The notes beneath the pieces are model-generated. The model saw nothing but the letters and a program-made list of their open reading frames with translations, had not been told where the DNA came from and made no database searches. A stretch of 43,490 nt of DNA from Myxococcales bacterium (lineage in GTDB: Bacteria; Myxococcota_A; Polyangia; Polyangiales; JAFGIB01): NCBI GenBank assembly GCA_028817905.1, contig JAPPOR010000996.1, forward strand, positions 1 through 43,490, in the 5' to 3' direction. How positions within the stretch are numbered: position 1 is the stretch's first letter; each line of letters opens with the position of its first letter. This document shows, one piece after another, positions 1-43,490 of this stretch. The position numbers were made by a program, and so were the translations under genes.

Positions 1-63
1 ATCCGGGCTAGAGGGAGCATTGCCGTCGGTCGTCGAATGCGCTGTGAAGCCGAATCTGTGCTC

Positions 64-83
64 GATTCGAGATCTTTCGAATC
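64..83. repeat. Short inverted repeat downstream of the barrel operon
   Basis: Positions 64-70 (GATTCGA) and 77-83 (TCGAATC) form a perfect 7-bp inverted repeat around a 6-base spacer. It lies about 90 bases beyond the stop codon of the leftward beta-barrel gene. No T-run follows on the minus strand, so it is not a classical intrinsic terminator; it could be a weak terminator-like or mRNA-end structure. Otherwise I see nothing in bases 1-172. Confidence 0.3.
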
Positions 84-172
84 CGCAGCGCTTGCGCCAC
101 GTCACGATAGCGGCACGCAGCTGCGGTGCGACAGCTCCGAGAAGAGCCCGACTCCGTGAGCCAATGCCCCCG

Positions 173-1039
173 TCAATCCGAGAAGCTGCGGCCTGGTTCG
201 GTGGGTACGAAGAACGCAAACCCGATCGTGAACATGTGGTTGAAGTGTGCCAGGCGGTCGTTCTCGTCGATGACCTCGTCCGGATAGTCGCCGCGGGCCG
301 CGCCGGACTCATCGGTGCCCGAAGTGTTCCACGCGAAGGGCATGCCACGCCATTCGAGCGTCAGTCCGAGAAAGTCGTTGAAGTACATCGACAGGCCTAC
401 GCCGAACGTCGGAGCCAGCGTACTTCGGCTCGAGCGGGACAGCCCAGACCGGCATCCTTGGCGCTTCATGGTCAGGGTTGCGCCCGGTGAGGCACAGTCG
501 CTAAGGGCGACGCTCTCGCGCTCCTCGAGCCCGACGAACGCGACGCCACCCATGAAGTAAAGGTCGGTGTCCACGAACAGGCTTTCGAACACGCCCAGCT
601 TGCCGCGCAGGGGGATGAACGCTACCTGCGGGGATGCCATCCACTTGATGTGCCCGATCTGCTTTGGGAACTCAGCGGCATCGGGGAGACTGAGCACGTT
701 CAGGTCGTTCGTCTGGCCCTTTTCGGTCACTTCGTCCGTGAGGGTGGAGTCGATGTTCAGCACGCCAAAGCCACCCCAGACACCGACCCCGAGCCAGTCA
801 ACAGGGTGAAACATCAGCTGCCCGCCGGCCAGCATCGTTCTTGTGAACTCGTCGGTCAATGTGGCGGTCCAGTGCGCCTGGATCTGTAGGCGCATCTCCC
901 GGTAGACACGCAAGCCAATGACCGCGGGCGCTCCCGCCAGTGGGCCAGTAACCTCGATCTCCTGGGCCTGCGCACGTGGTGCGTGCGCGACATAGTCGGC
1001 GCTCACCAGCAGTGCCAACGCGAATGCGAAACGCTTCAT
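173..1039 (-). CDS. Outer-membrane beta-barrel protein (GltA/GltB-NfsA/NfsB-like)
   Basis: A predicted 288-residue secreted outer-membrane barrel. The start at 1039 is preferred over an ATG-initiated extension from 1063, because AGGAG sits 4 bases upstream and the protein then begins with a normal signal peptide (MKRFAFALALL..., cleavage near AQA/Q at residue 25). The mature part alternates polar and hydrophobic residues with aromatic strand ends, for example MFHPVDWLGVGVWGG and a final strand HMFTIGFAFFVP. Two cysteines, in SDCASP and RQGC, about 16 residues apart, could form a disulfide in a surface loop. It follows the other barrel gene by 42 bases, so the two are very likely co-transcribed. 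Paired short barrels are known in the M. xanthus Glt and Nfs systems (GltA/GltB, NfsA/NfsB); assignment to that family is inferred from size, pairing and the nearby glt-like cluster. It may be a structural outer-membrane protein without that role. Confidence 0.75.
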   Translation of the reverse strand: MKRFAFALALLVSADYVAHAPRAQAQEIEVTGPLAGAPAVIGLRVYREMRLQIQAHWTATLTDEFTRTMLAGGQLMFHPVDWLGVGVWGGFGVLNIDSTLTDEVTEKGQTNDLNVLSLPDAAEFPKQIGHIKWMASPQVAFIPLRGKLGVFESLFVDTDLYFMGGVAFVGLEERESVALSDCASPGATLTMKRQGCRSGLSRSSRSTLAPTFGVGLSMYFNDFLGLTLEWRGMPFAWNTSGTDESGAARGDYPDEVIDENDRLAHFNHMFTIGFAFFVPTEPGRSFSD

Positions 1040-1081
1040 GATGCTCCTCGTCGTCGTGTGCATTGTTCGGTGGACCGCCTA

Positions 1082-2041
1082 CTACTTGGGGTACTGGTAC
1101 TCGAATGTGAACGGGAAGAACAGCGTCAGGCCAACCTGCACAGTGACGTTGTGTGTCAACGAAGCGCTGTCATCGATCCAGGTGGCTTCGTCGTTGCGCG
1201 CCTGGCCAAGTTCCACCTCCAGGTTCTCGAGCTTCTCGAGATACAGGTAGTCCCGGAGCTCCCCAAAGATCGTGAGCCAGCGTGTGACGAACACGCGAAT
1301 GCCGACGCCGGCATTGAAGGACACTCGCCAGTCGAAGTCGAACTTGCGCACCGCGGGATCCACGACCGCCACCGGTCTGGTGCGAAGCATGCCAACGCCA
1401 CCGATGAGGTAAGCGTCCCACTGAAAGATCGGGTCGTTGAACATCGTGAACTTCCCGTAGATGGGAACGTATGTGAAGTTCAGATGCGCACCCAGCTGGT
1501 ACTCGGTGATGGGGACGGCAAGGCGCGTAGATCGACGCACTGCGAAGTTGAGTTCGGATTCGCTTTCGAGGCCCTGGTACCAAAGGAAATTGACGCCCAC
1601 AGCGAGGACGTTTGTCACCCAGTAGTTCAGAGAGCCCGCGAGCGCCTTGTGCGAGACGTAGGGATCGTTGGCGCTGAACGCCAAGGCGGGGGCGACCTCG
1701 AATCGGCCACGACGGAGGACGTACATACGCTGGACGGCGTAGATTTCCTCGGCCACCTCCTTCTGTTTCGGTCCAGTGGCTTGCTCGCCTTCAAGCTCGC
1801 CTTCGCCCTCGCTACTGAGCTCGGCAAAGATGTCACCCTCTGCCGATAGGTCCGCCTCGGCGCCCGCCTCGGCGCCCACTTCGGCTCCGCCCTCCGCGCC
1901 TGCCTCGGCTTCGCCTTCCGCTCCCGCTTCGGCTTCAACCTCGGCTTCTGCGTTTTCGGCCTCGTCGAGGTCGAAAGACATGTCCTGCGCGGACGCCTCA
2001 CCTGCCCAAGTCAGCACGATCGCGATCAGCGAAAGCCGCAT
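1082..2041 (-). CDS. Outer-membrane beta-barrel protein with acidic Ala/Glu/Gly linker
   Basis: A predicted 319-residue secreted protein in two parts. The signal peptide is MRLSLIAIVLTWAGEASA, cleaved before QDM. Residues about 21-87 are an acidic, low-complexity stretch made almost only of Ala, Glu and Gly. From about residue 102 to the end there is an amphipathic beta-rich region typical of a small outer-membrane barrel, ending LFFPFTFEYQYP. The start at 2041 was chosen because it gives a clean signal peptide; the ribosome-binding site is weak and an upstream extension to 2173 looks non-coding. The gene lies 42 bases upstream of the second barrel gene and about 210 bases downstream of ftsY. 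The mature N-terminus QDMSFDLDE closely resembles that of the GltC-like protein at 8654 (QDMQFGLEE). A GltA/GltB-type partner role is inferred. Confidence 0.75.
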   Translation of the reverse strand: MRLSLIAIVLTWAGEASAQDMSFDLDEAENAEAEVEAEAGAEGEAEAGAEGGAEVGAEAGAEADLSAEGDIFAELSSEGEGELEGEQATGPKQKEVAEEIYAVQRMYVLRRGRFEVAPALAFSANDPYVSHKALAGSLNYWVTNVLAVGVNFLWYQGLESESELNFAVRRSTRLAVPITEYQLGAHLNFTYVPIYGKFTMFNDPIFQWDAYLIGGVGMLRTRPVAVVDPAVRKFDFDWRVSFNAGVGIRVFVTRWLTIFGELRDYLYLEKLENLEVELGQARNDEATWIDDSASLTHNVTVQVGLTLFFPFTFEYQYPK

Positions 2042-2250
2042 GACGTTGAATCCATCCGCTCGCTTGCTCTCGCTTTTTTGCCCGAAACCCAGGTTCATGT
2101 TCTGCACCTTGCCGCTCTTGTCTCGCTTCCACGGCTTCCAGAGGAGGTAGTCTATGCGTATGAAACTCATCAAGTTGGTTGCCCGCGCTGCAGTGGCGAC
2201 ATACGCAGCCCATCCTCAAGCTCGCCGCGCGGACCGACTGTCTAGGGGGT

Positions 2251-3612
2251 TTAGGCAGCCATCGTTTCCCCACTCGGCTTTTCGAATAGGGCGCGCACGA
2301 AGCTAGTCGCGTCGAACTCCCTCAAGTCCTCGACCTTTTCACCCAGACCGATGAACCGGACGGGCACCTTGTGTTCGTCCACGATCCCGAGGATCACGCC
2401 GCCCTTGGCGGTACCGTCGAGTTTCGTCAGCACCACACCACCTATATCCAGTGCTTCACGGAACATGTACATTTGTTGCACAGCGTTCTGCCCTGTTGTC
2501 GAATCAAGTACAAGCAAAATCTCGTCGACCGGTCGGCCTCCCAGGGCTTTCGAGGCGGTTCGCTGGAGCTTTTTCAGCTCTTCCATCAACGGTTGCTTCG
2601 TATGCAGCCGCCCCGCGGTATCGGCGATGACAAGGTCGTAGCCATCTCGCTCGGCGCGCTTGATAGCATCAAACACCACCGAACTGGGATCTGCGCCTTC
2701 CTTGCCCTTGACCACCGGGCACCCGACCCGTTGTCCCCAGACTTCGAGCTGCAGGACGGCGGCAGCGCGGAAGGTGTCTCCAGCGGCGAGAAGCACCCGG
2801 CGTCCCTGTGCTGTGTACTTGCTTGCAAGCTTTCCGATGGTCGTGGTCTTACCCACGCCGTTGACGCCCGCGATGAGAAGCAGACTCGGCTTGTGCTCGC
2901 CAAGGCGCATGCTGCCGGCGTCAACAGAGAGAATGACCTCAGCTTGCTCGCGCAGACACCGCCATACGGCGTCTTCGTCCTCCAATGCGCCTGCGTTCAT
3001 GCGTTCTCGCAAGTGCGTGAGGATCCGGTCCGCGGTTTTGACGCCGATGTCGGCCGTGATCAGGACCTCTTCGATGTCCTCGATCAGGCTCGCATCGATC
3101 TCTGGCTTGGCGGAGAAGAGCTTTGCTAGGCGAGTGATGAATCCACCGCGGGTCCCGGCCAACCCACGTTTGAGTGCTGCCACGCGATCCTGCGGCTGCT
3201 CCTCGGCGGCCTCATTGTCAGGGGGGCCGACGGCTTCTCCGGCTTGCGTCGTCGGGGCAGCTTGGTCTGGCGTCGCCTTCGCGGCGACCTCGGCTTCGGC
3301 GGACGCGCGTGCCTCCGCTGGCTCGGCCGGAAGTTCTCGCGCAGCCGTTTCGGTCGCGGTGGCGGTCGCGGTGGCAGGTTGTGCTAGCGGTGATCGGGCC
3401 CCCGGTGCGGTGTCCTGTTGGCCAAGCGAGGGCGTGCTCCGCGAAGGCGACTCGGCCCGGAGAGCCCGTTGTGCAGCGTCGCCTTGCGCTTCCCTGCTTT
3501 CCGGCTCAGCTTCTGAATCACTAGGGAGGCTCTCGTCCGGTCGCCGGGTCAGAAATAAGAAGACCAGGGCGACCAGTGTGGCTGCAATGAGTCCGATGAG
3601 AGCGGTATCCAT
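2251..3612 (-). CDS. ftsY: Signal recognition particle receptor FtsY
   Basis: FtsY is the SRP receptor GTPase that delivers ribosomes carrying nascent membrane proteins to the Sec translocon. The 453-residue product has an N-terminal membrane helix (residues about 5-22, [17 protein letters not shown]), a linker rich in Ala, Pro and Glu to about residue 140, and then the NG domain. Visible motifs are the P-loop GVNGVGKTT (about 249-257), [33 protein letters not shown] and the closing GLGEKVEDL segment. Start 3612 is used because it places the membrane helix at the N-terminus; the longer frame from 3690 adds an unlikely leader. Part of the linker is an Ala/Thr run encoded by a short GC-rich repeat near 3348-3375. 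It lies downstream of the carboxypeptidase-regulatory-like gene and upstream of the two barrels, all on the same strand. Confidence 0.97.
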
Positions 3613-3720
3613 GGTGTACAAAGTGCGACACCCGACGCGCGGGGGCTCCAGGGTCGGCCCACTATAGAGATGCTGCGCGCTAGCCGTCAACGACGATGTG
3701 GGATTCTTGCGCGCCTTGCC

Positions 3721-5454
3721 TTACCGCCCCGATTTGGGGGGGGTATCGCCCAGCTCGTCAAGCGTTTTCGCGGCGGATTCGGAGATTTCAGCGACTTCGT
3801 ATGGGCCCGGTGGGACCGGGCCGTAGACAGCACGCTCCACCCGGGAGCCCAGTGCTTCGGCCTTGGCGTGGTCCTCCAGGCGATGCTTGAGCAGCCCAGC
3901 CGCCTCGCGAATCGTGGGGAGGGTCTCCTGTGCACCGCTCGCTGCTCGAGCCACGGGCGCGTAGCTGTTCCACGCCATATCGCGCAGGTTGCGGAGGCGG
4001 ATCGTCAGGCCCGTCCATTCGCCGCGATGGGGCACTTCGACCAGCAGGCTCAGTTGTTCGTGTCCCGGGGAGTCAACTCGCATCCGGTAGCGAGAGGGGG
4101 GGAGGGGAGCGCTCTCGAAGCGACCGTCGGCCGCCGTGTGGCAGCTCCCTGAGGCGTGAGTCTCACCGTCGGCCATCGGCGAAAGTGTGATCGATGCGGT
4201 CAAGGGTTGATGCGACCCGGCACACAGGACGGTGCCGGAGATGCGGTCAACCTCCTTGGCCAGGCGGCGCGCCCGTCCCCGCTCGACGATGGGCGCGTTG
4301 GGCGTGTCGCCATGGGAAGTGCGTAGGGGCCTTTCGTCCATCCGCTCGGTGTGTCGCCGGAGGGCGAACCACACCAGCGGAAGGAGCGCCGGCAGCAGCA
4401 ACCACCACCGGCTCGGAGGAGGGACGGGTGGCGTCAAGTCCAGGCTTGGCGAGTTGGCGTGTGCGAGCGCTGGCGTCGTTGAACGGAAGCGCGCCTGTGC
4501 GGCTTGGTTTGCTGTTTCGTCGTGCTGGAGTGCCGCGTCGCTTAGCCTCATCTGGTACCGACCGTAGTCGTCGGTAAGGGCCGTCTTGATGTGCACGTCG
4601 CCGCGGAAGATTCCGACTGCCTGTCCGGGTAGGCCAGTGTCGTCTGCGATGAGTTGTCCGGTGAGCACCACGCTACCCGTTCCCGGGAGCCGCTTCGCTT
4701 GCAGCGTGAGCTCGGGCTGGGCTTGGCGCACAAACGCACGGGAAAGAGTTGCGCTAGAGCGCCGGTCATCCGCGCGCGAGCGAGCAACGAGCGTGCCCGT
4801 GTCGGTTGGCAGGCGCCTAGGAACCACTGCGAGTCGCGCCACACCCCTGTTGTCTGTGGTGGCGCTGGCCAAGAAGTGGCCCTCCGCCGTGAGGTCAATG
4901 ACAATGTCTTCAGGGCCGCCCTCGGAGGTCGCTCGGACCTCGAGCTCATAGGCCGGCTCGGCGCTGCGTAGAACGCGCGGCATGTCGCTCCAGGTGAGTG
5001 CTACCCCGCGTCGTCCCGCGCGTACCAACGTAGAGGCCTCTGATGGCTTGAACAGTTCGCTACCCGGGAAGCTTGCATCGACGCGCAGTGTGGAATTCGA
5101 GCGGCCTACGACGGTTTCGAAGCTTCCATCGCGATGCGTAGTCGCGCGCAGTCGCCGAGGTGGCTGCGCGTATTCGTGCACACGGATTCGCACGGTGGCA
5201 CCGGCGATGCCCTCACCCAGGCTGTCGAGTAGTCGGCCGCTGAGATGGGTGTGTTCGGCTTGTGGTTCGCCCGCAAGCTGCAGTTGTGTGTTGCTCTGCA
5301 CCCGCAACCGCAGTTGTGCGCCTGCTGCGGCGCTCGATAGCAACGCAAGTGCTGCGCTGACAATCCGCACACTCGCTCGGAGCCCCCGCGCCCGCCCTGG
5401 GGTTCTTGTACGCCACGGACGATGTCGTAGCGAGATATCTGGGTTGCGGATCAT
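3721..5454 (-). CDS. Secreted/membrane protein with carboxypeptidase-regulatory-like domains
   Basis: A 577-residue envelope protein with no catalytic motif that I can see. A long, basic N-region leads into a signal or anchor helix at residues about 26-46 (IVSAALALLSSAAAGA). A beta-sandwich of the carboxypeptidase-regulatory type follows (SGRLLDSLGEGIAGATVRI... and DGSFETVV), then further Ig-like segments including LTGQLIADDTGLPGQAVGIF. A second membrane helix lies at about 350-366 (RWWLLLPALLPLVWFALRR). After it comes a second regulatory-like fold (SGTVLCAGSHQPLTASITL, DGRFES) and a helical tail ending near VYGPVPPGPYEV. The tail recalls the ends of some DUF4129/transglutaminase-associated proteins, but this is weak. 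Start 5454 has AGG 4 bases upstream. It is followed by ftsY after 108 bases. The function is unknown; adhesion, assembly or surface display are possibilities. Confidence 0.7.
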   Translation of the reverse strand: MIRNPDISLRHRPWRTRTPGRARGLRASVRIVSAALALLSSAAAGAQLRLRVQSNTQLQLAGEPQAEHTHLSGRLLDSLGEGIAGATVRIRVHEYAQPPRRLRATTHRDGSFETVVGRSNSTLRVDASFPGSELFKPSEASTLVRAGRRGVALTWSDMPRVLRSAEPAYELEVRATSEGGPEDIVIDLTAEGHFLASATTDNRGVARLAVVPRRLPTDTGTLVARSRADDRRSSATLSRAFVRQAQPELTLQAKRLPGTGSVVLTGQLIADDTGLPGQAVGIFRGDVHIKTALTDDYGRYQMRLSDAALQHDETANQAAQARFRSTTPALAHANSPSLDLTPPVPPPSRWWLLLPALLPLVWFALRRHTERMDERPLRTSHGDTPNAPIVERGRARRLAKEVDRISGTVLCAGSHQPLTASITLSPMADGETHASGSCHTAADGRFESAPLPPSRYRMRVDSPGHEQLSLLVEVPHRGEWTGLTIRLRNLRDMAWNSYAPVARAASGAQETLPTIREAAGLLKHRLEDHAKAEALGSRVERAVYGPVPPGPYEVAEISESAAKTLDELGDTPPKSGR

Positions 5455-5655
5455 GAGCCTGGCATGGGCGAGTGTAGTGACTGGCAGGTGCGGATGCCAC
5501 AGCCGTAGCCGCATGCCCGCGTCGCACCCCGTTGCGGCCGTCTGCGCAACTCTGCGATGATAGTGAACAGGCCGTTGCGCGGTCGTGAGCTGAAGGAACT
5601 TGGCGTTTCCCCGTCCAACAGGTCGTCGCCCGCGTGGGCATTACGAGGTCGAGTG

Positions 5656-6483
5656 ATGGGGCAGTTTTCCTTCCACGGCCGGCTGTGCCGGATTCTCTGC
5701 GTTGTGGTTCTAATGCAGGGTGCCGGGCACCTTTCGGGGGCCCATGCCGATGCTCGTAGTAGCTACCTCGTGCGTCTGCTTCAGGGTTCTTCCCAATTCC
5801 GCGTGCGCGCGCAAGCGGCCATCTCGCTGGGCGGTGGGCGCGCCGCGCCCGAGGTCAAAAAAGCGTTGCTGGATGCGCTCGCCGACAAGCATCCGGCAGT
5901 TCGTGCCGCGGCAGCAACGTCGCTGGGGCGGCTCGGCGTACTCGCTGCGCTTGGGGACTTGAAGGGCCTACAAAAGGACCCGGAACCTCCGGTACGGGCG
6001 GCCGCAAGTGCCGCCATTGCACGGATAGAGCGCAATGGCTCACAGACCGACGAGCCCGTTGCCAAGCGGGGACCAACGCGATTCTACGTGGCAGTTGGTA
6101 GGCCCGGTTCGCGCGTCGACGGAGTGGACGGCGGGCTGCTTGAGCACGTCCAGGGCTTCATACGCAACCGGGTTTCCCGCCTCGACGGTGTTGAGGTCGC
6201 CCCCGATGGAGAGGCTTCCCGGCAGGCCAAGCATGTCATGAAGAAGCGGGGGCTGAAGGGATTCTTCCTAGAGAGCTCGATCACAGGTGTGCAGAAGCGC
6301 CCCGGTGGGGGTACCCGGGTCGTCGTGTCGGTGATCGTCGCGACCTATCCCGACCGAAACATGCGCGCCATCATGCACGGCGCTGCGACCGCCATGGGAG
6401 GCGGCAAGGACTCATACCGACAAGCGGTTGAGGGTGCAATCAGCGGTGCGTTGCGCCAGCTGCCGCAGGCGATGGCGCGATGA
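5656..6483 (+). CDS. Secreted HEAT-repeat protein
   Basis: A 275-residue exported protein. The start at 5656 follows GAGG by 8 bases and opens a signal peptide (RLCRILCVVVLMQGAGHLSGAHA, cleavage near residue 30-32). Residues about 36-125 contain two to three HEAT/armadillo-type helical repeats: RVRAQAAISLGG, PAVRAAAATSLGRLG and PPVRAAASAAIARI. The rest (about 140-275) is a separate alpha/beta domain (FYVAVGRPGSRVDGVD..., RVVVSVIVATYPDRNMRAIM) that I do not recognise. HEAT repeats serve as protein-binding scaffolds. The gene is divergent from the carboxypeptidase-regulatory-like gene, with 201 bases between the starts, and lies 88 bases before the HAMP protein gene, so those two probably form an operon. 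Confidence 0.75.
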   Translation: MGQFSFHGRLCRILCVVVLMQGAGHLSGAHADARSSYLVRLLQGSSQFRVRAQAAISLGGGRAAPEVKKALLDALADKHPAVRAAAATSLGRLGVLAALGDLKGLQKDPEPPVRAAASAAIARIERNGSQTDEPVAKRGPTRFYVAVGRPGSRVDGVDGGLLEHVQGFIRNRVSRLDGVEVAPDGEASRQAKHVMKKRGLKGFFLESSITGVQKRPGGGTRVVVSVIVATYPDRNMRAIMHGAATAMGGGKDSYRQAVEGAISGALRQLPQAMAR

Positions 6484-6571
6484 TGGGCGAGGGATGCACA
6501 TGCGCCGGGGGGCGCGGGAAGTTGGGTTGCGAGCCTCGCTTGTGCGAAGATTACCAGGACGGGAGCAGAGC

Positions 6572-7246
6572 ATGACGGCGGACGCACAGGCCACTCGGAT
6601 GACTTCACATCCATCCAACCGACCGTACAGGCGCCGGATCAGGAACCTCCTGTTGGAACCGCGCTTTCAGCTCAAATACACCCTGATGGTCGTCGCTGTC
6701 ACGGTGCTCGTTGCCAGCGCACTTGGTGCCGTTGCGTACAACTATTCCAAGGGCCAAACGGAGCTCCTGACGATTCATAGAATGGAGCGGGCGCTCGACC
6801 GAGGCGAGGAAATCAGCCCCCAGTTCGGTGCGGACATGCTCGCCTATGCGGCTGAGGCGGACCGGCGCGTTCTCGCTGCGATTGTCGGGGGCATTCTCGC
6901 ACTTGCCCTCGCCCTGGGGCTCACTGGGATCCTCGTTACTCACCGACTGGTTGGCCCCGCATATCGCCTGCGTGCGATGATCGGGGATGTCGCCAATGGC
7001 CATTGGGCCGTGCGTGGCCGTTTGCGCAAGGGCGATGAGCTGCAGGATATTTTCCAGGCGTTCGAGGGGATGGTCGAGAGTCTCCGCGCCGCGCAGCGTG
7101 AGGAAATCGCATTGCTCGACGATGCGATCCAGAAGGCGCGTGAAGCCGGTGTGCCAGAAGACGCCATCGCGGCGATTGCCGAAGTACGCGAACGCATGCA
7201 GTCCGCTTTGGACTCGAGCCCGGCCAGCCACAGCGGGCGTCCCTAG
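6572..7246 (+). CDS. Two-helix membrane protein with HAMP domain, no output domain
   Basis: A 224-residue inner-membrane protein. Start 6572 has GGGAG 8 bases upstream. After a basic cytoplasmic N-region, membrane helix 1 spans about residues 36-58 (LKYTLMVVAVTVLVASALGA) and helix 2 about 101-123 (LAAIVGGILALALALGLTG), with a periplasmic segment of about 40 residues between. A HAMP linker follows (RLVGPAYRLRAMIGDV... GDELQDIFQAFEGM), then a short helical tail with no kinase, cyclase or chemoreceptor domain. HAMP domains pass conformational change through the membrane, so this protein probably works by pairing with another. It is short for a receptor but complete: its stop (7244-7246) abuts the stop of the convergent YraN-family gene with no base between. 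Confidence 0.8.
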   Translation: MTADAQATRMTSHPSNRPYRRRIRNLLLEPRFQLKYTLMVVAVTVLVASALGAVAYNYSKGQTELLTIHRMERALDRGEEISPQFGADMLAYAAEADRRVLAAIVGGILALALALGLTGILVTHRLVGPAYRLRAMIGDVANGHWAVRGRLRKGDELQDIFQAFEGMVESLRAAQREEIALLDDAIQKAREAGVPEDAIAAIAEVRERMQSALDSSPASHSGRP

Positions 7247-7627
7247 CTAGAACGCGCCCTCGTAGTACTCCATGCGGCCACCCGGCGTGTCGAAGACAAC
7301 GGATGCGGCGTCGAACCGAAGCTCCGAGGTGTCCAGGTCGTGCTGGCTCATCCAGCGGATGGTGCTGGCACGAACGCGGTTTTGTTTTGCGGGCCCAAGA
7401 GTGTCCACTGGTGACAGATGGGTATCGTTGCTGCGCGCGCGTACCTCGCAGACGACCAGCAGGCGGCCCCTCCGTGCCACGATATCGAGTTCGCCACCCG
7501 GTACACGGACATTGCGTCCGACGATATCGAAACCCATGCGCGCCAGATGGGCGGCCGCCAAATCCTCGGCACGCCTGGACAGGGCTTGCTTCGCCGAGGC
7601 TTGCGCTCTGCGGCTGCGTGAGGTCAC
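7247..7627 (-). CDS. YraN family protein (UPF0102)
   Basis: A 126-residue member of the YraN/UPF0102 family, which has a restriction-endonuclease-like fold and no settled function. Diagnostic features are AEDLAAAHLARMGFDIVGRN near the N-terminus, then GGELDIVARRGRLLVVCEVR with the conserved acidic residues, and the downstream stretch KQNRVRASTIRWM. In the family the Glu-Val-Lys position is usually Lys; here it is EVR. I chose a GTG start at 7627, with GGGG 7 bases upstream, because it gives the usual family length; a TTG at 7699 would add 24 residues. It lies downstream of the cysteine-rich lipoprotein on the same strand. In many bacteria the gene sits near rnhB and rsmI, which is not the case here. 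Confidence 0.88.
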   Translation of the reverse strand: MTSRSRRAQASAKQALSRRAEDLAAAHLARMGFDIVGRNVRVPGGELDIVARRGRLLVVCEVRARSNDTHLSPVDTLGPAKQNRVRASTIRWMSQHDLDTSELRFDAASVVFDTPGGRMEYYEGAF

Positions 7628-7822
7628 GCGGCCGCCCCGAGATCGGATGAGGTTACTCGCTTGGGCCCATGTCTCACCAACTCGCGGGCCCTCGCACAAC
7701 CGCTCGAGCCCACAGCGCCATCGCCCCGGTCGCGAACATACAACGAGTATTCCCTTCCCCCACCGAAACCCCTGTGAACTCGATCGCTTGCACGATCATC
7801 ACACGTGTTGGTGAGATGCGGG

Positions 7823-8290
7823 TTAGCGGCTTATCGTGCCGGTGCGTACACAGTAGCTGCCCTGCACGCCGGGTCCTCCGCGCCGAAGGACCGGCTGGCA
7901 GCTGAAGCCATCAGGGCAGTCGCACTCTGCGAAGTCATCGCTCGGTGCGTCGCACCGGCAGGAGCAGTAGATGCGGTCGAACACGTCCTGCTCGGTTGCG
8001 CATCGTTTTTCGACGCACGTCCGGTCGTCGGGTGGGCAGATCTTCTCGACGCACTCGGAACCGGGGTCACCGCCCAACTGATAAACGAGACATACCCGCG
8101 TCTCACACTGGACCGAGCTGGACTCGACGTACGCCTCGCGGTCGTCAAACCCGTTCTCCGGAACCTGTTCGGGCAGACAAGGGGCTCCGACGTCGGGCTC
8201 GGCACAGCCGGCTGCGAAGACCGCCAGCAGGGCCGTCAATAGGAAGGACGCCATGAGATGGTTCAGGTCGACTCGCACGTATGCCCTCAT
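7823..8290 (-). CDS. Cysteine-rich lipoprotein
   Basis: A 155-residue predicted lipoprotein. The N-terminus has arginines at 2 and 6, a hydrophobic core and a lipobox (AVFAAGC, lipidated Cys at about 29). The mature part holds 14 further cysteines in about 126 residues, including the clusters YCSCRC and ECDCPDGFSC, which suggests up to seven disulfides and an oxidising, extracytoplasmic location. The start at 8290 is kept because a later ATG at 8254 would lose the positive N-region; neither has a strong ribosome-binding site. A TATAAA box on the minus strand (8311-8316) could be part of its promoter. Small Cys-rich lipoproteins of this style are common in myxobacteria; no function is known to me. 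Confidence 0.75.
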   Translation of the reverse strand: MRAYVRVDLNHLMASFLLTALLAVFAAGCAEPDVGAPCLPEQVPENGFDDREAYVESSSVQCETRVCLVYQLGGDPGSECVEKICPPDDRTCVEKRCATEQDVFDRIYCSCRCDAPSDDFAECDCPDGFSCQPVLRRGGPGVQGSYCVRTGTISR

Positions 8291-8653
8291 GTTCGGATTT
8301 TGGACTTCACTTTATACCCAAGACTGGTACGGTCACACCGGCATTGCGTGCCAGCGGAACGACAGCGGCCGCACTTGGGTGGAGGTGGGATGTTCTCGGA
8401 CCGCGGCGCACCTGAGGCTATTTTGCGCAAATATGGGTGTCAAGCGCGCGAAACGTCGCTGGGCGATTCTTGCACACGTCAGCGTTTTCCCTTGACAATC
8501 GGATCCGCGCCTTCTTATGATGGCCTGCGCTGAGCCCTCTAAGCCTATGAAATTGCAGCTGAATTGGGCGACGGTCACAACTTCCCACACTTGCCGCTTC
8601 GCTTCGGAAGTGATCCCGAACGGATAGTCGTCGGCCGATGATGGAGACAATCG
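8291..8653. other. Divergent intergenic region (363 bases)
   Basis: This gene-free stretch separates the leftward Cys-rich lipoprotein from the rightward glt-like operon. It holds the strong rightward promoter at 8492-8521 and a possible leftward -10 box at 8311-8316. The leader from the predicted transcription start (about 8528) to the first ATG is about 125 bases. I see no reading frame with coding character, and no riboswitch or repeat that I can name. Confidence 0.6.
8492..8521 (+). promoter_or_regulatory. Sigma-70-type promoter of the glt-like operon
   Basis: A perfect -35 box TTGACA (8492-8497) is followed after 18 bases by TATGAT (8516-8521), five of six matches to the -10 consensus. 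Such a site is rare by chance in DNA this GC-rich. It points at the first gene of the glt-like cluster (ATG 8654). Confidence 0.7.
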
Positions 8654-10306
8654 ATGTGCAACACCCGAACACTTAGTTGGGCCCTTGTGTGGGTCGTAGC
8701 ACTAGGGAGCGCGCAAGCGACCGCGCAGGACATGCAGTTCGGCCTGGAGGAAACGGGGGCTGCCCCCGTGGGGCCGCCGGCGGAGGGGCCGCCCTCCGAG
8801 GCCTTGGCCAATGCCTTGCGACTCTACTCTCAGGAGCGCTATACGGAGGCGGCTGTTCAGTTCCAAAGGGTGGTTGAAGGCGAGACCCCCGATGCGCCGG
8901 CGAACGTGCAGAAGGCACAGTTCTTTCTGGGTAAGGCGCTGTATCACCTCCACTATTACCAGTCGGCTCTGGCGGTGTTTGACGAGATTTCCGAGCTCGG
9001 TCGCGGCCATCTCTTCTTCGATCAGACGCTACAGTGGCTGGCGCAGCTGGCTTCGCAGTTGCCCGAGCCAGCCGGCATCATCGACAAGGTGGGCCGCTTC
9101 GGCGTTGACCAGTTGGCCCAGTTCAATACGGATGACAACGCGGACCTGTACAACCAGCTGCTCTACGTCATGGGTCGCTCCAAATACAATGCGGGCGACT
9201 TTCAAGGCGCGATAGAACTCTTCAAGCAGGTCGATAGCGAGAACCGCTGGTACGTGAAGGCACGCTTCTTCGAGGGGATCTCGTATATTCGCATGCGTCG
9301 AGCCCAACCGGCTGCCGCGGCGTTCCGCGAGATCATCGAGGCCGTCGAAGACGGCGACGTCGCCGGGGTGGAGGACGCAGACCGAATGGTGGATCTGGGC
9401 TGGATTTCCCTAGCCCGCGTCTACTACACGGCAGCGAACAAGACCACGCCGGACGGGGAGCGCGAGGTGGACGGTGTTCTACTCGGCAACGCGGTCGAGG
9501 CCTGGACCAAGATCGAAAACGACAGCGAGTACTGGCTGGACTCGCTGTTTGAAGCCTCCTGGGCGTTTTTCCTTGCGGATGAGTACTCGCGTGCCTTGGG
9601 GAATGCCCACACCCTGTTTTCGCCCTATTTCAAGGAGTCCTTCTATCCCGAGGCGATGGTGCTCAAGGCGGTGGTCTTCTTTACCAACTGCCAGATGGCC
9701 AACGCCACGGCCGTCGTGCAGCGGTTCCATGAGCGCTACGATCCGGTGAAGGTGAAGCTCGACGAGCTCCTGCAGAAGTACCAGGACAACGCGGCCTTCT
9801 TCAGCTTCCTTCAGCAGATTCGCTCTGGGGATGCGAACTTGCCCCCGGAGATTCGAGGTATCGTGACGTCGGCTCTCTCAGACCGCGCGGTCCTTTCCAA
9901 TCTCGAGTACGTAAAGCTACTCGAGGAAGAGGAAAAGCAACTCAAGGACGCACCCTCGCAATTTTCCGCGTCGTCGCTGGGCCAGCGTATTTTGCAGGAC
10001 ATCATGGTGGCCAAGTCGTTTGCGGTGGACCAGGCGGGGGACATTGCCAAGGGTCGCTACAATCGATTGATTCGCGAGATGCAGGACCTCTCCAACCAGA
10101 TTGACACGGTGGAGATCGAGGTACTCAACTACGAGCGGGGTCAGATCGACGCCAAGATCAAGAATCAGATGACGGCTGCCGCGGAATCGACTGGCGGTCA
10201 GGTCTATGTGTCTCCCGAGCACAATGTCTGGCCCTTCAACGGTGAGTACTGGCGCGATGAGCTGGGCTATTACCGCCAGGAAGTCACCTACAGGTGTGGA
10301 AGGTAA
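8654..10306 (+). CDS. gltC: GltC/NfsC-like periplasmic TPR protein
   Basis: A 550-residue exported TPR protein, first gene of the cluster. GGAG lies 7 bases before the ATG. The signal peptide ends near residue 24-25 (QATAQ/DMQF). TPR-like helical pairs fill about residues 50-340, for example RLYSQERYTEAAVQFQRVVE, YHYQSALAVFDEI-type segments and SKYNAGDFQGAIELFKQVD. The middle is helical, and the C-terminus ends in an aromatic-rich element, WPFNGEYWRDELGYYR, which I recall as typical of GltC/NfsC proteins. In M. xanthus GltC is a periplasmic TPR protein associated with the outer-membrane part of the gliding complex. In the nfs locus the gltC-like gene directly precedes the gltD-like gene, as here. 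The next gene starts 2 bases after its stop. Family assignment is from memory of architecture, not a search. Confidence 0.68.
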   Translation: MCNTRTLSWALVWVVALGSAQATAQDMQFGLEETGAAPVGPPAEGPPSEALANALRLYSQERYTEAAVQFQRVVEGETPDAPANVQKAQFFLGKALYHLHYYQSALAVFDEISELGRGHLFFDQTLQWLAQLASQLPEPAGIIDKVGRFGVDQLAQFNTDDNADLYNQLLYVMGRSKYNAGDFQGAIELFKQVDSENRWYVKARFFEGISYIRMRRAQPAAAAFREIIEAVEDGDVAGVEDADRMVDLGWISLARVYYTAANKTTPDGEREVDGVLLGNAVEAWTKIENDSEYWLDSLFEASWAFFLADEYSRALGNAHTLFSPYFKESFYPEAMVLKAVVFFTNCQMANATAVVQRFHERYDPVKVKLDELLQKYQDNAAFFSFLQQIRSGDANLPPEIRGIVTSALSDRAVLSNLEYVKLLEEEEKQLKDAPSQFSASSLGQRILQDIMVAKSFAVDQAGDIAKGRYNRLIREMQDLSNQIDTVEIEVLNYERGQIDAKIKNQMTAAAESTGGQVYVSPEHNVWPFNGEYWRDELGYYRQEVTYRCGR

Positions 10307-10308
10307 CG

Positions 10309-13300
10309 ATGCGATCGATGCGAAATCCCTTGCTGTTCACGTTGCTGCTGGCGCTTTGCGTCGCTGCTGAGGTTCGCGCCCAGCCGGGAGGCGACCCGGG
10401 TGTGGGCGACACAGCGGAAGATGACGAGGGGGCTGACGACGCGGAGGCTCGTGCGCCCGGCGTCTGCATTGGACCCGAAGCGCCAAAGACCATCAACGCG
10501 TGCCCGAAGAACACGCCGAAAACCAAGCGCAGAACCGCCGGCGAGACCCCGAAGTCGCGCCTGCGCGCCGCCAAGCGCAAGGTTGAGGAGCCCAAAGGGA
10601 TCGAGGCCAAGGGGCCCTCGATCGATCTGGACGTTGCCACCTTGCGCAACAAGGAGAAGCTCGAGGTCAAGGCCTTCCAGCTGCTGCAGCGGGAGATTCG
10701 CGTGACGCAGCGGCTCATGAGCAACATGTCGAGGCAAGACAAGCGACGCCCGGAGGTGTTGCTTCGTCTTGCTGAGAACTACTTCGATCTCACCCTGACT
10801 GCGAATCAGGAGGTTCACAAGCTCGACGACCCGATCTACGAAGCCTGTTCCGGCAAGCGCAAGAACCGCGGTAAGTGCAAGAGCCTTCGGAACAAGCAGA
10901 AGAAAGCTCAGGGCAACCTCCAGCTGGTCCGCGAGAAGAACATCAAGACCCTGGCCACCCTGGTCAAGGATCATCCGGGCTTCAAGAAGATGGACGAGGT
11001 GCTCTTCTCCCTCGGGTTCTCGCTCGAGGAGATGAAGCAGTTCGATCGCGCGCGCCAGGTGTACCACCGGCTGATCAAGAGCTACCCCCAAAGCAAGTTC
11101 ATCCCGAACGCATACCTGTCGTTCGCCGAGTACTACTTCCAACAGGGGGATATGCGGGCGGCGCAGCAGTTCTATCAGAAGGTGACCGAGATTCCGCCCG
11201 AGCGGAACCGAGTGTACGGCTTCGCGGTCTACAAGCAGGCATGGTGCTACTACAACCTTGAGGACTATCGCGGAGCCCTGCAGTCGTTCGTCGAGACCAT
11301 CGAGTTCGCTCAAGAGAACCCCGAGGCCCACAACGTCCAGAATCTGCTGAAACAGTCGCGGCGGGAGCTCGTGATGCCCTACGCGCAGGTCGGCAATCCG
11401 CAGAAGGCGCTCGACTTCTTCCGGCGCTACGCCAAGGACGATCCTCAAGCGTACGAGATGTTCGAGTCCTTGGGGGAGCTGTACTTCGACACCGGTCAGT
11501 GGCCCGAGGTTATCTCGGTTTATCACAAGCTCATGTCTGAGCGCTCGGAGAACCACAAGGTCTGCTACTGGCAAGGGCGCGTGACCCAGGCTGTCATTTC
11601 CTCGAAGCCGAAACCCAAGCAGGTCGTGGAGATCCAGCGCATGGTGGACCTCTATGAGAGCTACTCGTCCGGGAAGCACAAGGAGGGCGAGATCAAGTCT
11701 TGCAAGCAGTCGGCGGCTTCGGTGCTGATCGATCTTGCAACCGCCTGGCACCGTGAGGCCATCGGCACCGATACCCAGCCCGGCACGAATGACCGGGGCA
11801 CCATGGAGCAGGCCTCGAAGCTGTATCGGCTGATTCTCGACAAGTTCCCCGATATGGAGGCGATGGAGTTCCCCGATATCGACAAGCGAGATTGGCCCAC
11901 GGAGTACAAGGTCAGCTACTACTACGCGGAGCTATTGTGGAAGATGGAGTCGTGGGGCCAGTGCGGTCCGGCCTTTGACCGGGTTTTGCAGGTGGATCCG
12001 CGCGGGGAGTACACAGAAGACGCGGCGTACGCCTCGGTGCTTTGCTACAACAAGCAGTATCAGCTCAGCTATGCCAAGCGAGAAACCGAGGTCCGAGGCA
12101 AGAAGAAGAAGGGCCGCGGCAAGCGGAAGGAGAAGGAGCCTTCCCGTGCGGATCTGGTCGAGAAGTACAAGGCGAAGCCCCTGAGCGAACTCGAGGAGGG
12201 GATGCTGCGTGCCTATCAGCGGTACGTCTGCTTCGTTCCGGACAGCGAGGACCTGGCTCAGATCAAGTACCGGCGGGCCCGTATCTATTACGAGTCCAAC
12301 CGCTTCGAGGAGGCGGCCGTTCTGTTCAAGGATATCGCCTTCAATCACAAGGACAGCGATCTGTCCGTGTTTGCGGCGAACCTGTATCTCGATTCGCTCA
12401 ACGTGTTGGGGACGTACAGCGAGCCCGCGAGGCCCGCATGCTACGACGACATGAACGACGACATCGAGCCGCTCTACAAGCTGTATTGCAGCGAGGATCA
12501 GCGCGAGGACAACGACGAGCTCTGCGAGGTGTTGGAGCAGCTACGGTGCGACCTTCTACGTAAGAAGGCCGAGTCGCTGCAGGCGACCAAGCAGTTCAAG
12601 GGCGCCGCGCAGTTGTACGTGCGCATCTTCCGCAAGTATTCCGAGTGCGGAAAGCTGGACGAGGTACTCTACAATGCCTCGATCAACTTCGAGGCAGCCC
12701 GTCTGCTGGGCCGGGCGATCAAGGTCCGCAAGGTCTTGATCGAGCGCTACGCGGACAGTGAGTGGTCCCGACGAGCGATGTATCTCATCGGAGCCAACTT
12801 TCACGCGCTGGCGTTTTACGAGTCCGCGGCAGACTACTACGAACAATTCGCGGAAAAGTACCCGAAGTCCTTGGGTCAGGACTGCACAGACCTCGACAAG
12901 GAAGGCGGCACGTGTGCGGTTGCCAATGAGGCGCTGCAGAACGCTGTCTTCTTCCGCCTGGGCCTCGGTGATGAAGAGCGGGCGCTCCAGGACGCATCGC
13001 TCTTCGAGAAGAACTACAATCGGAAGTTCCCGCGAAAGACCTCCCAGGTCGTCTACTCGATCGGCTCGATCTATGAGCGGCAACAGGACTGGCAGAAGCT
13101 AATCGGGCACTACACCTCTTTCTTGCGTCGCTACCGCAAGACGGCGATGCCCCACGAGACCATTCAGGCAAACGTGGCGGTAGGTCGCGCCCATCTAGAT
13201 CTCACGAAAGAGAGCAGGACCGGGCCTGACCGTAGGAAGGCGGCACCCTTCTTCAAAGCGGCGCTGAAGGCGTGGCAAGGTTCGAAAGACAAATTTGGGG

Positions 13301-13965
13301 ATTTGCCCGTTTCGGACGATCAGAAGCAACGCTTCCTGGCGTTTGCCAAGATCGCGTCGGCCGAAGCGCTGTTTCACTTGGGCGACCAGGAATTCGATCG
13401 CTACGCGGCGGTAGAGTTCCCGGTGTTCAAGGCCAAGGCCAAGGGAAGAGGGAAGAGGGAGCGAAACAAGGACCTGCAGGAGAAGTTCCAGAAGTGGATG
13501 CAGGGTGATTTCGTCAAGTGGCTTGAGAAGAAGTCGGCGTTGCTTGGGGAGGCCCAGAAGGCCTATGAGCAGATTTCAGAGCTCAAGGTGCCGCAATGGG
13601 ATATCGCGGCAGCCTCGCGGATCGGTGACATGTACTTGGCGTTGGTGGACCAGTTCCGCGACGCGCCGGTGCCACCGGTGCTGAAGGATGACGAAGAGCT
13701 AGTCGACATCTACTACCAGGGCTTGGATGAGGCCTCGAAGCCATGGGTCCAGAAGGCCAAGGATGCTTACGAATTCTGCCTCATCACGGCCACGAAAGTG
13801 CGCTGGTTCAACGAGTTCATGACGGCGTGCGAGCAGGAACTCTTCAAGCTGGATCCGCGCAAGTATCCGCGCGCAATGGAGCTGCGCGGCAGCGACATCT
13901 ACACCCACAGCGTCAACGCGGTGCCCGGAATCCCTGTCTTTGGGGCTGAAGGGGCGGGGGAGTGA
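10309..13965 (+). CDS. gltD: GltD/NfsD-like (AgnA) large periplasmic TPR protein
   Basis: A 1218-residue secreted TPR protein. The start at 10309 is set by GGAAGG at 10298-10303, 5 bases upstream, and by a signal peptide (NPLLFTLLLALCVAAEVRA, cleaved before QPGG). A disordered acidic and Lys-rich N-terminal stretch to about residue 120 precedes many TPR pairs, such as VLFSLGFSLEEMKQFDRARQ, AYLSFAEYYFQQGDMRAAQ and FESLGELYFDTGQWPEVI. Two very basic loops stand out: RGKKKKGRGKRKEKE (about 595-610) and KAKAKGRGKRERNKD (about 1038-1055). In the Glt and Nfs systems GltD/NfsD is the largest periplasmic TPR component. Translation is probably coupled to gltC, with a 2-base gap. Its stop is 41 bases before the gltE start. 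Confidence 0.72.
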   Translation: MRSMRNPLLFTLLLALCVAAEVRAQPGGDPGVGDTAEDDEGADDAEARAPGVCIGPEAPKTINACPKNTPKTKRRTAGETPKSRLRAAKRKVEEPKGIEAKGPSIDLDVATLRNKEKLEVKAFQLLQREIRVTQRLMSNMSRQDKRRPEVLLRLAENYFDLTLTANQEVHKLDDPIYEACSGKRKNRGKCKSLRNKQKKAQGNLQLVREKNIKTLATLVKDHPGFKKMDEVLFSLGFSLEEMKQFDRARQVYHRLIKSYPQSKFIPNAYLSFAEYYFQQGDMRAAQQFYQKVTEIPPERNRVYGFAVYKQAWCYYNLEDYRGALQSFVETIEFAQENPEAHNVQNLLKQSRRELVMPYAQVGNPQKALDFFRRYAKDDPQAYEMFESLGELYFDTGQWPEVISVYHKLMSERSENHKVCYWQGRVTQAVISSKPKPKQVVEIQRMVDLYESYSSGKHKEGEIKSCKQSAASVLIDLATAWHREAIGTDTQPGTNDRGTMEQASKLYRLILDKFPDMEAMEFPDIDKRDWPTEYKVSYYYAELLWKMESWGQCGPAFDRVLQVDPRGEYTEDAAYASVLCYNKQYQLSYAKRETEVRGKKKKGRGKRKEKEPSRADLVEKYKAKPLSELEEGMLRAYQRYVCFVPDSEDLAQIKYRRARIYYESNRFEEAAVLFKDIAFNHKDSDLSVFAANLYLDSLNVLGTYSEPARPACYDDMNDDIEPLYKLYCSEDQREDNDELCEVLEQLRCDLLRKKAESLQATKQFKGAAQLYVRIFRKYSECGKLDEVLYNASINFEAARLLGRAIKVRKVLIERYADSEWSRRAMYLIGANFHALAFYESAADYYEQFAEKYPKSLGQDCTDLDKEGGTCAVANEALQNAVFFRLGLGDEERALQDASLFEKNYNRKFPRKTSQVVYSIGSIYERQQDWQKLIGHYTSFLRRYRKTAMPHETIQANVAVGRAHLDLTKESRTGPDRRKAAPFFKAALKAWQGSKDKFGDLPVSDDQKQRFLAFAKIASAEALFHLGDQEFDRYAAVEFPVFKAKAKGRGKRERNKDLQEKFQKWMQGDFVKWLEKKSALLGEAQKAYEQISELKVPQWDIAAASRIGDMYLALVDQFRDAPVPPVLKDDEELVDIYYQGLDEASKPWVQKAKDAYEFCLITATKVRWFNEFMTACEQELFKLDPRKYPRAMELRGSDIYTHSVNAVPGIPVFGAEGAGE

Positions 13966-14006
13966 GTCGGCCTATGACTATCGAATCCGCTAGGGAGCGT
14001 AACCGT

Positions 14007-15464
14007 ATGCAGCGTTTCGGAACGAAAATCCTCTTCGCCGCCCTCGGCCTCAGCCTTGCCGCTTGTGGTGGTGGTGGAGCCAAGGGGGGCGCCGGCGGCA
14101 GCTCGGTTGACGAGACCGGCACCAAGATCCTGCGCAAGGACGGCACTGCCATGAACGTGACGGCCCACAAGCGCTGGGGCGACGCGGTCGAATACTTCAA
14201 GAAGCAAGACAAGCGAGGGTGGACGAAGGAAGCCTGCTCCAGCGCCCTCGACAAGTTCAAGGCTGCCGAGGCTGCGCAGGCCAAGTTTTCGGAAGCGATC
14301 TACATGCAGGGCCTCGTCCACTACAAGTGTGGGGACAAGAAGGCGGCCATCGGCCAGTACAACAAGGCACTTCGCATCAACAGCAAGCTTTGCAAGGCGC
14401 GGGTCGGCCTGGGCCTCGAGCAACTAGAGGGCGGGCGTTCCGGTCGTGGCGAGTTCGAGCGTGCGATCCGCGACGATCCCCAGTGTACCGAGGGGTACGT
14501 AAATCTTGCGATCGTTCAGCGCCAGGAGGGGAACAACGTCGAGGCTCTCAACAATCTGCGCCGAGCCCTAGCCATCGACGCGGAGTTCCTGCCGGCATTC
14601 AACGAGATGGCGCTGCTGTACCTGGGGGAGGCCGCAGACAACAAGAAGAAGCTCGACCTGGCAGAGGTGGTTTGCAGCCAGGCGCAGAAGATCGACGCTG
14701 AGTACGCGCCCATCTACAACACCTGGGGCCTCATCGATCTTCGCCGCAACAAAATCATCGAGGCCTCGGCCAAGTTCGAAAAGGCCTTTTCGCTCGATGG
14801 AAAGATGTTCGAGGCCTATATGAACTTCGCCCAGATCACGATCGGCTTTCGTGGATATGCCGATGCTGAGAAGGCGTTTTCGAAGGCGATCGGTCTGCAG
14901 CCGGAGAGCTTCGATGCACAGGTCGGTCTGGGAGTCGCATATCGCGGCTTGGAGCAGAACGACAAGGCGATCGCGGCCTATGAGAAGGCCATGAAGCTCC
15001 AGCCTCGGCGCGCCGAGCCGTACTACAACCTCGGGGTCCTCTGGCAGGATTTCCAGAGCGGCACCAAGGGCGACATGGCCAAGGCCGAGCGGTACTACAA
15101 GCAGTTCCTGAACAAAGCCGGTTCGGAGCCGCGTTACAAGGTCGCCGTCGATGACGTCACGCGCCGCTGCAAGGAGACCAAGCGACGGCGCGGTCGGCGT
15201 TCGAAGTGCATTGCCGGTCGCCTCCAGAACATTGAGAACTATCGCCGAGCTCTGAAAGAGATGGAGGAGATGGAGAAGCTCCAGAAGGAGGCGGAGCGTC
15301 AGGCCGCCGAACTGGAGGCGCAAGAGAAGGCCGAAGCGGAGGCCGCCCGCAAGGCAGCGGAAGAAGAGGCCAAGCAGGCCCAAGAGGAAGGTGATGCAGC
15401 CGAGGGCGGCGGCGGTGCTGAAGGTGCAGGCGCCGGGCCCAAGAAGGGCGGCAAGGGAAAGTAG
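14007..15464 (+). CDS. gltE: GltE/NfsE-like (AglT) TPR lipoprotein
   Basis: A 485-residue lipoprotein. I chose ATG 14007, which has GGGAG 9 bases upstream and gives a compact lipoprotein signal (MQRFGTKILFAALGLSLAAC, lipidated Cys20); an in-frame GTG at 13962 overlaps the gltD stop but would spoil the signal. After a Gly-rich spacer come about eight TPR repeats (residues about 60-390), e.g. YMQGLVHYKCGDKKAAIGQY, NLRRALAIDAEFLPAFNEMA, GVAYRGLEQNDKAIAAYEKA. The tail, from about 415, is a Glu/Lys/Ala coiled coil ending in a Gly/Lys-rich stretch. GltE (AglT) is the TPR lipoprotein of the M. xanthus adventurous gliding complex and is needed for motility there. Position after gltD and before a small exported protein and gltG matches the known gene order. 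Confidence 0.75.
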   Translation: MQRFGTKILFAALGLSLAACGGGGAKGGAGGSSVDETGTKILRKDGTAMNVTAHKRWGDAVEYFKKQDKRGWTKEACSSALDKFKAAEAAQAKFSEAIYMQGLVHYKCGDKKAAIGQYNKALRINSKLCKARVGLGLEQLEGGRSGRGEFERAIRDDPQCTEGYVNLAIVQRQEGNNVEALNNLRRALAIDAEFLPAFNEMALLYLGEAADNKKKLDLAEVVCSQAQKIDAEYAPIYNTWGLIDLRRNKIIEASAKFEKAFSLDGKMFEAYMNFAQITIGFRGYADAEKAFSKAIGLQPESFDAQVGLGVAYRGLEQNDKAIAAYEKAMKLQPRRAEPYYNLGVLWQDFQSGTKGDMAKAERYYKQFLNKAGSEPRYKVAVDDVTRRCKETKRRRGRRSKCIAGRLQNIENYRRALKEMEEMEKLQKEAERQAAELEAQEKAEAEAARKAAEEEAKQAQEEGDAAEGGGGAEGAGAGPKKGGKGK

Positions 15465-15477
15465 CTCGGAAAAAGTG

Positions 15478-15507
15478 ACGGCGTCGGGAACCCTTCCGCG
15501 GCGCCGT
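15478..15507 (+). other. Hairpin between gltE and gltF
   Basis: ACGGCG (15478-15483) pairs with CGCCGT (15502-15507), and inside them GGAA pairs with TTCC around a CCC loop. No T-run follows, so this is more likely an mRNA-stability or partial attenuation element inside the operon than a terminator. Confidence 0.35.
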
Positions 15508-15632
15508 TGTCCGACTTGGTGTGAAGGACTCGTACGCTCTGCAGCGTCGACACAAGGGCCGCGCTCGGGTGAGCGCGGACGCGGAAGATTGGGTCAATGT
15601 TTTCGCGGGCTTCAGGAGGCGTGGGGTTTGAC

Positions 15633-15863
15633 ATGAAGACGATTGCGATGGTGATGGTGGCGGCATTTGGGCTCGTGGGAACCGCGGTGGCGCAGGATGA
15701 CAACGCGACCGCCTACGACTTCGAGGACGACCTGGTTCAAGGTGACCTGGTGCGGCCGGACGGGGAGAATCTGATGGTCAGGCGCCGCGGGGCACGAGAG
15801 TCTCTGATTCGTATTCGAGAGCACTTTATTCCGGAATTGCTCAAGTCGGTCGAGAACCTGTAG
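15633..15863 (+). CDS. gltF: Small exported protein, GltF/NfsF-like
   Basis: A 76-residue precursor with a clear signal peptide (MKTIAMVMVAAFGLVGTAVA, cleaved before QDD), leaving a mature protein of about 56 residues. The mature part is acidic at first (YDFEDDLVQGDLV) and ends in an amphipathic helix (RESLIRIREHFIPELLKSV). AGGAGG lies 13 bases before the ATG, rather far; an in-frame GTG at 15621 is only 1 base from it, and the ATG gives a better signal. Identity rests on position: between gltE and gltG the M. xanthus locus has GltF (also CglF), a small exported protein. Sequence alone would not identify it. Its mature start, like those of GltC and one barrel, begins QD followed by an acidic stretch. 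Confidence 0.55.
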   Translation: MKTIAMVMVAAFGLVGTAVAQDDNATAYDFEDDLVQGDLVRPDGENLMVRRRGARESLIRIREHFIPELLKSVENL

Positions 15864-16028
15864 GCAGGTTGATGGCCCTCCCGCCACAGAGGGTAGGTGT
15901 GAAAGACGCCGGGCTTCGGTAATCGGGGCCGAACGCAGCCGATGGGCTCCTGGTGGGGCTTGCCGCTGGGGTGGCGCAAATGACTTTTCTGTTCGTTCGA
16001 TTGTGAATCTGTTGTGCTGGAGGCTGGT

Positions 16029-18158
16029 GTGCCTGTTCCGATTACGTTCCACATTTTTCACGGCGACCAGGTTGTTCGGAGCGAGACGCTCGAACAGGAC
16101 GTCATCAAGATTGGCAAGCTGGAGTCGAGCCATCTGCGGATCGACGACGAGGGCGTGTCGCGGATGCATTCGGTCGTGGAGGTTTCCGGCCCAGGGGAGG
16201 TCTATATTATCGACCTCGGCTCGGCATCCGGCACAATTGTGAATGGCCAAAAGGTCAACAAGACCAAGCTGGAGTCCGGCGACCAGTTGCAGTTCGGCGG
16301 GACGCGCGTTGCGGTCGAAATTGGCGCGGAGGCATCGCGGGCTGTCGCCGCACCGACCGGAGCTCCGGGGGCGGATGTCACGCAGCAGGGGATTCCCCTG
16401 AGCCAGCCACCCGGCTCGCCCCATCCAGAACAAGGGGTTCCAGCTGGCTATCCGCAGCAGCCAGCGGGTGGTGGCTATGCGCCCCCGCAGACGGCCGCTG
16501 GGTACGCACCGCCGCAGCAGCCAGCGGGTGGTGGCTATGCGCCCCAGCAGCAGCAGCCGGCTGGGTACGCGCCGCAGCAGCCTGCCGGTGGCGGCTACGC
16601 GCCCCAGCAGCCAGCGCAGCAGGCGTACGCCCCGGCTGCCGGCGCAGGAATGGCTGCCCTCTCCAATGAGAACATCACCTACCAGATGATTCCGACGGCG
16701 CCCCCGGTCAACCCGGCGGATGTGGACTCCTCGGAGTCAGCTGTGGAAGTGATCGTGATGTGGGGATCGTCGATCCTGCACGTTGAGCATCTCTCCCCGC
16801 CGAGGGGCTTCACGGTAGGTGAGGCCACCGATAGCAAGGGCAAGCTCGCGACAGACTTCCTGATGGGTAGTGAGAGCATTGGGGTGGACTCGCTACCCAT
16901 CACCGTCGAGTCGGGGGCAAGCGTCGCCGTGGTGATCCCAAACGGTGCCAGTGGCGACGTGACAGTGAACGACCAGAGTGTGACGTTCGCGGACTTGGCG
17001 GCCCAAGGGCAGCTGCAAGCCTCTTCGGCGGCGGCGGGCGGATACCAATACCCGCTGCCACCTGGGGCGACGGCCCGTGTGGACTACCGGGGCTTCACGT
17101 TCGTCGTGAAGCCGGTTTCGGCGGCTCGGCCAGTGGGTATCGGCGGAGCCAAACTGGACAAGGGGCTCGGTTGGATCGGGGCGTCGATGTTGCTCCATAT
17201 CGGCATGCTGTTGCTGTTCTACTTCTTGCCGCCCAGTTCTTCGTCCTTGTCGCTTGACCTTCTGAACGCGGACGACCGTTTCGCAAAATACCTCATCGAG
17301 CCTCCCGAGATGATTGAAGAGGAGACGCCCGAATGGCTGGAAGACAGCAAGATGGACGACGAGGAGGGCGGCAAGGGCAAGCGTCACAAGGACGAAGAAG
17401 GCCAGATGGGGAAGAAGGACGAGAAGAAGACCAAGAATAAGTTTGGTATCGAAGGTCCGGAAGACAATCAGGATCCGCAGATGGCGCGCGAAGAGGCCAA
17501 GGAAATGGCTGCCAATGCGGGTATCATCGGAATCCTGAAGGCGAGCGTGGGAGCGTTCAATAGCCCGACGTCGCCGTATGGGGCGGAGACCGCGCTCGGG
17601 AACGACCCCATGAGTGCCCTGGGCGCGCTGATGGGAGACCAGATCGGCGGAAACTTCGGGTTCGGTGGTTTGGGCCTTCGTGGCACGGGCCGCGGTGGCG
17701 GCGGTACCGGCGAGGGTACGATCGGTCTGGGCAACATCGGTACGATCGGCCATGGCGCAGGTGGCGGCACCGGTTCTGGCTACGGCCGGGGTGCGGGCGG
17801 GTTTCGCGGGCGCAGGGCGAAGGTCCCCCGGATCCGTACAGGTAAGGCTGACGTGCGCGGCTCGCTGTCGAAAGAGGTCATTCGGCGCGTCATCCGTCGG
17901 CACATCAATGAGGTGCGTTTCTGCTACGAGCAGGAGCTGAACTCGCGTCCCGATCTGCAGGGCCGTGTGGCGGTGAAGTTCATCATTTCGCCGACCGGTG
18001 CGGTTCAGACAGCTGCGGTCTCGAAGAGCACACTTGGCAACGCAAAGGCTGAGCAGTGTATCGCAAAGGCCGTGCGGCGCTGGACCTTCCCAGCTCCCGA
18101 AGGGGGCGGCATCGTGGTCGTGAACTACCCGTTCGTGTTGGCGCAAACGGGTGGATGA
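16029..18158 (+). CDS. gltG: GltG (PglI)-like FHA / TonB-type trans-envelope protein
   Basis: A 709-residue inner-membrane protein linking cytoplasm and periplasm. I chose GTG 16029, 5 bases after GGAGG (16019-16023). Domains in order: cytoplasmic FHA domain (about 10-98, with KIGKLESSHLRIDD, VSRMHSVVEV and GSASGTIVNG); a Pro/Gln/Tyr/Gly repeat region (about 140-210, YAPQQPAGGG units); an uncharacterised globular part; one membrane helix (about 380-400, GWIGASMLLHIGMLLLFYF); a charged periplasmic stretch rich in Lys, Asp and Glu; a Gly-rich stretch; and a C-terminal AgmX/PglI TonB-like domain (about 604-706, RRHINEVRFCYEQEL, TLGNAKAEQCIAKAVRRWTF). FHA domains bind phosphothreonine. In Glt/Nfs machines GltG/NfsG connects the TolQR-type motor to periplasmic and outer-membrane parts. 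The FHA start separates it from GltJ (AgmX), which shares the C-terminal domain. Confidence 0.83.
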   Translation: MPVPITFHIFHGDQVVRSETLEQDVIKIGKLESSHLRIDDEGVSRMHSVVEVSGPGEVYIIDLGSASGTIVNGQKVNKTKLESGDQLQFGGTRVAVEIGAEASRAVAAPTGAPGADVTQQGIPLSQPPGSPHPEQGVPAGYPQQPAGGGYAPPQTAAGYAPPQQPAGGGYAPQQQQPAGYAPQQPAGGGYAPQQPAQQAYAPAAGAGMAALSNENITYQMIPTAPPVNPADVDSSESAVEVIVMWGSSILHVEHLSPPRGFTVGEATDSKGKLATDFLMGSESIGVDSLPITVESGASVAVVIPNGASGDVTVNDQSVTFADLAAQGQLQASSAAAGGYQYPLPPGATARVDYRGFTFVVKPVSAARPVGIGGAKLDKGLGWIGASMLLHIGMLLLFYFLPPSSSSLSLDLLNADDRFAKYLIEPPEMIEEETPEWLEDSKMDDEEGGKGKRHKDEEGQMGKKDEKKTKNKFGIEGPEDNQDPQMAREEAKEMAANAGIIGILKASVGAFNSPTSPYGAETALGNDPMSALGALMGDQIGGNFGFGGLGLRGTGRGGGGTGEGTIGLGNIGTIGHGAGGGTGSGYGRGAGGFRGRRAKVPRIRTGKADVRGSLSKEVIRRVIRRHINEVRFCYEQELNSRPDLQGRVAVKFIISPTGAVQTAAVSKSTLGNAKAEQCIAKAVRRWTFPAPEGGGIVVVNYPFVLAQTGG
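16452..16545 (+). repeat. In-frame tandem repeat inside gltG
   Basis: A 34-base segment at 16452-16485 recurs exactly at 16512-16545, a 60-base period, with diverged copies continuing to about 16640. It encodes the QQPAGGGYAP(P/Q)Q repeats of the cytoplasmic linker. The in-frame period (multiples of 30 bases) would let copy number change without frameshift. Confidence 0.75.
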
Positions 18159-18163
18159 AGCAC

Positions 18164-18202
18164 CCGTCGCGGACGCCCGACAGGTGGGCGTCCGCGGGAC
18201 GG
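18164..18202 (+). terminator. Strong hairpin after gltG, possible terminator
   Basis: A perfect 10-bp stem (18169-18178 with 18186-18195), loop GACAGGT, is extended at its base by CCGTC pairing with GACGG across a 2-base bulge. It is followed by the T-rich but interrupted TTGTATTGG. This could be a partial terminator that lowers expression of the next gene relative to gltC-G. Confidence 0.5.
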
Positions 18203-18314
18203 TTGTATTGGCTTGGTTGTGTAGTGTAGATCGGGCAATGAAATCGCCCAGTTGGGTCGGGACGGGTTGCTCGATTCAATGCCATCCGATTCTCTCGCTC
18301 GGAGGAAGTCCGTA

Positions 18315-19187
18315 ATGAAGCGGTCCCATGTCATGTTGGTCGGTTGTCTGTCCCTGGTCGTCGGGATGGCGAGCAACTGTTCTCGCGCTCGTGTCGAGTC
18401 GATGAACAAGATGAACGAGGGGGTCATTGCTGCCCAGCAGAAGCGCTTTGCCGACGCGACCAAGTTGCTCGACAGTGCCGCTGCGATCGATCCCAAGAAC
18501 GACCAGGTCTTCTGGAACCTGGCGATCGTTCATATGGAGATGCGCAAGTTCGAGCGCGCGCGTGATGACCTGCAGAAGGCGATCGCCGTCAACGCCGACG
18601 CGGCCGGTTACCACGAGAAGTTGGGCACCGTGCTGATCGAGCTGAAGGACTGGACCGGTGCCAAGCAGGCGTTTGAAAAGGCGATCCAGTTGGAGCCGGG
18701 GATCTTCAAGGCCTACTATAAGCTTGCACAGGTACATGAGCAGCTGGATGATCAGCAGTCTGCCCTGCAGCGATACACGGAGGCTGTGCAGAAGGGGCCG
18801 CGCTTCCTGGAGGCATACAGCGCGTTGGGACGGTTGTATGCGGACCTTGGGTACCTCGACCAGGCGACCCAGGTGCTCCAGGAGGCTCTCAAGGTAGCGC
18901 TGCCCGGGACGGAGGAGGAGGCTCAAGCCCACCACCTGCTAGGGACCGTATACCAGGAGCAGCAGAAGTTCGATCAGGCAGTCTCGGAATTCAAGGCAGC
19001 GTTGGCGGTGGTGCCCGGCATGCGGGACGCGCTGTTTTCGCTCGGGTGGACCTACCATTTGCTGAACAACAAGGAAGAGGCGAAGCGCTTCCTGAAGAAG
19101 TTCGTCGATGTTGCGGGCGCGGAGGCGCCTGCTCACTACGTCAAGGCGGCACGGGACAAGCTGAGCGAGATTCAAGAGGGCTTCTAA
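18315..19187 (+). CDS. Exported TPR protein, probable lipoprotein, end of glt-like cluster
   Basis: A 290-residue protein with six to seven TPR repeats covering nearly the whole chain: AIDPKNDQVFWNLAIVHMEM, AGYHEKLGTVLIELKDWTGA, AYYKLAQVHEQLDDQQSAL, AYSALGRLYADLGYLDQA, AHHLLGTVYQEQQKFDQAV. Start 18315 has GGAGG 9 bases upstream. The N-terminus is a secretion signal (KRSHVMLVGCLSLVVGMASNC); Cys22 could be lipidated, but Asn at the -1 position is atypical for a lipobox, so lipidation is uncertain. It lies 156 bases after gltG, beyond a strong hairpin, and just before an intrinsic terminator. It is not a standard GltA-K component that I recognise; it may be an extra periplasmic adaptor or a pilotin-like TPR protein. 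Confidence 0.72.
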   Translation: MKRSHVMLVGCLSLVVGMASNCSRARVESMNKMNEGVIAAQQKRFADATKLLDSAAAIDPKNDQVFWNLAIVHMEMRKFERARDDLQKAIAVNADAAGYHEKLGTVLIELKDWTGAKQAFEKAIQLEPGIFKAYYKLAQVHEQLDDQQSALQRYTEAVQKGPRFLEAYSALGRLYADLGYLDQATQVLQEALKVALPGTEEEAQAHHLLGTVYQEQQKFDQAVSEFKAALAVVPGMRDALFSLGWTYHLLNNKEEAKRFLKKFVDVAGAEAPAHYVKAARDKLSEIQEGF

Positions 19188-19215
19188 GAAGTCCCACCTG
19201 TTGTCGACGGGAGGA

Positions 19216-19245
19216 ACGGGAGAGTCGCAAGGCTCTCCCGTTTTT
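19216..19245 (+). terminator. Rho-independent terminator of the glt-like operon
   Basis: ACGGGAGAG (19216-19224) pairs perfectly with CTCTCCCGT (19233-19241) across an 8-base loop, and TTTTT (19241-19245) follows at once. It lies 28 bases after the TPR lipoprotein stop and separates this operon from the giant TPR gene. Confidence 0.88.
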
Positions 19246-19326
19246 CGTTGTACGCCTAGCGACCACGATGTGGGTTCCTGAGCACTCACTCGGTGCAACG
19301 CTTCCGATCAAAGAGGAAAGGGTTGA

Positions 19327-19356
19327 AACCCCCTGGTGTTACGATGGTTGGGGGTT
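19327..19356. promoter_or_regulatory. Inverted repeat upstream of the giant TPR gene
   Basis: AACCCCC (19327-19333) and GGGGGTT (19350-19356) are perfect 7-bp inverted arms separated by 16 bases, about 75 bases before the GTG start of the giant gene and after the terminator. A dimeric regulator site or an mRNA hairpin are both possible. No convincing -35/-10 pair is visible here. Confidence 0.3.
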
Positions 19357-19430
19357 AGGATCGTGCCGCCCCGGGCGTGCCCGAACGCGGTCGCGTCCAG
19401 GAGATGGACTAGCAAGCTCAGGAGGCTTCG

Positions 19431-22400
19431 GTGTCGGACAACGACGGTAGCGTCAAGGATGAGTCCAAGCAGGAAGTCGAACGCCCGGAGGGGAGTGACG
19501 GCGATGCCGAGCCCCGAGAACTGACCGACGAAGACCGGGCCGCGCTCGCGGCACTGGACGAGAAACTGGAGAAGTTCCAGGCCCAGAAGCGGTGGTCGGA
19601 TGTGATCAAGACCACGCTCGCCAAGGCGGAGCTGGTGGTCGATCCGGCCGAGAAAGTGGCTCTCTTCGGGGACGCTGGTCGGCTCTATCTCGAGCGCTCG
19701 TCGAACCAGGCTGAAGCTATCAAGTGCTTTCGCAAGGTGCTCGAACTGGACGCGGGCAATCTCGAAGCGATCGAGCGCCTCAAGGAGATGTACGAGAAGC
19801 GGCGGGATTGGGAACGCCTTGTAGGCGTAATGCGTTCGGAGTGCGCACTGCTCGATCCCGAGGACCAGGCGTTCCGGCGTGTGGAGATCGCGCGCCTTGC
19901 CACGGAGCGCCTTCGTAAGCCAGCGGTCTGCATCGAGCTGTGGCAAGACGTGATCGAGAGCGAGGCGGACAATCCAGAGGCGCTGGACGCCCTTTCCGGC
20001 CTGTACGAGCGCGCGCGGCAGTGGGACGCGCTGGCTGAGGTGCTCGAACGCAAGAGCCAGCAGCTCACCGATAGCGGCGAGCTTGCCCAGTTGCTCGCCA
20101 AGCTGGGTGGCGTGTACGGGGACAAGCTCAAGCAGGACGAGGGGGCTGTGGCCGCGTATCAGCGGCTACTGGACATCAACCCAGACGATCGGCGGGCGCA
20201 GGAACAGCTGAAGAAGCGCTATGTTGCTCTTGAGGCTTGGGAAGAACTGGAGGCGTTCTACGCCGCCACAGGCAAGTGGGACGAGCTCATTCGGACCCTA
20301 GAAAGAGCGGCCGAAGCCCAGGATGCGGAGGCGGGCAAGCGTATCGATTTGCTGTTTCGTGCAGCCCGCCTGTGGCGTGACAAGAAGGAAAAGCCTGATC
20401 GCGCCGCTCGGGCCTACGAGAAGGTGCTAGCGCTGGACGCCAGCAACCTCGATGCAGCTGACGAGCTCGTGCCGATCTATGAACAGGCCGGCGATGCCAA
20501 GAAGCTCGTTCCAGTCTATCAGATACGGCTCAAACACCTCGAGGACCCGGTCGAGCGGGTCTCGTTGCTGCGAGAGTGTGGCTTGATGTACGAAGAGAAG
20601 CTGCGCGATCCGCAATCCGCCTTCGACAGTTTCATCGAGGCGTTCGTGCTCGATCCGAGTCAGGAGATCTTGCGCGAGGATCTCGAGCGCATGGCCGCAA
20701 AGGTCAAGGACTGGGACCGAGTCTTTGATGCGTACACCAAGGCGATAGATTCGTCTTCAGACCCCGAGGAGGCGAGCGATCTGCGGGTGTACTACGGCCG
20801 TATGCTGGCGCAAGCAGGTCACGTCGAACAGGCCATCGAACAGTTTCGCGCGGTGTACGACGAACGCCCTGAGGACCGCGCTGCTATCAGTGCGCTGGAG
20901 GACCTCTACGGGCAGACCGAGAACTTTACTGAACTACTCGGCGTGCTGCAGCGTCGCGCGGAGTTCGAGGACGACCAGGACGAGCGCCGGAAGCTGGCCT
21001 ACGCGATTGCTGCCCTGCACCACGAAAGGCTGAACAACCCGGATGCGGCCATCGATGCCTACCAGGCGATTCCCCTGGATTTCGGCGAGCAAGAGATCGA
21101 GGCGTATCAAGCGCTTGATCAGTTGTATGCCGCCCAGGAGCGTTGGGAGGACCTCGCGCGAACGCTGGAGCATCGGATCGACCTCGGCCCTGACGGTGAC
21201 GATGAGCTCGCAGAGCTCAAGTTCCGCTTCGCCAATGTGGGCCTAGAGCACCTGTCGCAGGCTCCCGTCGCGCTGGAGCAATACCGCGAAGTGCTCATGA
21301 TTCGTCCCGGGCACGCCGGGGCGGTGAGTGCGTTGGAGGGACTGCTCGCGAACCCAGAGCTGGGGGGGAGCGCTGCGGCTATCCTGGAACCGCTCTATGA
21401 GGAGCGTGGTGACTGGGAAAACCTCGTCAAGGCGCTGGAAGTCTCGCTCTCGGCGACGGAGGAACCGGCGGAACGCCTGAATACGATCACCAAGATCGGT
21501 GAGCTGTATGCGGAGCGCGTAGGCGACACGAACCTTGCCTTCGAAGTGTATTGCCGCGCCCTGCGTGAAGACCCCTCGAACCCGGGTGTTGGAGCGCGCC
21601 TGGAAGAGCTTGCCAAGGCACAACACCGCCTGGGCGATATGGTCAAACACCTGGATGACTTGGCCCGCGAACGCTCAGACGCGGAGCTGTCCAAGTCTCT
21701 GTGGATGAAAGCCGCCAAGCTTCAGGACGAAGAAATCGGCGACGTGGATGCGGCGGTTCGCCTGTACCTCAGTGCCTTGGAGCTGGACGACGCCGACCCG
21801 GAAGTGTTGGCTGCTCTGGAGGAGCTGTACCACCGCAGTGAGCGGTGGCGTGACCTGCTGGACATTCTTCGCCGGCGAGCGTCGCACGCAGCCGACTCGG
21901 AACAGCAGAGCCAGGTGCTGTCGCAGATGGCGTTCATCTACGATGAAATGCTTTCGGACCCCGAGGCGGCGATCCGTGTCTACGGCGAGATTCTCGAGAA
22001 CGATCCAACTAGTGACAACGCGCTTCGTCAGCTCGACAGCCTCTACGAGCGCCAGCAAATGTGGGCCGAGTTGGCGGACAATGTTGCAAGGCAGCTCACG
22101 CTCGTAGCCGATGAAGAACGCCGCATTGGCCTCATGCTGAAACTGGGGAATTTGCGCGAAAGCCGCATGGGCGCGGTCGAGTCCGCGGTGGAGATCTATC
22201 GCGAGGTGCTAGACAACGATCCGCTGCAGCGGGATGCGATGGCCGCCCTCGAGCGCATTCTTCAGGACCCCGCGCATCAGTTGCAGGTAGTCGAGATACT
22301 CGAGCCCCTCTACCGCGATGCGGGCGAGTCGCACAAGCTCGTGGGCATCCTTCAGATTCAAGTCACCGGGAGCGATTCTCCTGACCGTCGCGTTGACCTG

Positions 22401-25400
22401 TTGCACCAGATGGCCGAGCTCTACGAGGTCAGCCTTGATGATTTGCAGAACGCGTTCACGTGCTACTCACGATCACTTGCAGATGATCCGAGCAACCCGA
22501 GCACCCAGGAGCAGCTCGAGCGAATCGCGGCCGGTGCGGGGGCGTGGGACCAACTGGCGCAGGTGTACGAGCAGCAGGTGGCAGCTGTCGAGGACACTTC
22601 CCTAAGGGCGGGGCTGCTGGCGAAAGCTGCTGAGGTGCGCGAGGAGCGCGTGGGCGATCATGTCGCTGCTATCGCGCTCTATCAGCAGGTGCTTGAGCTA
22701 GACGACCAGAACATGGAGGCGGCGACTGCGTTGGAACGCCTGTATCAAGGCACCGAGCAGTACGAGGAGCTCGCTAGCATCCTCTTGGTGAAAGCGGGGC
22801 TGCTTGATGTTCCCGCGGATCGGCGAGAATACCTGTTTCGCGCAGCGGCCCTGTACGACGAGCTTCTCAGTCGGCCGCAGGAGGCAATTCATGTATACCA
22901 GCGCGCGCTGGAGGCCGAGCCAGACGACCACGCTGCGCTGGACAAGCTGATCGAGCTGCATCTCCGCCTGCAGCAGTGGGAGGAGGTGTTGGGAGTCTAT
23001 CGGCAGAAGGCGGATGTCGTCGACGACCTCGACCAGAAGAAAGCGCTGTATGCGCACGTGGGTGCGGTCTACGAGCACGAACTCCAGAATGTCGAGAAGG
23101 CCATCGAGACCTATCAGCGAGTTCTCGAGATCGATCCTGAGGATGCTGTTGCGATTGGGCGTCTCGACGCGCTCTACCTTGTCAGTGAGAACTGGGACGA
23201 GCTCCTGTCCATTCTCGACCGAGAGTCGGATCTCGCGCCCACCGCAGAAGCCGCGATCGACTTTCGGTATCGGATCGGCGAGCTCTTCGAGCTTCGCCTG
23301 AACGACGCTTTCCGTGCCGTCGAGTGCTACCGCGACATCCTCGATATGGCGCCTGACCACGCTTCGACGCAGGCCGCGCTGGAGCGCATGATTGGAGCGG
23401 GGCAAGAGGTGGTCCCGGCGGCTCAGGTTCTCGAGCCCATCTATCGTGCCTCGGGCGAGTCGGCGAAGCTGGTCAACGTTCTCGAAGTACTCATATCGAA
23501 GGAGGAGGATCCCCTTCGCAAGGTAGAGCTGCTGCACCAAGTCGCAGAGCTGCACGAGATTCACCTAGGGCAGCCCTCGGCCGCTTTCGACGCCTTCGCG
23601 CGCTCCCTGCAGTACGACAACCGAAACCTCTCCACCCTGGAAGCGCTCGAGCGGTTCGCGGACAGCTTGGCAGAATGGACCCAGCTCGGCGCCTTGTACG
23701 ACCACGAGATCGCCAAGCTGCGCGAGGAGGATCCCGACAGCGCCGCCGACTTGGCGCTACGACTTGCCCGCATCTTCGAGGTTCAGCTCGGCGACGTTGA
23801 CAATGCGATCGCTCGTTATCGGGTGGTTGTGGAGGCGGACCCGGCTCAAGCGGAATCGCTGGCGGCCCTCGACCGCCTCTACGAGGCGACCTCTCGATGG
23901 ACGGAACTTGCGGAGGTTCTCGAGCGCGAGGCCGAAGTTGCGCCAAGCCCCGACGACGCGCTGGACCTGCAATATCGACTCGGTCGCTTGCAACAGGTGC
24001 ACCTGGGCGACGTTTCAGGCGCAATCGCGCAGTTTGCCGCTATCTTGAACGCTGCACCGGACCACGTCGAGTCGGTTGCGGCGTTGGAAGGGTTGTTCGT
24101 CAACGGCGTAGAAATTGCGCGCGTGGCTGAGGTCCTGGAGCCGCTTTATCGCATGCACGAAGACTGGCCAAAGTTGGTTTCAGTCAAGGAGGCCCGGCTG
24201 CGCTTTGAGTGGGATGCAGAGGAGCGCGTGGCGGCCATGCACCGGATAGCCGAAATCGCCGAAGACCAAGCTGGCGATGCCTATACGGCATTCACGTGGA
24301 TGCAGCGTGCACTGATGGAGGACCCGGAGCACGACCACTCTTGCGACGAAGTCGAGCGCCTGGCTTCCGCGGTTCAAGGATGGGGCGTACTGGCTCATAC
24401 GTACGCCGGCATCGCCGAAGCGAGCCCCTCAGATGAGGTCCGGGTCGCGATCGGAAAGCGACTCGCGAGAGTACTGCGCGTCGAGTTGAATGACGTAGTT
24501 CAAGCGGAGGAGGCCTATCGCTTCGTCCTGCCCATGGCGACTGCAGACCGCGAGGTGCTCGAGGAACTGGACGCCATATACTCCGAGCATGGTGCCGGCA
24601 ATGCTCTGGCGCAGATCCTGAGGCTGCGGGTCGAATCCGCGGAGGATACGCATGAGCGCGTTGAGTTTTCACATCGCCTGGGCGGTGTTCTCTACAACCA
24701 GGTCGGTGCCATCGATGATGCGGTGACCGTCTACACGCAGATTCTCGACGAGCTGGATACGGAGCATGAAGAGACCATCAAGGCGCTGGAGAACATATAC
24801 ACGGTTACCGAGGATTGGCGGCAGCTGTACCAGGCCTACGATCGAGAGCTGACGGTTGCGCTGGGTGATTCGGCACAGGCAGAGATACTTGGCCGAATGG
24901 CGTACCTTGCATCGACCCGCCTGGAGCAGCCTGAGCGGGCTGCAGATCTGTTGAAGCGCGTGCTGGATCTGCTGGGAGAGGAGCCGGACGCGCTCAACGC
25001 CCTGGGCAATCTCTATGCGTTGCAGGAGAACTGGACTGACCTGGTAGACGTACTCGAGCGCGAAGTGGCGGTTACGGACAGCGATAGCCATCGCATCGTC
25101 CTGTTCCAAGACCTTGGGAATATTTGGTACGAGAAGCTGAGCCGCGACCGCAGCGCTCTTGAGAGCTGGGAGCGAGTCCTCGATCTCGATCCAAGCAACG
25201 CCGCGGCGCTGCTATCCATCGCGCGGGTTCACCGCTCTGCGGAGTCGTGGTCGGACCTTGTTGACACGCTGCACAGAATCGTCGATGCGGGCAGGGGCAA
25301 TCTCGATGATGCCAGTGTCGAAGCGGTGCTCATGGAGCTTGGGGCGCTTTATGCGGGCCGTATGGATCAGCCTGCCGACGCGATCGAGCAGTATCGAAGC

Positions 25401-28400
25401 GCGCTCGAGGTCAACTACCGAAACTTCGCCGCCATGGATGCGCTTGAGCAGCTCCACGAGGCCCAGGAGCAATGGGAAGAAGAGATCGCTGTCAAGGAGC
25501 AGCGTGTGGCAGCGCTCGAAGAGCCGCCCTTGAAGATCGCGGTGCTACTGGATATCGCCAGTATCTGGGAGGAGAAACTCGAGGAGGCGGATCGTGGCAG
25601 AAGTTCGCTGGAGTCTGTGCTCGAACTCGATTCTCTTCATGACTTCGCCTTTGAGCGTCTGGAGCGACTTCATCGAGAGCACAGCCGCTTCGAGGAGCTG
25701 ATCGATCTGTTTCTCGGCCGGGTGGAAGCAAGTGAGGATATTGACGCTCGTGTTTCGTTGTTGCGCCAAGTGTCAGAAGTGTACGAGCGCGACATGGGTG
25801 ACAAGTCGCAAGCGTTCGATGCGCTCTTGTTGGCTTGGCAGCAGGACTTTACTAATGAGCAGAGTGCCGAGGGCCTGGAGCGCATCGCCGGTCTTACCCA
25901 GCGGTGGGCCGAGGTGCTGACAACAGCCAACGCGGTGCTTCAGGAGCTTCCGGCGGAGGAAGTCGAGGCCCGAAACGCGATCTGCGTTAAGTGTGCCAGG
26001 TGGTACGGCAAGGAAGGGCACCCCGAGTACGCCATCCCCTACCTGCAGCAGGTGTTGGCCGTCGACCCTGTCAACCGCCCGGCGGTCGCGCAAATGGCCG
26101 AACTTCACCGCGAGACTCAGGACTTTCAGACCTATGGGCATTTGCTCGGCAAGCTGGCGGAGATGACGGAGGATCCTGCCGAGAAAGCGGACGTTCTGGT
26201 CCGGATCGGTGAGTTGAACGAGCAGCAATTTGGTGCCCCGGATCAGGCAGTTTCGCACTACTCCGCTGCCCTGGCCGAGGTTTCCGAGCACTTGGGGGCT
26301 TTGCGCGCGCTGGAGCGCATCTATCGTGGTCGCGAACAGTGGACCGAACTTGTGGAGGTGTTGGGCCGCAAGGTTTCGGCGCTTGATGACCGCGACGCGA
26401 TGTTGGAGGCGAAGCTTGAGCTCGCCGAGGCCTACGAGGACCGCCTAGGCGACTTCGGGAAGGCGACCAAGCAGTACCAGGCGGTTTTGGAGGAGGATGA
26501 AGACAGTCTGAGGGCCCTTAAGGGGCTTGAGCGTCTCTACGCCCAGCAGCAGTCATGGCAGGACTTGCTTGCTGTGCTCGAACGTCAGCTCGAAGTGGTC
26601 ACCAACGAGCGCGATCGTGTCGGTCTACTCATTCGTTTGGCTGCGATGTGGGAAGAGGAGTTCTTGAAGCCAGAAAAGGCTGCCGAACGGCTCGAGCAAG
26701 TGGTCGACATCGATCCCGATCATTCGGAAGCGTTGCACGGGCTCGCGCGCTTGTACCGCCAGCTGCAACGCTGGGACGCGTTGGTCCGGACGTTCGAGCG
26801 GCACATCGAGGCAACGCCCGAGCGTGGCGAAAAGGCACGACTGTACGCGGGTATTGGTGAGGTTTACCGGGACGAGTTGAAGGAGCCCGATGAGGCCATC
26901 GACGCTTTCTTGAACGTGACGGCCATCGAGCCTGACTCGGTGCCGGCGCTAGAGGCGTTGTCGCAACTGTACGAAGGACGCCAAGAGTACAGCATGGCGC
27001 TGGATACCATGGACCGGCTCACGGGCCTGGTCGATCAACCTGAGGCACGCGTCAACCTGCTGTATCGGATGGGTAAGCTCTATGAGGGCGAACTCGACGA
27101 TCGTGTCACCGCAGTCGATCATTTCGAACGCGCAATAGACATCGACCGGACGCACCTGGCTTCGTTGCAGGCGATGCGAGACATCCACATGCTGGAAGGC
27201 GACTACAACGCCGCCTCACGTGTCCTTCAACAAGCGGTCGAGGTCGAGGAGAGCGATCGAAAAAAGGCGGCGCTCTTAGTGGAGCTGGGGCGTGTCTTCG
27301 ACGCCAACCTCGACGAGCACGAACGTGCTATCGAGTGTTTCGAACAAGCCCATAGCCTGGATGCGGACAATACCGATGCGGCCCTCCCTTTGGTGGACGA
27401 CTACACGAAGGCAGAGCGTTGGCAGGAGGTGGAGCCGCTTCTGCACATCCTGACACGACTTTGCAGTCGCTTTCCGGCAGAAGAGCAGCAACGCCTCTGG
27501 TTCATGTCGGGTGAGTGCGCCGACCGGCTCGGCAATGACGAGGTGGCTATCAAGAGCTACGGCCAGGCGTTCGCGCTGGATTCGCAAGATATTCCGTCGC
27601 TTTCCGGCCTCGCTGCGGCCCACTATCGCAGCAAGAGCTGGGAGGAAGCGTTCAAGCACTACCAGATGCTACTCGTGCATCACCGGGAAGCGCTCGGGAG
27701 TGACGAAACGACCGATGCGTTTTATCGGTTGGGGGTCATCAAGCGCGAGCAGGGTGATCGGCGCAAGGCGCTGAATATGTTCGAGAAAGCGCTTGAGGAA
27801 GATTCGATACATAGGCCGACCTTGGAGGCGATGGTCGAGCTCTATCGTGGCAACAACGAGTGGGAGCAGGTCATCCACTTCAAGAAGCGGATCCTCGATG
27901 CTGTGGACGACGTCGTGGAGAGATTCGAGCTCTACTCTGAGATCGGGGCCATCTGGCAGGAAAAGCTCGAGAACCCCGCAGCTGCTATCGAAGCCTTCAT
28001 CGAGGCGTCGGCGTTGCGGCCGGATGACCACAAGATGCTCCACAAGCTGCTGGGGCTATACCAGGTCACCGGTCAGTGGGAGGCCTTGGTCGACGTCATC
28101 GATCGGGTAAGCGAACTCGACGACCGGCCGGCGGTCCAGGCCAAGAACGCTTATACGATTGGGGTCATCCTGCGCGACGAGCTGAAGGACGCGGGCGGCG
28201 CGTTGGAGCGTTTCACCCAAGCTCTCGATCTGGACCCACTCGGCCAGCTTAAAGCGTTCGAGGCGGTTAACAAGATTCTGACCGTTCAGAAAGACTGGAA
28301 GAACCTGGAGCGCGCATATCGCAAGATGCTGCATCGCGTGACCGGCAAGGGGGACGAGGCGCTCGAGTACAATCTCTGGCACAGCCTCGGGGTCATCTAT

Positions 28401-29543
28401 CGCGACCGCCAGCGCAACCTGGAGGCAGCCGCAGAGGCGTTCGCGATGGCGTCCCGGATGCAGCCGGGCAACATGCAGGAACATCAGATCCTCGCGGAGC
28501 TCTACGGGCGCGTTCCAGGCCGCATTCAGGATGCCATCAACGAGCACCAGGTCCTGCTACGGAACGATCCGTATCAGGCCGACTCGTATCGCGAGCTGTA
28601 CAAGCTCTACCAGGGAGCGGGTCAGTACGATCGCGCCTTCTGTGTGGCCGCCGCGCTGTCATTCCTGCAGAAGGCTGACGCGGAGCATCAGCAGTTCTAC
28701 CAGCAGTACAAGGTCGAAGGGCCGATCCGGCCCAAGTCACGGCTCACCGACGAGCTGTGGGTTAAGGAACTGTTCCACGCCGACGAGGATCTCCTGGTCG
28801 GGAAGATTTTCGAGGCCGTCACTCCCGCCATGCTGCAATGGCGCAAGGTTAGCGACAGGAGTCTGGACCTCAAGAAGAAGCAGCAAATCCCCGACCTGAT
28901 GAATACGACCGTGGCCTTTGCTCGATCGTTCGGCTTCATCACCCAAGTCTTCGGGCTCGTCTTTACTCCGAGGCTGTTCGTTTGCCCCGACCGTCCCGGC
29001 GGTCTGGAGTACGGCACCACGATCCCGCCTGCAACAGTGTGTGGCAGCGCGCTGTTGTCGGGGATGAGTCCCGTGGACGTGATGTTCGTCATCGGGCGCC
29101 ATCTCGCGTACTACCGGGGCGAGCACTACATGCGCACGATGTTTCAGACCAAAGATGAATTGAAGCTCGTGTTGGCGGCGTCCATGCGTATCTCCGGAGT
29201 GGAGATCCCCGATCCCACGGTCGAGACTACCGCCAAGGAGCTCATGGGGAGGATGCAGCCCGTGCAGCTCGAGGTCCTGAAGAAGATCGGCAAGCGGTTC
29301 GCGGATGCCGGCGCCAGGGCGGATATCAAGAAGTGGATGAACGCGGTCGAGTTCAGCGCCTGCCGTGCCGGATTTCTCATCTGCAACGATCTTGCCATTG
29401 CTGCTCGAATGATACAGGCGCTACCCCCCATGGGGGCGCTGGAGATCGGCCCCAAGGACCGGATCCACGACCTGGTCCTATTCAGTGTCTCGGAGCCCTA
29501 CTTCCGCCTTCGCGAAGCCCTCGGCATTCAAATTGGCGGCTAG
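19431..29543 (+). CDS. Giant cytoplasmic TPR protein, GltI (AgmK)-like
   Basis: A 3370-residue protein without signal peptide or membrane helix. The GTG start at 19431 is firm: AGGAGG lies 5 bases upstream. After an acidic N-terminus of about 40 residues the chain is one long TPR-type solenoid. A helix start of the type W-x-x-L (RWEDLARTLE, NWDELLSILD, SWSDLVDTLH, RWDALVRTFE) recurs roughly 40 times at intervals of about 70-80 residues, alternating with AIxxYxxVLExDP helices. The last 290 residues (from about 3080) are different: a folded domain with VDVMFVIGRHLAYYRGEHYM, reminiscent of a zinc-peptidase helix but without HExxH. In M. xanthus the comparable giant is GltI (AgmK), a cytoplasmic TPR component of the gliding machine, located next to gltG-J. 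The match is by size, location and architecture, so the symbol is withheld. The terminator upstream implies its own promoter. Confidence 0.85.
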   Translation: MSDNDGSVKDESKQEVERPEGSDGDAEPRELTDEDRAALAALDEKLEKFQAQKRWSDVIKTTLAKAELVVDPAEKVALFGDAGRLYLERSSNQAEAIKCFRKVLELDAGNLEAIERLKEMYEKRRDWERLVGVMRSECALLDPEDQAFRRVEIARLATERLRKPAVCIELWQDVIESEADNPEALDALSGLYERARQWDALAEVLERKSQQLTDSGELAQLLAKLGGVYGDKLKQDEGAVAAYQRLLDINPDDRRAQEQLKKRYVALEAWEELEAFYAATGKWDELIRTLERAAEAQDAEAGKRIDLLFRAARLWRDKKEKPDRAARAYEKVLALDASNLDAADELVPIYEQAGDAKKLVPVYQIRLKHLEDPVERVSLLRECGLMYEEKLRDPQSAFDSFIEAFVLDPSQEILREDLERMAAKVKDWDRVFDAYTKAIDSSSDPEEASDLRVYYGRMLAQAGHVEQAIEQFRAVYDERPEDRAAISALEDLYGQTENFTELLGVLQRRAEFEDDQDERRKLAYAIAALHHERLNNPDAAIDAYQAIPLDFGEQEIEAYQALDQLYAAQERWEDLARTLEHRIDLGPDGDDELAELKFRFANVGLEHLSQAPVALEQYREVLMIRPGHAGAVSALEGLLANPELGGSAAAILEPLYEERGDWENLVKALEVSLSATEEPAERLNTITKIGELYAERVGDTNLAFEVYCRALREDPSNPGVGARLEELAKAQHRLGDMVKHLDDLARERSDAELSKSLWMKAAKLQDEEIGDVDAAVRLYLSALELDDADPEVLAALEELYHRSERWRDLLDILRRRASHAADSEQQSQVLSQMAFIYDEMLSDPEAAIRVYGEILENDPTSDNALRQLDSLYERQQMWAELADNVARQLTLVADEERRIGLMLKLGNLRESRMGAVESAVEIYREVLDNDPLQRDAMAALERILQDPAHQLQVVEILEPLYRDAGESHKLVGILQIQVTGSDSPDRRVDLLHQMAELYEVSLDDLQNAFTCYSRSLADDPSNPSTQEQLERIAAGAGAWDQLAQVYEQQVAAVEDTSLRAGLLAKAAEVREERVGDHVAAIALYQQVLELDDQNMEAATALERLYQGTEQYEELASILLVKAGLLDVPADRREYLFRAAALYDELLSRPQEAIHVYQRALEAEPDDHAALDKLIELHLRLQQWEEVLGVYRQKADVVDDLDQKKALYAHVGAVYEHELQNVEKAIETYQRVLEIDPEDAVAIGRLDALYLVSENWDELLSILDRESDLAPTAEAAIDFRYRIGELFELRLNDAFRAVECYRDILDMAPDHASTQAALERMIGAGQEVVPAAQVLEPIYRASGESAKLVNVLEVLISKEEDPLRKVELLHQVAELHEIHLGQPSAAFDAFARSLQYDNRNLSTLEALERFADSLAEWTQLGALYDHEIAKLREEDPDSAADLALRLARIFEVQLGDVDNAIARYRVVVEADPAQAESLAALDRLYEATSRWTELAEVLEREAEVAPSPDDALDLQYRLGRLQQVHLGDVSGAIAQFAAILNAAPDHVESVAALEGLFVNGVEIARVAEVLEPLYRMHEDWPKLVSVKEARLRFEWDAEERVAAMHRIAEIAEDQAGDAYTAFTWMQRALMEDPEHDHSCDEVERLASAVQGWGVLAHTYAGIAEASPSDEVRVAIGKRLARVLRVELNDVVQAEEAYRFVLPMATADREVLEELDAIYSEHGAGNALAQILRLRVESAEDTHERVEFSHRLGGVLYNQVGAIDDAVTVYTQILDELDTEHEETIKALENIYTVTEDWRQLYQAYDRELTVALGDSAQAEILGRMAYLASTRLEQPERAADLLKRVLDLLGEEPDALNALGNLYALQENWTDLVDVLEREVAVTDSDSHRIVLFQDLGNIWYEKLSRDRSALESWERVLDLDPSNAAALLSIARVHRSAESWSDLVDTLHRIVDAGRGNLDDASVEAVLMELGALYAGRMDQPADAIEQYRSALEVNYRNFAAMDALEQLHEAQEQWEEEIAVKEQRVAALEEPPLKIAVLLDIASIWEEKLEEADRGRSSLESVLELDSLHDFAFERLERLHREHSRFEELIDLFLGRVEASEDIDARVSLLRQVSEVYERDMGDKSQAFDALLLAWQQDFTNEQSAEGLERIAGLTQRWAEVLTTANAVLQELPAEEVEARNAICVKCARWYGKEGHPEYAIPYLQQVLAVDPVNRPAVAQMAELHRETQDFQTYGHLLGKLAEMTEDPAEKADVLVRIGELNEQQFGAPDQAVSHYSAALAEVSEHLGALRALERIYRGREQWTELVEVLGRKVSALDDRDAMLEAKLELAEAYEDRLGDFGKATKQYQAVLEEDEDSLRALKGLERLYAQQQSWQDLLAVLERQLEVVTNERDRVGLLIRLAAMWEEEFLKPEKAAERLEQVVDIDPDHSEALHGLARLYRQLQRWDALVRTFERHIEATPERGEKARLYAGIGEVYRDELKEPDEAIDAFLNVTAIEPDSVPALEALSQLYEGRQEYSMALDTMDRLTGLVDQPEARVNLLYRMGKLYEGELDDRVTAVDHFERAIDIDRTHLASLQAMRDIHMLEGDYNAASRVLQQAVEVEESDRKKAALLVELGRVFDANLDEHERAIECFEQAHSLDADNTDAALPLVDDYTKAERWQEVEPLLHILTRLCSRFPAEEQQRLWFMSGECADRLGNDEVAIKSYGQAFALDSQDIPSLSGLAAAHYRSKSWEEAFKHYQMLLVHHREALGSDETTDAFYRLGVIKREQGDRRKALNMFEKALEEDSIHRPTLEAMVELYRGNNEWEQVIHFKKRILDAVDDVVERFELYSEIGAIWQEKLENPAAAIEAFIEASALRPDDHKMLHKLLGLYQVTGQWEALVDVIDRVSELDDRPAVQAKNAYTIGVILRDELKDAGGALERFTQALDLDPLGQLKAFEAVNKILTVQKDWKNLERAYRKMLHRVTGKGDEALEYNLWHSLGVIYRDRQRNLEAAAEAFAMASRMQPGNMQEHQILAELYGRVPGRIQDAINEHQVLLRNDPYQADSYRELYKLYQGAGQYDRAFCVAAALSFLQKADAEHQQFYQQYKVEGPIRPKSRLTDELWVKELFHADEDLLVGKIFEAVTPAMLQWRKVSDRSLDLKKKQQIPDLMNTTVAFARSFGFITQVFGLVFTPRLFVCPDRPGGLEYGTTIPPATVCGSALLSGMSPVDVMFVIGRHLAYYRGEHYMRTMFQTKDELKLVLAASMRISGVEIPDPTVETTAKELMGRMQPVQLEVLKKIGKRFADAGARADIKKWMNAVEFSACRAGFLICNDLAIAARMIQALPPMGALEIGPKDRIHDLVLFSVSEPYFRLREALGIQIGG

Positions 29544-29731
29544 TCGTTTGGTGAAGAGGGCTTGGGTGTTTCGCCCGGACCGGGGCGTTTGAGGGGGACG
29601 GTCGGGCGGTCCTCTTCGCGGGGGCGCGTCGATGGTGGCGGCGCGCCTTCGGGCCGATAGTGAAGGGCGAGGAAGGCGGCCGCAAACATCAGGACCGTGA
29701 AGACCACCCAGCGCCTTGCTTCCCAGGGCAT
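29540..29731 (-). CDS. Possible small single-pass membrane protein
   Basis: A 63-residue frame starting MPWEARRWVVFTVLMFAAAFLALHY, one convincing membrane helix preceded by arginines, then a Pro-rich, charged tail (RPEGAPPPSTRPREEDRPTV). Its stop overlaps the stop codon of the giant gene by 4 bases, convergently. There is no good ribosome-binding site at 29731, and a TTG at 29767 would add 12 residues. The hydrophobic helix with a positive N-flank and the Pro-rich tail argue for a real gene; the missing Shine-Dalgarno argues against it. Confidence 0.4.
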   Translation of the reverse strand: MPWEARRWVVFTVLMFAAAFLALHYRPEGAPPPSTRPREEDRPTVPLKRPGPGETPKPSSPND

Positions 29732-29767
29732 GAGGGGCAGTTGAGCGCAACTCTTGCCGCGACGCAA

Positions 29768-30019
29768 GCGGCAGGCCAGCTCGTGTCCACCGGAAATGGG
29801 CCATTTCGACCGCTAGGATCTGCAGTCGGAGCGGAACGGCGCGAACCGCGGAAAAGGCGAGGGTGGGTCACCCAAGCGCCACCGGAAATCGCTATCGCTT
29901 ACAGCTCATCCCCGGAGCGCGTCAGCGCGACCTAGCGACCTTGTCCAGACGCACCCAATTAAGGCAACGCGATCAAACTTGACGCGAACGTCGCGGAAAC
30001 GCTGACTCAAGGTCGCTGG
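29768..30019. repeat. Gene-free stretch with interleaved inverted repeats
   Basis: AGCGACCTTG (29934-29943) is the perfect inverted copy of CAAGGTCGCT (30008-30017). GTCAGCG (29921-29927) is inverted at CGCTGAC (30000-30006). A palindrome CGCGA-ACG-TCGCG lies at 29983-29995. The two arm pairs cross rather than nest. The stretch is downstream of both the histidine-kinase operon and the giant gene; I see no coding frame or T-tract terminator in it. Confidence 0.5.
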
Positions 30020-31549
30020 CTATGTCAGAGCGGCGACGACCGCGGCCTGGAGACGCTTGTCGACGAGGGGCTTGCGGAGCAACCCCCTGGCCCCCTCGCG
30101 GCGCAGGACCTTCTCATCACGCTCGGCCCACTGCCCGGAGATGAACAGGACGCGCACATCCGGGTGGATGCGCCGCATGTGCCGGAAACACTCGCGGCCA
30201 CCCATGCGTGGCATGTCGATGTCGAGTAGGACCAGGTCCGGTGGCCGCTCCCCTTGCGTGAAGAGATCCAGCGCTTCCACACCGTCGACAGCGTACGTAA
30301 CCTTGTATCCGGTGCGTTCGAGCAGGCGACCGGCGCTGCGAGCCACGTCGCGCTCGTCGTCGACCACGAGAATTGACGCATTGCCTTGCAACAGCGGCGC
30401 CGTGGGTTCCAGGTCGATCGTGGCGAGGCTTCCTTCAGCCCTAGCTTCCGAGGCTGGGACGTAGATCCGCACGGTCGTGCCGAGCCCCTCGACGCTCTCG
30501 ACCTCGGCGTGGCCCCCGTGTTCCTTGGCAATGGTTCTCACCGTGGCCAAGCCCAGGCCCGTGCCCAGCTGTCGTCCCTTCGTGGTGAAGAACGGATCGA
30601 AGGCGCGCTTCAGGGTCTCCTCATCCATCCCGACACCGGAGTCCTCGACCGTGATCACCACGTGTGGCTCGTCGGAGGTAAGCGGCAAGTCCGACAGCTC
30701 GCCATGGCTCATGATCGCCGCTCGAATCAACAGTTCACCGCCATCCGGCATCGCGTCGCGGGCATTGATGCAAGGGTTCATGAGCATCTGGTGAAGTTGG
30801 GGCCTGCTCCCGTCTACCACTAGGCTTGGTTGAATGTGGGTCTGGACGTTGATACGGCTCGGCAACAGTCGGCGCACCAGGCGAATCACTTCCTTGCACA
30901 GCTCCGAGATGTTGACGGGGCGGTGTACATCGTCTCCGCGTCTCACGAAGCCGGCCAGGCGTCCCGTCAGTTCGGTGGCGCGTGCTGTCGCAGTGTCCAG
31001 CTCGGCGAGGCATTCCTGAATGTCGGGATCAGAGAGACAGGTCTCTCCCCGCATCCCCTTGATGAAATCCAGGTTGGCGCTCAGTACGCTGAGGAGATTG
31101 TTGAAGTCGTGTGTGATGCCGGCGCTCAAGCGCCCGATGGCTTCCATCTTCTGGGCTTCGTGAAGATGCTCCTCCATGGGGTCTTTGAGCGTGAACAGAA
31201 GCGTAACGCGCGGCCCCAGCTGGATGCGGTCTCCGTCTTCCAAGGCCCGGTGGTCGGCGGTCTCGCCGTTGACTGCGGTGCCGTTGCGGCTGTCCAGGTC
31301 CTGAATCTCGTAGTGACCGTCACCTGCCTGGATAAGCTGGGCGTGCCTTCTCGAAACGCCACGGTGGTCGATCTGGAGTGTACAGGTTGCGCTGCGGCCA
31401 ATGGTCGTAGGCCCAGAGATTGGCACCTTCCGTCCCGCGCGAGGGCCCGCGATGATGACCAGGCAAGCTTGTCTTTCGACGTTGTCGCCTCGTTTGTCCG
31501 GCCGGCGAAGGTTGAGTAGCGTATCTTCTTCTTGCACTTTGATCGACAT
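30020..31549 (-). CDS. FHA domain - histidine kinase - receiver hybrid protein
   Basis: A 509-residue soluble hybrid kinase. Start 31549 overlaps the stop of the MinD-like gene by one base (TGATG), so translation is coupled. Domains: FHA (about 29-106, IGRSATCTLQIDHRGVSRRH, DLDSRNGTAVNG); dimerisation/phosphoacceptor helix (GRLSAGITHDFNNLLSVLSA, His at about 147); ATPase domain with N-box NPCINARDAMPDGG, DSGVGM, FDPFFTTK and GTGLGLATV; then a receiver (ILVVDDE, phosphoacceptor Asp at about 443 in LVLLDIDMPRMGG, Lys at about 493). There is no membrane helix, so the input is cytoplasmic, presumably phosphothreonine recognised by the FHA domain. One oddity is Pro instead of the usual Leu in the N-box (MNPCINARD). 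It could receive signals from Ser/Thr kinases, abundant in myxobacteria. Confidence 0.92.
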   Translation of the reverse strand: MSIKVQEEDTLLNLRRPDKRGDNVERQACLVIIAGPRAGRKVPISGPTTIGRSATCTLQIDHRGVSRRHAQLIQAGDGHYEIQDLDSRNGTAVNGETADHRALEDGDRIQLGPRVTLLFTLKDPMEEHLHEAQKMEAIGRLSAGITHDFNNLLSVLSANLDFIKGMRGETCLSDPDIQECLAELDTATARATELTGRLAGFVRRGDDVHRPVNISELCKEVIRLVRRLLPSRINVQTHIQPSLVVDGSRPQLHQMLMNPCINARDAMPDGGELLIRAAIMSHGELSDLPLTSDEPHVVITVEDSGVGMDEETLKRAFDPFFTTKGRQLGTGLGLATVRTIAKEHGGHAEVESVEGLGTTVRIYVPASEARAEGSLATIDLEPTAPLLQGNASILVVDDERDVARSAGRLLERTGYKVTYAVDGVEALDLFTQGERPPDLVLLDIDMPRMGGRECFRHMRRIHPDVRVLFISGQWAERDEKVLRREGARGLLRKPLVDKRLQAAVVAALT

Positions 31550-32430
31550 CAGTGCTTGTTCTGGAGAGTGGATGGCTCTTCGCATTCAGGATGCGAATGC
31601 AGTTGTGAGCGTGGTTGGTTGGACAAAGCGCGCGTTCGAAGCTGACGTTCGATCCAGTCGCGCCAGAAGCTTTGCTGGCGTCGCGGGAGGCCTTCGAGCT
31701 CTGATGCGAGACGGGCTGCCATGGCCCTGATCCCTCGGGCAAAAGGGGACTCGCCATCGTGTTCGAGAACCGCGGTGCGCGCCTGCACAGCCGAGCAGAC
31801 GGCGGGGTCTGATGGAAGGCTTCCGGCAAGGGCGAGAGACAACCCCAAGAACCTGTCGCTTACCTCTTCGAGCTTCTCGTGCACATTGGCAGCCACAGCG
31901 GCCGTTGCCGCTTGGTTGACGATCAGCGACATGGAGTCGACGCCGTAGCTTCGGTTGAGGATCTTGATCATTGCATAGGTGTCGGTCAGTGCCGTGGGTT
32001 CGGGAACCGTGACCAACAGCACGCGATCGGCTAGGTCGTTGAAGAAGAGAACATTTTCGCCGATGCCTGCGCCGGTGTCGATGAGCAGTGCATCGTATCC
32101 TTCGCAGAGCCCGTCGAGTTCATCCACCAGACGGGTGCGGTCGGTGTCGCTCAGGCGCTCAAGTCGTAGTACCCCGGAGTGCGCCGGCAGCAGATCAAGA
32201 TGATCGGATACGTGAACGAGGATGTCTCTCAGAGATAGGTCGTTCGTGACTACGTCGTACAGTGTGCGTTCCGCATGAATCCCCAATAGGACATCGACAT
32301 TGGCGAGGCCCATGTCGGCGTCGAGCAGCAGTACGCGCAGGCCTCGCTTGGCGAGCGCCAGGGCCAGATTGATCGAGATGTTGGTCTTCCCAACTCCGCC
32401 CTTGCCGCTTGTGATCGAAATCGACTTCAT
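31549..32430 (-). CDS. MinD/FlhG-like P-loop ATPase
   Basis: A 293-residue ATPase of the MinD/ParA superfamily, closest in motif style to FlhG/YlxH (FleN). The deviant Walker A is SGKGGVGKTNISINLALALA (residues 7-26), followed by LLLDADMGLANVDVLLGI (about 35-52) and LLIDTGAGIGENVLFF. These proteins dimerise on ATP and position or count cellular machines. Start 32430 overlaps the preceding GGDEF stop as ATGA; a longer frame to 32586 would run through the GGDEF gene end and is rejected. The C-terminus (about 255-293) is basic, QSFWRDWIERQLRTRAL, and could be a membrane-binding or partner helix. No flagellar genes are visible, so classical flagellar number control is unlikely here; positioning of another polar machine is a plausible inference. 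Confidence 0.9.
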   Translation of the reverse strand: MKSISITSGKGGVGKTNISINLALALAKRGLRVLLLDADMGLANVDVLLGIHAERTLYDVVTNDLSLRDILVHVSDHLDLLPAHSGVLRLERLSDTDRTRLVDELDGLCEGYDALLIDTGAGIGENVLFFNDLADRVLLVTVPEPTALTDTYAMIKILNRSYGVDSMSLIVNQAATAAVAANVHEKLEEVSDRFLGLSLALAGSLPSDPAVCSAVQARTAVLEHDGESPFARGIRAMAARLASELEGLPRRQQSFWRDWIERQLRTRALSNQPRSQLHSHPECEEPSTLQNKH

Positions 32431-33239
32431 TTTAGTAGTGCATCCTTTTCCGCGCGAGTGACCCCGCCGGCGGGGAGGGCGGGGCTTTGCCCGTGCGCGA
32501 CGACCCGGTTGCGCCCCGACGCTTTCGCTTGATAGAGGGCTGCATCGGCTTGTTCGATGAGTTCTCGGGGCGCTGTGGGAGCCCAACCCGGGTCAAAGGT
32601 CGCGATTCCTGCGCTGACAGTTAGCCGTAGCTGGTGTTGCTCCGTTTCAAAACTATGGTCCTCCACCGACGCCCGCAGCCGCTCGGCCGCCGTGGCCGCC
32701 CCGCGGGCGTCCGTGCCGGGCAAGATGATGGCGAACTCTTCGCCTCCGAAGCGCGTTGTCACATCGTCTGTCGTACGCAGCGCATCCAGCATGATCTGTC
32801 CGAGAATCTGCAGTACCTGGTCCCCAGCTACATGTCCGTACTTGTCGTTTACCTGCTTGAAGTGATCGGCGTCGATGATCATGACCGACAGGGGGCGGCG
32901 GTCGCGGGTGGCGCGATGCAGTTCTTGTCTCAACCGGTGATCGAAGTAGCGACGGTTGAAGAGGCCGGTTAGACCGTCTTCCATCGATACCGTACACAGT
33001 CGGTCGATGATCCACTGGATGTATGCTGTGCGGTCCGGCCCTGTGGCGGGAGGCGGAGGTGTCGCCCCTTCCGGTGCGATGGTACGAAGGGCGATGCTCA
33101 GATCGAGGTCAGCGGCTGCGGCGAAGCCAGCTAGGATGCGTTGGGCGAGATCCGAACCTTCCCGATCAGGGAATTGGCGCGCGTACTCTGCCTCCAGAGC
33201 CTCCCAGGCGGTCTGGCTATTGGCTGGCGCTGCCTTCAT
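32427..33239 (-). CDS. Diguanylate cyclase (GGDEF domain)
   Basis: A 270-residue protein with an N-terminal helical part (about 1-80) of unknown fold and a C-terminal GGDEF domain. The active-site loop reads GGEEF (about 165-169), preceded by MEDGLTGLFNRRYF and IIDADHFKQVNDKYGH, all expected for cyclic di-GMP synthesis. The usual inhibitory RxxD, which should end 5 residues before the GG pair, is shifted: the text reads RTTDDVTTRFGG, so product inhibition may be lost. Start 33239 (ATG, AGG 5 bases upstream) is preferred to a TTG at 33308. It is the first gene of the operon with the MinD-like ATPase (4-base overlap) and the FHA kinase, and divergent from the REC-GGDEF gene. Confidence 0.9.
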   Translation of the reverse strand: MKAAPANSQTAWEALEAEYARQFPDREGSDLAQRILAGFAAAADLDLSIALRTIAPEGATPPPPATGPDRTAYIQWIIDRLCTVSMEDGLTGLFNRRYFDHRLRQELHRATRDRRPLSVMIIDADHFKQVNDKYGHVAGDQVLQILGQIMLDALRTTDDVTTRFGGEEFAIILPGTDARGAATAAERLRASVEDHSFETEQHQLRLTVSAGIATFDPGWAPTAPRELIEQADAALYQAKASGRNRVVAHGQSPALPAGGVTRAEKDALLK

Positions 33240-33341
33240 GCCCACCTTTGAACGGATGACAACGGGCAAGTTTTGAGGTCCCACATCACCCGAGGGGTGG
33301 TCCTCCAATCCAGCGCACTCCGCGCCGCCGCGTGCTCAAGT

Positions 33342-33359
33342 TGACCGTGGACTGACCGT
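33342..33359. promoter_or_regulatory. Direct repeat in the divergent GGDEF promoter region
   Basis: TGACCGT occurs at 33342-33348 and again at 33353-33359, 11 bases apart start to start, one helical turn. Such spacing puts both copies on one face of the DNA and suits a response-regulator or activator site. It lies between the two divergent GGDEF genes (33239 leftward, 33419 rightward). Confidence 0.35.
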
Positions 33360-33418
33360 TTCAAGTTCGGTGGGCGTTTATGGTTTTCGCCCGTTTTTCC
33401 AGAACCTCGAACGGACGC

Positions 33419-34366
33419 ATGGTGGAGACCACTTGCTTGATCATAGACGACTCCGAAGGGGTTAGGAACCGACTGATCGAGGGACTCTCGTCAGCACAAG
33501 TGTTCGATCGGTTCATCACCGCCGAGGATGGACTTGAGGGGTTCCGCAAAATGAGGTCCGAGGCCGTCGATCTTGTGCTGTGCGACCTGGACATGCCGGC
33601 GTTCGACGGTTTCAAGTTCCTCCGTATGAAGTGTGGCGACCCGAGTCTGTCTGAGGTTCCCGTGATTCTGTTGACCGGACGTGAGGACGTGGATAGCAAG
33701 GTACGGGGACTGTCGGCTGGGGCATCGGACTACTTGACCAAGCCCTTCGACCAGTTGGAGCTGATCGCGCGCGTGAACGTGCACATGAACCTCAAGCGGC
33801 TGCGGGATGAGCTGCGCGAGAAGAACGAGGAGCTCGAACGGTTGGCGCGAACAGACGAGCTTACTGGCGTTGCCAACCGGCGCTACCTGATGGAGTGCCT
33901 GGAGCAGGAGTTCGCTCGATCGCAGCGATATCAGCGCCCTTTCAGTCTGCTGATGGCGGACCTGGATCACTTCAAGCGAATCAACGACTCGTACGGCCAT
34001 CAGGTCGGTGACGACGTCCTGGTGCGAACGGCCGCAGCGATGCGCAGCACGCTGCGACAGAACGACATCGTTGGTCGCTATGGGGGCGAGGAATTTGCGC
34101 TGATGCTGCCCGAGACCGAGGTCGAAGGGGCCCTTACGGTAGCTGAGCGGTGTCGCCAGATGATCGAGGAGCTGGTCGTCGAGGTGCAGGGGGTGCGCGT
34201 GCCTGTGACCGCGAGCCTGGGGCTTGCCACGAACCCCAGCGCATCGATCGCCTCAGTGGACGCGCTCATGCGTGTCGCGGACGGGGCGCTGTACGAGGCG
34301 AAGCGTGCTGGACGCAACCGAGTCGTAGCTGCCAGCGTCCCGGAAGCTGGCCCGGATCATCCATGA
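33419..34366 (+). CDS. PleD-like response regulator, REC-GGDEF
   Basis: A 315-residue response regulator with diguanylate cyclase output. The receiver spans about 1-120: LIIDDSE acidic pocket, phosphoacceptor Asp at about 56 in LVLCDLDMPAFDG, Thr in ILLTGRED and Lys at about 108 in YLTKPFD. A coiled linker (LRDELREKNEELERLARTDE) leads to the GGDEF domain with DELTGVANRRYL, MADLDHFKRINDSYGH, a canonical inhibitory site RQND (about 213-216) and active loop GGEEF (222-226). Phosphorylation would be expected to drive dimerisation and c-di-GMP synthesis. Start 33419 is chosen because it begins just before the receiver; the ribosome-binding site is weak and ATG 33380 would add 13 residues. A short GC hairpin with TTTTT lies in the leader (33372-33398). 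The neighbouring FHA kinase is a candidate partner. Confidence 0.92.
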   Translation: MVETTCLIIDDSEGVRNRLIEGLSSAQVFDRFITAEDGLEGFRKMRSEAVDLVLCDLDMPAFDGFKFLRMKCGDPSLSEVPVILLTGREDVDSKVRGLSAGASDYLTKPFDQLELIARVNVHMNLKRLRDELREKNEELERLARTDELTGVANRRYLMECLEQEFARSQRYQRPFSLLMADLDHFKRINDSYGHQVGDDVLVRTAAAMRSTLRQNDIVGRYGGEEFALMLPETEVEGALTVAERCRQMIEELVVEVQGVRVPVTASLGLATNPSASIASVDALMRVADGALYEAKRAGRNRVVAASVPEAGPDHP

Positions 34367-34471
34367 CTTCCGCCGCCTCGCTTGTCTCTCCGCTCCACAG
34401 GACTTTCTGCGCCCCAGAGAATACCGGGAACACTCCGGTCGGGTGTGCGCGATCCGACGCTGGGGTCATGA

Positions 34472-35284
34472 CTAGCGGGTCCCGAGGACCTGCTCCTTGG
34501 CGACTTGGCAGGTGTGGGCGCACCAAAGCGCCCGCACGAAGGTAGCAGCCAGTGCGGCGAGCTGATGAACGGCCAGCACCAGAAGGCCGAGGCCTGTTGG
34601 CCATGCGAGCAAAGTGACGACGAACGCTGGAGCCAGGATGGCGATTTCTGCAGCGCGCAGTCCAAGCTTGGCGAGCACCTTTGGCAGCAGATGCCGTGCC
34701 CTGTCCGGGATCAGCCATGCGGCGTTGTGCCCGCAGCCGAGCATGCGCCGCGCCAACGCGATGTCGACCCATGTCCAGAGGAGGGCGGCACCTAGCCCCC
34801 AAAACGCAAGCACGAGCAGGGCGATTGCGTCGGCGTGCGGTTGCTGGATGCTTCCGACCTGCAGATCGAGCAGTAGCCATGCGGAATAGCCGGCGGTGCA
34901 CCACAGGGTTTGAAGGCAGAGGTGGGCGACGTACAGGAGCCACGCTGTGGGCAGGGCCCGGAGCGCGCTGCGAAGGCCCGCGGAAGGATTGTCCCCGTAC
35001 ATGACACGCAGCCACCATGCTTGTGCCAGGGGCGCGCATACCAGGTAGATCGCGGCGGTGCCCATGGCGGCCGTACGAATCGAGGCGTGCGCCGAGGCGC
35101 TTTGTCCGACGGCGAAAGCGATCGCGAAAAGGGTTTCTGCGTGTGAGGGCTGCGGAGCGCCGCCGGGCACCTGTGCCGTCAAACCAAGAACTGAGAGCGC
35201 CGGCCACAGCGCCACAAGCGTCTTGACTACATGGGTTGCGAACACCGGTATGGTGGCCCGACGCAGGTACGATCTGCGCGTCAT
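34472..35284 (-). CDS. Polytopic membrane protein of unknown function
   Basis: A 270-residue protein with about six predicted membrane helices, for example VFATHVVKTLVALWPALSVL, AMGTAAIYLVCAPLAQAWWL, ALLVLAFWGLGAALLWTWV and AILAPAFVVTLLAWPTGLGL. I recognise no family motif. Its ATG (35284) overlaps the stop of the metallopeptidase gene as ATGA, so the two are translationally coupled and probably act in one process or complex. It may be a membrane partner or substrate-presenting subunit of the peptidase. It converges on the REC-GGDEF gene with 105 bases between the stops. Confidence 0.7.
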   Translation of the reverse strand: MTRRSYLRRATIPVFATHVVKTLVALWPALSVLGLTAQVPGGAPQPSHAETLFAIAFAVGQSASAHASIRTAAMGTAAIYLVCAPLAQAWWLRVMYGDNPSAGLRSALRALPTAWLLYVAHLCLQTLWCTAGYSAWLLLDLQVGSIQQPHADAIALLVLAFWGLGAALLWTWVDIALARRMLGCGHNAAWLIPDRARHLLPKVLAKLGLRAAEIAILAPAFVVTLLAWPTGLGLLVLAVHQLAALAATFVRALWCAHTCQVAKEQVLGTR

Positions 35285-36900
35285 GGTGCCATGAGGGACA
35301 GCACGGTGGACGGGAGTGTCTGCGCGAACAGTACAAGGAGCGAGAACCAGCTGACTTCGGTGCTCCAGCTAGGCTCGTGCGCAGGCTGCCCCCGAGGTGG
35401 TGCGGCGCCGCGCAGTTCGGGGGCGAGCACCTCTTCGGAAAAGCCAGGGCCGTATTCGGCATCGAAGGCGTCGAACAGGTCGCGCGGGAGCGGATGCCCA
35501 AACCGATGGTGGCGAGCATAGCGGCCGATAGCGAGCAACAGCCGCTCGCGGCCCTGGGTTTCGGCGATCCGTTCCAATACCAAGGCGGGCTGCCAGTAGA
35601 CCGCTCGCCCCAGCTGGCGGGGACGATAGTCGGCGGCCGATTTCAGAGAAGAGACCGGACTTCGGGTGGGTAGCTTCGTGGCGGCGGCGCGCACGACGGC
35701 TAGAGGGTTGAGGCCACCGACCGCCGCAGCCCGATGCCGCAGTAGATCCCAGGTGGCCCACTCGCTCAGGCCCTCGTCCATGAAGGGATGGGCCACTTCG
35801 TTGCTGGCGACGAGGCCATAGAACCACTGGTGGGCCAGCTCGTGGGCGGCAAGGATGTCGTGGAAGGGGTCGAACCCCGCGATCGGGAACGACCACCAGG
35901 GACCACCGGTCACGATCAGGCCGGGGTACTCCATGCCCGACACCGCGTGGGCGGCACGCGGCGGAATCACCACGGCCAGTTCCGAATAGGGATAGGGCCC
36001 GTAGTGCTGTCCGAAATACCTCAGTCCGTCTCGAAGTACCTGAGCCTGCCGTTCCACAGCGGCCCCGTATCCGTGCGGTGCCATGAACGTAACCGCCACG
36101 TGGTCGAGCTGTTTGTGTACCAGTTGCACGTGCCGGCCTACGGCGCAGGCAAGATCGTGCACGTTTGCAGCGCGATAGCGAACCTGTATGCGCCCCCCGG
36201 GTAGCTTTGTGTTCCGCAGCCGGCGCCCGTTGCATAGGGCGGTGAGGGCCGTAGGCAGTTCGAGCACTAGCTCATATGTGGCGAAGTCGGCAAAGAACTC
36301 CCCGGCGCCATGGTAAGGAAACATGGCGAAGCGCCCGTCCGGTTGTAACTTGGCTAGCTTGGGGAACCACTGGCCAAGCATGTGGAAGTCACGCGCGTAT
36401 CCCATGCGCGCGATGGCCCTGGGTAGCTTGGTCTCGAAGTCCATCCGCAAGCTGAGGGAGCCGCCGGGAGCAAGGGGCTTGGCCAATGGCAGCCGAGCCT
36501 GGGTGCGGTCGAAGGGGAGCATGTCGGTTTGGAGCGCTGCCACGGAGGGCCGGCCCGCCACGTGGATATCGGTCAGGTGGATATGTCCCGGATCGGTGAG
36601 GTCGACCCGACGAATCCGGGCGCCCCCTTCGCGCATGAAGACTGTTTGCGCGTGCTCGAACGCATTGGCGTAGAGGTGCAGCTCCAACGCATCGATCGGG
36701 CGCTCGCTGGTGTTGACGAACTGGATCCATAGGCGACCCGAAACCGTGTGCGTGTCGACGTCCAAGCGCACGTCCAGTCGATAGTGATGCCCTTCCGTGG
36801 GGACAGGGTCGGCGCGGGCAGCGCCGCGGGGAGGGATGGCGGTGGCTGCGAGCAGTACGGTCGCAACCAACGCGCGGCTCGCGTCGGGACGTGGCCTCAT
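35281..36900 (-). CDS. M1-family-like zinc metallopeptidase, exported
   Basis: A 539-residue gluzincin. The N-terminal signal (ALVATVLLAATAIPPRGAARA) implies export, and a C-terminal hydrophobic helix (SWFSLLVLFAQTLPSTVLSL) could anchor it in the membrane. Residues about 30-270 form the beta-rich N-domain typical of M1 aminopeptidases (YRLDVRLDVDTHTVSGRLWI). The catalytic part has GMEYP (about 322-326) in place of the classical GAMEN, the zinc site HELAHQWF (His353, Glu354, His357) and the third ligand Glu376 in MDEGLSEW, 18 residues after the second His. All catalytic residues are present, so it should be active, probably as an aminopeptidase in the periplasm or at the surface. Start 36900 was chosen for the signal peptide; no good Shine-Dalgarno is visible. 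Its stop overlaps the membrane-protein start. Confidence 0.88.
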   Translation of the reverse strand: MRPRPDASRALVATVLLAATAIPPRGAARADPVPTEGHHYRLDVRLDVDTHTVSGRLWIQFVNTSERPIDALELHLYANAFEHAQTVFMREGGARIRRVDLTDPGHIHLTDIHVAGRPSVAALQTDMLPFDRTQARLPLAKPLAPGGSLSLRMDFETKLPRAIARMGYARDFHMLGQWFPKLAKLQPDGRFAMFPYHGAGEFFADFATYELVLELPTALTALCNGRRLRNTKLPGGRIQVRYRAANVHDLACAVGRHVQLVHKQLDHVAVTFMAPHGYGAAVERQAQVLRDGLRYFGQHYGPYPYSELAVVIPPRAAHAVSGMEYPGLIVTGGPWWSFPIAGFDPFHDILAAHELAHQWFYGLVASNEVAHPFMDEGLSEWATWDLLRHRAAAVGGLNPLAVVRAAATKLPTRSPVSSLKSAADYRPRQLGRAVYWQPALVLERIAETQGRERLLLAIGRYARHHRFGHPLPRDLFDAFDAEYGPGFSEEVLAPELRGAAPPRGQPAHEPSWSTEVSWFSLLVLFAQTLPSTVLSLMAP

Positions 36901-37059
36901 GTGGCTCTGGGGCGAGGGGCGTGGCGAGGGAGTGCTTGGCACGATACCAGCGGCTACCGGAAAGGTTCGCAAAATATCCGGACAGCTCGTGCGTCCGCGG
37001 GGTCAGGCATGCCATGTCCTCGCGACTTGTGGGGGGACGTTCCCAGTTCTCGGGTTCCT

Positions 37060-37087
37060 TTGAAAGAATATTTTTCCATGATTTGAT
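37060..37087 (+). promoter_or_regulatory. Candidate promoter of tsaE
   Basis: TTGAAA (37060-37065) and TTTGAT (37082-37087) are separated by 16 bases in the most AT-rich part of the local intergenic region, 33 bases before the GTG start of tsaE. The -10 box matches only four of six consensus positions. Confidence 0.4.
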
Positions 37088-37119
37088 CGGTCTCGGTTTC
37101 GGGTTCCGGGGAGGTATCC

Positions 37120-37686
37120 GTGATAGAGCCGCCCTCGATGCTCGAAAGACCCCAAAGCTTGACCCTGCGTCTGCCCCATCGCGGCGCCACCCGCAGATTG
37201 GGGAGGGCCCTGGGGACCGTCGTGCGCGCCGGAGACCTGCTGCTGCTGCGTGGGGATCTAGGCGCCGGAAAAACCTTCCTGACGCGGGCGTTGGCGCGGG
37301 GACTGGGCGTTCCCGCCTCCGTCCGGGTCACGTCACCGACGTTTGAACTGGTCCATGAGCTCCCGGGGCGGGTGCCTCTTATCCACGTCGATCTCTACCG
37401 GCTCGACGACCCGGGCGAACTTGTCGAATTGGGTCTGCGGGAGCGGATCGGGGCGGACGCCGTGGTGGTGGTGGAGTGGGGCGAGCGCATGGTCGACGAA
37501 TTGGGCCGCGATCACCTGGGGATCGAGCTGGGGCTAGACCCTTCGGATCCGGGCGGGAGCGTACGGGTCTGCAGCTTGCACAGCCATGGCCCCGTCAGCG
37601 CTGACCTGCTGTCCCGTCTGTTGGCCCGCTATTTTCCTGGACCACAGGGCTTGACTCCAAAGCCCCGCGCCGACCGGGATTCGTGA
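37120..37686 (+). CDS. tsaE: tRNA threonylcarbamoyladenosine biosynthesis ATPase TsaE
   Basis: TsaE is the small ATPase that works with TsaB and TsaD to make t6A at position 37 of ANN-decoding tRNAs. The 188-residue product shows the Walker A motif GDLGAGKT (residues 45-52), the family block [12 protein letters not shown], the metal-binding [18 protein letters not shown] and VVVVEWGER. The start is GTG at 37120, with GGGGAGG 5 bases upstream. It is slightly longer than usual because of a tail after the core fold (residues about 150-188). It precedes carB by 73 bases on the same strand. Confidence 0.95.
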
Positions 37687-37759
37687 CGGCTCCGCCGGCG
37701 CGCTTCCGCAGGACCACGCTTGCAGGGGCGGGCCAGCTCTGCTAGCACCACGCCGCGGT

Positions 37760-40700
37760 ATGCCACGCCGCGACGACATCCAGAGGATCCTGCTGATCGG
37801 TTCGGGTCCGATCGTGATCGGACAAGCTTGTGAGTTCGATTACTCCGGGACCCAGGGGGCCAAGGCGCTCAAGCAGGAGGGCTACGAGCTGGTTTTGGTG
37901 AACTCCAATCCGGCAACGGTCATGACGGACCCGGAGTTTGCCGACCGTACGTACGTCGAGCCGCTGAGCGTGGAGGTGCTGACCGCGATCATTGAACGGG
38001 AGAAGCCGGACGCCCTGCTGCCAACCCTCGGTGGTCAGACGGCTCTCAATCTCGCGCTGCAGTTGGACGATGCCGGCGTGCTCGCAGACCGTGGGGTCGA
38101 GCTGATCGGCGCGAAGATCGAGGCGATTCGCAAAGCCGAGGATCGGGAGCTCTTCAATGCTGCCATGGAGCGTATCGGTCTGTCGATCGCGCGCGGGCGC
38201 ACGGTCAGCACCATGGAAGAGGCCAGGTCGGTGGCGCAGGAACTGGGCTTTCCTTTGATACTGCGACCCTCGTTTACGATGGGCGGGACGGGTGGCGGCG
38301 TGGTTCGGGATCCTTCCGACTACGATCGGGCGGTACGTTGGGCGTTCTCCCAGAGTCCCACCCACGAGTGCCTGATCGAGGAGAGCCTGATCGGCTGGAA
38401 GGAGTATGAGCTCGAAGTCATCCGGGATCGGGCCGACAACTTCTCGGTGATATGTACGATCGAAAACTTCGACCCCATGGGTGTGCACACGGGCGACTCG
38501 ATCACGGTGGCCCCTGCCATGACCCTTACCGACAAGGAGTACCAGCGACTCCGGGATGCCGGTCGTGCGATCATCTCGGAGATTGGGGTTGAGACCGGGG
38601 GGTCGAACATCCAGTTCGCCGTTAACCCGCGCGACGGGCGCCTGATCGTCATCGAGATGAATCCGCGCGTGTCGCGTTCCAGCGCCCTGGCATCCAAGGC
38701 GACCGGCTACCCGATCGCCAAGATCGCCGCCAAGCTGGCGGTCGGCTACCGTCTTGACGAACTGCGCAACGACGTGTGCGGAACGAGCGCGGCCTTCGAG
38801 CCGTCGATCGACTACGTGGTCACGAAGGTTCCGCGCTTTGCCTTCGAGAAGTTTTCGGGTTCCGACCAACGTCTCACGACCCAGATGAAGTCTGTGGGTG
38901 AGGCGATGGCGATCGGCAGGACGTTCAAGCAGTCGTTACTCAAGGCCACGCGTTCTCTGGAGGTGGGGCGTGACGGGCTTGATTCGCTGCTCGACAAGGT
39001 CGACTATCCCAAGTTCGCCGCTGAGCTACGGGGCGGAGAAGGCGAAGTGGCGGGTTCCGTCCTGGGCACGCCTCCCCGGTTGGATGACGGGGTCCAACGG
39101 GCTCCAGATGCTGAGCAACGAGCCGCCCTCGTCGAAATCATCAAGACGCCGCTGGCCGACCGCCTCTGGTACGTCGTGGACGCGCTGCGTGTGGGGGTGA
39201 CGGCAGAGGAGGTCTTTCAGAGCACGTCGATCGATCCGTGGTTTGTCGATCAGCTGGTCCAGATCGTGCGGGCTGAAGAGGCCCTGGCCGCGGGGGCCGA
39301 CGCACCGGCATTGCGCGCCGCCAAGTACATGGGATTGTCCGATGCCGCGATCGCCCGAGCCGCCAACGAGAGTGCGGCTGCGATTCGGGCGCGCCGACAG
39401 GACCAAGAGCTCGCGCCGGTATACGCCCGCGTGGATAGCTGTGCGGCGGAGTTCGTGGCTCAGACGCCATACTTGTACTCCACGTGGGGGGATCGATGCG
39501 AATCCGAGCCGAGCCAACGCCGCAAGGTCATGATTCTTGGCGGTGGGCCCAACCGCATCGGCCAGGGGATCGAATTTGACTACTGCTGTGTCCATGCTTC
39601 GTTCGCGCTGCGCGAGCTGGGCATCGAGACCATCATGGTCAACTGCAATCCGGAGACCGTCTCCACCGACTACGATACCTCTGACCGCCTCTACTTCGAG
39701 CCCCTCACGTACGAGGACGTGATGTCGATCGTAGAGAGGGAAAAGCCCGAGGCCGTGATCGTGCAGTTCGGCGGACAGACTCCGTTGAAGCTGGCCGTTC
39801 CGTTGCATGAGAGCGGCGTGAAGATCTTGGGCACGTCGGCGGATGCGATCGACCGGGCGGAGGATCGCGAGCGTTTTGAAGCCCTGCTCGAGCAGCTCCA
39901 GCTGAAACGGCCGCGCGGGGTGCTCGCCAGCGGGGTCGAAGAAGCGATGAAGGCCGCCGAGGATTTGGGGTTCCCGGTCGTCGTGCGTCCTTCGTACGTA
40001 CTCGGGGGCAGGGCGATGGAAATCGTTCATTCCCGGTCCGACCTGGAACGCTACATGCGAGTCGCATTCGAAGCGATCGCGGACGTGGAGGTTCCGACGA
40101 TCCTGATCGACGAGTTCCTAGAGGACGCGACCGAGGTCGATGTGGACTGCGTCGCCGACGGCGAGCGGGCGGTGATAGGGGGGATTCTACAACACGTCGA
40201 GCAGGCCGGTGTACACTCGGGGGATTCCACGATGGCGCTCCCGCCGCACTCGTTGAAAGAGAGCGTGCTGGCCGAGATTCACGCGTCCACGCGCGCGCTC
40301 GCACTTGAACTCGGTGTCGTTGGCTTGATGAACGTGCAGTACGCGGTGCGAGAGGACGAGCTGTATGTGATCGAGGTCAACCCGCGGGCGTCGCGTACGG
40401 TTCCGTTCGTGAGCAAGGCGATAGGTCGTCCCCTCGCGAGGATCGCAACCAAGGTGATGGCAGGTAACTCGCTGGCCGACGTTGGGTTCACGCACGAGAT
40501 CGTGCCACAGCACGTCGCCGTCAAGGAGTCGGTCTTCCCGTTTGCAAAGTTCCCCGGTGTGGACATCCTGCTCGGACCCGAGATGCGTTCGACCGGCGAG
40601 GTGATGGGAATCGCCGATAGCTTCGAAGTGGCCTTCGGCAAGGCGATGTTGGCCGCGGGAATGCGCATTCCGAAGCAGGGCACGGCCTTCATCAGTGTGC

Positions 40701-41080
40701 GCGATGGAGACAAGCCCACCGCGTGCGAGGTCGGTCGCCGGTTGCGGGACCTGGGGTTTTCGCTTGTGGCCACGGCCGGCACGGCCAGTGCCCTCGAGCG
40801 CGCTGGTGTGGAAGTCAGCAGGGTCAAGAAGGTCGCCGAGGGCAGCCGCCATGCGGTCGACATGCTGGAAGCCGGGGAAATCGACATGGTGATCAATACC
40901 ACCGAAGGGGAGAAGGCGATTCGGGACAGCTACTCCATCCGGCGGCATACCCTCTTGTCCGGAACCGCGTACTACACGACCATGGCAGCAGCCCATGCGG
41001 CCGTCGGTGCAATCGAGGCGGAGCAGGGAAGACCGCTCGCGGTCACGTCTCTTCAGGAGTACCACGAGTCCCTTGACTAG
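37760..41080 (+). CDS. carB: Carbamoyl phosphate synthase large subunit
   Basis: CarB makes carbamoyl phosphate from ammonia, bicarbonate and two ATP, for pyrimidine and arginine synthesis; the ammonia comes from glutamine through CarA. The 1106-residue protein has the duplicated architecture: first synthetase half with [20 protein letters not shown] (16-35) and [13 protein letters not shown] (about 171-183), the oligomerisation region, second half beginning [15 protein letters not shown] (about 594) with [11 protein letters not shown] (about 743) and [15 protein letters not shown] (about 873), and a C-terminal MGS-like allosteric domain from about 965. It is complete and of normal length. 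carA is not in this window. The ribosome-binding site at 37760 is weak, but the start fits the family. Confidence 0.97.
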
Positions 41081-41107
41081 CAGGGGGCCAAGACGGGGAG
41101 AACAGTG

Positions 41108-41554
41108 ATGGGTGATGCGGACAAACCAACGCTCGATCAGGTCAATGTCGTGGTGTCCGATATGCCGGCATCGGTTGCGTTCTACCGTGCGCTGGGCCTC
41201 GATATTCCGGACCGGGATCCGAGCTGGGATCCACACCATCGCAGTGCCGTGACCGAGGGCGGTGGCGACTTCGACCTGGACAGCAGTGCCTTTGCCCCGC
41301 AGTGGTGTTCGGGGTTCAGTAACGAACGCACGGGTCCGGTGATCGGGTTTCGGGTCGCGTCGCGTGATGCAGTGGATGCGACGCACGACAAGCTTACCGC
41401 GCTCGGGCATCGCAGCCTGCAGGCGCCCAGGGACATGTTCTGGGGCGCGCGCTACGCGTTGGTGGAGGATCCGGACGGGAACGCGGTCGGCTTGATGAGC
41501 CCGGTTGACCCCAAGCGGCGCACCGCTCCACCCGACCCTGCGGCGCTGGGGTAG
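41108..41554 (+). CDS. VOC (glyoxalase/bleomycin-resistance fold) protein
   Basis: A 148-residue protein of the vicinal oxygen chelate superfamily. It has the paired beta-alpha-beta-beta-beta units: LDQVNVVVSDMPASVAFYRA at the start and YALVEDPDGNAVGLMSP at the end, the latter with the usual DPDGN turn and metal-binding position near the C-terminus. Substrate cannot be told: members include glyoxalases, dioxygenases and antibiotic-binding proteins. ATG 41108 follows GGGGAG by 7 bases; GTG 41105 is a less likely start. It lies 27 bases after carB and may be co-transcribed with it. Confidence 0.85.
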   Translation: MGDADKPTLDQVNVVVSDMPASVAFYRALGLDIPDRDPSWDPHHRSAVTEGGGDFDLDSSAFAPQWCSGFSNERTGPVIGFRVASRDAVDATHDKLTALGHRSLQAPRDMFWGARYALVEDPDGNAVGLMSPVDPKRRTAPPDPAALG

Positions 41555-41675
41555 GGGTCGCCCCGTCGTAGCGCCCTCGCACAACTAGCCGACTCCGCTG
41601 GGCTTTCGCTTGAGTGGATCAGTTGACGATCATCACGCGCTTCGGCGAGCGATTCGGGTTAACGTTTTCAGTACT

Positions 41676-43439
41676 ATGACAAGTCGTGCCGTGCTGGCGG
41701 TGCTGCCGTTCGAGAGCCTTGTGTCCGGCGAAGTAGGGTTCGACTACTTCTCGCGCGGCTTCACCGAGGATTTGATCACCGATTTGTCGCGGTTTCCGGA
41801 GCTCGACGTGCTCGCCCCCCACAGCGCCGCGCGTCTGGCCTCGGGTTCCGTGGGCGACGACGCGCCCACGGTTGACTACCTGCTCAAGGGAAGCCTTCGT
41901 GGCGGCCATGGGAAGCTGCGTCTGACCGCCCAGCTGGTCACCCCGGACGGCCACGTGGAATGGGCTGGCCGCTTCGACGAGGCGCTTGAGGAAGTCTTCG
42001 AGATTCAGGATGAGATCACCGCCCAGGTGGTGGCGAGTATTTCCAGTCGCATCCAAGCCAGCTTGCTGGCCAGCGCGCGTCGCAAGCCGATCACGGAACT
42101 GGCGGCGTACGACTGTTGGCTCCGCGGGCACGACTCGCTACGGCAGGGCACGCTGGCCGCGGACCAAAAGGCTCGCGAGCTATTCGTCCGGGCGCTCGAG
42201 CGTGATCCGGACTATTCGCGCGCGCACCTGGGTCTGTCGCTGAGCTACTTCAACGAGTGGAGCTGCCAGCTCTGGCATCGCTGGGACGAGAACGAGCAAC
42301 AGGCCTATAGGCACGCGCAACGCGCCAGCGAACTGGACCCGGATGATCACTACGCACGTCTCGTGCTTGGGCGCGTGTTGATGTTTCGGCGCGAGTTCGA
42401 GCTGGCCGAGCAGCAGTTGCGACGGGCCGTAGCGCTGAACCACAACGACGCCGACGCGCTGGTGCAGATCGCCATCAACTTTGGATACCTGGGAGAGCCG
42501 GACGAGGCTCTGCGACTTTATGAGCGGGCGCGCCGTCTCAACCCGTACCACGAGCCCTGGTACTACGCGTACGGCATGGTTCCGCATGTCGTCAGGGAAG
42601 ACTGGCAGGGCACGCTGCAATGCGCGCTGCACACACCCATCGACACGATGGTCGACGTGGCGGCCTATCGTGCGATCGCGTACCAGAACCTTGGCGAGCA
42701 AGGGCTGGCGCGCGAACTCGTTGGCATCTACCTCGAGCAGTTCGCTCACAAGATCGCTGTCGGTCGGGAGCTCGAGGCGGGCGAGGCGCTGCGCTGGGCG
42801 CTGCATGTCAACCCGTTTCGGCGGGACGAGGACCGGGGTCGTCTGCGCGATGGCTTGTGCGCCGCGGGTTTGGACGGCGAGCGGACCCCGCTGCCCATCG
42901 TTGCGCCTGCGGATCGCTATGCCCTGCGGCGCGTCGGTTCGGTGTGGCAAGCGAGCTTCGATGGGCGGGACGCCCACTTGCCCAACCTCAAGGGGCTGGG
43001 CGACATCGCGGTGCTGCTTTCGCGACCGTCGCAGGAGATTCACTGCGCGGAGTTGATGGGTGGTGTCGATAGTTTGGGGTCCAGCGATGACGTCATCGAC
43101 GAGCAGGCGCGCCACGCCTACCGAGCGCGTATCCGTGAACTGCAATCCGAGCTCTCCGAAAGCGAAGAACACAACAACGCAGGTCGCAGTGAGAAGCTGC
43201 GACAGGAGCTCGACGCGCTGACCGAGCACCTGGAGAAGGCCCTTGGTCTCGGCGGGCGTGCGCGCAAGCTCGACGCGCCCTCCGAGCGCGCCCGCTCGGC
43301 CGTCACGTGGCGGATCCGCAGCGCCCTGAAGAAGATCGAAGAGGCCCACGAGCCACTCGCGGAGCATTTGAAGGCCACCCTGCGGACGGGGAGCTTCTGT
43401 TGCTACGACCCGCAGGAACCGATCGACTGGAAGCTTTAG
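41676..43439 (+). CDS. TolB-like / TPR protein with C-terminal signalling-type domain
   Basis: A 587-residue cytoplasmic protein in three parts. Residues about 1-125 resemble the TolB-like N-domain found in adenylate-cyclase and CadC-type regulators (VLAVLPFESLVSGEVGFDYF, GFTEDLITDLSRF, YLLKGSLRGGHGKLRLTAQL, VEWAGRFDE). TPR repeats follow to about 370 (RALERDPDYSRAHLGLSLSY, LRRAVALNHNDADALVQIAI). From about 410 there is a domain I know from ATPase- and cyclase-type regulators of actinobacteria and myxobacteria but cannot name (LRRVGSVWQASFDGRDAHLP, RIRELQSELSESEEHNNAGR, and a closing RTGSFCCYDP). The cyclase or DNA-binding domain that normally sits in front of a TolB-like part is missing. ATG 41676 is the first in-frame ATG; a TTG at 41610 would add 22 unlikely residues. 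There is no good Shine-Dalgarno. Confidence 0.78.
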   Translation: MTSRAVLAVLPFESLVSGEVGFDYFSRGFTEDLITDLSRFPELDVLAPHSAARLASGSVGDDAPTVDYLLKGSLRGGHGKLRLTAQLVTPDGHVEWAGRFDEALEEVFEIQDEITAQVVASISSRIQASLLASARRKPITELAAYDCWLRGHDSLRQGTLAADQKARELFVRALERDPDYSRAHLGLSLSYFNEWSCQLWHRWDENEQQAYRHAQRASELDPDDHYARLVLGRVLMFRREFELAEQQLRRAVALNHNDADALVQIAINFGYLGEPDEALRLYERARRLNPYHEPWYYAYGMVPHVVREDWQGTLQCALHTPIDTMVDVAAYRAIAYQNLGEQGLARELVGIYLEQFAHKIAVGRELEAGEALRWALHVNPFRRDEDRGRLRDGLCAAGLDGERTPLPIVAPADRYALRRVGSVWQASFDGRDAHLPNLKGLGDIAVLLSRPSQEIHCAELMGGVDSLGSSDDVIDEQARHAYRARIRELQSELSESEEHNNAGRSEKLRQELDALTEHLEKALGLGGRARKLDAPSERARSAVTWRIRSALKKIEEAHEPLAEHLKATLRTGSFCCYDPQEPIDWKL

Positions 43440-43490
43440 GGCCTGTCCCTATATTCGTTTTCGCGGCTTTCCGGCGGGGCGGGACCGTCT

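Follow-up and report, generated by a model that had tools for sequence, protein, structure and literature searches.

Do genes whose stop and start codons overlap also act together, and if so, on what? In a Myxococcales bacterium (assembly GCA_028817905.1, contig JAPPOR010000996.1; genome G000), a GGDEF protein, a MinD-like ATPase, and a protein with FHA, histidine kinase, and receiver domains are encoded one after the other within the 43,490-nt stretch of DNA that was analyzed as a whole and is here called the window. A sequence-only reading of the window had described the three genes as a tightly coupled operon, in a combination not familiar to it as a described system, and had suggested that, with no flagellar genes near, the operon may place or time another polar machine, perhaps the adjacent Glt-like one.

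Organization of the locus

The genes of the trio and their domains are listed in Table 1. On direct reading, both stop/start overlaps, an ATGA and a TGATG, proved to be exact, and the tight coupling of the genes is confirmed. Pfam assigns GGDEF (PF00990, 2e-48) to the first protein, AAA_31 (5e-21) and, more weakly, ParA and CbiA to the second, and FHA (5e-19), HATPase_c (1.5e-21), and Response_reg (6e-22) to the third. These matches, together with a reading of the motifs that found the catalytic ones intact, back the domain calls made earlier. The helical region of ∼85 residues at the N terminus of the cyclase has no Pfam match. The third protein displays the features of an FHA hybrid histidine kinase, namely the FHA motifs, the phospho-acceptor histidine, the N and G boxes for ATP binding, and the receiver aspartate. 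Upstream of the trio, a divergent gene encodes a REC-GGDEF protein, a possible second source of c-di-GMP. A scan for promoters and terminators stayed at chance level.

Table 1. Features of the cyclase-ATPase locus (window coordinates)
Feature	Position	Strand	Details
Predicted diguanylate cyclase (GGDEF) gene	32427..33239	-	ATG at 33239, TGA at 32429-32427, 270 aa
Cyclase domain layout			∼85-aa helical N-terminal region, GGDEF (residues 87-245), linker, conserved C-terminal tail
Cyclase C-terminal tail, proposed docking peptide	32430..32468	-	GGVTRAEKDALLK (residues 258-270)
ATGA, GGDEF stop overlapping MinD-like start	32427..32430	-	read directly
FlhG-derived MinD-like ATPase gene	31549..32430	-	ATG at 32430, TGA at 31551-31549, 293 aa; no enhancer helix at the N terminus
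TGATG, MinD-like stop overlapping FHA-kinase start	31547..31551	-	not conserved in other copies
FHA-histidine kinase-receiver gene	30020..31549	-	ATG at 31549, stop ending at 30020, 509 aa; lineage-specific
FHA domain	31214..31408	-	residues 48-112; G-R, S-R-R-H, N-G motifs
Histidine kinase core	30452..31177	-	∼residues 125-366; THDFNN from 146, HATPase_c 249-366
Receiver domain	30038..30373	-	residues 393-504
REC-GGDEF gene, divergent, upstream of trio	33398..34366	+	without cyclase tail, outside the conserved pair

The cyclase and the ATPase form a conserved pair

The search covered 57 relatives and larger sets for the window's lineage (379 genomes from the phylum as a whole, 318 from its class, and 184 from its order). 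The first scan also brought up a gammaproteobacterial MAG, for which we added 274 genomes from its class and 53 from its order. Eight genomes pair a GGDEF gene with a MinD-like gene; five belong to Myxococcota, and the other three fall in the class of the gammaproteobacterial MAG. The Myxococcota are the window genome, G004 (MAG SB9155_S4_bin_12, same family), and G015 from the window's order, and G840 and G865 from its class; the others are G397 (MAG OFTM102) and two genomes of its order, G873 and G907. The pair is rare, with 3 carriers among the 184 genomes of the window's order. Across the alignment, the cyclases are 37–47% and the ATPases 39–47% identical to the window proteins. Six pairs have a 4-nt overlap of the two genes and one a 1-nt overlap (TAATG), and in the remaining pair a gap of 7 nt separates them (−4, −4, −4, −4, +7, −4, −1, and −4 nt as listed).

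The best other matches in the phylum (28 loci) have no GGDEF homologue in their flanks, and most adjoin an FlhF homologue, as expected for flagellar FlhG. Collections of plasmids and viruses yielded solely ordinary FlhG/FleN-type or weak matches. Conservation in other genomes, which had been named as a check on the trio, was thus found for the GGDEF and MinD-like genes, which recur beyond the strain, and not for the trio, which is ruled out as a conserved unit by a downstream gene that differs between genomes. The conserved unit is the pair.

Only the window genome among the eight has an FHA-kinase-receiver gene downstream of the pair. At this position, G004 encodes a receiver-kinase followed by a receiver-HDOD protein, G015 an EcsC protein, and G397, past a gap, a receiver-receiver-GGDEF protein; G397 also has, divergent to the pair, a gene whose product bears an FHA domain at its C terminus. 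At the remaining copies, an unrelated or a convergent gene follows. Two-component and c-di-GMP genes adjoin the pair in G000, G004, and G397 only, which suggests that signaling inputs have been added to it locally.

Hybrid kinases with an N-terminal FHA domain that are 40–47% identical to the third protein over its length occur in many Myxococcota genomes of the order. Unlike the window gene, these relatives are not flanked by a MinD-like gene or a tailed GGDEF gene within 1.5 kb, and none of the 19 loci checked carries the pair, so that we rejected them as pair carriers. Matches to GltG at the loci of these relatives reflect the shared FHA domain.

The ATPase is of the FlhG type and lacks the FlhF-activating helix

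Sequence, fold, and tree position all back the assignment of the ATPase to the FlhG type made in the first reading. The window protein contains a deviant P-loop (SGKGGVGKT) and matched FleN (1.3e-57) and FlhG (1.7e-48) in a phmmer search of the PDB. Foldseek returned FleN (E 8e-28, TMq 0.81), with BcsRQ structures also among the fold matches, though far below FleN. Besides fold and family, the pair ATPase shares with FlhG/FleN (PDB codes 5j1j and 4rz2) the signature lysine of the deviant P-loop and a DTGAG motif. It also shares a C-terminal segment that contains FW in many FlhGs and in seven of the eight pair ATPases (YW in the eighth). The models for septum-site MinD stay below their cut-offs (TIGR01968, 120.5 versus 212.9 bits; TIGR01969, 135.1 versus 201.75 bits), as does the model for BcsQ (TIGR03371, 55.3 versus 157.85 bits).

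In the ATPase tree, all eight pair members fall among the FlhGs, six of them as one clade within FlhG (support 100/99). The ATPases of G840 and G865 are set apart with weak support, and the data do not reject a single clade of all eight (p-AU 0.41). The window genome's flagellar FlhG (locus L002) and that of G004 cluster with further FlhGs from the order, apart from the pair ATPases.

FlhG stimulates FlhF through a helix with the motif DQAxxLR (PMC12826062). This N-terminal enhancer helix is absent from all eight pair ATPases, because their N terminus (MK or MR) leads immediately into the first strand, ahead of the P-loop. The DQAxxLR motif is present in many FlhGs encoded next to FlhF, including the separate FlhG of G004. 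In a simple motif scan, several flagellar FlhGs were also without a clear DQA motif, and therefore the loss of the helix supports a new partner for the pair ATPase but does not alone prove one. The pair ATPase differs from FlhG/FleN further in its coupling to a diguanylate cyclase and in its neighbors, with no FlhF homologue beside the pair in the window or at the other copies.

A helix is predicted for residues 255–270 of the ATPase (pLDDT ∼60–67). The hydrophobic moment of the FW segment does not exceed that of shuffled sequences, and we make no claim of a C-terminal amphipathic, membrane-targeting helix.

The cyclase retains its catalytic motifs and ends in a conserved tail

The GGEEF motif and the D-x-D-x-F-K..N-D columns, which hold the metal- and substrate-binding residues, are invariant in the eight pair cyclases. 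The same holds for Arg-155 and Asp-158 of the RxxD I-site; in the three cyclases from the window's order, the interval between RxxD and GGEEF is one residue longer. Judged by these motifs, the pair protein is a predicted diguanylate cyclase. A tree of GGDEF domains neither supports nor rejects a single origin of the eight (p-AU 0.20).

All eight GGDEF proteins terminate in a short, conserved tail that follows a linker of variable length. The tails are GGVTRAEKDALLK in the window protein and TGVSSEERDGLLG, DAVSLEEKDALLR, TGVTMDERMELLG, AGVSAEERALLFK, TGLSSSEREALAS, TGLSSSEREALL, and TGLSVSEREGLMS in the others. None of the 15 other GGDEF ORFs at the loci examined has this tail, a contrast (8/8 versus 0/15) that is not a formal probability, because the eight rows are related. 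In the AlphaFold model of the window cyclase, a disordered linker (pLDDT ∼51) leads into a short helix (residues 262–269, pLDDT ∼65). We propose, at low confidence, that the tail resembles a docking peptide.

Alternative roles of the pair

Given that the ATPase is nested in FlhG, the pair might regulate flagella: a second FlhG would limit or time them via C-ring proteins, a FleQ-like activator, or the flagellar FlhF, and the cyclase would supply a c-di-GMP input. The observation that no flagellar genes are near holds for the window, where no flagellar domain was found among the proteins scanned, but not for the genome, which has a flagellar cluster with its own FlhG on contig C349 (FlgL, FlgK, FlgJ, FlgI, FlgH, FlgA, a FliA-type sigma factor, FlhG, FlhA, FlhB, and FliR by ORF reading; FlhA confirmed by model). 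The pair ATPase coexists with FlhA and a separate, true FlhG in seven of the eight genomes, although in the sample of 57 relatives no more than 14 genomes gave, by our reading, a match in the FlhG range. The copy in G004 (locus L138) adjoins a Flagellin_IN protein and an HDOD protein. An HDOD gene also lies inside the flagellar cluster of the window genome. However, G907, whose completeness is not given, carries the pair and has no match to FlhA or FlhG; most copies have no flagellar gene within 9–19 kb, so that the pair is not always next to flagellar genes; and the helix that activates FlhF is missing. With FlhA and FlhG in seven genomes, neither in G907, and the G004 copy beside Flagellin_IN, the link to flagellated lineages is not a strict one, and we regard a flagellar role as conceivable but doubtful.

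A different precedent comes from cellulose secretion, whose regulators BcsE, BcsR, and BcsQ likewise combine a GGDEF-fold domain with a MinD-like ATPase (PMC7439463). By analogy, the ATPase, with the GGDEF protein as a scaffold, might assemble or place a polysaccharide-secretion machine fed by the cyclase activity, and the BcsRQ fold matches, distant as they are, point the same way. Yet the GGDEF domain of BcsE is catalytically dead and binds c-di-GMP, whereas the pair cyclase is not degenerate and has its special tail. The ATPase falls well short of the BcsQ model, and no bcs, cellulose, or polysaccharide genes were seen beside the pair copies read. We therefore consider this role improbable. 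The least probable role of all is the one suggested at first, placement or timing of the neighboring Glt gliding machine by the operon. GltC-, GltE-, and GltG-like genes do lie in the same window (8.7–18.2 kb), all below the curated cut-offs, but they are on the opposite strand, converging on the trio, with a 10-kb TPR gene between. No Glt homologue was found in the 9–19 kb around the seven other copies, and the pair also occurs in genomes of the gammaproteobacterial class; the suggestion can hardly be upheld. Finally, cyclase and ATPase might merely share a transcript, with no physical or functional coupling. Both families are large, and overlaps of 1–4 nt are commonplace in bacterial operons. 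The overlap of the GGDEF and MinD-like genes nevertheless goes beyond chance, because it recurs across phyla; the same gene order and a near-identical junction persist in two phyla at 37–47% protein identity, and the conserved tail is specific to the pair cyclases. Mere operon company is thus an unlikely account.

A proposed two-gene module for the control of c-di-GMP synthesis

We favor a two-gene module in which the cyclase is co-translated with an FlhG-derived ATPase, docks on it by its tail, and has the place or time of its c-di-GMP production controlled in this way, a reading to which we give an even chance. The sequences show the linkage, the near-overlapping ends, the tail, the missing helix, and the intact catalytic motifs, and from there we infer the docking and the control of the cyclase by the ATPase. 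In such a module, the cyclase would take the place of FlhF as the partner of the ATPase, and its tail would dock on the latter. The ATP-bound dimer of the ATPase might then join two cyclase subunits, hold them at a defined membrane site, or both, and c-di-GMP would be made locally and in the ATP state only. In the window genome, the FHA-kinase-receiver protein added to the operon would probably feed in a phosphorylation signal. The most specific form of this module, a nucleotide-switched, FlhG-derived dimer without the FlhF-activating helix that binds the tail and, by dimerizing, activates the cyclase at a chosen membrane site, is a tentative suggestion that we hold to be possible rather than probable.

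Several known systems bear on the module. ParA/MinD ATPases generally obtain their specificity from a partner protein via a short terminal peptide (PMC10241942). Because BcsE uses its degenerate GGDEF domain to recruit the MinD-like ATPase BcsQ (PMC7439463), contact between a GGDEF domain and a MinD-type protein has a precedent. In Shewanella putrefaciens, the c-di-GMP enzyme PdeB is placed by HubP via a GGDEF surface that includes the far C-terminal region (PMC9061725); there, however, a phosphodiesterase with an inactive GGDEF domain is positioned, and its partner is a landmark protein and not an ATPase. Within the literature searched, which took in few of the subscription journals, we found no case of an FlhG-type ATPase joined to an active cyclase and, in line with the first reading, no published description of the combination.

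What emerges here is an FlhG-type ATPase with a new likely partner, a diguanylate cyclase. The pair presents a case of an FlhG-type ATPase that lacks the FlhF-activating helix and is kept alongside the flagellar FlhG. Many ParA/MinD ATPases are “orphans” whose partner is not known (PMC10241942), and the local production of c-di-GMP in cells is an open question. With its pair-specific tail, this small two-gene unit offers a case, open to direct tests, of a likely partnership between a positioning ATPase and a c-di-GMP synthase. If the cyclase is indeed gated by the ATPase, the synthesis of c-di-GMP would be tied directly to a MinD-type ATP cycle.

The trio cyclase gene and a divergent REC-GGDEF gene, both encoding predicted c-di-GMP synthases, have an intergenic region of ∼150 bp in common. 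The conserved C-terminal tail specific to the eight pair cyclases is absent from the divergent REC-GGDEF protein. The gene for a large TPR-repeat protein, positioned downstream of the GltC/GltE/GltG-like genes, converges with the trio, and an FtsY/SRP54-type GTPase gene lies close to the window start.

A second recurring MinD-plus-signalling pairing, a MinD-like ATPase adjoining an HDOD-type gene, is found in the window genome (G000) and a same-family genome (G004). This ATPase sits inside the flagellar cluster in G000 and close to an FHA-kinase-receiver in G004. A 164-kb IMG/VR contig (L198) also encodes a MinD/FlhG-like ATPase (31% identity).

Features in the window and at related loci
Feature	Location	Strand	Source
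REC-GGDEF gene, divergent from trio	window 33398-34366	+	
TPR-repeat protein, single, 3370 aa	window 19431-29543	+	
FtsY/SRP54-type GTPase	window 2251-3690	-	Pfam
MinD-like ATPase (not the pair's) and HDOD-type gene	L137 (G000:C349) 463-2274	-	
MinD-like ATPase (not the pair's) and HDOD-type gene	L140 (G004:C634) 9332-11673		
HDOD proteins and Flagellin_IN (FliD-like) protein, adjoining the G004 pair	L138 3417-8833		

The inhibitory-site (I-site) region of the window cyclase (gene 32427-33239) reads RTTDDVTTRFGGEEF. Among the eight pair cyclases, the three from same-order genomes carry one residue more between the RxxD I-site and the GGEEF motif than the other five; feedback inhibition may differ between the two groups.
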